From positions 1,240,001-1,304,000 of the forward strand of contig NW_026570232.1 of assembly GCF_019649055.1 (NCBI RefSeq): 64,000 nt of DNA, read 5' to 3'. This stretch comes from Paramacrobiotus metropolitanus (taxonomy: Eukaryota > Tardigrada > Eutardigrada > Parachela > Macrobiotidae). Below are positions 1-64,000 of this stretch, in pieces (the first letter of the stretch is position 1; each line of letters opens with the position of its first letter). The position numbers and the translations under genes are program-made. The notes beneath the pieces are model-generated. The model was not told the DNA's origin. It made no database searches and saw nothing but the letters and a program-made list of their open reading frames with translations.

Positions 1-192
1 AATTGTACCTATACCGTACCTGTAACAGGAAGACGTTCGTTCCTTCATCTATACGCGAATTTGGATGTCCAAATGTCCCTTTACCAAACTTACCTTATTA
101 CTGGCGCAAAGCACATGGTACTAAAGTCATTACGTAAATTTAATTATTCAGCGATTACTTAATTTTGAATAAATTGTTTTTAAAGCTTATAA

Positions 193-1664
193 TTACTGTA
201 TAGTCTGTACCCCACTCGTTGCCGGCAGTTCGTCGGCTACTCTGACGAATTTCTGCGTATTGGCATCCCAGAGCAGGTACAATGTGTTGGCTTTCTCGGA
301 GTTCGCCTTGAGTATCCCATTTACAACTTCTGGACAATGGTGATTGGATACCATCAATGCGATCAGATTATCCGCACCAGCATTTGTAATGACTTCCAGC
401 GACTGAACGCCTTAAAATTACAAGCATACTTCTATCTAAATATGCGCTCTATGGTAGTACATGTCACATGACATTGTGTGTGCGCTATATAAGCGTTTTA
501 TCTAGTAAATATTCGTTTCATACACACTATGAGAAAATCCGAAAATGTAAATGCTGATCCCGAACAACGCATCCCATAATATATATATGGATAAGTAACT
601 ACAGTGCATACAATGATGCGTAAAAGTTAAGAAACACATACGTATTTGTAACTAAATTTTTTAACTCGTTTTATATTGCATACCACACAGTGCTGCACGG
701 CCAAAAGAAATTTCCTCCACCGGCACTAATGCGCACTCGCCGCTGCCGCCCTGGACAATCTGATGTAGCGCAATCCGATAAGCGAACGCGTTTTCCGGTA
801 TCAAGGACGCCAACACCACATAGTGCGCTCCGTTGGCCGTCCAGGCAGCCACATACTCCGCCGGGCCGGAATTGGCCGTGGTGCACTGGGTGATGGTGTT
901 GGCTTTCTGGTCGATGATGGACACACTGGGATAACCGCACTGGCGGTCACCTTCCCGGCACTGACGCCCACTGCTGGTCACTAAAACGGTCGTGTGGGCG
1001 TATTGCGCGACGGCCATATCCAGTGCGCCGGCAGCGCCGATTACGCGCAGGGCGTGGAAGTTGACCAGGGTGTGGTCTTTGACGGACACTTCGTATAAAA
1101 TGGGGCTGCGGTTCATGGCGAAGATCACCACGTACTGCTTCGTGCCCACAGCGAAAGCCTGTATAATGTATAAATACCGTCAGCTAGCCGTTTAAATTAT
1201 GAAATTATTTTTTTAAAATTATGTTCATACCTCAAAATTGGTCACAACACCATCCGCAAGGATAACGAACTGTGGCTGAGCGTTTTGTAGATCGTCCATG
1301 GCTCCGTTCACGCACAGAATCTGGCTTTTCCGTTTGGTTGATACCGGCTTGGAGTAGCACAGTACACTATTAAGATGATGCAGTTGTTATAATGATGCAG
1401 ATATTATACAGTTCGGTAAATAGAAGCTTGATTAATGATACAGGTGACTTTCTGTTTCACTTACTAGTTGTTCGTCAACTGTGGTAGAGCCATTAGTGCG
1501 GAGGATGAAGCGCTGGTGCCATGGCGGTGAAATACCCGTTCCACCGCCACACACGCCGGGTTACACTTGGCCTGCTCCCGCGTACAGTCTGCAATTGTAA
1601 GCGAATCTTCACCGGCAAAATCATTAAAACTCGTACATAACACAACAATGTGTCGCGAGTACAA
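193..1664 (-). CDS. EAR/EPTP-like repeat protein, 5' end uncertain
   Basis: I join four exons on the minus strand: 1588-1465 (possibly extending to 1664), 1366-1231, 1158-684 and 410-193. All junctions are GT-AG and keep one frame (phases 2, 0, 1), ending at TAA 195-193. The product has repeated units of hydrophobic strands followed by a Trp or Tyr, a Phe-Val/Leu step and a Gly-Ala/Val, for example LYLLWDANTQKFVRV near the C terminus and YVVIFAMNRSPILYEV in the middle. This resembles EAR (EPTP) repeats, which form beta-propellers in secreted proteins. Paired cysteines in the N-terminal exon suggest an extracellular protein. The acceptor at 1589 is good, so the true first exon (probably a signal peptide) may lie upstream and was not found. 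An ATG at 1664 is the alternative start. The family call rests on pattern only; a different propeller family is possible. Confidence 0.55.
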
Positions 1665-2973
1665 GCTAGGGGCTTTATTTATGTTTACACTGCGACATAG
1701 CAGTCAGTCATTCCACTACAGCCATTATTGCACAATCAAGAATTAAAAACAACAACCAAAATCACAATTATCAACAACTTTATTCTTTAGCGCGGTACAA
1801 TACCTGTAGCTGTCGATGGAAAAATAAAATATGAAAAACATAAGACTGCAGTTGCGCACAGTGCCGGCCACGGGTCACGCATTTTGGCAGTTCGCATGAA
1901 AACAACTGGTATGTGGAAAAATGTCAGGCAGCGTAAAGGAACACCAAACCTTCAATCGTTGGACAACAAAGACAAGCCAAACAAATCTTGCATATTACAG
2001 CTTTGTCATCCAAATTTTATTAGAGCTGCTTTCGCGTTTGGTGTAAAAGAGAAAGTACCATGCTGCGGGTTGTTTCTGTCTTCCGGCGAGTTTTATCGGA
2101 AATGCAAATCGGAGAATTGGCAAAAAAAGAATAATTGTTCACGGTCAGCCACATACCAATGTCTGCTTAAGAGGGGTAAAGGTCGTGCACGGCGGAAGTG
2201 TCATTTACCGGCAATTCGTCATGGGCTAGTCATGATTATCCGTGCTGCTGACTTTTGAAGGTTTAATTTATTTTTCCAAAACTCTATGATTTTCCTTTTT
2301 ACAAAAAGATGTCCTTCTGCAATACAGATAGTATGTGCACTTCTTGCTATCGCTACTTTTGGATTACAGATTAGAACTGTTATCAGTACCTTTCGCGCTA
2401 CTTTTTTTAAAATATAATTATAATATTCACAAACCATTCAAACCTATGATATACAGTAGTAATAACTTGAATCATGTTGTTGGTCGTCAAATAATATAAT
2501 AACAAAAAGTACAATTTCAACAGTTAATTTCATTAAAGGGCTATATTGATCAGTAATACAGACAGATAGTACGGACGCAGCGAAAAAAAACGGTGTCTAT
2601 CCTATTCTAGGTAAATATGGCGCAAAATTTGTAGTTGCAGAACGTTAACAAAGCGGAAGTGCAGTACTTGTGCTTGCACACGCCTTGCAACTGCCAGCTT
2701 GCGTGCCTCATCCGGGCGTCATTTAATACTGCAAACAGCACAAACGTTGCAAAACGCAAAGAAAAAGATAAAAACTGTTATTTGTGATTCTCAGTTAAAG
2801 TTAATCTCCTACATGTAAGAATATGGATGACCTTTTCGAACCCATACAGTTTATACAGGTAATTAGAGCAGTTTGACGGTTGTGCTAGTGCTGAATGCGA
2901 CTTCCAGGGGCAAGTCGCTAGTAAATTGAAAAACGTCGTAAAGTAAACTTTCTTTGACCTTCTCCACCTGAAA
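1665..2973. other. Intergenic, no supported gene
   Basis: This stretch lies between the 5' side of the EAR-like gene and the 3' end of the dsRNA-binding protein gene, both on the minus strand. It is AT-rich with several open frames that lack domain similarity. A short plus-strand ATG exon at 2823-2858 followed by a GT donor is possible, but no partner exon is visible. It may hold the missing first exon of the EAR-like gene. Confidence 0.5.
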
Positions 2974-5900
2974 TTACTCTTTCTTTCGACTTATCCCATG
3001 CTTCGCAGCGCCCGAGGATATTTTCTCGACGTCTGCTACGACGCTGAAATATCGTTCAGCCTTCCGTAATGCCGATTCTTTTGCGGCTTGATCGTCGCCA
3101 CCCATGCCAGAAAATCCTAGCGGAAATTCTGTTTTGGCGAATGTCACGATCATTGTCAATAAAACTGGGCCCTCCACTTTGCCTATAAAAGTTGTGTACA
3201 CAGTTAAGAAGCGTATAATATGCGTAATTTCATCAGTCGAAGTAGTACATGTAGGATGTGTCGGTAGACTATAGTCTATGCACCTACGTTTTTTTCGTTT
3301 TGATTTCGTGGGCACAGAACGGTAGCTGCTCTTGAAGGAGTCAGTCTGTGGCCATGGCTCAAAGTAATACCGGAAACTGTATTTAGTAGCCAGTAAAGCC
3401 AATCGATCATCCAAGGTACTCCACTGTGAGTCCTGGTAGTATTCTTGTAATAATGCTGCTCCTGTCGGCAGATTCTTAGCAGAGCGATTAATGAGCAGAC
3501 TATGTTGAAATCGACCCCATCCTGCCGGCGTTTCTGTTTTTACCGGTGGTTTCTGGAATAGTTTCTGCAAAGCACACACAGTAAAATTGCAGACACAAAC
3601 TCTCATTCAACATGTTAATTACAACCATGCAATCCGAAAACATTTACATTTTAGAACGTAATCTTTGAAACTCTGATGTGCCACAGAATTATCATTACAC
3701 ATACCTCGGTACGCTTATAAAAATTATATCCTACTTGAATTATTTGTGCAAGCAATAATTATAAGTGAATTATTTTTATACACGACGTACTTTTTGGCTT
3801 TTGATTTAAGGTTTATATGAAGATGTAAAGTGCATAATATACCGTGCACCCATTACATTTATATTTGTATATTATTCTGTTTCGCCTGGCTAATTGTACA
3901 TCACACAAATAAATGTTAACAAAGAAAGTAATCGCAACCCGTACCAGTTTTTCCTCAACAGTTTCTAGCTTTAGTTGGACACTCTCGAGGCTTAGCAGGT
4001 AATTATGCATGCGTTCAGCAGCCTCTCGAAGAGCCTGTCGTTTGCTGGCACCTTCCCCAACGGTGACCTCTTCATCCACCATCACTCTGCAGATCCATGA
4101 CGCTCGTGACTGTTCCTCCGATCTGCCGGCTTCTTGGTACTCAATGCGCAGAGATCCTGCTTGGACGATGTTCAATATCCAATTGACACTAGAAGATATT
4201 AAATTTGGGTTCTGTACTCGCACACTTGCATATTATTATTACATGCTATTCTCTACAGGCTGCCACCATGCAGTAGTAATTAAGTATTTTAGCTTATCGT
4301 TGCATTCGAATGTGCGCAGCAACAGGTAGTAATCAATCATTAACACGTACTGTAATAAACAGAGCACAGGCCACACTTACATAATATTTTCAAAAAGTTA
4401 TTTACTTTGGGATGTTATACGGCACGGGGCGATCTGACAATTGACATACCTTGCTGTAGGATTATTTGTGTTAAATGGGGGGATTGAAGAGAATACACTG
4501 AGCTTCTTTTCTGTTAAAAGGTCTTGGCGTCCGGATGAACTGCAAATGGCCACAACTTGCTTTTCGTCATTCACTTTCGATTTTTCTCTACAATGACCAA
4601 TCATTAATGCAGCATTATTTACTTTAGTATATTTCCAAGTTTTATTCGAAATGCAATCGTTTATTCACCAAACCAAATAGGGATCAGCAAGGCTATGTGA
4701 TTACGGCACGGGGCGATCAGACGACGAACTGCACGCTACCAGAAGATTGTGTGCGAAAGTTTCAGTACTTGTGGGATGTACCGATGATTGACAGGGATGT
4801 ATCAGAACTGATGTTATCAACGATTGGCAATGAGCGCGCAAGAGCCGTATTGTTGGCTGCATTTAGCAGAGATTCCGGGGGATGGCTGAATGCATTACCG
4901 GCGCCTTGTCTTGGAAAGTTTTTACGAGATGAAGAAGTCAGAGTAGGAGTGGCATTACGTTTTGGATTGCCTGTAATGGCAGCTCATAACTGCGTGGCAT
5001 GCGGCAAATTAGTGGAAGCGAACGGGCTTTCCTGCATCACGGGCTTTCCTGCAATAAATCAACGAATGGGCGATGGGCCAGACATAGAGAAATGAACAGT
5101 ATTGCCAAAAACTGTTGCGAGAGTGCAGGATTCCCATGTCAACTGGAACCGACGGGCCTATCACCAAGTGCGGCGATTCGACCTGACGGCATGACGCTTA
5201 TTCCAGTCCGTCAAGGAAAGTCTGTTGTATGGGATGTCACAAGCTGGTGTACAGTAGCCGATTCCCATGTCCAAGGAAGTTCGAAGAAGGCAGGAAGTGT
5301 GGCTCACCTGGCAGAAAATGAGAAGCGACGGAAGTACTCTCCACTGAAAGTAGACACCTTTTCTATCCCTTAGTTGTTGAAACGTTCGGTGTCTTCGGCC
5401 TAGCTTTAAGTGAATTTGTACATTTTATGGGCCGTAAAACTCGTGAATTAACTGGAAAAGCGCGTTCTACTGCTTTTACGAAGCAACGTTTTAGTTTGGC
5501 TGTCATTAAGGGAATGCTACTGCTGTGTTAAGTACGTTGCCTTTTAACCCGCGGGCGGATAGAGATTTTGGTTGTTTTTTTAATGTTTAAATTTTAACTG
5601 TAAAGTAGTGTTTCCGCGCTTGCACTTTTGTTGTTATGGCGGCTATTGCCCAGTAAACCTATGTAATTACAATATCACGGTTCGGTACACAGTAGCTTTA
5701 TTATTCTTTCACATGAAACTGAGCGGACAACGTACTATGCCAACGCTTTTGAGTTCACCCGCACTTACAGCAGTGGTTGAAGATCGTTCTCGTTCCGCTT
5801 TTCATGATTCTCCACTGGTGCTGGTTCAGGCGGAACTTCTTCGTTAACCTTCGGTTCAGTCAAATCGAGCACGGGCTGGCAAAAATTCTTTGCTGCCAGT

Positions 5901-6205
5901 ATTTTATATGCCGCGACGGCTTTGGCGTTATTCTTTCGCGATCCAGAGCCGACTGCGTCAATTCCCAGTGCAGCAGCCTTTACGAAGAATACAGTCGTTG
6001 CTTTCTTCTGATGATACGATATCACGGTGAACTGCGGAGTGTCTTCTTTCCGTTTGCTGCATATTTCATGGAGATAGCCAACTGGATTTGGATGGAGATT
6101 CGTGATTTGTGCATACTGTTCGTCCACGCTGGAAAGGTCATCAACGTCTCCATTAGCCATCTTCAAAACGTTAGATAGAGATGGACTGCGAAACGCAGAG
6201 GGCAC
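2974..6205 (-). CDS. Three-domain dsRNA-binding protein (Staufen/TARBP2-like)
   Basis: Four exons, 6205-5769, 4188-3945, 3564-3288 and 3182-2974, join in frame to 388 residues. dsRBD1 spans about residues 40-105: it starts NPVGYLHEIC and ends in GSGSRKNNAKAVAAYKIL, the helix that contacts RNA. dsRBD2 spans about 148-212 (NWILNIVQAG to EGASKRQALREAAERM). A third, divergent domain from about 279 (DDRLALLATKYSF onwards) ends in ESALRKAERYF and resembles the degenerate last dsRBD of Staufen or TARBP2/PRKRA that binds protein partners. Family members act in the cytoplasm in Dicer/RISC loading or mRNA localisation; which role applies cannot be told here. The start may be Met1 or Met16. The last intron (3287-3183) is exactly 105 bp with no stop, so its retention would insert 35 residues into the third domain. 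Intron 1 contains retroelement debris in antisense. Confidence 0.75.
4418..4718 (+). repeat. 17-bp direct repeat at 4418-4434 and 4702-4718
   Basis: The same 17 bases (tacggcacggggcgatc) occur twice, 284 bp apart, in the intron of the dsRNA-binding protein gene. The second copy lies at the start of the readable retroelement frame. The pair could be a duplication inside the element or the scar of an insertion between them; the sequence alone does not decide. Confidence 0.6.
4690..5660 (+). pseudogene. Retroelement (non-LTR-type) ORF C-terminal fragment, frameshifted
   Basis: Three plus-strand frames follow one another: about 4697-5092, 5090-5370 and 5370-5531. The first contains RARAVLLAAFSRDSGGWLNA, then LRFGLP and a CxxC-like Cys pair. 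The second contains RPDGMTLIP followed by GKSVVWDVT. The third contains VVETFGVFG and ends in a helix with QRFSLAVIKG. This order (Ala-rich GWLNALP block, RPDG, WDVT, VETFG) is what I know from the C-terminal part of reverse-transcriptase polyproteins common in invertebrate genomes. At least two frameshifts separate the blocks and no RT catalytic core is present, so it is a dead 5'-truncated copy. It lies antisense inside intron 1 of the dsRNA-binding protein gene. A 3' tail (5592-5660) recurs at 21044. Confidence 0.7.
5592..5660 (+). repeat. Dispersed repeat, copy A (retroelement 3' tail)
   Basis: Begins ttttaactgtaaag and continues through a tccgcg, ttgc, atggc and attgcc pattern shared, with substitutions and small indels, with 21044-21113. 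It directly follows the frameshifted retroelement fragment, so it is probably its 3' untranslated tail. Confidence 0.55.
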
Positions 6206-7533
6206 AACTGGTTTTTACAAACTCCTCAAGTTATAAAACAAATAAAAGCCCTACTGCAACGCATGCAGTGCTGCACGAAAGGAAACACCACTGAATTTGC
6301 AAACACTGCAGTTGCTAAGCAACGTGGCCGGCAGCGCAACTACGAGTAAAATAAAGAATGCACAAAAACCACTTGATCATCGACTTTTGTCACTTTTCGA
6401 TTCGAATATCTGCGCCTTTCGGTGACAATCAGAATCTTTTAGCGAGTAGTTAGAATGCTGAAGTTGTACACTCAATAATAATTATGTTCAGGTACGATTA
6501 TCAAATGCTCAATTGCTTGCTAATTTGGTGGACTTCATGCCATACTTCATTTCCCTGCGCAAGACACGTTCGGGACATATGTACAGAATGATATGCTCCC
6601 AGTTCCGCAGCGATATCTCACGGTTGCAACGGCGCCCGCTCCCCTCTTTGGCTGAGCCCGCAAGTGTTTTATGGACTGGTCGCACACTGAGACCAAATCA
6701 CCTCACCGGTCAGTTCAAAAGCACGCAATTAAAATCGTAAATTCCATAACGTGTCTGCCGACCCATTCAGGAGGTACTGTACAGTAGAAGATCATCAAAT
6801 TTATTGTAAGTTGCGATCATGTATTTTTGATAAGGTATGCGGCCGGCAAATGTTTGAAAATATGTTGACATAATTATTATGATTGTATATATTGTGCAAC
6901 AGAATAAGAACATACTGTACAAAAAAAAAACAAAGTCACTGCAAAGGGCAGAAAGGGCGGGAGGGAGAAAAATTCACTGCCCAAACTGCAGAAATGATTT
7001 CAACTGAACACCAACACTCAGCAGAGCAAAACCGCTCAGAATCTCAATCTCTCAGAAACAAAGCAACCAATAAGGAGTGACAAACAGCCATAAGCAAGAA
7101 ATGGGATGGATTCACCCACAATTAACTATGATTAAGGACAACGTAAGCCAGCTTAGGCACATGTGGCATGTTAATCACTCATTATGTACGTATACGTATC
7201 TACAGGGTGAAACGTGCCAAACGAGCTATATCATTATTAACGTTTAAACTATAAATAATAAGGTGATTATCACAAGCCGAGCCTGCGTTCTATATGAAAA
7301 GTAACGCTAGTAAAATACCACAGAATCCTGCAGAGAATTATTTATAAATAAATTCAGACACTACTGCATTCGATTAAGTACTCGGTCATTCACAACTTTA
7401 CAGATTGCGCTTAAACAAAACTTAATAATATAACGAGAATCATCGAGAAAGAGTAGAAAAACAATTTTTGCACTGTTTTTTTCCCACAAAGAATGGACAG
7501 CTTCCCAGTATCACTAATGAGACAGTTTTGCGT
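6206..7533. other. Intergenic, no supported gene
   Basis: AT-rich spacer between the 5' end of the dsRNA-binding protein gene and the 3' end of the next minus-strand gene. It should hold the promoter of the former and the 3' untranslated region of the latter. No conserved coding exon, clear TATA box or repeat was recognised. Confidence 0.5.
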
Positions 7534-10500
7534 TTAACCCGGATAATGTGGTCCGGCGCCATATGGAGGATACTGAGCTTGGTAAGGCATGGCGTAGTTG
7601 CCGGGCGGCGGCAGGCCTGGGTAACCAGGAGGTCCGTACTGAGGAGGAAGAGGTGGTCCATACTGGCCCCCACCGTACTGGGGCGGTGGTCCGTACTGGG
7701 TGTAATTACCGGGACGGCCGTAAGGCTGCGGACTTTGTCCGTACGGGTTGCGCGCTGGAGGACTGGGATAGTCACCTGAGTCGTCGTAGTTGTTCTTTTT
7801 GTCGGAGCCGCATGACAGTTCCGATAGATATTTGTCTGCGATATAAAAAACAAATTAGTACAGTTTCCATGGGAAGCGTGAAAAGGTCATGCTTCTCACA
7901 TACCACTGTATATGTTCTCGCTAAATACAAATTTATAAAAGGTATACAAAGAAATAGGAATACAAAATTTGTAAGAGTATGCAAGATACAGTGTTATTAT
8001 CGACAAAGTGCTAAATCGTTACAAGAAAATAAAAATACGTGCCATAAAATTTGGCCGGTCGCGTGCACGCCACGCATGTTGACGATGATCCACAGCACTT
8101 GGATTTGTAGCTACAAGACTCGGCCCCGTAATAATGGGACTCCTTTCCAATTTCCGTTGGGTTGATCTCGCCCGGCGTGTAGTCGCCGCAGGTGGAGACG
8201 TTGTTCATGGCCGCCACGAGACTGGACAAGCAGTAGGCTCGCAATGACTTGGTCGGACTGGTCACAAAAATGTACTGGCATGCGTCACTGTGACCTCGCA
8301 CATACTGTAGATCGGAAGCCTAAGAAACAAAGAAGTGCGTTGGATAACAAGAATTACAAGACTTCTGTAGAAGCGCAGCACCGTTTACCTGGTCTGAGCC
8401 GCGGAGGAAGACCACTTTGTCTTGTCGCAACTGGTTAGCGCTGGTATCGTACAACATGCAGAAGGAGGAGTATCTGGGTTGGCCTTCCACGACGGTATAA
8501 TTGCAGCAGTGCAGGACATTAACCGAAGCGCACATGAAGGTCATGTTTCCGGCATAAATAACATTTGCCTTGTTGATACCTATAACAATCGTTCATACGA
8601 AATTAGCTGCAGTAACATTTGCCGGCATCTCTATGAATCAAATTATAACTGATACCTTAGAAAATTTATACTACAATTATCTATACGAGTTTCAAAATCG
8701 ACGAACTTTGTACTCGTACAACATTAGGATTTTGGCAAAATACTGTATACAGTATGCATCTGTACATTTATTTATCGTTGTTTTTGAAAAATGTATAAAC
8801 ACATGTGTCTTATGTATCACTAACAAAATGTAATTCATATGTGCATATCTTCTCGTATAATTATATCATTTACATGTAAAATGTATGGCAGTACTAATGA
8901 AAATTAATAAGTTTTTTACAACGCACCGCATAATGGATAAATGGGCGCGTAACTTCCGTCGGTATTCGAGCAGCCGATATTTGTGATTGTCTCAATCAGC
9001 TTATTCCTGCAGACGTACTCCTCCACATCGGGATTAATGGAGAAATGCACAATGGGGGTTGTGCATTTTTCCACGGAATAATTTCCCGTCGGCGAATCGC
9101 GGTTCACAGTGATGACGCCCGGCACCGGTGCGGAGTCAACACCTTGTTTGGCCACCAAAAAGGCTTGCGGTGTCTTGTGCACCAGCCACATGGAGGCGTC
9201 CACCGTGGAGGTCACTGGCAGATTGCCGCAGTAGTACCATTTGTAGTTGTTGGGGCAGATGTGGTAGATCGGCGGGAGTATGTCGGAGGGCTCGCGGATC
9301 TGGTCGTAGCGGAAAGCGGTGTGGTAGCTGGAGAAGACGGTGACGAGGCAGGAGAGCTCCTTTTCCGTGGTGAAGCCCACACGTCCCACGCCGCTGAGAC
9401 CGGTGTTGAAGATGGATTCTACCTGGTCAAAGGTGATCTGGTAGTTCTCCTTGAAGTTCACCTGGTATATGGTGGATGCGTAGCCGCGGATGAAGCAGAC
9501 GATGTAGACGTAGGTGTTCAGTCGGAGTTGCTACGAATTAGTGCATTAGCGTTCAAAACAATTCTGCATATAAACTAAACCGTACAAATATTAACTAAAA
9601 ATATGCATATAATTTTCTGTATCAGCGTGACCGGGCTTTGCGTACTCTCGTATCGATAATATCCTTAACTTTTGTCGCATTTAAGCATGTTAAATAAGCG
9701 ATTTTACCTTGTTAAGATTAATAATAAAATCTCACCCGTATTTTCCAGCACGGATATGTAGTTTCTACTGAAGCAATTTGCGCACCGACAGTGACAGCTT
9801 GATAAGCGGGCTGATAAGGGCCTTTTTGGGGACCGTAACCAGGCTGGGGCGGGGCGTACGGATTGGGATACGGAGTGCGTTGGTCATAACCGTATGCCGG
9901 GCATTTTAGGGAGTAGCAGTAGATTCCTGTGATGTCGTAACCGTAACCGGCCGAACACAGATATCTGGCATAGTACAACAGCACTTTCAATTCATTTTAA
10001 AAAATACATGAAGTGTAAAATCTCCGCAAATTCAAAAATAAAATAAATACGTTTGTCTTAATTAATAGCAAATGTATCGTTTGTTTCGTTTATGAAATGA
10101 CAGTGTCTGGAAAACGTGCTTACTCAACGTTTGGATCAATGGAACTGGATATGAGGATAGTGCTGCTCGGACTCTGCGCGTTAGGATCGGAGCTGGATGC
10201 CCTCAGCGATGTCGTTACTCCGCAGCTGGTGTAGTTGCCGTCCTCACCCGGTGGAAATTTGTACCTGACTGCGCCACTACCGGTTATCCATAGCGCGCAA
10301 AAACCTGAATTTGGATACAACAAAACAATATGTAATGCACTTATGTAATACACTAAATATATGTACAGATATTTAAAGCAATAAATGTGATATATGATAA
10401 CAACGTTTAAGTTTACCAACTTTTTGTATCTGAAAGAGCTTTTGAAATGCAAAAAGTACGAAACTAGTTTAACAAACACGATATAATTTTTAAAGAAAAT

Positions 10501-10573
10501 AAAAAAGGATTTTGCGTAGAAATATTGAAGTTACTTTACCGGTCAGCAGAACGAGCCGCGCGTACGCGTTCAT
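7534..10573 (-). CDS. Secreted Cys-rich protein with Pro/Tyr-rich segments, family unknown
   Basis: Exons on the minus strand: 10573-10540, 10304-10124, 9964-9736, 9530-8927, 8579-8389, 8319 to about 8050, and 7835-7534 (TAA 7536-7534). The first five junctions agree in phase. It starts MNAYARLVLLT then, after a phase-1 intron, GFCALWITGSG, a convincing signal peptide. The body has about two dozen cysteines in short pairs (YYCGNL, HCCNY, SKCCG) and several N-glycosylation sequons, so it is extracellular and disulphide-bonded. Two low-complexity stretches are present: a PYPNPYAPPQPGYGP block in exon 3, and a C-terminal tail of QYGPP/PYG repeats in the last exon. I do not recognise the family. 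The exon 6 to 7 junction is unsettled, because the last exon needs phase 1 and the best-looking donors near 8050 are phase 0 or 2; a small unseen exon may exist. Confidence 0.7.
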
Positions 10574-10609
10574 CTCACACCCGCGTTCAGTCAGATCTAT
10601 TGTAATTCC

Positions 10610-10615
10610 CTTATA
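10610..10615 (-). promoter_or_regulatory. Possible TATA element
   Basis: TATAAG on the minus strand, 37 bases before the ATG of the secreted Cys-rich gene at 10573. The spacing would give a 5' leader of only about ten bases. Tentative. Confidence 0.35.
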
Positions 10616-12252
10616 GCAAAATGTGTCTCAGCGTGTGGGCCGTATCATGAAATGTATTTAACTTGACATGGGGATCCTGTTGCGTAATAATGTATTGGAA
10701 ATGAACCAAGTGTGTCAAACAGCAACACAACCACCAGCAAAAGAATCAAGCCAGCTGCATGTCTCCGGAACTAAACGGTCAATACCAGCGGTTTCCTCCT
10801 AAAGAACTCGGTGTCGCTGGAGAATGACCGCTATGGACTAAGGGTCAACATTCCGTACCCGTAGCCTCTTTACTATGACAATTGTTGGCATTTTTTTCTG
10901 GCCTGCGATAATTTGACCTAATCCGATGCCGATCAAAATCGGGAATGACTGTGTATGTGTAACTGTACATTCGCATATGTACAGATTGATCTAAAACATT
11001 AATCCATGCGTTCTAGATTAACTATAAAAACACAATGCTGTGTTGACTCCCGTAATAAATTAGGCTCCGCACATACAGAAAATTACCGGGGTAAAATGGC
11101 ACAACAAACTCATCCACCAGAGTACTGTTGATCTGTAACTTGTTGTGCTGAGTTTTTGCTTTCCCGTGTATTCCTTTTCTGCTGATTGCTAAATCTGGGC
11201 GTTTTTTACGTAGCTCACAAGGGTTTACTATGCTGGTTTGATTGGCGAAATTTACTGCGCGATAGTTATCTGTACATTGTTAAAGTATATTGCCGCTTTT
11301 GACCACACTTCATATAAAATTGTAAAATATAGTGATACGACAAAAAATATTCGCTAATAAATTTAAAAACTGCATGATATAATCAGACATGGCATGGCCT
11401 TATGGGAGGGAAAAGAAAACAGTTTTCTGAAACGATGCACATTATGCCCAACGGTGCCGAAAACATATGATTATTAACAATGGTGTCACGTTTTGTTCCA
11501 TCCAAAAATTAACTACTACTTTTTGCGATTACAGGCGTATATTTTATATTTAATCATGCCACATGTTACAACTTTATCGGTTTGCCGTTTATTCATAACG
11601 GTATTATATTCTGCAGCAAAGGTACTCCAAGTATCCGAAAATACGCAGCATCATGTTGCTCATTAAAACATTGCTGTGTGCTCCTTGCACCGTTTAAATA
11701 ACACTTGATACGACATTTTTCTGTTAGGATAGCTGCAGATGTGTGATATCTTTAGTTATCCTTAACGTATGCGTAAAAAAAAACTTTATTACCAAAACTT
11801 TATTGAGAACTTTATCACCAGCGGTTTCCAACAAGTCAGTATGTCCTCGAAGCTGAATCTGGGTGACATCGGCCGTTTTTAGGATATAACACACTGTACA
11901 TGTTTTCAGCTCTTAAAGGTCAAAAGTGATGACGGTTCTATCGCATCAATAAACCGAATTTGTCTAAGTTCTCTATTAAATCATAAAATGCACAGTAAAA
12001 AATTCAATGATTTGTTTTACTATGGCAAAATACAGTAATAGCTGACTCGATAAAACATTTACTAATCATGTAATTATATCAATTTTTCTGTCGGTTGACC
12101 CGAAGGTTTTATTTTAGAGTAGACAAATATGGGCAAAACGCCCTGACAACTAACAGTGAAGATAACAACCAAATATTCCGCATCCTTATCCAAAACAAAA
12201 ACACTATCAATATGCCGTAACAGACACTGCTGAACCAGGCGCGGTAGTCGGC
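10616..12252. other. Intergenic, nothing recognised
   Basis: AT-rich spacer with no credible coding exon in either strand. A minus-strand polyadenylation signal for the next gene lies at its right end (12113-12108). Confidence 0.5.
12108..12113 (-). terminator. Putative polyadenylation signal
   Basis: AATAAA on the minus strand 140 bases past the TGA of the Tyr/Gln-rich gene at 12253. Confidence 0.45.
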
Positions 12253-13121
12253 TCAGTAGGACGCTCCTTGATACTGTTGTCCGTAGGAAGGACTGGCCTG
12301 CTGGTAACCGCCCTGGTATCCGCCCTGATACTGCTGGCCCTGGTAATTACCGGATCCGTAGTTAGCCACACCGTATCCGTAGCCCATTTGATACGCTCCA
12401 TAGCCCTGATAACCTGAGTATCCGGTGTCCTGGTACGAGGCATACGACGGGGACGAGCCCTGGTAGCCGACGGGCGGGATGTAGCCGGCGTAGCGGTTGT
12501 AGTAGTTGTAGTAGTTAGGATACTGGGGCGTGTAGGAGGCCTGGTAGTTGGGGGAGTACGAGGGGGTTTGGCCGTAATAGGACGCCGGGGCGGCGTAGGA
12601 TTGGCTGTACTGCTGGTTGTATGCCGGAGCCGCGTTGTAGTTGCTGTCGTACGTCTGAGCGGTAGCCGCAGCTATCACTGTAAAGGTCAGTATTAGTACA
12701 TACTATAGCATAAACATAATTGTAATAGTTATTATTACTAGTGACCGGAAGTAGGTATACCAAACAAGAAGAGACTAGCGGCCGTTTTATTGAATTAGTT
12801 AGAACTGGAAAAAAATAACATAACACAACGAAATCATAAAAAATTCAGCACGCTCTAACAAGGTGTGCTATTAGTTATCGATAAATAACGAATAAGTTTT
12901 AAATAGGATGTTAATTCTGGTTTGATTGCGCCCTACCACCTACCAAAATCATAATTTTTGTTATAACTATAGAAAAAAAGTTACAGCCTTATCTATTACT
13001 GCAGGTCCTTCTTATCTGTTATTCTGCTTAATGCCGTTGAATAGCCGTTGTATTCTCACAGAACAGAATAATATTATATGGAATTACCTGCTAAAAGAGT
13101 CGCTGCAACGAATAAGGCCAT
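12253..13121 (-). CDS. Secreted Tyr/Gln/Gly-rich repeat protein (152 aa)
   Basis: Two exons: 13121-13088 (34 bp, 11 codons plus one base) and 12677-12253. The first encodes MALFVAATLLA and the second continues VIAAATAQ, together a textbook signal peptide with cleavage probably after the AQ or TA step. The mature chain is almost wholly low complexity: Tyr, Gln, Ser, Gly, Pro and Ala, with short motifs such as SYSPNY, YNYYNRY and QGGYQGGYQQ. It has no cysteine and very few charged residues. Such composition is typical of structural extracellular proteins (cuticle, eggshell, silk or adhesive) that can be crosslinked through tyrosine; that role is inference. It shares gene architecture with the neighbour at 14827 and is probably its paralogue. 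A polyadenylation signal follows at 12113. Confidence 0.8.
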
Positions 13122-13883
13122 GGTTTTGTCGAGCACCGAAAATATGGAATAAATAATTTAGATGACCCGCGTAATCCCAGACTAACTGCAGTCTCGCAGT
13201 TATTGATTCCTTGGTGGTACAAGTGCGAACACCAACTAATTTGTCTAAATTGCAAAGAAGCCAGACTACGGCAATTTTACAATCGAAGGTCGCGTTTAGG
13301 CCGCCAAGGTTCAGTAGGAAGCATATTGTTTGATTTTATATCGGGCTGGTCTATCGGAGTACTGACCTTATTAACCTTGAATCCATTTAAAATAAAAAAA
13401 GTAAAACGCTTGTGGATGCAAAGGTAACTGTCCTTGTAGCGCATTGTTAAATACATGCAGCGTTCTTATCGATGTTCTTTGCGGCCGACGAACTTTTGTT
13501 TGCAGCAGCGGTCCATCACCATGCCGCTGCTTTGCATGTACCGGTAACTGGAACCCAGCGACTGTGTGTATCTGTACGGTATCTTTTGTTACCAATATTT
13601 AACATTATTTTTAATTGAAAACCAAAGTTAACGCACTAAAAGTAACTAATAACTAATAAGTGCAAGGAGCCAATATAGTAAAATTACTATTGACAATACA
13701 TCTATTTAATTGTTTAAATACTGTACTTTACGAATAGCACTAGTAAATGACCGGTAAAATGGCTTATATCAGACGGCTCATCGACACTGCGCCGACAAAC
13801 ACTGCTTCCACTGTCCCAAGGTCAAGCGCACGAGATCGATTGTCACAAGAGCGAGCGTTAAGAAAACCAAGGAATTTCGGAAA
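13122..13883. other. Intergenic, promoter side of the Tyr/Gln-rich gene
   Basis: No coding feature recognised. It should contain the promoter of the minus-strand gene starting at 13121; no clear TATA box is seen. Confidence 0.4.
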
Positions 13884-13990
13884 CTAAGAAACCTGAACTA
13901 CGCTCCTTTCGACGGGTTCCTTCGGCTTGCTGATGGTCAGCAAATTTCCGTCGACGAATTGCTGGGAAACCAGATCGGACGTACATTTTT
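13884..13990 (-). pseudogene. Orphan small heat-shock protein-like C-terminal exon
   Basis: After a CAG acceptor at 13991 the minus strand reads KCTSDLVSQQFVDGNLLTI, then a short Lys/Pro stretch and ERSVVQVS, then TAG at 13886. The TSDL, DGNLLTI and final V-x-V pattern matches the last two beta-strands and C-terminal motif of alpha-crystallin/Hsp20 proteins. No upstream alpha-crystallin exon is visible in the next kilobase, so it is either a fragment or the last exon of a gene with a distant first part. The plus strand is also open here with a CxxxxCxxC cluster, so the call is tentative. Confidence 0.35.
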
Positions 13991-14826
13991 CTGTTCAACT
14001 TAATATCTGTAGATATTAACGCAGTTACGCGCCCTGAATTACAGCGTTTATGCAGGTGCCGACCATATACAGAACAATTAGATGATTAGGCGACGCAAAT
14101 ATAAAATTATGCACACAGATATTAAATTATAAGAATGGTACATCTGTCGTCCCAGTCGTTTACCTGGGTTTTTTGTCGTTGCTTGCATTTATTGTTAGAC
14201 AGAGAGCAGGGCTGGACACAGACTGACACAGTAATTACTGTACATGTATGATGTACGAGTATCCATACAATTATATATTATCTAATACTGTAACTATACG
14301 TAACTCGTATCTACAGATAATACTGTAACTATACGTATTTTCCAATTTAGCATTTCTCATATTTGTTTTAAACAGTAGCTCCGGTGCTCGCACATCAACT
14401 TTGTTGCAAAATTGTAGTGTGTCAAAGTTTAAAAAATTATGACTGAGTCTCCTGGCTCCATGACGTTATTTTGCAAAAGCATTGATGAAACTCAAATCGA
14501 AAATGCTTACGTACGGGTGTATTGCGTAGGATACCGTAAAAGCCATAATTCTATGAATTGGTTACTGAAGCAGCTTTTTATTTTTATTTCAACAACAATT
14601 TTAGGTCTCTCAACGCAATACGTATCGAAGAAAGCACTCTTATACGCGTCGAATATATATTATGCATATCACGAGTTACGTGCAGTACTTAACAAAACAA
14701 CAAAGCACAGATTTTTAGCGGGAACATAGCAGCAACTATATGCGCCACAAATATGTAGTATTTATTTAGTCACAGAGAAAGCCGGTGCACTGCACCATGA
14801 ATATCATCCGGTGACCTTCCTGCCCT
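13991..14826. other. Intergenic with a short direct repeat
   Basis: AT-rich. A 20-base sequence (taatactgtaactatacgta) occurs twice around 14283-14337. Open frames here carry no recognisable domain. The 3' untranslated end of the next minus-strand gene lies at 14761-14826. Confidence 0.45.
14761..14766 (-). terminator. Putative polyadenylation signal
   Basis: AATAAA on the minus strand 61 bases after the TAG of the gene at 14827. Confidence 0.5.
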
Positions 14827-16124
14827 CTAGTAGGTAGCCGCCGGCGGGGCCTGGTAGCTGTAGGAAGTCTGCTTGTAGGTGGTCTGGGTGTAAGCCGGAG
14901 CAGCCTGGTAGGTCGCTGGCGCTTGATAGGCGGGCGCGGGCGCGGTGTAAGACTGAGAGTAGCTGGGAGTGGGGGCTTGGTAGGTGGCAGCTGGAGCCTG
15001 ATAGGCGGGCTGGTAAGCCGGCGGCGACTGATAGGTGGGAGCAGGCGCTTGGTACGCTGGCTGGTAGGATTGTTGGTAAGATGCAGGTTGTTGGTAGGAA
15101 GATGGTTGCTGATAGGCTGGCTGGTAAGATTGTTGGTAGGCCGGCTGCTGATAAGACTGCTGGTAGGCTGGCTGTTCATAGGTAACGGCCGGTTTCTGGT
15201 AGGTCTGCGCACCGTAGGCGTGGTAGGACGGAGCCGGCTGTTGGTAGGCGGGGGCGGCGTATGAGCTGTAGGTCTGCTGGGTGTAGGTCTGCTGGTAGGC
15301 CGGCTTGGAGTAGTTGCTGTACGATGGATAAGCGGGTTTGGAGTAGTTGCTGTAAGAGGACTGGTAGCTGGCCGGTGCGGTGTACGCTGGCTGCTGGTAA
15401 GTCGGGGGTGCCGAGTACGAGGAGTAGGCCGGCTGGGCTGGTGCGGAGTAGGGGGCCTGGTAGGTCGGCGGCGCGGAGTATGATGAATACGCTGGCTGAG
15501 CCGGCGCGGAGTAGGATGCTTGATAGGTGGGGGGCGCCGAGTAGGACGTCGCCGGCGCGGTATAGGAAGACTGGTAGGTGGGTGGCGCGGAATAGGAGGA
15601 GTATGCCGGCTGCGCCGGGGCAGAGTAGGATGCAGAGTACGTGGACTGCGAGTAAGTCGGTGCGGCCGGTGCTTGGTAAGCCGGAGGTGAATAGGACGCC
15701 GGTGCTTGGTAAGCCGGAGGTGAATAGGATGCCGGTGCCGTGTAGGCGGGAGCTGCTGCGTAGGGAGTTGGCGCCTGATAGCCTGCGGTCAGCGCACTGC
15801 CGATGACTACAATCAAACAGCATCACGATTAAGCACTACAATGAATACTGAAATGTACTAAAATTAACTGAATATAACAAACAGGGTTTTTTACAAATGA
15901 CTTTGCAGATCATCAAATATTACCGGCACCACTGCTTATCAAGAGATACTTTTTCTCACATTATTATGACCAAGACTAGTAATTACGTCGTATAAAGTAA
16001 GCTGATTTCTTTATATTATATGAATAATATATATCTATACAGTTTTTACTTCTATCGCTGAAGGGGAAGTATTCCTTATTGCAAGCAGAAACTTACCGGC
16101 TGCTATTATCGTTAATGTCAGCAT
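14827..16124 (-). CDS. Secreted Tyr/Pro/Ala/Gln repeat protein (335 aa)
   Basis: Exon 1 is 16124-16097 (28 bp, MLTLTIIAA plus one base) and exon 2 is 15806-14827. Joined, they begin MLTLTIIAAVIGSALTAGYQ, a clear signal peptide. The rest, about 315 residues, is built from Tyr-containing units: AYQAP, PPTYQ, SYSAP and QQPAYQQSYQ. A 19-residue unit, YSAPAQPAYSSYSAPPTYQ, occurs three times almost unchanged between about residues 70 and 145. There is no cysteine and hardly any charge. Because the codons are repetitive, several other frames are open on both strands; they are by-products. Likely an extracellular structural protein (cuticle, eggshell or secreted matrix), with tyrosines available for dityrosine crosslinks; this is inference. 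Its nearest relative in the window is the gene at 12253. Confidence 0.85.
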
Positions 16125-18799
16125 GTTGCAAACAAATAAATTAAAGACGTCGTTAAAAAAAGAAAACTATTGGAAAACTGATGACCTATCCCGTTAGACT
16201 TTGAAATTGTCAAATCTAAATTAAAACGGAATGAAAGTATATCCACCGGTCTACTGTACTGCCACAATCGCAACAAATTTGTCTGCCTGATAATAAATGA
16301 GCTTTTATATTATTTGTGCCCCGTTGTTTTCTCTTCTGTCGTAAAGGCTACCAGTGGCTTTGACCGCCGTTTGTAACCAAACAATTGCCAATCTGGGCCG
16401 AATTTTTCAATTATTTTCCAGCTTCCGGTTTGCAAAAAATCGGTTCACTGCTTTTTGTGGACTTGATCATGTAACGCTGCACTTTGCACTTGTCTGAAAT
16501 CTGAGTGCGAAGGCAGTTTATCAAGTTTATTTGACTGCAAAGCCGAGCACAAAACATACACAAAAACAACGTGTAATTTTCAATATCAAGATGGCCGGTG
16601 TCGCGATCGGTGAACGGCTGAGCGCACCTTGTTAGGTACGGTGCACATGCACATCAACCAAAAAAAGTTTTAAAACGCTCTTTTTAGTACAGAAAGTTTC
16701 GTTCTAGAAAAAAATTGCACAAATGGTAATATTAAAATATTTTCGGAATAGGATTACTTAGTGTTTCTTAGTATATCGCTATCTTTATTTGGAACTTGTA
16801 CAAGCAAATTAATGCCATTTGCACTTAAGCCCACTTAGCAGATCATTCTAGCAGTTTATCTTTTGTATGTTTCGAAAACGTTTTGAAATAAAATATTTAT
16901 ATTATTGCAAGTACGTACTGTTGTACCCATATATACAGTAAGGCCATGACTGTGCAGCCGGATAAGTACTTTCGAAGCCTTTTAAGTTTTAATTTAGCCT
17001 ACAAAATGCAGTTTATGTACCATGTGAAAATGGCAACGCCGATGTCTGCTGCACACAGAACAATCTTCTTATCGGCTTTGCAAAAATTAACAAATTAATA
17101 AATGTTGATACCTGAATGCATTAAATATAGTGACTGTAATTCTCAGCTATCTCAATTTTAGTAAAATTAAAATAATTACGTTGACGGTTACTCTGAGTAA
17201 TTGTAGGTAAATTTGACAATCGCGGTGAGGCGATGAATATGGTTTTCATTATCGTTTGTAAGTGACTGTAACATTTTCCATTCTCTCTGACACCCGTGAC
17301 AGTGAACTTGATGTTTATTCAAGGCCTAAAAGAGGCTTACGTATTTACAGTAAACACTCAGCGCATGATCTGTTCAAAAAGCCCGTCTTGACTGATGATC
17401 AGGTTGGGACTTATCATTCAACGCCGCCACTGACTACCGGCACACACGGGCAGCCGTAATACCCGCTGCCGACGGACGTTGTCTAATCGGCTGCCGTGGC
17501 GGGCGCATTACCATTATCAAGAGCCGGACTGTGCTGGCCGCTTAAATCCCCCGCTGCACTGTATAAACTACCTGACTAGACTATGTAAAGTCCTCTGTGT
17601 ACTCGAGGAGGATCTCATGGTAACGCCCGAAATTGTCTGCGCTTCAAATGCGCTTCATAAATAAATAATCTTGTCAACAGTTCAGCACAGCCGAAACTGG
17701 ACAACCGCCACTTGCAGTCACCGTACGACGTACAGTACAGTTTATCAAAAATCAACTTATGGTAAAGTTTACGCAACGGACCGCTCGGTGGCACTGCAGG
17801 CTAGCGTCACGGTCTCAGCAAAACCGAAAACCGCTGCCCGTGACCTTTTCCACCAAAGCCACCAAAGCCCCAAACCAAAATATGCCAAAATATTAGCCGC
17901 AGAACAATGCCGCCATAGTAATTTTATGACCGAAAGGAAGTTTACTTACTGCCGCCCAAATATATAAAACAAGTTGTTTTAAAGTTTATATGCACTATTG
18001 CAAAGATTGGTAGCATTATCATTGCCTTTTTCCTTAATTCATGATCATGATATCGCTAAGAGTAAAATAGTTCAAATGCTCCAGCCGCTATAGCTCAAAT
18101 GCAAAAAATTTAAAATTTATCTTGACATACAGTACCTAGCTTCCACATAAAACTGATCTGTGAACTGACTTATGTCGAAAAAAAGTAAAAATGGATATAC
18201 ATGTAGTTACACATATTATAGTTACAGTAATGTAAATGTATATGTTAAAGTGGCTAGAAATTGTTGATTACAGAAATCGTTGGTCAAAAATGCCGGCGCC
18301 GAAGTCGTAAGCATTTCCTTAAAAGATTGTTCGAAAGAATGGATTGTGTGTATCCGTTGGCTTAATTTGTTGCAAGTGTTGTCAGGTGTTGCAATACACA
18401 GCAAAAAAACAGCGCACAACCAGGTTTCTACGTTCATTCAGGTTTTTACTGATGTTGTTGCTCATGAAAACTCAGTAAGCAAAGTGTTTCAGCATTAAGT
18501 ATGGTGCAGACTTTGAGGAATTTCCCTAACCATAATTTATTTGACTTACATGCGCTTTCAACAATCAACTCGACAATGTAATAATTGTGTGTTCCCAGAT
18601 TTCAAACTCAAACTACTAGTATGTACCGCTTTCTGATGGTCGCCTGGCGGCCCGCTTGACCAGCCGCCATTGTGACTGTACTGAACCACAAACCGTTCGA
18701 CCGGCACATGACGTATCCATCACCTAGGCCTGCCTCACCACTCTCCATCCATCTTCAAATTGCAACATTACACGCAGTCAAGCATCCCCGTTCTCGCAG
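16125..18799. other. Long intergenic region, nothing supported
   Basis: About 2.7 kb separates the divergently transcribed repeat-protein and superoxide dismutase genes, so it should hold both promoters. Open frames of 60-100 codons on the plus strand near 17262-17967 are Thr/Ser/His-rich, without domains, coding-like conservation or splice partners. Confidence 0.45.
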
Positions 18800-18800
18800 C

Positions 18801-18808
18801 TATATTTA
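18801..18808 (+). promoter_or_regulatory. TATA box of the superoxide dismutase gene
   Basis: TATATTTA located 87 bases before the ATG at 18888. A start of transcription about 30 bases downstream would leave a leader of about 55 bases. Confidence 0.5.
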
Positions 18809-18887
18809 GCCAGACCAGCAGCCGCACATTTGTATCATTTTCACATTTCACTCTGTCCAGCATAAGGTATACCGGCAATATACCACC

Positions 18888-20701
18888 ATGCTGCAGCGCG
18901 GATTTTTACTTCATCTCGGTATCACATTCCTCGCCCTCCACCAATGCCTGGCCGTCCCGAATGATCCCGCTGCCAAATCCCCCAACGGACAGGAACCGCG
19001 CGCCGGACCCCAAGCTGGCAGCGGAGGGGCGCCCCAGTCCAACAGCCCGACGACATCGCTCTTTGCCACGACCTTTAATGTCAGCCCCAACGGCCGGGTA
19101 TCCGGTCTGATGGCCAACATGGGCGCTCCCTTCCCGCAGCGCCTCTTACCACCGAACCGACCGGGACCGCAGCTGGGACTCTCAGGAGCCCTCCCGGGAG
19201 CAGCGCAAGGAGCGGCCGGTGGGAAAAACGCTATGCCGGATGCCAGCGCGCTCATCCAGGCCCGGCAGATGCAGAATGATTTTGTCCAGATGAACAACAT
19301 GATGAATCCCATGATGAACCCCATGCTGCAGGGCCGCAACTTCCCGCCGATGCCGCCGGGAATGCCCTTTGGGGCCATGCCGCAACGTATGCCAACCGAT
19401 CCTGCTGGCGCCGGTGCCGGAGCCGATACGAGCGCGGCAAATAATATGAATATGTTTAACCGCATGCCGGGTGGCGGTTTTCCCACCGGTCGACAGGATC
19501 TGGGAGCGGCGGCCGCATTTGGGGCGGCAGCCATGGCCAGCCAGTACCGGCCCGTGGTCAGCCCGACCGGAGCATCGTACATGGAGGGATTAATGCCGCA
19601 GTACCGACGCCCGATCGCTGGTAATGAGATCCCGGAGAGCCGTGGTATGTACCCAGGATCGTATCCGGGATACGGTGGATATGACAAATATTCGGCCTAC
19701 TCCAAACCGGCTCAAGCAGTGGTTATTGTAACTGGACCGTATGGCGTCAGTGGATTGGTGAATTTGACACAGTACTCTCCCGATGCGCCGGTAGAACTCA
19801 GCGGAAGGATTGGCGGCGTTCGACCAGGTACGACCAGGATAAGTATGTAATCGTTACTCCCGGCGCCGACAATATTTTTTATGTATTCGTAACGCCATTT
19901 CCAAGCCATGATGTTTCCAACTTGTGATAAAAAAAACAGCATCAAAATTTGGGAATGTTATGTATATCTCGGTTTTATATTTGTGGCATTACGTGTAATG
20001 TAATAACTATTATGCTAGATCTAAAATTTATATAACACAGAACATATTAATATATATTTATCTCCTGATAATGCGTTTATCCAACGAGCGGCTGCTTGGA
20101 GCGAATGTTACCGGTATACACTAATCAACTGCGATCATTTTATGGTAAACAATTTGACATTACTTTGAAGGTGACCATGGATTCCACGTCCATACCTTCG
20201 GAGATTTAAGCATGGGATGCGAGTCGGCTGGTTCGCATTTCAATCCTGAAGGTAACTACCACGGATCGCCCGATGATGCACACATGCAACCGCATGCAGG
20301 AGATCTGGGAAATGTCCGAGCGAATGGTACGCAAACTGCAAAGGCCAAAGCAAAAAAAATGTGAATTAACATAATAACAAAAACTAAGTATATATATATC
20401 GGTTTTATATATACAGTTATATGAAAATAAAATATTTTTGCCGGATATTACCTTCACCGTTAGTAATAAATGAATTATTCCGGTGTTTTCAGAATACGGC
20501 GAGGTCATTGTCACCGTTTCGAGCCCGCTCATTTCCTTGTATCCACAATCGCCTTCCTTTGTCATTGGCCGGACGTTGGTTATCCACGAAAAGCCCGATG
20601 ACCTTGGACGGGGCGGCGATCAGCAGAGCCGCGAGACCGGAAATTCCGGTGCACGCATTGGATGCGGCATTATTGGCTTTGGCCCGGCTGCCAGCTATTA
20701 A
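18888..20701 (+). CDS. Secreted Cu/Zn superoxide dismutase with Met/Pro-rich N-terminal extension
   Basis: Exons 18888-19827, 20171-20326 and 20493-20701 join in frame (phase 1 twice) to 434 residues. Residues 1-22 are a signal peptide ([16 protein letters not shown]). Residues 23 to about 275 are disordered, rich in Pro, Gly, Ala, Gln and Met; 128-168 holds eleven methionines, including [11 protein letters not shown]. The SOD fold runs from about 276 to 434. Copper ligands His319, 321, 336 and 397, zinc ligands His336, 344, 355 and Asp358, the Cys330-Cys423 disulphide and the active-site Arg420 are all present, so it should dismutate superoxide outside the cell or in the secretory pathway. 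Ordinary extracellular SODs are about 160-240 residues; the extension is the odd part. A TATA box precedes it and AATAAA follows at 20946. The SOD assignment is very firm; the extension's role is unknown. Confidence 0.93.
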
Positions 20702-20945
20702 CATGCCCCGCCAATCGGCCCTTCTTCTCCAATATGCAACGTGATAAAAACATTTTGTTTGTCCACTGGCTGGCGCCCATTTTTGTATATGTTGTTGTAA
20801 ATATTTTCTATGCATCTAACTGTAAAAAGTTGTCGGTAACTTTTAATATGATTAACGAAGATGCAAATCGGTACATACAATGAATTCTCTCTGATCTGTA
20901 AATACACTCGTACCGATGTGAAAATGAAAAAAAGTTCTATGGATG

Positions 20946-20951
20946 AATAAA
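20946..20951 (+). terminator. Putative polyadenylation signal of the SOD gene
   Basis: AATAAA 245 bases after the stop codon at 20701, on the same strand. Confidence 0.4.
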
Positions 20952-21043
20952 TAGCAAACCAATAACTTTTCTCAGTTTTATCGACATACTAATTACTAAG
21001 TACTTAACTGGATAAGGTTCGAGTGCAAAAACAAAGAAAAACA

Positions 21044-21113
21044 TTTTAACTGTAAAGCAGGGTGTCCGCGTTTGCGCTTTATGGTATATTTTGATGGCAA
21101 TTGCCTAATAAAG
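21044..21113 (+). repeat. Dispersed repeat, copy B
   Basis: Resembles 5592-5660 (same start ttttaactgtaaag, then a related GC-containing core and an attgcc end). No coding remnant of the retroelement precedes it, as expected for a heavily 5'-truncated insertion, or for a separate short element sharing the tail. Confidence 0.5.
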
Positions 21114-22226
21114 GATTCCGAGCAGACAGCAGAGTATAGTTATCGTATTGGTTTATTAACAATGTTTACGTTTAGCATTATATTTATGTCGCTTTCTAGA
21201 GGTTTTTGCATCTTATGTTTAGGTTTTCGCTATTAGGTTAAACACTATTAGGTTTTCGCAAAGTGTGTTGACGACCTTCGAATTCGCGGTTGGTTCACTA
21301 TTCCGTTTTAGCCACTGTTAATATTACTAATTTTCACTTTTCGTCTGTTCAATTTTTATCTATTACAGTATCAGTATTTTTTATTTCTGTGGGGCCTAGC
21401 CAGGTTCCTACCGAAAAAATGCCAACGCGGGCCTGGCGATACCGGCAAAAGCAGTTACACTGTTACCGGAATCGTAATAAATTACGTACACAGTTCATGA
21501 TTCTGGTCATTCAAAATGTACGAATGAAACCTTAAATTCAATATAAATTATATAATACGCTACTTGCAATAAATTTACGATATCACGACTTAGAAGTTTT
21601 AAATTCAATCTCAAATTCGTGTGATTAGTGGAGCGTACTGACAAGCTGACATCGGCATTTTATCAAAGAATAAACCGTTTCTTTGAATTTTAAAGTATTA
21701 ATTTTACCGTTCTTTGTCAGCCGCATAATGGGGTTATATTAGGACACTGCACGTCGTTCAGGCGGTTAGCATCCGGTAGCGCTATCAGTGCGCTGTATGA
21801 ATCATGATTTTTCCAGCCCATTCAGCAATACGTCACTGCAGCAGCAGTATTTTTCACTATTTTGACACGTTGGACTCGCATGCCGTAGTCTCGTACTGTA
21901 CGTAGATAAGAAAAATAATCTTGAATTTTTAAATCGCTTCTGATTACGGATTATTGAAAATAAATTGAAAACTGAAATTAATTCAAAGCTTCGGTTACTT
22001 TAGTTATTCGGGATAGCAAGGGTTTCTCGGATACAGCACGGTTTTGATCAAGTACTGGGATTTATTAGCAATTTTTACGTTTATCGCAGTTTTTTGCCCT
22101 TGCAGCAGCTGTATTCACCAACCACCACGCTGACGTGGATCTGGGACAAGAACCTTATACGATCTGTTCTTGTCAGTTTTACTCCTTACTTGATTTATCT
22201 GTTCCTTCCTTTCGCTTATTTGCAAA

Positions 22227-25200
22227 ATGGCTGATGACAACCCAAGCAAAGCTGATGTTGCAGCAGCGCTGAAAAGACTGCGAGGGATTTCCAGTAATAA
22301 GGTAAAATTTTTAAAAACAAATAGAAAGTAATTGCGCATCGAATCAGATGCCCTGTAGACCGTCTTGTGTTGGTCGTTAAGTCAAGCAGGTTTTCATCTT
22401 ATGGTGCTGGTTTTCTAGACATGTTTTGATTGTGGAGCAAAAAATCCCACTTGGGCCAGCGTAACATATGGAATTTTTTTATGTATTGACTGCTCGGCAG
22501 TTCACCGATCTTTGGGAGTTCATTTATCGTTTATCAGGAGCACGCAGTTGGATACCAATTGGACATGGCTCCAGCTACGTGCTATGCAGCTCGGGGGAAA
22601 CGCACATGCTGTAAGTTGTATAACTGCGGAACTTTGCCACGTTCTGTTCGTTTGAAATGGTTTTGCACACACCGAACAGAGAACTCGTCGTGGAGAATTG
22701 ATTTCGAAATTATTATCCGGATAGCGATGTGATTGCGTAAATCATAAAATTGCTGTTATCCATAAAAGTGATAAAATACTAACGAATATAGTTTTGCTTA
22801 AATAGTGTTGCTAATTTGACGTGGCTTTTGGATTGACTTTTTTAGGCGGAATTTTTCCGACAGCATGGGTGCACGACAACGGATGCTCAGCAAAAATATA
22901 ACAGTCGTGCTGCACAATTGTACAAAGATAAACTGCAGCAAATGAGTATTCAAGCCATGAAAGTCCATGGATCAAAGGTACGAGAGAAAATCAGCATAGA
23001 ATGATAAAATATTATTTTTCTGGTAATAAGTTTGTGCTGTAAAAAAGGCTTTAAAATAATCTGTACAAAAATATTAGTCTGGAAGGATTATCCGCACTGG
23101 AATTATGTAAATTTGTGCATGGCTCATTTTATGCGCACCGGTGTAAACCTTCAGCGTAAAATTACTTAGTATGTTTTCTGCCAAATTCAGTCAGCAGTTT
23201 ACGTACTTTCATGTTAAGCTTTTACCCGTACTGTATAGCTTTTTGGTGTTGCAGCTCCATTTAGAGCATATTGTCGACGCCAATCCAGAAGAATCCGCGC
23301 CCAAATCCAAAAAAGATGATAATTTCGATTTCTTTGAAGTTCATTCGGCAGAAAATATTCAAGAAGACAATACAACGTGGCAGCAGACGAAAGAAAACAA
23401 ATCATCCAACAAAGCGAAAAATGGAAGTGCAAAGTTAGGCGATGGTATGTTTTCTCATCGGAGTGTACTTAGGCCGTTCCCCTTGATTCACGGAAGTTTT
23501 TTGCTTCCGTACCATCTTACCCATATGTACTGCGGCTTTTTGTTTTATTTTTGTAATAGGAAAGTTTAATTTGTGAAAATTATTATTGTTTTTAGATAAT
23601 TTTATATTTTACTACATTCATGGATTATCACCGCAAAGAATTACATTTTTAACGGTTTAGGTTTCTTTTCCTGTAATTTTTTGCATTTTATGTGTTTTTC
23701 TACCTTTGTTTCCTGTTTGCTACTTTCCAGCTACTGGCGAAATACTCTTGAACCCCAGCCTTCCACAGAACCGTTGTGTGAATGTTCTTTGGAGTTTAAT
23801 GTTCAGTTCGTTTCAGATCTGCTTGGTCCGTCGGTTGAAGCCGCCCTGAACGATACCGCTGGTTCCGAGCATTCCAGCCCTATTGGCAAACATACACTGG
23901 GCACCCGTAAGACCGCTGGACCGAAAAAGGGTAAACTTGGCGCTCAGAAGGTTGAAGCCGATTTCGAAGAATTAGAGAAACAAGCTGAAGAAGCTGAAAA
24001 GCGTCGTTTGGAATCGCTGGCTGCCCGGTCCAAGTTCGAAGTCAGCAGCGCGGAGGATTCGAGCAAGTAAGTCAACCGTGTCGGTTACCTTTATGGGTGC
24101 TCCTGCAGTGTTTCTCAAGAACTTCCTGTAAAGCACAGTTAGGTTATTGCGTTAAACTTCATATTGTTTAGGGCGCAGATTTTGATGGTAATGCTAGATT
24201 TCTTGTCCGAGTATTTTTTCCGTGACTTATGAATCAGTACGTAATAACTCGAGAGTACGACATAAAGACAAGAGCATGCGAAGTTAAAATAATCAGCATT
24301 ATTTAGAAACGTTATCAGTAATTACTGTATTTGGGTTTACTTTATGAACAAAGTAAAAAGGATATAGCCAACAACAATTATAATGTTTCTTCGGGGTTTA
24401 TTTCGGTTCTTGTTAGATACTCACTAGATATGTTGTGTAGGATATCTGCACGCTTTGCGTACCAAGATGTGGACGTGGACAGGAAAAAAGAGGAAGAGCG
24501 TATAAAAAAGGCAGATCCGAAAAAAGCTGAACAATTAGAGCGGCTGGGGATGGGTGTCGGCGCCAGAGGGTACGTTTGCCCTAACTATCTGATATGTGTA
24601 CATTGTAGATAGCTGGCACATGCGTAAGTTTATTCGCTTGGTTGTATACGCCGTTATTATAAGGGTTACTGTAATTATAAGATTTGTAGCTTTGCTGTGT
24701 GTGTCCAAAGTAATATGTTTTTATTGTAATTCGCCAGTGACTTTTTGTGGAAATTTTGAAGGATTCTCGTTAACTGTTTCTTTGCAAGACCGTGTTCATT
24801 CGGAATTGGGTTTTGTAATTACACAGGAAGATTAGTCATTCCATTTTATCCGACATGACCAAGATCGAGCAGGAACGCCCAGCCGGACGCAATGAGTTCA
24901 GATCGTATGGTGCTGTGGATCGTCAGCCCAAGGAAGACGATTGGGAAGAAAGTGGAAACTCTCGGTAACAAATCTGATTTGCCGCTGTTTTGTGGTTTTG
25001 CTCATGTTTACGTCGGAAATCAGGGTCTGACGTAAAGTTTAATCACATTTTTCTTTTTTATTATGTTGAGGTAGTTTCGGTTATTTTGCATACATTTCGG
25101 ATGAAGTCAGATTTATTCTCGAGGTACTTAGACTTGGCAGTTTAGACCTGCAGTGTGAACGTTTGGTTGTAGCAATCGGGATCGTGAGGAATTCAAGTCG

Positions 25201-26284
25201 TTTGAAGATTACATGAACCGCATGACGGTTAGTGATCGGTCGACGGCATCCGGCAAATCCTCCTCATACGACGATGACTACGGCAAGAACACTTCACACA
25301 CATCTGCCAGCGACAGGTAATTGGGTTTTGCTTACCACTTGACACGTGGTCACACTGCTGGAGAAACTTGTCAACTTCAGAAATGGGGAACTCATGTGTT
25401 GCGTTTTGTGTATGTAGTAGTGCGTCACGATACAAGAAACCCGATACGAGCAGCGCAGCCGGTGATGATGCTCAGAAGAAGTTTGCTAATGCCAAGTCAA
25501 TCTCATCGGATATGTATTTTGGCAATGATAAAGCCAGCGATGTAAGTGCTCGTGGGTTTAATTCATAGTGACCCGTTAAGTTGAAGTTGTAACCTTATTT
25601 ATATTAAATTTGCAATATACATGTAAAAAATAGTGCGAATGTTTTCGGGTGAACTGAACTTCGCAGTTTTGGTTCATATGTGTACTTAATGGGAATCGTA
25701 GTGTAAAGGCATTGCAGTTTCGTACAGATTCCAAAATAGCAGTGTCGAAACACTGGAGGAAATATTTGTCATAAAAAGGCGATATAAAATTTTAGCGTAA
25801 TATGTGCTAATATATTTCCTAATTATTTTTTTGAGATTGAATCTGTAATACTTACTTATTAAGTACGAGTACATTAATCATCCAGATTAATCATTCGGAT
25901 TGTATAATACTTACCAAAAATGCGTAAATTCTTTTGTGTGCTTCAGAATTTAAGGTATGTAAATTCGTGTAGGTATGTAAAATGAGCGCACGGTACTTTC
26001 GGTTGTTTCATAATGTTCCTTATTATTGGTTTTAGTGGGAGACCAAGAGTAACAATTCGCGCTTCGATGGGAAGAGCAGCATTTCCAGTGCCGAATACTT
26101 TGGCACCGGCTCGCCACAGTCCACTTCGCGTTCCTCGACGTACAGCAATCTGAACCTGAACCTGCAGACGCCGGATCTGACGGAAGTGAAGGAGAGCGTC
26201 AAGCAGGGCATCACCAAGGTGGCTGGCCGGCTGTCCACCATGGCCAGCAATGTTATGACCAATATTCAGGAACGATATGGTTGA
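22227..26284 (+). CDS. ARFGAP3: ArfGAP2/3-type ADP-ribosylation factor GTPase-activating protein
   Basis: Ten exons: 22227-22301, 22419-22610, 22846-22977, 23255-23444, 23817-24066, 24441-24569, 24827-24964, 25173-25316, 25418-25541 and 26036-26284. All are GT-AG with matching phases, giving 540 residues against about 520 in vertebrate ARFGAP2/3. The ArfGAP zinc finger is complete: Cys27-x2-Cys30-x16-Cys47-x2-Cys50, followed by the catalytic arginine finger Arg55 (CX4R). Later landmarks typical of ARFGAP2/3 are GAQK, the RFAYQDV stretch, [23 protein letters not shown] and the C-terminal amphipathic segment ending NIQERYG. Family members stimulate GTP hydrolysis on Arf1 at the Golgi and bind coatomer, controlling COPI coats. 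ARFGAP2 and ARFGAP3 cannot be separated here; an invertebrate usually has one such gene. The acceptor of exon 9 is a doubled TAG. Confidence 0.95.
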
Positions 26285-27082
26285 TCACGGGATTATCTAG
26301 CATGCTGGTTTGGAAGAAAGAGTTTATTGTTCATTTTTTGGTGAAATCAATTCCTTTTTTTTAAATCTAAGGCATCATGCGGCTTGTTCATTTGTCAGCG
26401 CGTGTGGTGGTCATTGTCGTGGGTCAGTGGAGTGTCGAAATGGGTTTCGTATGCTAACCTTAGCGGCCTGCAAAGCAGTAGAGAGTGGAATGATTTCCTG
26501 TGTTTGGTTGGAAAGGTTGGTGAGTTCGGCGCACCAGCGTGAAAATTATATTTGGAAATTTAATAAAAAAAGTCTGATAACAATGATATCAGTGTAGGAT
26601 AACGATGAAGATGTAGAACGAATGGGTTTTTTGGCGGTTTGCATTAAAGATGCATTAAGCGATTTTATGTGCAACACTTTCAGAGCCTTTTAGCTGTTTT
26701 TTTATCTGCACAAAATTCAAAAACTGTGCCTTCGATGTCGATTGTCGGAAATTTTACTAAACGACAGCCGTAGCGCACCGTACAAAAGACGTAAATATGT
26801 GCCCGACATAAATTTCACATTACAAGAAAAATAGCGGACAAATATAATCAATACGCAACAATTTTTGGCAGACATTAGACAGATCACCATAACTCACAGG
26901 AAGAACACCAAATTAACACAGTTGAAAGTTGGATAAGTCGTACGCTAATAACTGTCTCTTCATAATTCTGTTTTTTGCGCAACCGGGAGAAATGCCACCA
27001 AGTGCAGAACAAAGGGTAATAATTATCCAAATTGAAACTATCCATCAATCGATCCGCACAGGAAGTCGCGCGGACATATTAT
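26285..27082. other. Convergent 3' region of ArfGAP and receptor genes
   Basis: Two 3' ends meet here. A plus-strand AATAAA lies at 26562-26567 for the ArfGAP transcript. Nothing else is recognised. Confidence 0.5.
26562..26567 (+). terminator. Putative polyadenylation signal of the ArfGAP gene
   Basis: AATAAA 278 bases after the TGA at 26284, in an A-rich context. Confidence 0.4.
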
Positions 27083-30000
27083 TTAAACGGGAGTTTCGTT
27101 ATCCAGCGCCAGCGCCGTTAAGAAGGTGGGGTTCCATTTGACGTTCGGCTTGAAGTGGGTCGAATCGGAGTTTGGTAGGAGGATGGCGCGTTTGTTGTTG
27201 GACGGTCCGCCGGTGCAGCCGGTGGTGCTGCAGCTGCCCGACAGACTGGACCATTCGCGGCAGTTCTGGACGGTGCGCTGCAGTTGGCGCCGGCACTGCT
27301 GACCGGCGTCCTTGCTGAACGGGCAACACAGCAGGCGGAAGAAGGCTTTGCGGAACAGCGGATTCACCACCGTATACACCACTGGATTCACTAAAATCGG
27401 TCGGTCCATTAGTATTTCTTTTAAAAAGTTATGCTAAAAATAATTGTAGTTTGTTAAATGCTTAGCCATTTCCCATGTAATTAATGGCTGCCCATGAAAC
27501 ATCGTGACAATATAAACATCTAGTCGAGTAGTTAAAACTTCCTTAATCAACAATTTAGCTTGAGGTGTGAGCAGTATTGCACCATACTGTATGCACTTCT
27601 CCATTGTACGACAATCGATGTAGCGGCTAAGTGCAAACTAATCACACAATCTTTTATAATGGTAATTATTTGGTACCGTATTAAATAATACTTCAAATAT
27701 CAGTTTTTGCCCTTATGTAACAAATCTTGAAAAGGTTTTAAATGTTTTTGCCATACAGAAATAAGCACTGAGTCCATTTAATATGAAGAAACAAGAATCG
27801 ATTCGGTTCCGATCTGTTTATGATAGATAGTCTGTGCGATTCAATTATTCTAAATTCCTCACTGTACTGCGCCGTATTTTATTAGGATTGTACTGCAGTA
27901 CGTATAAACGTAGTCAAGTGGCTTGAAACTGCATCCTTGACGTCGACGAAATGTTGCAATTGTTGGAATCTGTATAAGCCAGACTTCAAAATTAATTGAG
28001 AATATAGAGGAACAGGTTTAGGGCAGTTAGCGCACTGTCAGCACTAAAATATTGGTCACTACACTACAGTTTGGCGTGAGCCGTACAGTAACTTTGTATT
28101 TTTCGCTGTTTCAGTTTATGCTCGATTGGTACAGTAGTCTGGCTTGTACACAGCTTACAATTAATAGGCAATAATAGCCGACGCCTTTATGAGTCTTTAC
28201 GACTACCGACTGTCGTCATCAAGCAACATGTAGAAAAGCTGCAGGTGTAACGCGATTCATCAAGCCGATTAGGAGAATTATGATTTTACTAGAAGAGACG
28301 ATAATCAAACTCACAATATTAAAAAGGACACCACTCGGTTCACAACCTTTTTACGTTTCGTTCCCTGCACAGCCTTTTCCGGCAACTCCTTTAACTGTGT
28401 CTACCGGCACGTGCGAAACGGATTTAACTATTTGTACTTATTACTTTATTTCCTTACAGCTGTTTGTTCAATTATTGCGATCCGAGTTCTGTAAATGAAT
28501 GATGCTGCTACCAGCCTGCTGCCAGTAAACAGCGCACAAAAGAATGCTGTTTGTGTTGTCTACGCAATTAATTCCTGGATGTAGAAATGAACCAGGTATC
28601 AGGCAATCTTTCCAAACTTTTTTAAATCTTTTTAAACTTTGCAAAATTATAGTGTGGGAAATAAATCGCGAAGTTTTCTTATGCTCATGGATTATGACCT
28701 GGAAGAACTTAAAAGCGAAAAGACGAAAAGGTCGTGAGTACAAGAGGTAATTCGAACCGAGTGTAAGGTTGCGAACGGAGTGGTCACCTATGAAAAATAT
28801 TTTAGAAAGTTTCCTTTTCTCATGCAAACGGTTTTTTTTGTCAAACCATCCACCTCGATCGATATATTGTGCGGCAGAAACCTTGCCATTACTGAGGGTA
28901 AAGCACCCACTTCTGCGTGCTTCCAAAGTAATATCACCACAGCCGAACGCATTTGTGTATGATGTACAATACCTATGCTGGACGCCCATCCCAGCCACAA
29001 AAACACCTTGAGGACGATCGGCTTCGGTGAGCAGTCGTAGCCGTTGAAGAGGCAGGCGCCCATCCACAGATTGTTGACGAAGAAGGGTGTCCAGCAGGCC
29101 ACGAAGAGCGCGAAGACGATGCTGAGCACCTTGGTGGCTTTCTTCTCGCTGTCGACTTTCTGAGCACTGAGCTTCTTCTGGCGACGCCGATTGAACAGAT
29201 TTACCGCCGCCTGCATCTTGCTGACGCCCTTGGAGCTGCGCGTCGGACTGTTGGAGGTGGCCAGCGGCTCATCCGGCGAAATGTCCGACGCCGAGGACTC
29301 TTCGTTATGCGACACGCCGACGTTCCCGTTGGATCTGTCAAACGGGAAAATCACAACGATACAGTGGCTGAGCTGTTTTAGCGGCCGCATCATCGGGCAC
29401 TTCGGCATTTCCAGTTTTCTGAACTACGGCATTTCGGCCAAATCATATTTCATACTAAACCGCTTTTGCGGCTATACTAATCACATTAATATGTAATAAT
29501 GTTATATCCGGTTGCGCAACTGAATGACAGAGCGGAGATAGGGAACGGTATATAAAAATAAAAATAGTATATCTATATAATAGTACTGTGTAGTATACAT
29601 ATAAAAAAGTATATTCTTTTTACTGTGTAGTACAAAGTACTACAAAGTACTGTGTATTACAAAGTACTGTTTAGTACTGTGTAGTACAAAGTATACAAAA
29701 ATAGTACTGTGTGTGTAGTCTTTGAGTCAGAAAAACAAAAAGAGAACGATTATTCAAAACATGGCGACAACGAAAACGGATACATATAGCAGCTGCACTA
29801 CGGATGTTACAGTAAGTACTGTACCTGCGATGTTCGCCGCTGTTGCTATCACTGCGGTAGCGCGCTTTACAGCGTTCGGGCGGCGCCCGCTCCTGTGGTC
29901 TCCGCTTAATGGCCGTCCGTGAGCGGCTGACCGCCCCGCCGGCCTCGCGCTTCCCTTCCGACCAGCGGGCCTGTTCCCTTAGCAGTTTAACCGTCAATCC

Positions 30001-33000
30001 CATCATGAAGGCCATCACGGCCAGCGGCAAGAAGAAGGCCGTGAAACTGCCGGCCACCATAATGTACTGGTTGTCCATCGTACACAGACAGGGCGTGGGC
30101 AAGACGTTGCTCGGGTCGTGCAGGCTGACGAAGATGACCGGCGAGGAGATGGCCAGGGTGATGATCCAGACAAAGGCGATCTTCAAGTGGATGACGGAGT
30201 TGGAGCGGTTGCGCTGCTTCAGCGGACGGGAGATGCCCAGATAGCGGTCAATACTGATGAAGCACATGTGCATGATGCTGGCCGTGCAGCCGGTGATGTC
30301 CGAGAAGTTGTACAAAACACACATACTGAAGTCTAACGGCCAACTACCGCCTGCAATCATAGTTTTAAATATTAGCCGCCTGCAATCATAGTTTTAAATA
30401 TTAGCATAATAAATTACTGAATACACTAATATATCTGTACGAGTAATAATAATTTGTGCACATATAATTAAACTAATTTAATGCACAATATTAAACAGTA
30501 CAATAATAATAATCACATTACAATACTAGTAATACAAAGTATTATGATGTTACTGTACAGATTTAGTAACATATTATTTTGTTATGGTGTTAAGTAATAC
30601 CAAGTACGGTACACGCGCTGACGTCTAAACGATGGTGTACAAATCAATAACTCGAAATTTACATACAGTGCGATTTTTTTTGTTTACTGAATAGATCACA
30701 GATTATAACTCCAGAATAATATATAACATTAATTATGACTGGACCCGTTTCCTGTTTATTTGTTTATTATCATTGAAGTATTTCTAATTCGGATTGGATT
30801 GTTTTTGCTTTCGCGTATCGTAATGTCGCTCGAATATAGCTTATAAAGCAGCATGTATGTAATTTAATAATATAATACGAATGTAATAATATTAGCATGT
30901 AATAAATAAAGAGAGCACTAAAAGTAGTTAAATTTCGCTGCAACAATCAGTGTGGCAAATCTATTGCCATGTCAAACGGGAACGAAGTTCATTTCTCGAT
31001 TTTACCTATTATTTTTTCATCAAGCTACTCTTTCTTTATCGGTGACTGTAAAATATGGGTTAACTGCGTCATTTATCACTGATAGTCATCTGAGGAGTGT
31101 ATAATTACATAACCGCTAGAAGGGATACTTGCGGTCCAGTCAAGGGGAAAAGCGACTAATTTCTGATTCTGACACTAATGGCTCATTTTTCATTTGCTTT
31201 TTGACCAGTCTGGGACCGGCGTTTACTGCGGTCAAATGTTTGTTTATATATGCGGTAAGGAGCGTGCACTTGCGAAACAAGTGTTGATACGACGCTTTTC
31301 TTATAATAAAATTGCACTTTAATGGGTCGGGGATGAAAGATGTGTTCCAAGGAATATACTTCTACGGCGTCCGATGCCGGCTAACCTAATTTTGCACTTC
31401 TGGTTTACTGCCGGAATTAGATCTCTAAATAAATACCGTGACGCAATATGCAGGGGTTCACCTTCCAGTTTTAGCGGTTTTCTATTTTATTACACACGTC
31501 ATACCGCAAAAATTGCAGAAACAAAGCTGTAAAAGCCTAGAATTCACAAATAAATGTGGGAAGAACCTTTAATAAGTATCATATCAGAAGTACAAACGTA
31601 GTACTAGAAACATTTATAACAGAAACACCTCCTCAATGCTATCTTGATCGGGAATTGTACCCATTACACAGATCGCATTCCCCCGTTGTATCTGTATGGA
31701 GATTCGCTGTCTAAAAAATTTTAATATCTTCAATAAATGTTATTGAAGATATTAAAATTAGTTAACAGAAGTTGCAATTCGACTCTGGTAAGCGATACAT
31801 TTACAAAATTTAGTTTTTTCAGCGAAACTCTATAAAATTAAAATGTTGGTCATTAGCACAGTAAGAAAAGTATTGCCTTTAGGATGAATATACATGTCGG
31901 CTTCAGTTTGCTTCCGAGTGCAGGTCAGCTGTGAAATCGGGAAACTGTGACACCGGAAGAGGATCTCTGCAGTGCACCGGTTTGCATATGTAGACGACAA
32001 AATTTTATACACTATACCGACACAGCACGCCACAGTTATACCACTCGTGTGCATTGTAATTTGCAAATAACTGCGCATAATAGTTTTAAATTACGTTTCT
32101 GTAACTACCTACAGTACAAACGAATCTTTGTCAACCTGAATTTATCGGAGTGACTGTGTTTAGATTTATCGAAAAAATAACACTATTAGAAACGGAAATT
32201 AATATAAACAATTATTATCATCATATTTTTCACTTTATTAAAAGAAAATCCGCCAAACGACAAGCGCTGATCAGTTTCTAAAAGCAATAAGAGTGGAAGA
32301 TGTAGCGGAGTGTAATGGAGAAGCCGGAAGTTATGTTTAAGCGGAAAACGAGGCGCAAAGCGCGTTACTGACCCTACGTTTGCTTTCCTTCCTGTAATTA
32401 TTCCTCAGTAGCCGAGAGGAAATCCCGGTGTCTGTCGGCCGTAAAGTAAACAGTCCTTCCCACATTTACGCCGGCATTAAACAGGCACAAATTCAATACT
32501 TCGTGCGGCCAGCTGTACACTTAAACAGTTCTTATCATCAACGCATCGACGCCCAATTTTTCTTCCCTTTTCGTGGAAAGTATACAAGCCATTGCGAGAC
32601 AGTTAGGCGTGGCAGTCTTTACAGAGACACGTATCTCGTCCGCATGCCATTTCGATTAATAAAAATACCTATCATAAAAACAGTCCTGCAGCCTTAAATA
32701 CCGAAAGCCCCGTTTGTAAAGAATAAGTACGAGTAAAGTAGAAACAAAACTATACGAGTACCGTAAATTGCTAAATTATTGTAATCTGGCAGGACACTGG
32801 TACGAGTATTATCAAACGTAACCCTGACTTTGAGCTTAATACAGTGCGCCTATAAAACTCGATACACAACAAAAAATGCAAGTGCGCGCGCACAGAATAA
32901 ACTTGTGCGTATATAATGAGTACTGACGATAATTTATAATACACACATAAGAAAGCTTGAATCTATTTCAATAAATTTAATTCCATTTCTTCTAAAAATT

Positions 33001-36000
33001 GTAACAACACACTCCAAATTTTTTTGATTTTTTTAAAACTCTGAAACAAGGTCTGAGCGCACGAAATAGCTTGGACTATACTCTATGCCGACCGTTGCAG
33101 CGCTATTTGCCGGTTAATGCTGGAGGAAAAGTATTTTGACAAGTGCTGATGTTCTGCATGGACAAATTGTCTGCGCCCAGATTTCAACATTTGAGTGACA
33201 ATTTGATGGATGTAGCACCCGCATTTCAAAGACGCTGGAGACGCTGTTTCTTCTAAACAGCCTGCACACACAATTCACAGACGCCACTGTTTAAACAAGG
33301 ACGCTCCGGTTGGGGCGTTGACAAATATCCCAAGTATCCGGCATAACAGATGGGCCGGCATAAACAGCCCAACTAAAAGGTCATTGTACCCACGGCAGCC
33401 TACTTCAGTAGCAAGGGTTATTATGAAAAAAATATTTCACCAGTATCTGAAGCTCATATTTCAGACTATACAAACAGGTAACATTAAACTGACACACATT
33501 TGCTAATATTTAATTACTTACATAAGGAGCATTTACATTTTTTCCTATCATTCCTGACACAAAGCGCTGCTGCGCAAGTAAAATGTGAGTGGCCTTCTAA
33601 ATCACTTTTTCCTTATCTCACCAAAATGGTATATCTTCTTCACCAAAGTTATATGGCGAAGTGAGGTTTATATATGTATGTACGATTATGCAATTAGCAC
33701 AGTATACGCATATGATTGTGAGCATGCGAATTTTCATTTGTGCTTACAAAACTCAAAGTCTAAAACTCAGACGGCTCTAAAACCTAGGTAATCGATGCGT
33801 ATACCAGATTACCAAATTTTGTCGCATACGACAGTAAGATAATAAATTCTGAGATGAGATGGAATTTTTCTCATCGCTTTTTGTAGCCGCTTCATTTCTA
33901 AAAATAATTTTTTTTAGTATTTGCAGATCTATCCTGCATTCAACGATTCCATGCGAAAGAATCCGGAAAAAAACACTACCGTATTTGTTATATAAGAGAT
34001 CACACAGAGGGCACATATGGTCAGGCGTATCGCGGGAGTAGATGGAAATAAGTTGAAGCATCATAGACATTGGCCATTGAGGGGCTGAATTGCCTGCTAC
34101 TGTTAATTAAGTGAAAAACTAACGGAAGCTGTTATGACAAGGGAGCATGACAAAAACAGCTTTACTGGCATCTTCCGGTATTAAAGTTTAGAGCGGGGAC
34201 GGGCAGCAGCATGCAGCATGATGGATGTTGCAAAGGGGGGAAAGTGTCCTAACGGAGAATGCCAGCGGGATACGCTCCTTCTGCACGAGTGCGAACCATC
34301 AATGGGCCAGCTAACTTGTACACATATATTTATATCTTATACAGATATATATGTACCATGCATCGTGCAGGGAACGGGAGAATTTATGTACTGCATGGGA
34401 GCCGTATACACATATACATATATCCGCAGCCGGCAGAACAACGCCGCTCCAAATGACAGCGCATTGCATTCTCCGGCTCTAATCAATATATGCATACAGA
34501 TTGGCCATTCTTCATTGTCCAACGTGTATCATTTACCAGCGATCACGTAGTTCTCCCATGCAACGCACTTTGATCACAGTTTAAAGATTGCTCGCCGGAT
34601 AAATGCCGAAGTTTCCGATTGTTTAAGGGAGTTGCAGAAAAGCCGACATGCGCAACACATACGTGTAAAATATATATTCACACCAAAAGCAAAATTAATA
34701 GCCTAGTTTACATAAAAAGCACGCAAATATTTGGGTAAAAATGAACCGAATATTTGGGTAAATGGCACAATGAAAGCAATATCATAAAGAAACCGCTTTT
34801 CATGTAATTCTTGGATAAGTTATTGCAGTTTACCGGCATGAAACTAGGCGGAAACAAACAGCGAAGTAATGGCAATTGGAGACACAGTTGCAACACGTGC
34901 GTCAACCGTTCACGTACGTATAACTAAACAGATTAATTTCTATATGCACTTTTTTGCAGTGTTTTACCAAATAATAGTAATAATTGTCTACTAATATACT
35001 ACCAGTATATACCACATATATAGTAAAACCAGTATTTCCCAACTAATTTAATTTTGTTAATGAGATTAAACCGTTTTCGTTAAGCAAACGTACGCATGGA
35101 CCTTCGAATTTGTGGGGATCGACAAATCGGTCGCGTGTGCCCATTTGTTGACTGCGGCCGAGGCCATCGCAGTCGGAACACAAAGAAGAAGGCGCGTATG
35201 TACATAAACAGCCCCCACTCATAATTCCCATGTGTGTACCACGTGGTGCCATTAAGGTCCACAATATGATTTCGTGTTACGAGTCGTTTGCTGGTGGAGT
35301 ATGCATATTACAGAACATATTACGCTACGGACAAATACACCGAAAAAATGCCGGCTTTCTCTTTCTCCGGGGTTTTAATCACATCCAGCACGAACACGGT
35401 TTGTAAAAATACAACACATACATGTATGCACGCCCAGAACTGTGCCCTGTCGCATGACCTTGAGATGGGGAAAATATGTTGATTGTGCCATGCATTCGGC
35501 AACGGTCGACCATAAACGATGGCCGACACGCTGTGATTGGCCGCTGCCGTCATTGTGTGTGTGTTACCAGCTAAACGATTATGCTAAACAGTTCCTTTTC
35601 ACATTTCCGGTTTGGAGGGACGAAAGAAGCAAACCTTGAGACAATCGACAAAGACCCGGCTCAGTGGCGCAGGCTTAGGCGCTGCCGCTGCGCTCGAGTG
35701 TGCCGGCACACACTCTCATTCTCAGGCTCAAACAAGTGTGTAAATCCCACTCCACACTCTCGCAACGGTATCGGAGCGCGGATAGGAAATCTGGACGGAA
35801 ATCCGCAAAGGAATTTTTGCGGAAGAGAAAAAATACCGGCAAAAGGCAGTGTTAAAAAATGTCGTAAAATTTTATTGGAATTAGCACAAACCTTAAAATG
35901 CCACTCAGATATTTTGTTAAAATCGCTCTGAAAGTCCTACAGCAATTCTCGGCCTTGCTTTTTTATCGTTTCAGGGGAAAATATTTTCATAAACAATTAA

Positions 36001-39000
36001 AAAGCGATAAAAGATTAGTCAACGATAAACAATCGCATAATTCGTTTTTTCATTACATCTGAGGTAGGAGAATAATTTTCTTTGCAAAAACTGCTTAAAA
36101 TATTCAGCATATGCAAATGTACGTAATTCTATTTTTTTCTTTGGCAGCATTTAGCATGATTTATGCATTTTAACAAACTTAGCATTTTAGTGCTGCTCAG
36201 GAATTAGATTAGCGTATCGCGCTTAATTAAACATTCGCTCAAAATAAACGCTCGCTTGTGACGGGATCATTAAAAGGTCACGTTCTCATCATTAGGCACC
36301 GTGCGAACCAGACTGCGCTACTCTGCCGACACACACATAAGATATGCAAATTTTCTCCAGACTGATTCGATTTTTACCCGGCTGGTGAAAAAAGCGTTCT
36401 CACATGTCACTGATTCAAATTTAATAAATCATCATACAAGCACCCAGAAAGGTTATCGTGCACGGCCAGACGGAATGTTGGCTCGTGCAGATAATGCTAT
36501 CCCGGCCAGAGCATTTTACAGACCGGCATGTTGTAATAATAATTTGTTTTTTGCCTGCGGAGAGCCTGATTTGACACGTCAAGCATGCAAATAAGCCTAA
36601 ATCACGGGAAAAGGCAGATGAGTTTAAACAGGGAAAATTGGCCCATCTCGGGGGACGCCAACTTGTCCATCCCATGTGCGCCGCAGTGCTGCGCGAATGA
36701 GCTGGTAAATGGCGAATGGCAGCTTGGAAAACATTAAAGGATTTAAGGTGCCTGTGTAATTTTTTCCCATCCATCACTCAGATGCCCTTTCTAAAAGGCT
36801 ACGACAAGGACAGTGTTACAATTGCCCAGATACGATTCGGCATTTTCCCGGATGAACTCTTACGCAACATTTTGCAAACAATTTCTATTTTTCAAAACTG
36901 CGCCAACTGATTTTCCCAAATATATCAAATTTTACCTTTCTGAAATATAATTATACAGTTGTAGCGCAGGGAAAAAATTCCATTCACTTTTATACTTAAA
37001 AATTATTTAAATTGTTTTGTACTAAATATTTTTCTGTGGCCCCTGTAATGTTTATTTAGTTAATTCACCCATCAACATTTGAACGATTTGGTGATTTCCG
37101 GAACCATGGTTTCTCATACTAATAGAAGAATCTCGTCAGAACGTTTTTATTAACGCTATTTTATTGGTAATCACAAATTAGACTCGAAAATGAACCACCG
37201 ACTATACAATAAAAAAGCAGATGTAAAAAAAGTTTGTACTATAAATCGTATTTGGTAAAGAAAAATTTGATGTTAAAAATTTGGCATTAAAGATAAACAA
37301 TCGATCGTGACAGCGTACAGACGTTATGTAAGACGATATCGCATTGCGTATACACACAAATATTATTGTTGTAAGACATAAAAAGAAGCCACCAAATGAT
37401 CACTCAGTACCGCCATGGCTTTTTTGCATACAAGTGCGCCTTCAGTATTTATTCAGCCGTTTTCAATTGCTATCGACCAGCATCAAAGTAGTTCGGCAAT
37501 TATTAACATATTTAACACGCTTTTGCGCCGGAAATAAAAAGAGTTTGCTATCTACATATTCTGCGCTAATTAGGTTAAACAATCGTTGACCTTCGAAGGA
37601 TACCATATATCCGACGAAATCAGTTTTCAAATTTAATTTATGTACACCGATCCCCTTAGATGCATCCAACAATCACGTTTTCAATTGAGCATAAGTTTTT
37701 CTTAAAAAAACTGGATAATTTATTATCATTTGTTTTGCTAATTACTAGTCGAAAATTAAAAAAATTAAATTCTACGTTTGCAGTGGAATGCATTTATTTC
37801 TAGTGAATAAGGAAAAAACTTTTTACGACTTTAAACGTTTTAGTGTTACAAACAGCTGTCAATAGTCAATATTGCTGACAATAAGTAATAAAATTAATAT
37901 AATACCGCCGGCTTATATGCAGTTACCAAACTGGCAGTTATACTTTGTATTCACCTAATGAGCGTAGTAAAATTAGCAGCATAATTATCATCTTACCGTA
38001 TATTTCAACAACTATTCCCAAAGGCATAACAAACACCGAGACGAAGAGATCGGCGACGGCCAGTGAAAAGAGGAACTTGGTGGTCGGCGACTGCAAACGG
38101 CGTTCGGTAATAATGGCCATGCAAACCAGCAGATTGCCCAGGAAGCCGGCCACGATCAGCACGCAGGCTATCGTGGCCCACAGGTTCATATCTTCCACTG
38201 ACCACACGCAGGTATCGTTGGTGGTGATGTTGGTGGTGGTGTTATACAGCGTAATGTCCATCGTATCCGGTAATAATGACAATGTCGCGGTGCCGGCATT
38301 CTCCCGTTGTGTGGTGTTAATCATGGGAAATGCAGTGGGCAATGTGCTTAGATCATCCGTTATGTTGAGGATGTAATAATCCGATGATGATAAGTTGCCG
38401 GCTGCAGATTGGTGGGCGGCAGCAATTCCACTGTGTATACAGATAGCACCAAATTTTTAATTCCATTCAATTTATACCATCAGTCTCAATTGATTTGCAT
38501 GTCGTAAGCGGGTTGTATTCCAAATTTGCTATCATATCCAGACTACCCAGTAAATGTTTTTCAAAAACTCAAAATCCAATAATTATGATTATTGAAAAAT
38601 TTACGTTGAAAATTTTTGCACGAGAAATGCTGAGATGTACGAGTATATGCGTTGACTATGCTCGTTTATATGCTTTTGGTAACCATAAATTGATCTGAGC
38701 GAAGTTATGCAGCTGTTAAAAAGAGACCATCGACTGTCAATGAAAACAATCTTTTTTAACGTGCGTAAATAACGGCACGATTTTGACTTCAATGATTGCA
38801 AATGAGATTTATTTAGGATGAAAAATGTTTAAATTGTAAATTGATTAAACCAAGTAAATAAATGCCGGCGCGGGTAAACGAGTGGCCCTACCTGTGGACA
38901 TTAGCGGTGTTATTGCGTCGTTGCCGGTCCGCATCCGCATCCGCATGTGACGTCCTGTCGACGGTCCAGTAGAAGATGCGGCCGAAATCACTAGTATTAT

Positions 39001-39322
39001 AATAATCAGCGTCTCCCTGCGTGGACGTATAATTTCCGTCAGCACTCCACTGGATATCCGTATCCGTATCATTGGACTGCGGGATAATATGGGGATAGTG
39101 ATACTCGGCAATTGTGGATGTGCCGGTTGAAAGTCGTGAGTGACTGTTGGCAACTGTTGATGATGATGATGATGATGGCCACGGCGTATGCGCAGTCGGC
39201 GTCGACGACGACGCTGACGTCGACGTACTATTCGACGTACGCGGACTGCTCGTATTGAAATGCCGCATGTACCAGCCATTGTAGTGCAGATGTAGCAGCG
39301 TTTCTAAGCCGATTTCCATCAT
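27083..39322 (-). CDS. 5-HT2-like biogenic amine G protein-coupled receptor
   Basis: Five exons on the minus strand: 39322-38892, 38430-37997, 30350-29825, 29334-28973 and 27390-27083, giving 686 residues. An unusually long, Ser/Thr- and sequon-rich N terminus (about 225 residues) precedes seven helices. Signature residues: Asn243 (1.50), Asp271 (2.50), Cys299 (3.25), Asp306 (3.32, amine contact), DRY at 323-325, a TM5 GSFTAFFLP, CWTPFF at 544-549, and NPVVY at 586-590. TASIMHMC after Asp306, KATKVLSIVF before TM6 and WLGWASS in TM7 point to the 5-HT2 group; a Gq-coupled serotonin receptor is expected, though another amine cannot be excluded. TM7 position 7.43 is Trp580 rather than the usual Tyr. 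The donor at 29824 is chosen by phase; an alternative donor at 29870 would not fit the next exon. The C tail is about 95 residues. Confidence 0.85.
29580..29715. repeat. Degenerate tandem repeat in receptor intron 3
   Basis: Repeated blocks of tagtactgtgtagtacaaag and variants, about 20 bases each, containing agtact and gtac palindromes. Lies in the intron between the TM5 and TM6 exons, so is unlikely to affect coding. Confidence 0.6.
30347..30404 (-). repeat. Perfect 29-bp tandem duplication across a splice acceptor
   Basis: Bases 30347-30375 and 30376-30404 are identical. On the minus strand each copy ends in gattgcag followed by GCGG, so the 3' splice site of the receptor's TM2-TM3 exon is present twice, 29 bases apart. 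Using the upstream site would add 29 bases, shift the frame and hit TAA within a few codons. Confidence 0.85.
30405..37996. other. Large intron of the receptor gene
   Basis: About 7.6 kb between the TM1-2 and TM2-3 exons, AT-rich. It holds a perfect hairpin at 31717-31759. Open frames up to about 120 codons on both strands have no domain similarity or coherent splice partners. No nested gene is supported. Confidence 0.5.
31717..31759. repeat. Perfect 20-bp inverted repeat with a 3-base loop
   Basis: The arms 31717-31736 and 31740-31759 are exact reverse complements around the spacer atg. The stem is AT-rich. It could extrude or fold as a hairpin in the receptor pre-mRNA. The stem is too short for a typical microRNA precursor. 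Confidence 0.8.
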
Positions 39323-42300
39323 CCGCTACCGCATCTTTTTCTCCCCCTTCTCACACTTTCCGCCTCATAATCTGCCTATCAGCTGGATGTATATATGTTG
39401 TTGTGCGGCGTGATATATATGCAGGCGCGATGCCGATACGGAGAACGGAGCGGGAAGAGGCAGCAATCCGGCAGAGAAGCAAATATTAATCCTCGCCCGA
39501 CCATCTCCAGTCATACTGTCAACGGGTTTGCGCTTGATTGCTTTAGTAGGCAGACCAAATTATTATTAAAAACTTTCTTCCCCGGCTGCACACTCCAATT
39601 GATTTCGCTTTGTTTTTTCCATCGAAATGCCGTTTGAGTGGTAATCGCGCTCGCTGCTGCAAATGGATTGCTTTGACACATGACCTTTGTGAAAGGTCAA
39701 AAAGACCTATCACTTATCCATCATAAATAATTATGTATCATACATACATTGATACTAAGCCAAGATTGAAATTTATTTAGTAAAAACTTAATTTAGTTGC
39801 GCTCACAAAATAGACGGGGGAGCATACTAAATAATACATAGTTATACCGATTACCGTCATTAAATGAATATAGATCCGTCAATAACAAGAGGCTTTTTTA
39901 CATTACAATACATTACCCTTAAAAATTTCGAGGAGGCAGAATACGCTTTAAAATAGTTGTGCATTTCTATATTAGCTAGTATGCGGTGCACGTTATTGAT
40001 TCGTTTATATGGTTTTTGTTGCTTGTATAATGGAACACAGAATGCAAAAGTTAGAAATTAGATAATACCATAAAGAAATTAAATTTAGGTGCTGCATTTT
40101 TCGTAATTTTTGGCAGGAGAGTTTAGAATTTCTGCACTTGGACCACTTTGTAGATTATATGTTCAGCGTACTGTATTTATGTATTTCGAGTATAACTGTA
40201 ATGCCTTGTGAACCATAGTCGATAGTTTCTGTAGCTTTTTATAATTATACAGTATTACTTCGATTCGCTGCCGAATCGCCAACAAGTTTATTTTAGAATT
40301 AGCACATGGTATGTGGCATTGAAGAATAATAAAGACTGTTTACGGACACTATCCATATCCATCAAAGAAAGCCGTAGCCATAAAGAAATCGATTTTTTAC
40401 GCTGTGCATACACATAACAGTGGCGTCGATAAATCAAATTTCAATTCAAGCAATAAAATTCCTGCCTTATTAGTATCCGGGCCACTTGATGAACTATGTA
40501 ACGCTGCATGTGTATTTACTGTATTCGCGCGATATATGCACTGTATATTTTCCGTTTTTACAAATCTGGGCTCTAATAGCAATCTTCATTATGCAAGCTG
40601 TTAAGCTATCTACGAGTAGATTTAATGTTTGCTCCATCGATACAATAGATACAAAAAATTCGTTCTTCTCTGCAAGGAGCAGGAATATAATTTACACAGG
40701 TCTCAGTACGAATACCGTACGCCCATACGTACTTCTCAAAAATAAGCTGCTATAAAGTTTATAATTGTTAGTGCCAAATTACTGCGTCTTACATAGCATT
40801 ATGCAATAATTACAATAATAAATCAAAAGGTACATTGCATAAGTCTGTATTGTATTGTACTTCATAAAAGATTTTGCAGACCAACGTGTACAACTGCTTT
40901 CATATTATAAAGAGCACTTTTTGATTCATTTGAGTCATAAATAAAGTATTACGTATCATACGATGATTATACGAAAACTACGCAGAAAAAATTTGTCAAA
41001 AGTTGCAAAATCAAAAACATCGCGCTGTATGCGCTCCAGTAAAGATTTTATTTCAAAATTAACAAAATTTTCATATCAGCTTTGTTTTGCAATGATATAT
41101 TATTGCAAACGTCCTTGCTATCATTTGGTAACTCGAACTTGCGTGCTTTCGGATGTAAGTAATTTATAAAAATTTTGATGCATGGTTTAATGCTGTTACA
41201 AAGTGGCATCATTACTAACGAAACAACCACGAAGTATTTATTGTACAGCCTTCTATAAGGTACTTATGCACAGCTGAAACTTAAACTGGAAATATTTTAA
41301 ACAACTCATTAATTTAGTCGAAAGCCTGGCACACGATGTACCAGGTGCTCGGCTTTCCATACATTCAAGTAATTTTTTTTATTGACGCCACAGACAGAAC
41401 ATGTACTGTACGGTATACGGATGCAATGTGCAACAACAACAAGGTAAAGTACAGATTCTGTACGAGTTTGAAATGCACGGCTGATTACAATTTCTAAGTA
41501 GTGTACTAGTTAAAACTTAAAACTGACTACAGAAATTTTTAAAGTTTTGCTATGTGTTTTCTGCAACAAATAACAAAATTAATTACAAATCAGTGCTTAA
41601 GCAGTTGATCGTTGCGGATCCCGATTTGTTATCCATTAAAATAGACTGTTTAGAATAACGACAGCAAGTGTAACGCAGCATGTGCGCTTAGGCGGTAAGC
41701 ACATGCGTAAATTTATACCCTATCGTTACAGTAAAACGTCGATGTCTCGCGGTACCCATCTATATTACTAACCATGTTACGTGATCCATATTTTGTTATG
41801 TCTAGCCAATTTGCTTTACACAGTAAATCTATCACGCTAATAAAAACTGTTCGCCTAAACACAGAACCATGAATAAAAATTTACGCAGCTGGCTTGACAG
41901 TTTAGTCGGGGTCACGGGCAGGAAATGGGGTGTCACGCACAACTGAATAGCCAGAACAAATTAAAATATTAATTACTGTCACACATTACGTAGTATATGT
42001 ACGGAATAACACCATTTTTTAACCGGACTGACATTGCTAGAGTTTTTAGAAGTTTTTAGACATTCAGTGCTACCGTTTTCGACACCGTACGCGCTACATC
42101 CTTGGCCGGATTATACCTTATTAGCTCTGCGTATCTATGCACTATACGGTAATCGGAAAATGCGTATCACAGGTACATTTAAAGATTTAAAGTAGATATT
42201 TGAACGACATGCATTTATCAACAAATTTAGAAATGCAATACGGTTAAATGATTTTATTGCATGTTTTATCGCAACATGTATTAGTATTGCATAGAAAAGT

Positions 42301-45300
42301 ATAAACTTGTAATGTAATAATAATGTTTAATGTCTTGTACAAGAAATAACGCACAAATATATGCTTTCTTTAAAACTGGCTTCAGAATTTTCTTACCTTT
42401 TCTCTTAACCAAATTAAAAAGTATTCCACTGCTTTACTTTACTTCCACCATGGAAAACGAGCAGTTAAACTGCCACAAATAATTAGGCGGATCATGCGTT
42501 GTGGTTTCCAGCCGAGCGAAGATATTTCCATCAAATTGCCTAAAATGTCTAAAGGTCATGCCGGTTATAAAATGTCCATTATAAACCGTATAATCTGTAT
42601 ACAAATCCACATTGAACCACTGTCAGATATGTCATAAAATCGCCATATACAAATGAAATATACCATCCAGCGGCGATCGAGTCAGTCCCGTTGATGGGGA
42701 TCTCTGAAGATGGGGATAAGAAACATTTATTAATATCCACCACAACTCGGCGTTCCGTTTGGTTTCCGTTTCTCCCGGTTGATTGTTAATCAGCTAGGGG
42801 AAACAACATGGACACACGGCTGTATACAGATACAGAGCGGGTATGTACAATATATACTGTAACTGTACAGTTGTAACGGATATTTGCCAACACCGGCATC
42901 CAGTTACGCCCTTGTGGAGTCCCTGTTACAAATACTCGTTTGTCGCTAGTTATCATTTATTTTTAAAGAGGCATCTGTCAGTGTAAAGGACCGGGGATTT
43001 GGATTGTGTCTCATTCCACTGCATCGATGCAGCGGCCCCCGCGAGCGCACACATACAGCCCGGGCGATGAGGGTCACCGGAAGTTGACAAGCCTTTTGCA
43101 TGCATAGTGATACATTATACCAGCATCTACTTTCGGTTATGTACTAAAAAATTAATCCTGTCACCTTTTGTTGGATGTTATTCTAACGCTTTAGCCGCTT
43201 TATTCGATATATTAAAAGCACTTTACGCAGGATGGCTGACATTACTGACCTGTTCATAAACCTAATCATCCAGCATTACAGCACTCACTGCTAATTTTGT
43301 TGATCATTTCATGCATTGTCGATCATCTCCATCCTGACACATATATAGGAACATTATTTCATGTGCGTTTGTAAATTTTTTATTATCAAAACCTTTATAA
43401 TCTCCGCAATATCTATATAGTACTCGTATACTCAAACTTTTCATCATTTACGGTACTGGCAAATAGCGTGGCGTTACACCACCAGAGCAAGTGCGTAGTC
43501 GGCTTGTTTTATAGCACCTGCTACGAAATGTTTCATCCACTATTTATAAGAGTATAATATATCGTAGCAAATTTCACAAGAAAAAACGTGACTAAAAGCT
43601 TTAGGGATAATTTTGGCATTAAATGCTGAATTTTTAGGCGGTATGATGCGTACGTATAGTCGTATATAAATTTCATCGCGTCACTATCCATATTTACATC
43701 AGCCGTGCAAACGTAATTATATCTTTGTAGGCTAATATAATATTTGCATGTAGGTTTTTAAGTAATCGCACGGTTTTTATGACATAAGATAACCGTTTTG
43801 TCCACCAATTCAGCTTACTGCTAACATTTGCATCTACCTAAACAAAGAAAGTTGCGTTTTACTTACACTGACGTTCGATCTATAATATGCCCAGGGAATA
43901 CACTACACTGCAGACTGCTGAAAGTTACGAAAATAAACAGTGATGGATTTTTAATGCGCATGCGCATAGCATTTTAACTAGAGGGTAAAAGAGCCAGGAA
44001 AACAGCAAAAAAATTTAAAGGCAGGTTAGATTCTGTCGCACAGGCTGTACGCATGTTTAATTAGTTTCTTATTTGTCAGTTGATTCTGCATCCACAGCGT
44101 TAAACAATAAACATCACTGAAGAACGTTTTTTCCATAATATAGGACACTTTAAATGTCGTGTGTGGGGTTAGATGGATTGCGGAGGATACGCATTAAAAT
44201 AAATTTTTGACAAGTTAGACGGAAGTGAATCTACTATACATGTATGAGCAGTAATGGAGTTAAGCACACATTTAATGCTGCCTGTCTGCTGGAAAATTCC
44301 GATAAGCCAACAGCGCTAATTATATCTGCAAGATCGGTAATTTGATAATATCGTTAAGTCAAAAATTTATAAGCTTAAGCGGTGCAACCGGCTGTTATGC
44401 CCTTTTCTCCAGTCAAGATCGTCTATGATATAAGAAAACAGATTTAACCGTTTCGAGTACAAACAGCATTTTCGCTTTTTTTATTGGTGCATGTAAAAGA
44501 TGCGCTTCCTCTTAATAACTGCCATGAGAAAGGAATAATTGTACTAAGGCGTGCTTGTGGTGTATCACAAAAGAGTCAAATATTATTCAAAACAAGTAAT
44601 TTGGTCGAAGCAACAGCATAATACCGCGGTAAGCATACACCCTTGCTTTCTTATGTAGTATTTTGCAACGTGTAAATTTTAAAAATTTCAAAAAACAATA
44701 TCAAGGTTTTGCTTACCATTAGCAGCAATTTTTATAGTTGTATCTACAGCCCTGCTCAGCCAAGTTGGGGCAGTTTTTTCAAAAAATTAGCACAGGTCAG
44801 CCGTCACAGAATACTTCCTCATTTAATTTTTTCTTAGTTGCCGTGTGTGTCCGACATCTTTATCACTTGGAGATTCTACGCTGAGACCGCTTTCCGAATA
44901 ACCGTGAGGTCAAAATTAGGGTAGACCAGAGGAAAAAAGCGGCTTGACCCACTCAGCGTGGTAGCAGTAGTCCTGTTTGAAATTTGCTTAAAAATTCTGA
45001 TGACGTCATTGTTCAAAAGCACTACCTCTGAGGTGTTGGTCGTTCAATGCTCTTGCGAACGATACCATACATCAGCCGATTTCGGCTAAGCCTGGGTGAC
45101 CTTTGCAGAGTGACTGCAAGCACCTTTGAATCGGGAGTGACCTCCCTCGCACGCTTCCGGTGCAGCCACGGGATGCGACGGGTAATTATTTTTCGTACGA
45201 ACTGATCGCTCATTTGCCTGACAGACACTTACGAGCATCGAACTTCTGTTTGTCCGCCTGCATCTGTACATATGGAATTGAACTAGAAACTGCAATTCAT

Positions 45301-46113
45301 ACAATTTAAGTGCCCCAAGGCTGAGCAGATACAAAAGCAGCCAAAAAATATGATTTAACCATATTAACCAGTCTACTGAATTTTTTTTAAACTGATGATT
45401 TGTCTTCGCGCGAACGTAGCAGTTAGCGGGTTGTTTTGGTTTCTTGAGTTTTGTTTGACAATACGGCCCGTTTTGTTTTGGTTGGCGTAACCATAAAACG
45501 AGGAACACACAAAAGAATGCAGTCGTTAAGCTTTTTTAATTATTTCTCTACACCATCAGAGTTTCTAAAATTAACAATACAGAGAATTCTAAACATGTAG
45601 AAACGACCGCAGTGTATTATACGAAGTAAGCGGGCGGAACGCATTTTAATACAGTATTTTCACAAAAACATAACGTTTTATTCGGAAGTAATTATTCAAA
45701 AATATTATCAACTTTTGCATTTTATTTTTACAAAATGTTTTATTCGTAGCACTGGTAGAAGTACATACCGACACCTAAGAATCTCAGGGGAATGTAACTT
45801 TGGGATTTTTTATGAGAAAAAAGTTGTATTACGTGTACTATTACGTTGGAACGGAAGTTACTCCGTGTACTTTGGGCTGACAGTAACTTATCATCCGCAA
45901 CAGACAACAACAGCCTTCAATGTCCACCAGTCCACGGCGCCGCCATTCGCCGGCGTTCCCGGCCGATTTTATCAAGGTTTTTTGCCCGGATTTATCAAGG
46001 CACATCCAGGTGGAATTCCGGATGACCTTAGCTGATTAGCGGTTTTCTTCACTTTCTTATAGTGGAAGACACGCTGTCCAGACCAGCGCGTATCTTCCAT
46101 CGGGCCAAGCTGG
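39323..46113. other. Gene-poor intergenic region
   Basis: Roughly 6.8 kb with no supported exon. It should contain the receptor promoter (an everted AGGTCA repeat lies at 39681-39699) and, at its right end, the promoter of the repeat-protein gene. A TGACGTCA palindrome occurs at 45001-45008. The frame at 45508-45086 (minus) has a hydrophobic patch but no recognisable family or splice structure. Confidence 0.5.
39681..39699. promoter_or_regulatory. Everted AGGTCA repeat, possible nuclear receptor site
   Basis: TGACCT and AGGTCA are separated by seven bases, about 360 bases upstream of the receptor ATG. A further gacct half-site follows. Such pairs bind nuclear receptors; chance occurrence is possible. 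Confidence 0.3.
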
Positions 46114-46122
46114 TCAAGGTCA
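46114..46122 (+). promoter_or_regulatory. FTZ-F1/ERR-type monomer site
   Basis: TCAAGGTCA, a full match to the FTZ-F1 consensus YCAAGGYCR, lies about 30 bases upstream of the TATA box of the octapeptide-repeat gene. In arthropods FTZ-F1 acts on cuticle genes during the moult; carry-over to this organism is inference. Confidence 0.4.
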
Positions 46123-46153
46123 CAGTCCGGTCAAGCCGTGTTCAGCATTTGAC

Positions 46154-46160
46154 TATATAA
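46154..46160 (+). promoter_or_regulatory. TATA box of the octapeptide-repeat gene
   Basis: TATATAA in a GC-richer context, 134 bases before the ATG at 46288. Initiation is expected near 46185. Confidence 0.6.
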
Positions 46161-46287
46161 GCAACGCAATTGTCCAGTTATGCTTCATTCGTTCGCTTTC
46201 GAGCTAAATCCACTGTTTAAACTTTCGCAGTCGCACCGACTTTCGTTTTTGTTGTTTTCGGCCGTTCCTTCCTGTACTCCAGAGAAA

Positions 46288-47613
46288 ATGACTTCTACTA
46301 CTACCCGCAACGTCACCGACTACACCAACGAACACCGCGAACGTCGCGATGGCGAGAACAGTGGATGGCGCTCGTGGTTCGGTCTGGACAACAAGAAGGA
46401 CCATGACGTAAGTTCGCTGTGACCTTTCATTTACAAAATTTCTGTATATAACGATTACTATTGCCAACGATTATATGAGCTTTTTCAAGAATGCATAAGT
46501 TTGAGCTTTATACAGAATGATGTTTATTATTATGAATTTATGATTGTTTATTTATATTGTTTTTTTTTGCTTCCTTGAGACGTGAATTTCTTTAAACCTT
46601 GTAAGCGAGCCGTTGAAATTAATCAGGGATTTTGTTTGCAATCCTAGGACCGTGAATACAAGTACGAACGCACGATGACCTACCGCAACGAGCCAGGTTA
46701 CTCCACCGAAACCACCCCGGACTACACCTACAAGTACACCGATCGTCGTTTCCCCGAACCAACCAAGCACTACAACTACGAGCGCCCAACTGGTAAGCCG
46801 AAAAACCTTAATTTTAGTTTTTAGCGAAGCGTTTCGGTAAAATGTTTCTACAAATAAATGTGGCTTCATATATCAAATTTGTTGTTTCTAACCGCATCTT
46901 AATTATTTTCTAATATTTAGTAAATATTAAATATGATACATTATAGTCTACGCTTGAAATTTCTTTCCAATAATAAGCTTTTCTAGCCATATAACTAAAA
47001 CTGGAAATATTACTGACGTTAGCAATTTTTAATTGTTTTAGTTGTGATATAGCTGCATTACATTTATGACCTTTGCTTAGGCACTCGCCCATACGGACCG
47101 GAGCCTCGTCCCTATGGACCGGAGCCTCGCCCGTACGGACCTGAGTACACTCGTCCATATGGCCCGGAGCCCCGCCCATACGGCCCAGAGCCCCGTCCGT
47201 ACAACTACGAAATGACCAAGCCATGCAACACCATGTCCGAGTACACGCGCCCGTACAACACCGAGTCGACGTACTACACTCGCCCGTACTACACCAGCGA
47301 GTACACTCGCCCATACAACACCGAGTACACTCGTCCGTACAACACTGAGTACACTCGCCCGTACAACACCGAGTATACTCGCCCATACAACACCGAGTAC
47401 AACTATACTCGTCCGTACAACACCGAGTACACTCGTCCGTACAACACTGAGTACACTCGCCCGTACAACACCGAGTATACTCGCCCATACAACACCGAGT
47501 ACAACTATACGCGCCCATACAACACCGAGCGTGACAACTACTACACCCGTGACTACAACACCACCACCTACGGTTACGGACGTGAGTACCCGACCTACTA
47601 CACCCGATTCTAA
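46288..47613 (+). CDS. Tyr-rich EYTRPYNT octapeptide-repeat protein (265 aa)
   Basis: Exons 46288-46407, 46648-46792 and 47081-47613 join in frame (phases 0 and 1). It begins MTSTTTRNVTDYTNEHRERR with no signal peptide and a hydrophilic N terminus containing WRSWFGLD. The third exon is repetitive: about five GPEPRPY heptads, then roughly ten EYTRPYNT octads, ending GREYPTYYTRF. Nucleotides 47305-47406 and 47407-47508 are a near-perfect 102-bp duplication (34 codons). Composition is high in Tyr, Thr, Arg, Pro, Asn and Glu, with one Cys, so it is probably disordered and soluble in the cytosol or nucleus. I recognise no family. The strong TATA box and preference for C-ending codons suggest high expression. 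The repeat leaves a Cys-rich open frame on the minus strand that is not a gene. Confidence 0.85.
47305..47508 (+). repeat. 102-bp higher-order tandem repeat inside coding exon
   Basis: Two 34-codon units, each of four octads with a terminal Asn-Tyr insert. They differ only at a couple of third positions at their start, so the duplication is recent or kept uniform by gene conversion. Confidence 0.85.
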
Positions 47614-48122
47614 GCCAACGGATCCCCCGGATTCCAGGAAATCCGCCAACGGAAGCGGCTGTTAGTTAGTGTTGTAGTTTGGTTAGATAAAAATTCTGTA
47701 GTGTCTTAGTGCGGATGTTTGACCTTTGTGCTTTTCTTCGGTAGTTTGGTTCTTTGTTTCGGCCGGTTGTCATCTGTTTCGGTCTTTTTTTCGTTTAAGT
47801 TTTTAGCGGGAAAATTGCGTTTTGATCGTTGTGCGGAGACTAAAAAATTGACATCGTTTACTGTTAATGTAAAAGCCGCAATAAAGTTCGAAAAACCAAA
47901 CCTTCGCTTGGCTTGTGTACCTTTAATTTGCCAACGTTCAGAACTGGCGCAGTAACAAATTTAAGCCACCACAAATGTTTTGTACTGTAAAAATTACTTG
48001 TGCATATCTACGTACATCACATTTTACAATCCGAATCAATATTGCATTAACTTAGCTTTAATTAAAAAATTAGGGTTTTTGCGTCAGTTGCTACTAATTA
48101 ATTTTACTATTAATTATTTTAA
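47614..48122. other. 3' UTR of the repeat gene and convergent spacer
   Basis: Holds the T-rich 3' untranslated region of the plus-strand repeat gene up to AATAAA at 47880, then a short spacer to the 3' end of the minus-strand GT92 gene. Confidence 0.55.
47880..47885 (+). terminator. Putative polyadenylation signal
   Basis: AATAAA 267 bases after the TAA of the octapeptide-repeat gene. Confidence 0.5.
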
Positions 48123-49606
48123 TCAATAATAGTTTTTAATCTCGAAAGCGGCGTCCAGATCCCGCCACTCGGAACTGTTAACACTACTGGTCGTAATTTC
48201 GTTTCGGCGGAAATGCAGTACTAAAGCTTTATTGACCGGCGCAGCAGTCAGAATCTTGGTTTCCGGGTGAATTTGGTAAGGATAATGTATGCCGGCCATC
48301 AGCACGGATTGTGTCCGGCAAATGTACTTTGATCGGTCGTTTGGCTCATTTATGTGGTCCTGTCGCTGGAACATGCGTTTCGATTTTTGAATATTAGAAT
48401 TTGATAACGCTTTTGAATTTTGAGAGGGATCGCTGGTTATATCGATGACGCGAGCCAATGTGCTGCGGATATTTACGCAGTCCAAACTGCCGTGTTCCAT
48501 TAACTCAGAAATACTGGTATTTTGGGAAAGAATGACGAATTCGTCCAAATCCACTGCGAAAAAAATTGTATTATTTTATGTTACAACATAACCGAAACTC
48601 AGATCAGATTCACACGCAATGCAATTATTGCTTTGTTTCCTTGTTAGTCTGCCACGTATTGAATTTAAAAGTTAAAATACTGGCATTTACAAATAATCTT
48701 TTGTATATATTTTAGGTTGCCGTATAATGTCGTGTGTTTTTTATTACCGGTTAAGACATAATCAAATCCTTCTTTTGCAGCGCGTAAATAGCACTCGTTG
48801 ATTGCCGCAATCTGTCCATTATAATGAATCGCATGTTCATCCACCATGAGATTCCAATTCATAATTTCTACAACTTGTTTTTTTCGATACAATTGCAACA
48901 GTCTCATAACATCGGCAGAGACTGCTTTTACACATAAAAAAATTCTGGAAATCCCAAGACCGGTGTAATAGCGGATAAATCGGTTTAAAGCACCTGCATC
49001 AGAGTAATTCCCAAATATAATTGGTCCACATAGTGCAGAGGTCATATTCACCGGTGTGACGCTAGGATATACTGCGAAATTCCTACTTCCACGTGCTCCG
49101 TTATTTACACATTGAAAAGTTACATGCACACCATTGGCAGTAATACTACTGTTTAGCGGAAGGGAGCAAAGAAATCGCGAAGCAGTGTACACTTGGTCAT
49201 GATGATCCCAGAAATCCTCCCGGTCAGCAGTAACCGTTCTCAGAGGATTTTGTGTGGAATTAAAGATGCATGTACAACTTCCTTTGTCACGATGGCGGTG
49301 TGTCGCCGCAATAATATGCACTGCAGAGTTCGAAGATGCAGAAAATGCGGAGTATACATGTACAAACGGCACAATTTCTGCCCAGTGTGCAGCAGCTTCT
49401 TTCTCTTCGTACTCAAAATCTTCAACTTCAAAATAAAGCAGTGTTCGCTGGGTAAAATATACTCCCAAGATTATTCCAACCGCCGAAATTAGCAGCAGCG
49501 TTATCTTAAGCAATCTTAGATGCGAGCGCAGTAACTCCATGAACTTTAAAACTATTGTCAGCGCATAAACTGAACTTTCCGCATGATAAAATTTACTGTG
49601 CACCAT
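48123..49606 (-). CDS. GT92 (DUF23) family glycosyltransferase, type II membrane protein
   Basis: Two exons, 49606-48748 and 48553-48123, join at phase 1. The likely start is the internal Met at 49540, giving 407 residues that begin MELLRSHLRLLKITLLLISA, a type II signal anchor at about residues 10-30; the upstream ATG at 49606 would give 429. The luminal part has NFAVYPSVTPVNMTSALCGP, a YYTGLGISRIFL segment, then VDEHAIHYNGQIAAINECYL and the metal-binding VDLDEFV at about 265-271, the hallmark order of GT92. Members transfer galactose or related sugars to N-glycans in the Golgi (nematode GALT-1 adds galactose to core fucose). The substrate here is unknown. Several N-glycosylation sequons are present. 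The C terminus (ALVLHFRRNE onwards) fits the family end, so the gene looks complete. Confidence 0.85.
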
Positions 49607-50360
49607 TCACCAACAACGGTAGAAAATGATTTTATTGATTGTGCCACGAAAACTGACGCCAAATACACTTCGAAAATAAAATGGACAGACAAGAGTCTGA
49701 AAAAATTTAAAATAAAGCGTTTTTTCACTTCGAATTTCTGTCAAAGAAGGATGCATATGTAAGAAGCGAAGATCAAATATCAAAGAACCTTGTCCCTGCC
49801 TTGCGCCAACGAATATGCCGGGGAGTGACGCTTAACCATGGTTGCTAATGCTGTTTGTGGCTTATACTTTGTATATACAGTAACATGCAGCATGGTACCG
49901 CCGGCTATCTAATGACCTCAATATTGTCATACACTTAATAATCGCCAAACAAATCCGTTTCTTCTGAAGCAGAAGCGATTACTTAAAGTGTGCACGTTAT
50001 CAAAAGCTAAGGAGTGTTTTTTTGCACACTTGTGTAAAAAACCGCCTCTATAATACGTAATACCAATATACCGTGCATCGAGGAAACGTTTCAAGCAATT
50101 TTTGTACGCACTTTTTTCGCAAACAAAACAAAACGTTTAATTACATTTAGGTGCTTTGTATGCACTGTTGGCTGATGTATGCAAGTCCTACGGTAAACGT
50201 GCAAAGCACCACGTACAGCTCATAAAATTCGGTTGTGCGACTGTGGAAGTGTGTTTTCATAAATTATTGCCTTTATCAGCAAATTCCGTAGTTGTCTATA
50301 ACTATTAGCTTGCAAACCTTAAAATTTCTGTTACCTTGTTACCTGAAAATAGTTTTTATC
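49607..50360. other. Divergent promoter region of GT92 and WAP genes
   Basis: About 750 bases between two diverging genes; no TATA box or repeat stands out. Confidence 0.4.
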
Positions 50361-52003
50361 ATGCCTTTTCGTACGAGCGCGTTCGGAGTTTCGGTATTCG
50401 CATGCATTGGGATGTTGTTTCTCGCTTGCAACGTGGATCTTGGGCGTAATTTGATATTTTTCTTGTGTGATGCTTGATTCGACATAACAAAGATATTTGC
50501 TAATTTTCAGGTGGATGCGATTTAATGTTTCCCAACGTCTGTGAGGTAAAAGTAAAAAATGTCACTGTTATAAATCAGTTATTCAATTTTCTAAGACAAA
50601 ACACATATCAAGCAGTGAAAATTACTACAGTAGTGGTTGATACACGATTAGGTTATCAATATATACATAAATATGTACTGACCAATACACAGTGTGATGC
50701 ATTGGGCGTTATGAAAAATTTCATAACGTCTTTGTTCGAATGTGCGCTAATTCATTATTTTTTGGGTGATCTATATACACCATTACAGTAAAACTAATAA
50801 TGATACTCCAAATATTATTGTAACCAAGAGTTATCTGTTCTGCCAGAATGTGACGTGCCCAAAGGGACAAAACTGCAGTGCCATAACGGATTACTGGTGT
50901 CCCAATAAAACCGGCCAGATCTGCTATATATCCCATAGCAGTTTGCGGCGACTTCATAAGTACGAGTGTTAGCTGTTATAAGTGTATTTAATTGTTTCGT
51001 GACAGCCTTATTAAATCTGGTATTTCAAAATTAAGTTTGTAACTGTTTGCCCCATATACGCAGTTATAAATTCCGTATAATGACAGAGCTTGACCCGCTG
51101 TCTAATTCTTTGCAGATCCATGCATTGTAAGGATGCAGCGGGATGTTGCTTGGCCAGGCTCAAAATTAATATTATCAGTTACCTCGTGAACAGGATTCAG
51201 TATTACCGATGTCCAGCTAAAATTTATATTAGCATAAAACAATTGAATACTTTATTAAATGCACCAAACAAAAATTCGGATCGATGTATACGATATACCC
51301 GCATGTGTACAATACTTCTATACGAGTGAGTATACTGTAATTATTTTAATTGCAGTTCAGTACATGTCTCACTGGAACTGACTGCGCCGCTGTCGTTGAT
51401 ACCTGCAGCAATGGAATCTGCACCGTAAAAGCCGGATGCTTCAGTAAGATAACTTTTTAATACTCTGCGGAAGTTGATGTCATTTGTGTAGCACTAGTGC
51501 TCTACAACATGCCATCAACCTCTGTTTACGCACATAAATCTAGTACTTTTTTGTTTTTCATGCTTTTATTTCAATTCCAGTTTCGTTTTTTTATTATCTT
51601 ATGTTTTTTTCTTATATTTTGTTTCTTCAGTGGTACTGCGAATTAGCAAAATCACGCCCTAGAATTTCTTTGTTTAAAAACTGGCGCATTTGAATAATCA
51701 ACTATAGTAAGAGCCTTCAACATTCATGCGCCTGTTTTCATTTTTACGCAAAAAATTAATAGTCCTGTGAACGAAAGAATATTAATTTTGATTAAAGAAA
51801 GATTATTGTTGCCAACTTATCACAGTACTATAACAAGTTCACCTGTTGCAGACATTACTCGTCCTGGTGCATGCCCGAAATCGCCGGACGCCACTTCCTG
51901 CTCCAACTTCTGCGAGACAGACGGCTTATGCGAGACCGGTGCAAAATGCTGTCAGGTTCCTGATCTGGGAAAAGTGTGCGTGCCGGCTGTGCAAAATTAC
52001 TGA
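50361..52003 (+). CDS. Secreted Cys-rich protein with C-terminal WAP-like domain
   Basis: Exons: 50361-50445 (signal peptide: FGVSVFACIGMLFLACNV), 50511-50545, 50847-50959, one starting 51116, 51361-51443 and 51852-52003. Except at exon 4, phases match. The chain is Cys-rich throughout: NVTCPKGQNCSAITDYWC, HCKDAAGCC, TCLTGTDCAAVVDTC. The last exon encodes a WAP (four-disulphide core) domain: GACP, SCSNFC, GLC, KCC, VCVPA. It has seven of the usual eight cysteines. WAP proteins are secreted serine-protease inhibitors or antimicrobial proteins. The end of exon 4 is uncertain: a GTGAGT donor at 51324 keeps phase but adds an AT-rich, non-coding-looking stretch, whereas ending at 51155 with a GC donor gives a smoother protein. 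The gene is convergent with the Kunitz inhibitor gene, stops being 138 bases apart. Confidence 0.7.
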
Positions 52004-52141
52004 TTTGTTTTATTTCATGCTGTTCCGAACATCTGCTGTACATTCAAGCAACAAATACATTTCCAGCAGTTTTAATTATTTTATGGATTATACATCACCG
52101 CTGCAGAGTAATTGATATGTACCAGCGCCTGCTGTGCTATT

Positions 52142-53041
52142 CTAAGAAAGGTCACCAAATGAAGAGCCACTGGAATCGGTCACTGGTGTTCCAGTTACAC
52201 AGGTTGATGTGCACTGAGCGAATGTGTCGAAACGATTTCGATTTCCCATGCATCCACCGTAAACCTTAACAAAAAAGTGCTCACAACTAAATTTCCACTA
52301 ACTAATCACTATTACAGAATTACAGATTACACATGTTTACAGATTAATTTTAAACTTGTAACCAGTAAACGATTTCGAACACCAAACGTTGAACCAAACA
52401 TCAGGTAAGTATCTGTGTAACCGGTTGAGCATTTTATAGAAATATGGCCAAGCTGTATCGTTAATCATTATGCATGACGCATTTAGTTTTTTAAAATAAT
52501 AATCTAACTGGAAAAGTAAAGAACCAAAAACACTTAATTTTATTGCCATTGTACTTACAAATTGTGTACATGTGCCCGTTTGTAAATTGAAATACCACTC
52601 CGGTAAGTAAGCTCTGCATGGACCAGTCCACGGGACTAACAAGCAGAATTTCGGTTGTGGAGCGCCACTTGCCATGTAGTATCCACTGGATTCATATGTT
52701 GCTGATCCAACAGAATTATCTGTGAAACCAATGTTTGCAATTCTGGTTACTGTAAATAAATTTATTAATAATTTAAGTTCTTAACTTTTAATAAATTATT
52801 CAATTTTAACGCTTCTACGGTGAATAACGATCCGCTAATGTGCTTAAGTAGCATAATCCTTATAACGATAAAATTCAATATAGAACAGGTTTCCACTTGC
52901 TCATCAGTTCTGCAATCTTTATACTTTATAGTTTATACACTACTCTTACGTACCAGTTTGACGGGTAAACCGACCGGCGTATACTAAGTTGGCAATGATT
53001 AAGATTATCCCCGTTATGATCCAGTTACCGAATTGCGGCAT
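52142..53041 (-). CDS. Secreted single-domain Kunitz protease inhibitor (133 aa)
   Basis: Exons 53041-52954, 52749-52559 and 52264-52142 join at phases 1 and 0. The N terminus MPQFGNWIITGIILIIANLV is a signal peptide ending near VYA. The Kunitz (BPTI) domain is complete with six cysteines in the classical order: FCLLVPWTGPC, then GTCTQFVYGGC, then AQCTSTC. The residue after the second cysteine (P1) is Arg in GPCRAY, which predicts inhibition of trypsin-like serine proteases. WYFN and NRNRF match the conserved core and loop. A short Ser/Gly tail follows and ends at TAG. The intron splits the domain right before VYGG. A TATA box lies at 53206-53199. Pairing with the convergent WAP gene may be coincidence. 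Confidence 0.9.
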
Positions 53042-53198
53042 TTTATCGCTGTTTCTAAAAATTCTCAGTGAAAAAACTTAGAAGTCAAACCTTCAAAAAT
53101 TTCTGAATTTATTGTCAGATAAAATGCGGTTGATGTTGGTAAATGCAGCTAAGTAATAATTCACATGGTTGGGCTGAGTGTCCCCGGAAAACGTGGTT

Positions 53199-53206
53199 TT
53201 TATATA
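53199..53206 (-). promoter_or_regulatory. TATA box of the Kunitz gene
   Basis: TATATAAA on the minus strand, about 160 bases before the ATG. Confidence 0.45.
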
Positions 53207-54136
53207 CTTACCGGTTTAGTCATAAAGGATGTGTCATGTCAGCAGCGTAGGTATTCTTGGGAGGGAAGTAGCCGCATATAGCTTTTATTGTCCCTGATTA
53301 AATCGCCTTTTTGTTCACAGTACTGTTCTTGCGTTTGGTTGTCTTACGTCAGCACCGGAAGAACAGGATCGTTGTATTCAAACCAGGTAGTCTAAACACG
53401 CTGGCTTATCGGCATTACGTTACCAATGGTACTCGTATCAAAGTACATATAATATTATCGTATCCGTGCAAAATAAAATTTTACACTATTTAAATTTAAA
53501 ATTTTCTTTATTCATACGCGTCTAAATATTTACCTGGAGTTTTTTGTTATTGAAAAATAATTCCTCAACGTAAAACGTATGCACACGTAAGTAAAGTACG
53601 GTAAGGACATCTCGCTCTCTAACTCGCAGCACCCATCTACTCGCAACACGGACACGAACTACTCGTAGTGAATGCAGCCAGGTATAGAATATTCTTCAAC
53701 ATTATAATATTTTTATTAACTACCGTACGATATGCACGTACGATAAGTAAAAAATGCAGCGCTCTGGACCAGTTGAATAGCACGGTACATACAGTACTTT
53801 GGCACGGTCAGCTAAAGTGCTAACCCCAATTTTAAATAACACGTTAAAAATCCATCCAAAAGATGCGTTTAAATAGATCTTACATTTCGCATGCCGACCA
53901 CCGAGGCCGCATCGAGCCAGACTAACCACATCAAATGTGCAATAATGTTACTTACATTGCAGTCAACACTCAACAACCAACATAAACGATCAGAGAAACT
54001 TTCTTCAACGGCGTCACAAATATCTATATAAAAAATTAAAAACTCAAACAACCATCTGCCACTGAAAGAAGAAACACCGTTATCGCAATCCATGCATCAA
54101 TATAATCGTAACTCTCGGTTTGGCAGACACTTTTCA
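53207..54136. other. Intergenic, nothing recognised
   Basis: Between the Kunitz promoter and the 3' end of the GT31 gene. No coding exon or repeat supported. Confidence 0.45.
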
Positions 54137-57100
54137 TCACCGCCTTCCACTTTTCGTTGCCGGGCAGCCTTCGGGATCGATGTTATCGTGGACCAGACCG
54201 TAATCCTTGACCACTCGGTAATAATTCTTTATCATGTCCGCCCTCTGCAGCGTATGCATGAACCACCGTCGATTCGTCTACAACAGAGTACTGCTTACGG
54301 ATCTCGCATGCAGTAAATCTAAAACCATTCTGCTCAAAAAATATATAATTTTCGCATAAGCAGCACGGTTTCTTATTGATTACCGGTACCTATGCCAAAA
54401 TTGATGCCTCGAAGTAGCCAGTTCACTACAATATTCTCACTCCATACCTATAGCTTAACCAGTAAACCTTTAAATATCACGAAAGGATTGATTATTAGAT
54501 AGACACAAGAACTTTTTTACTGACGTGCATTTGTTGAACCTCTACCAAACAGAAAGCCACTTACATACACACACAAGAGTAGAGTTTATCAAAAACCATC
54601 TGGTGTAGACAAAATTAGATGATTACGAATAACGTTGTTCAGTAGGTTTCTGCATAACTTACAAATACGAGGTGTAAATCGTCTATTATTGTAAATTCAA
54701 TATACTGTATATACTTCATGTTAATTATATTAGGCCTTTTTGGGCGTCGCCTTTGTCACAAGAATAGACATAAAGGGTCACCTACAGACACACAAGACAG
54801 CGCGAAAAAGGAAAAGCTACTGAAAGGGTTGCTACGATTTTTTATGACGGAAAAACTTCTTCTAAAATTCCTTTACCTGCATGCACTTCACATCACACAC
54901 ATATCCTTTGATGGGATTTTGGCCGGGAAACTGTACATGCTGGACACCACCCAACGCCTTGGCCGTCAGCCCCGTAACGAACACATCGTCGATCCAGTAA
55001 AAGGGCACCTTCCCGGCCGCACTCAGCAGCCCCTCCACCAAATCGCGGGTCAGCACGTAACCGCCTCCGTAGCAGTAGGGCGGATAGTGTTTATCCGGGA
55101 AGTCCTCCCACGCGACGAACCACTTGCCCTTGCGATCCCGCTGCACCACTTCGCGGCGCTGCAGTTCCGCGCAGAGGATGGTGCGCGTGGCGTGCGGATG
55201 GCAGTATTCATACTGGCGCAGATGGGCCACGATGGGACGCAGATAGACGAACATGTCGTCGTCGGTTTTCAGGATGTAGGAGAAGGGGAGTGTCTGGCAG
55301 AACTGGGAGATGTAAGTGAGGCCGGCTAGGTTCTTGTGGGTCATGTTGCGGTACGTGTCTAGATAATTATACTGGATGATGTCGCCGAAAGTGACGGATT
55401 CATTGACTACCTAGTGAGATGAAAACAAACTTGTAACCAACTTTCTTCGAATTTTCAGTTTCCCCGGTTTTTTAACGAACTACAGTTACCGGTTGGTTTG
55501 AAGTTTACTTTTTTTATCATTCTCGTGCTTATTACAAACGGTGCAGCAGCGCACTGTACTAACGGTTAGCTCTTCGTAGAAATCAACAATGCTCTAAAAG
55601 ATAAAAACGGCAGAATCCTTTCTTTTGATTTTGGCAAAATTTTAGCTTTACTAAACAGCCAATCTAGTCAAACGAAAAACATGAAATACTGTATACGGAA
55701 ATAGTCAAACCGTCAAAGTACGCACTTTGGTCTGCACAGCTTCGCTGACTGGTGTTCCTACAATAAACAGGACAGCCGCACCTTGTTTCCGGCGCCAAAC
55801 TTCATTCGCCCATGTCTCACGAATCTGCAACCACAATTCCGGTTAACCCAAAACAACAGCTGGTGAGCGCTATATCTTACCGATACCCACAAGCTGTGCA
55901 CTGTAAAGTGCGTCTCGATTTAGCAAAAACTTCAAAAGGTTGGGGAAAATCATAAATAAAGTACCGGAGTGCTCATCAAAATATCCAGCTTGCTTTGGCA
56001 CAAAATAATAAACATTGATAATAATTCTTGAAAAAAACTGCTTAATTCAACATGACTTACTCTCCTATCAATACCGAAAGCTAAAGTAACAACTAAATGA
56101 TGAATTTTCTTTAACTCTGGCGTCATCTCTACTGCAGACTCTACGTAGTTACTTACTGTAATTTCCGGTATCAGTTTAATATATGTATGTACTATATATA
56201 TATATGTATAAATATGTACTGAATCTCAATATATCTATATATATTAGGTATTTTCCAAAATAAACACCCACCGTCTAGTGACACTAGCCTAACTGCATTC
56301 CGTTTCGTTAGTACGAGTATATTATGGCGGCACCAATGTCATGCATGATGTTTACGTAATATTCGAGTGTACGATTGTATCGCAGCAGCATTAACAATTG
56401 TAAGTATTTACCAATTCTCGGTTATGGAAATGCGAAGCGGCTGAGTGAACAATAATAAGGAGAAACAGATCATTTGGAGGAGAATCACCAAAACAGACAT
56501 TTGTCCGGGATATCGGAAAAGCGAAATCCATTTTTGGCGGTAATTTGGCACGTGCTTTGGTTTGCGATGAATCTGCAAGAAGTTTGAACAAACGGATCAA
56601 TTACATGGCATGTTGTCAAATTCATTTGATTCAGAACCATACAAATATTTACAGCGTGCTGGTGACCACAAAGAACCAAATTGTGGAAAATCAAATTTCG
56701 AAATTTCGAAATTTTTTTTTTCGAAATTTCTAATTTAATTTAAAAATTCTTTCCAGACGATTATATATAATTTTTATTATTTACTTGAAATTGCCCACAG
56801 CTCATTGTCAGAAAAAGTTAGCAGCATACATAATAAACATTCATTAATCATTATAATTATTATACGCGTAAGCAACGTATTTTTATGCTTAAATAAGGCG
56901 TACGTGTTCACTGATTATTAATCGTAATCGAAATAAGCATTAAGCACAATCATGGTAAACCGGGTAAAACCAGGAGTTTTTATGGCATTGCTAAAGCGGC
57001 ACCTGCACCAAATCTTACTGTTAGAACTTAGAAGCAAAAGCAAAACATTTACATCACGTACAATATCTACGAAGATGGGTTTTTAATATCGGGCTATTTT

Positions 57101-57614
57101 GCTACCTCCATGTACAACGCGACAGTAGGCATTAATAAGCATAAAAATATTCTGCAAGACACAGCGCAGCTATTTTAACACTACACTAAATATCTGGCTT
57201 ATTAAACCATGCTGTCCAAAAACTGGACGCCGATTCAAATGAGTTAATGGTGTACAGTGTACTGAGTGTGCACCATGCAGGTCTGTACGGGAAGAAATGC
57301 TAAAGTCTGTATTTTTATACACACGACTACGAGCAAATCTCAATGGGCTTACCAGATTTGTGTTGCCTGTGCAAAAGCTGCCGCTGGGAGCGATTAGCGG
57401 ATATGGCTGCGACCGCGAGCGACGTGGTCTCCTCCAGCATCACCGAGCTGGACGCAGTGGCATAGGCCGCTTCCAGTTTAACGCGAATCTCCCCGATGGG
57501 ATCGTAGGGACTCTGCAGTCGGGCGATCTGCATCACGCAAAGCAAGCCCACCATCACCAGCACCCCCGTTACCAGGCCCAGCCGCGTCCGAAGAAACCGC
57601 CGCAACCACTGCAT
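54137..57614 (-). CDS. GT31 beta-1,3-galactosyl/N-acetylglucosaminyl-transferase
   Basis: Five exons: 57614-57353, 56572-56412, 55824-55726, 55410-54877 and 54277-54137, all GT-AG, phases 1, 0, 0, 0, giving 398 residues. It begins MQWLRRFLRTRLGLVTGVLV, a short cytosolic tail and type II membrane anchor. GT31 landmarks follow in order: FLLIIVHSAASHFHNREL, IRETWANE, GDIIQ, DTYRNMTHK, the metal-binding Asp triad at 224-226 in ILKTDDDMFV, PPYCYGGGYVLT and the acidic DDVFVTG at 315-321. Family enzymes transfer Gal or GlcNAc in beta-1,3 linkage in the Golgi; donor and acceptor cannot be read from the sequence. Frames continue upstream of Met1 to 57722, but the shorter start gives the normal topology. 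The C terminus (FMHTLQRADMIKNYY to CPATKSGRR) lies 0.6 kb downstream of the catalytic exon. Confidence 0.88.
56160..56260. repeat. TA-rich microsatellite in GT31 intron
   Basis: Runs of alternating TA with interspersed tgta units in the intron between the second and third exons. Typical simple-sequence DNA. Confidence 0.6.
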
Positions 57615-58995
57615 GGTGCTGGTCGAGCATGCCGTCAGATCCAGACAATTTCTTAGAATATTAACACTCCGCGGACGGCGGTCCGCCAAAAGCCGAATTC
57701 CAATCAAGCAGCAAACTGGCAATTCGCTCCTGTATCAATCCTCGAGGAAATTAAGCCAGATTACGGACAATCGTCGGTTTGCCTGCCATTCCGCCAGCAG
57801 TACCGCTTCAGAAAAATTTAATGTAATGACTTATTGAGAACTGTTGAGTTTAATGTTGTCCGTGTCACGGTGTCAGACCAAATAGGTAAACGGATTCGCG
57901 AGGCAACCAAATCCAAGGCCTAAGACGAGCCAACAGCACAACAATAAATGCACTGGCCGGCATCATGGGGTGGTCAGGCTGGTGACCAATGGTGCCAGTG
58001 CTGTTGCAGTAAGCCGCCACCCAGGGCGGTGAACCGCTTAGAGTGTATCCGTTTACGAGACGACAAAAGGCAAAAGCCGTTCGAAATAAAAAGCAAAATT
58101 ATTTTCTAATTTTTAACCGTTTAATAATTCAAGCTCTGCGAAGTGCGAACTGCGTTACGAACAAACAATTTGTAATTTCGCACTGTGGCAAAAAAAAACA
58201 GAAAATATGAACAAATCTCGGGGCCAGATGTTAAGGAATTATAGATAGCCTGGCAAACACAAATGCACGATCGTGTCTGAAAAACGCTGTAAGCGCCAAT
58301 TCCGTAAAATACGAATCGTGAGAACGCACAATCAACCTATGTAGTTGTGTGCTATCGGGTCTGTTTTGTCGGAAATAACCGCACCGGAACAACATGGATC
58401 CATGGTTTCAGCACAAAAAAATCGCGTCAAAATTGCGCATAACTTTAGTCACTTCATTTGAGCAGAACTCATGAGACGGCAGCCGACCAAAGCAGACCGA
58501 TTGTGGCTTTGCGATTGGAGCGAAGCAACAAGTCAGCCCTTATCCAGCCGCTCCATCTCATTTTCCCAATACCCACGCGTTTATATCATTGATTCAGTAT
58601 GCGGGAAATATGGTACATTTGTGCATGTGAAAAACGATGGCAATCAGCAGGAAAGTGATGGCTTATCAGTTAATAAATAACATGTGAGTACTACTTGAAT
58701 AGTATTATAAGTGTCAAACTTTAGCACTAACCGTAAGTAGCCATTGTACCGGTGCTGCGGCTGTTAGTGTTGGCCACTCGTACAAACATCGTTGAATTGT
58801 ACGCTCCATTTATTCGTCCATGATTAAACCGGTAGCTGCGATGTTGATTTCTCTGCTTGGTTCGCTTTGCCACAAACAATTCACATTAAAAGATTCTGTT
58901 TATAGAACAACAAATTCACGTGCACACATAAAATGAAAGTCGTTGTCACGTCGGCAGGATCCAGTAAATGCAAGTCACTGCACATTTCTTTACAT
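57615..58995. other. Promoter side of GT31 and spacer
   Basis: The part at 57890-58060 is GC-richer than its surroundings and may be 5' leader or promoter of GT31. No other gene recognised. Confidence 0.4.
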
Positions 58996-58997
58996 TA

Positions 58998-59024
58998 CCG
59001 GGTGGCCGAACAAAATGTCACCCT
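58998..59024 (+). repeat. Left terminal inverted repeat
   Basis: 27 bases, the exact reverse complement of 59935-59961; preceded by TA. Confidence 0.85.
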
Positions 59025-59934
59025 GGTTTACTAAGGTGCCCTGGGCCTATCCAGTGCTTGATTGGCATGATTTTAGTTTTATTCGAAAGAACAATTTCCA
59101 TAACACGATAAAGTTAAGTCAACAACAATGTAAAGGACTTTCCATTTTCCCTGAATTATTCAAAAAATATGGGTGGAGTTGAATGGAAATAAAATTTTAA
59201 ATTGTCCTATTTTCAAATTAAAATTGTAAATACTCAGTACAATGCATTAATGTTTGTGACGTTACTGTTTTGGAAAGAGGGATTGTTAATGGTTTTTTAA
59301 ATGTAAAGAACAACGACATTCTAGTGACCCTGCCTGACCAAGGAGCGAAAGATTCGAAACTGCCCACACTTGATCTTCATGAAACGGGGTATCAGATTTT
59401 TTAAAAACAATTTTCAAACCATCGCTTCAAAAGAAGTCCTGGTTCACACCCGCGTTTGAAAGGGTAACCACTAACCAGTAGTAACCACCGACCTACCGTT
59501 GCCAGATAAAGCGGCGTTTTTTGGTGCACCCTGTCATGAACAAAAAAATTGCAACTAATATACTTAAAAAAACGGACTAAAAAACTCGTGATTTTTTAGA
59601 AAAGTCGAAAAGGTTGCTTAGCCCACAGTTCATCCAGCGCTTGCACCATGCCAAAAATGTTTTCCCGATTGAAAGATAAAGCCCTTCTTTGTATAAAACA
59701 ATTTAAAAAATTCAAATGCTGCTCAAGGACAAAAAGCGAGACGAAATTTTGAAATTTGCGAGCTGGGACACTAAAAATTTCGACACGATTTTACTTGGCG
59801 CCATTGTTAACGAGGAGCCTCAACTTTTTCAAAATATATTTTATTGTTTGTTGTAGCTCATAAAATTCTCTATCGAACAAGTCTATGCAGCCTAGATTTC
59901 GTCAAGTAGTTCGCGCGGGGCAGAACAAAAGCGT

Positions 59935-59961
59935 AGGGTGACATTTTGTTCGGCCACCCGG
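59935..59961 (-). repeat. Right terminal inverted repeat
   Basis: 27 bases, the exact reverse complement of 58998-59024; followed by TA. Confidence 0.85.
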
Positions 59962-59963
59962 TA

Positions 59964-60785
59964 ATTACATACGACTACTGTACTGTACATGTACAATTGT
60001 ACAGGCACAGTAGTATTGTCATTTTGATTTACAGGGCAGTGGGCACTTTTCATGAGCCACGACGCCAAAATAATGTAGCTGCGGCAGTACAAAATACGCT
60101 ATACATTGCTTTTACTTTACGTCTTTAGAGTTATCTAACCGTAAGGCGTTGGTGTCCTGCTCTTGCAATTAGTTCCCGCTCCAGTATGAACAAATCTCAA
60201 TTACAATAATTATTCCCCTGATATCTCTGTGGAATAAATATACATATTCATTTTTCAAAGTATTGCTCATATTTCGCACAAAATCCCATCGAAAAGCTAA
60301 CTGTTTCACGTTTGGCAAGAAAATAACAATACGTACTGATAAATGCGCACAATAATAATGAAGTACCTAGCAGTATTCGGCACGAGTAACGAAGAAGTAC
60401 GCGAGTGACGAAATGCGAAACAGAACATTTTAATATCGGCAGGAATTGCACACCCAAAGGAAGTCTCCCAAATCCCGAAATTTTTAATGCGCAGTTTTAT
60501 CATAGATTTCCTAAGATAAGAAAAACGACGATCAGCAACAACTACAAACATATGTACTTGAATTCTCAAACAAAAACAATTTTTACACGAAAAATTTTAA
60601 TTAAAAACCCAACAAAAGTAATGCCAACTTAACGTCCTCGTTCTCACAGTTCATTCAATGGAATCAATGTCGCGTTTAAAGAACTGAAAGCATATACAAG
60701 ACATGAAAGAACGTAACGTAACTATGTTCGTGAAATTTCAGAAAGTGGTTCACAAGTCAGGATAACCCAAACACCCCAGAACAGA
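59964..60785. other. 3' flank of the cyclophilin gene
   Basis: AT-rich; expected to hold the 3' untranslated region of the minus-strand cyclophilin gene. No other feature recognised. Confidence 0.45.
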
Positions 60786-63700
60786 TTATCGCGCCATTCC
60801 TCTCCGCCTCTCCGGACTCCTACTATCGCGTCTTCGGCCCATCCCCGGACTAACCACCCGTTTCCCATAGCGCTGCTCCGGACTGTGCCACTTGGACCGC
60901 ACCCGGTCGCGATACTCTTTGTCATCGCGTTTCTCCTCTCGATGGTCCTCTCGCCGCCCGCTGGAGGGTTCCGCTCTCGCCTTGTAATCGTATGGAATGC
61001 TGTTGTATTTGCTGTTATCGGTAACACTTGATCGTGGTGGATTGGGCGGTGGTTGGGCAACAGGCTTATCCGCTTCCTTCGACTGCTTCCATGACGCGCT
61101 ATTCGAGCCGATTCCTGGCTCTTCTTGGCTACAATAAAATATTAACTCAAGAAATTGTTAAAGAAGAGCTGCTAATCGATCGCTCAAACTTAAACCTAAA
61201 TCTGGCTCCAAAATTGTCAGGTTTTCAATGAAAGGGGCTAATGTACGAGTAAAACAACTAATTTACTAATTCACACTTTAAAATTCCGATTCCGGTTAAC
61301 GGCTAACAAATAAACACTCGAAAAATCTTTAAACAGCCCAGACATCCATTTGAACGATTCCTTATAATGCACATGCAATTTTAAGGCGCATTCATGTACA
61401 ATTTGTAGTGTACCCGCGCTAATAGTTATTTGGGTGGCTATTGCTTATGGGTACAAAATATAAATGCACAGCTTTAATGCGATCCTTACCGCACATAACC
61501 AGCCTGGTTATCGCGCTGTCTCCACGGTCTGTCCCTGTCCTTTGGATTTTTCCAGTGCGGTGGAGTTTCACTGCGCCGCGCATTAAAGCGAATCTTGCCG
61601 CGTCCCTTTACAGTGATCCCGTCAAAATCTTTGCGCACAAGCGGTTCCCGATCCGCAAACCGATTCGGTTGCCGATTTCGCTCATCGAACGAGCTCGGGT
61701 AATCGACTTTGGTTCCCGGCTGGAGCGTCAACGACGAATCCGCCTCCCTCACCTCCGGCTGTCGGCCACGTCCTTCCGGTGAACGAGCGTGGTCCGGTGG
61801 TGGTCCCGTTTTTGTTTGCTCTGGTGGTGGCGAGGTGTGACGTTGTAGGAAGCGATTGCTTGGCACTTCAGGAATTTCTTCGGGTCGCACGGTGCAATAA
61901 ACTATGGAAAAAATTGAAGTAAACTCAGAAATATCAATACGAAAAATGTCCAGCATACTTCCATGCTTAAAAATATATTAATGTACAGTATTTTATCGCG
62001 CACCTTCAGGTTCAGGTTTAGCCTCAGTTTTAGCTTTTGATTTTTCCTTCTTTTCCTTCTCTTTGGCTTTTTTGGCCTTTTTACGTTTGCGCCTCTTCTT
62101 CTCTTTCTCGGAATCGGATGATGATGAGCTGCCGGAACTGCTGGAGGAGCTACTCGATGATGAAGAGTCCCGTTTACTGCGCTTCTTGTGCTTTTCCTTC
62201 TTATTCTTCTTGGATTTGTCAGCGAAAACAGGCACCAACTCGCCACACTTGATCACTCGTACCGGATGCTCCGGTACGTCGTTGGCCTTGGTGGGAAGGG
62301 CTTCGATTTCTCGGACCAGCTCCTAACGGATGCAACATCAGTGCAAGATTAGAACGCACCACAATCAAATGACATAGCTTAACCGAATTCACAAAAATGC
62401 ATATTGCAAGTGCACATTCATACTTATAATATTCAGATTCCAGACAGCAACGAGCAACAGTACGTAATGGTACCAAATGCACTTATGTTATTGTAACTAA
62501 CAAAATGCATTCATTCAAAAATTATGCGAAATAAGAAAGTGCTTTCGTAAATGTAAACCTAGCAAAATCAGTGGTCTGCCTTAGCGTTATTCTAAAGAGT
62601 TTTAAATCCCTGAAGCAAAGTAAAGTTGACTCTTTAAAGCAAATGTGGATGGATAAAACTAATCGCTTTCACAGATTACGCACGAACCCCGATAACCCCA
62701 AAAAACAGAGATGAACTTCACTTGTCCAAACTATTTTCGCAAATCACATCTTTACCTGTCCTGCAACCACTTGTCCAAAAACAACGTGTTTGTTATCCAG
62801 AAAAGGGCACGGCTGACATGTAATAAAAAACTGGGATCCATTGGTGTTGACGCCAGCATTGGCCATAGATACCAAAAACGGTCGGTCGTGTTTAAGGATG
62901 AAGTTTTCATCCTGTCGAAAAGAGAAAAATCTGACTTCAGTAACGTACGGTTAGCAGCAAAAATACTACGCAAGCTATTCGAAAAAATTTCTCAATGGTT
63001 TAACAGAATTAAATGGGGATCCACAACTTTTATTACAAACAGCAACTCATGCAGAAAAATGATCAAAAATCCATATCAAAACGAACTTAAAAGTCCAAAA
63101 CACAATAAATCCTCAATGACTGTTATAGTTCATTAAACTAACCGGAAATTTGCCGCCGTAAATCGATTCACCACCCGTTCCGTCGAAAGCTAAAAACACA
63201 GGATTTCACTAAACACTCCTTCGAAACTCAAAAGGAACAAGATTATTTTAACAATCTCCATAACAAGTAACACAATTATGGTAGCTGGCACACGTTTAAC
63301 ACTGCTGACTAAAAAGTTCGAACATGCTCGCGAAGCACCTCAGTTTCGCATTCGCAGAGCGTCATCGCGAAAACTGAAAAAATGCTTACTTAAAATTAAT
63401 TATGAAAATGTGAGCACTTAATCCGCGTATTTATTGCACAAAAGTCCCAAACGTGGGAATGGAAAGCACTGCTGCAAGCCAACAACCTTCAGGGAATCCG
63501 ATTTACCTGTAAAATCTCCAGCTTGGATCATGAAATCCTTGATAACCCGATGAAAGAGCACACCCTGGTAGGTGAGTTTCTTGTGCGTTGTCTGTCCCAT
63601 TCCGTATTCCGATGTGGCCAGACCGCGAAAGTTTTCCGCCGTGCGAGGCACCACATCGTCGTACAGTTCGATCACAAGGCGACCTGCATTCCGCTCGCCG

Positions 63701-63969
63701 ATGGCGATGTCCAAGTAGCATCGCTTACGGAACTTCGGTGCAGATGATTCCTTCTTCGAAGAATGTTTCTTTTCTCTGCCAGATAAAAACGCAAACCCGT
63801 TCGCGCAATTACAAACAAGAGAACAGTATAATAACGCTGAAACAGTTGTCGCAAAATCCGACGGTAAACACTGCATATTCTGTAAGCCACTGCGTCAACG
63901 GCAGCCCTGGAACTGGGTACACACGTTGTCAGTTATTATTACAGTCTTCGATACGACTTACTCTTTCAT
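60786..63969 (-). CDS. PPIG: Cyclophilin G-like SR-cyclophilin (peptidyl-prolyl isomerase)
   Basis: Seven exons: 63969-63962, 63775-63507, 63189-63143, 62911-62756, 62322-62004, 61901-61490 and 61128-60786, all GT-AG in phase, giving 517 residues. The 8-base first exon (ATG AAA GA) explains the start [11 protein letters not shown]. The cyclophilin domain spans about residues 20-185 with catalytic Arg79, Phe84 and Gln87 ([11 protein letters not shown]), NGSQFFIT and His150. The position equal to CypA Trp121 is Phe145. Then follow a Ser-run with KEK/KRK blocks, the [18 protein letters not shown] motif and an [10 protein letters not shown] motif, both diagnostic of PPIG/NKTR-type cyclophilins, and an Arg/Ser tail ending [16 protein letters not shown]. 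Family members sit in nuclear speckles and bind the RNA polymerase II C-terminal domain and splicing factors. PPIG versus NKTR cannot be fully separated; length favours PPIG. Confidence 0.93.
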
Positions 63970-64000
63970 CGCTTCTCGAAGTTCTCAGAGGAAATAGTTC

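Follow-up and report, generated by a model that had tools for sequence, protein, structure and literature searches.

A Cu/Zn superoxide dismutase gene with a long methionine-rich, low-complexity leader in the tardigrade Paramacrobiotus metropolitanus

A predicted gene at positions 18888-20701 (+) of the analyzed stretch of Paramacrobiotus metropolitanus DNA (64,000 nucleotides of contig NW_026570232.1, hereafter the window) encodes a signal-peptide-like segment, a low-complexity leader that is rich in proline, alanine, glycine and methionine, and a complete Cu/Zn superoxide dismutase (SOD) domain; the core of the methionine cluster within the leader is a tandem repeat in the DNA. The best explanation, with a probability of about 0.47, is that the gene product is a secreted Cu/Zn SOD whose low-complexity, low-charge leader mainly tethers or concentrates the enzyme in the extracellular matrix.

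The gene model consists of three exons that yield a spliced protein of 434 amino acids, with the stop codon ending at 20701. Its parts and the signals on either side are as follows:

18801-18808 (+): TATA-like element TATATTTA, candidate core promoter by pattern, 87 bases 5' of the ATG
18888-19827 (+): exon 1, with the signal-peptide-like segment, the leader and the first SOD strands, read from the translation
19828-20170 (+): intron 1, GT-AG, donor CAG/GTACGA
20171-20326 (+): exon 2, with the metal-binding SOD core (HVH, SHF, YHG, HAGD)
20327-20492 (+): intron 2, GT-AG
20493-20701 (+): exon 3, with the remaining SOD domain (VIHE ligand, electrostatic loop, RIGCG) and the stop codon
20946-20951 (+): polyadenylation-like signal AATAAA, by pattern only

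The start codon at 18888 is the first ATG and lies in the context ACCACCATG (ACCACC). An alternative donor of intron 1 at 19843 would add 15 bases and lengthen the loop that precedes HGFHVH by five residues; with the donor at 19828 the alignment to SOD1 is ungapped there. A search against Rfam returned no match at the gathering score anywhere in the window.

The leader, the signal-peptide-like start and the beginning of the SOD domain all lie in one open frame, in agreement with the original prediction that the extension and the start of the SOD share a single open exon. The SOD frame around exon 1 is open for 346 codons (18810-19850) and the other five frames of exon 1 contain 12, 8, 10, 4 and 3 stops. 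A chance open frame was rejected as an origin of exon 1, a given 940-bp frame being open in 2 out of 4000 simulations based on the first-order (neighbour) frequencies of exon 1 itself. The antisense frame of the leader (18911-19696, -) is also open, for 261 codons, which probably just mirrors the GC-rich composition of the coding strand.

An open exon could still conceal an error in the gene model or a splice form, such that the leader or the methionine cluster is missing from a part of the transcripts, or from all of them, owing to an internal start or a hidden intron. Four of the 45 AG sites in exon 1 (18896, 19045, 19139 and 19496) are preceded by at least 8 pyrimidines in 12 bases, with 11/12 at 19139. 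The two acceptors of the gene itself have 8/12 pyrimidines each, so they are no better than those four sites, and a cut-off of 9/12 would fail them; the case against a hidden intron is weaker because the cut-off of 8/12 that matches the acceptors of the gene admits these sites within exon 1. Splicing from the donor-like site at 19080 to an acceptor-like one at 19496 would excise 417 bases without shifting the frame and delete residues 65-203, and with them the whole methionine cluster; further donor- and acceptor-like pairs exist inside exon 1. Two ATGs within exon 1, at 19119 and at 19533, also combine a purine at -3 with a G at +4. However, the whole stretch of exon 1 is open in the SOD frame, signal-peptide-like start included, and an internal start would lose the signal-peptide-like segment. 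The donor-like sites within exon 1 match 6/9 consensus bases compared with 7/9 for the donor at 19828, although the second donor of the gene likewise matches 6/9. To judge from these features, an unspliced exon 1 with the leader present in the protein is much the likelier arrangement, and a misread or alternatively spliced gene is unlikely.

The Pfam domain Sod_Cu (PF00080), the sole Pfam domain in the protein, covers residues 287-426 and is matched over its full profile (1-133 out of 133, E = 1.4e-42). Seven ligand residues (H319, H321, H336, H344, H355, D358, and H397) are present in the alignments to SOD1, as had been claimed in describing a complete SOD domain with all metal ligands. We take H319, H321, H336, and H397 to be the copper ligands and H336, H344, H355, and D358 to be the zinc ligands, with H336 bridging the two metals. 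Both cysteines (C330 and C423) and R420 are also present in these alignments and presumably play their SOD1 roles as the intrasubunit disulfide and the active-site arginine, respectively. A phmmer search against the PDB matched 141 distinct sequences at E ≤ 0.001, and in the best 60 of these 141 the best-matching stretch starts at residue 274-277. By its sequence the enzyme part is a complete and ordinary Cu/Zn SOD that is predicted to dismutate superoxide.

Tandem SOD paralogues within the window were considered and rejected: tblastn returned the three exons of the gene itself and three weak matches, at 26130-26324 (-) (29% identity, E = 0.005 with the low-complexity filter off), 27072-27356 (-) (E = 4.1) and 61164-61223 (-) (E = 7.1). 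The first two were dropped as effects of composition after inspection of the ORFs of 25600-28500.

The part of the protein that precedes the domain contains the following features:

18888-18953 (+): signal-peptide-like segment, residues 1-22, with a hydrophobic core and a CLA end before VPND, assigned by eye
18954-19712 (+): low-complexity leader, residues 23-275, rich in P, A, G and M, 253 residues
19269-19391 (+): methionine cluster, residues 128-168, 11 methionines in 41 residues
19289-19325 (+): 12-bp tandem repeat, 3.1 copies, encoding residues 134-146 (Tandem Repeats Finder, 84% matches)
19644-19715 (+): Tyr/Gly/Pro-rich linker, residues 253-276, 6 tyrosines in 24 residues, directly preceding the SOD domain

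An extension of about 250 residues ahead of the SOD had been predicted and corresponds to the 253 residues (23-275) found in the gene model; the accompanying prediction of secretion is in line with the signal-peptide-like start at residues 1-22, as judged by eye. The leader contains 36 proline, 36 alanine and 35 glycine residues (~14% each) and 21 methionines (8.3%) among its 253 residues, has no histidine, cysteine or tryptophan, and carries few charges (17 K/R versus 11 D/E). As to its description as disordered, the composition (28% P+G) points to flexibility, but a charge-hydropathy analysis places the leader a little beyond the boundary towards compact chains (mean H of 0.446 with the boundary at 0.422). 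The leader may be better pictured as a sticky, partly collapsed chain than as an open one. Human methionine-rich prion-like domains are described as more hydrophobic than the usual ones and their host proteins as more compact (PMC9312190).

The leader has no match in Pfam and none among the best 60 of the 141 PDB matches, and a screening for homologues gave 155 pattern matches in prokaryote contigs and three in viral contigs, none of which was confirmed. This absence of relatives in the collections searched, together with the 12-bp tandem repeat in the DNA, would suit a fast-evolving low-complexity insert that lies between the signal peptide and the domain, has no function of its own and is perhaps cleaved off as a propeptide, and the leader does contain one dibasic RR (240-241) on the N-terminal side of the domain. 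Yet 253 open codons with a biased composition and a tyrosine-rich end are long for an unselected insert, and one RR on its own gives a protease little to recognise. A neutral or removable leader is considered unlikely.

The methionines of the leader are both more frequent and more clustered than expected. Overall, 21 out of 253 residues are methionine compared with an expectation of 2.3% (P = 6e-7); the average methionine content of human proteins is given as 2.2% (PMC9312190). The eleven methionines predicted at residues 128-168 were found as claimed, at positions 128, 135, 138, 139, 142, 143, 146, 155, 159, 164, and 168. Such a density in 41 residues, a length chosen post hoc, is exceeded or equaled in few shuffles of the leader (P = 0.0024), and the next-best stretch of 41 residues among the 91 stop-to-stop ORFs of at least 100 amino acids in the window contains five methionines. 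The copies of the tandem repeat are not identical, their identity to the reference copy being 81%. When the repeat is removed the leader remains enriched in methionine (15 out of 240 compared with 2.2%, P = 3e-4), but its best 41-residue stretch holds seven methionines and lies within the range of the shuffles (P = 0.14). The MxM and MxxM spacings behave in a similar way, with five in the whole leader compared with 3.2 on average in the shuffles (P = 0.19) and two after removal of the repeat (P = 0.53); four of the five are MxxM (shuffle mean 1.6, P = 0.07) and one is MxM. Three of the four MxxM spacings sit inside the repeat. Since removal of the repeat abolishes the significant clustering, a slippage-type repeat accounts for much of this clustering and of the copper-like spacing, and the leader is methionine-rich regardless.

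These spacings bear on whether the leader loads copper, that is, whether its methionine clusters capture Cu(I), either within the secretory pathway or extracellularly, and deliver it to the SOD site as the chaperone CCS would otherwise do. CCS is cytosolic and would not reach a secreted SOD, and eleven methionines in 41 residues with four MxxM and one MxM spacing would offer a place for Cu(I) to bind. The N-termini of the copper transporter Ctr1 carry MxM and MxxM motifs that are reported to be able to bind Cu(I) (PMC9117721), and the leader resembles these segments in having such spacings in a region that is expected outside the cytosol. It differs from them in lacking histidine and in a motif number that is at chance for its composition. 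The copper binding by methionine motifs that had been proposed for the extension finds no specific backing in the sequence: the spacings do not exceed those of the shuffles, neither histidine nor cysteine is available, and the densest part of the cluster is the 12-bp repeat. A copper role of the leader is possible from its sequence; the motif statistics do not favour it and we regard copper loading as improbable.

We infer the following course of events if the leader acts by tethering. The signal-peptide-like start would route the chain into the secretory pathway, where the SOD domain would fold and acquire its metals in the usual way, and the enzyme would produce hydrogen peroxide from the superoxide outside the cell. 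The role of the leader would be mainly physical, with a sticky tail holding or concentrating the enzyme in a matrix such as the cuticle or the eggshell, and its tyrosine-rich end would be a likely site of cross-linking by peroxidases that use the peroxide formed by the SOD. The methionines would mostly reflect the composition of a methionine-rich matrix protein together with the slipped 12-bp repeat, providing hydrophobic contacts as opposed to a dedicated copper site. The position of the tyrosine-rich linker (6 out of 24 residues) immediately adjoining the domain argues for matrix tethering, and the enrichment in methionine that persists without the repeat argues against it.

The other two roles originally proposed for the extension, an oxidisable sink and a driver of condensation, could each apply. 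The same stickiness could serve a different purpose if the leader formed droplets or gels that loosen upon oxidation of their methionines, so that an oxidative load would set the enzyme free or expose it. The leader is methionine-rich, low in charge and slightly compact by charge-hydropathy, and the SOD would generate an oxidant on the spot. Free methionine is oxidised slowly by peroxide, and re-reduction would require an extracellular methionine sulfoxide reductase. Methionine-rich low-complexity regions of yeast Pbp1 and of TDP-43 are reported to condense and to dissolve on methionine oxidation (PMC8394241), and the leader shares with these condensing domains (Pbp1/ataxin-2 and TDP-43) a methionine-rich, low-charge, low-complexity sequence. 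However, Pbp1/ataxin-2 and TDP-43 are intracellular, RNA-linked proteins, unlike this predicted secreted SOD, and the words "extracellular" and "secreted" occur zero times in the main text of that source (PMC8394241). A redox-responsive condensate appears improbable as well. A combined role would make the enzyme self-regulating, with the methionine-rich leader holding the SOD in a matrix gel and binding Cu(I) or sensing oxidation, which would couple the metal content or the mobility of the enzyme to its own oxidant; we give this no better than a small chance. If the methionines do bind copper or respond to oxidation, the leader would be an extracellular counterpart of the redox-sensing methionine-rich domains.

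The genomic surroundings of the gene contain the following ORFs and domains:

12253-12702 (-): Tyr/Gln/Gly-rich ORF of 149 residues with a hydrophobic start, 23.5% Y, 0.7% Met
14827-15822 (-): ORF of 331 residues with a hydrophobic start and YQAP/SYSAP repeats, 21% A, 18.7% Y, 17% P, 0 Met
22419-22634 (+): ArfGap domain downstream of the SOD gene, E = 3.1e-25
23600-24070 (+): ORF beyond the ArfGap domain, which we take to resemble a later exon of the ArfGap gene
47053-47613 (+): frame of YTRPYNTE repeats, 23.7% Y, 17.7% T, 1.1% Met

By composition, the two upstream ORFs (14827-15822 and 12253-12702, both on the reverse strand) look like secreted tyrosine-rich structural proteins. They are almost free of methionine, which counts against a matrix explanation of the methionine-rich leader. 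The strand opposite the YTRPYNTE repeat frame is also open (46910-47665 and 47077-47661) and the coding strand of that frame is uncertain. The neighbours suggest that matrix proteins are encoded in the region, and they are not evidence of a joint function with the SOD. Six-frame Pfam scans of 8001-12998, 12998-17995 and 20702-25698 identified nothing besides the ArfGap domain at E ≤ 0.01; elsewhere in the window there are exons of a GPCR, a GT92 protein, a galactosyltransferase and a cyclophilin.

Among known enzymes, the domain is shared with the animal SOD1-type Cu/Zn SODs and with their secreted relatives, the whole domain with its ligands, cysteines, arginine and electrostatic loop being common to both. 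In ordinary secreted SODs the domain is preceded by a signal peptide or a short segment at most. The gene described here differs from them by the 253 residues of its leader. A comparison with 40 prokaryote and viral SOD loci, which is a weak one for an animal gene, found a leader of this kind in none of them: the upstream in-frame stretch, measured from the farthest upstream start to the SOD domain, has a median of 37.5 and a maximum of 135 amino acids and contains at most six methionines in 41 residues. A contig labelled as viral (L001:841-1239) contains a Cu/Zn SOD frame with 45% identity to the domain and without a long leader.

Within the tardigrades the SOD families are reported to be expanded, with some members that have altered metal sites, and the authors assigned the enzymes to the mitochondria, the cytosol and the peroxisomes (PMC11313143, PMC6652013). 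The word "extracellular" occurs zero times in the main texts of these two papers, which counts against a matrix location. Extracellular proteins with a SOD fold are described from invertebrates, in the form of the Cu-only SOD repeat proteins (CSRPs), whose occurrence includes tardigrades, and the oyster protein dominin (PMC13017621). The SOD described here is like these in being a predicted extracellular SOD-fold protein of an invertebrate; the CSRPs differ in having several domains without a zinc site or an extended electrostatic loop, compared with the one complete domain here (PMC13017621).

The original prediction had also held that no standard extracellular SOD is known to carry such a leader. 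This stands for the methionine content, as term searches of the full-text literature, mostly at the level of listings and abstracts, found no SOD with a methionine-rich leader (the term "superoxide dismutase" is absent from PMC11401363 and PMC4897951), but it does not stand for the architecture. The shell-matrix protein Lotgi1|166131 of the limpet Lottia gigantea has predicted disorder at residues ~20-450 followed by a SOD domain at ~480-635, contains 12% P and 10% Q, and makes up 1.09% of the identified shell-matrix proteome (PMC4094399). Its methionine content is not given in the table of that source, which lists only residues of at least 10%. Both proteins have a long, proline-rich, low-complexity stretch followed by a SOD domain, as read here from the gene model; the limpet protein differs in its ~430 disordered residues and its molluscan origin, and the likeness is one of description, not of sequence. 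By this analogy the arrangement of a leader ahead of a SOD appears to be already known, and Lotgi1|166131 is the closest published case that was found.

Proteins rich in methionine occur in the same limpet matrix (PMC4094399). One that is rich in both glycine and methionine has 18% M and makes up 9.14% of the proteome, a glycine-rich one has 12% M (5.91%), and a third, described as methionine-rich, has 10% N, 11% P and predicted disorder at ~50-400 (1.43%). Because these methionine-rich proteins are major components of the limpet shell matrix, a methionine-rich low-complexity sequence is compatible with a matrix; by analogy such sequence is at home in the animal extracellular matrix, and the limpet source, in the parts that describe these proteins, claims no copper role for it. 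Similarly, the pharyngeal cuticle of Caenorhabditis elegans is described as containing many secreted low-complexity proteins that are predicted to phase-separate (PMC9629831). The authors of the limpet study note that peroxidases, which may cross-link the shell matrix, use the peroxide produced by SODs as a substrate (PMC4094399). If the leader of the P. metropolitanus enzyme does tether it, the gene would represent a further case of a SOD built into a matrix, in a position to supply peroxidases with the peroxide for cross-linking.
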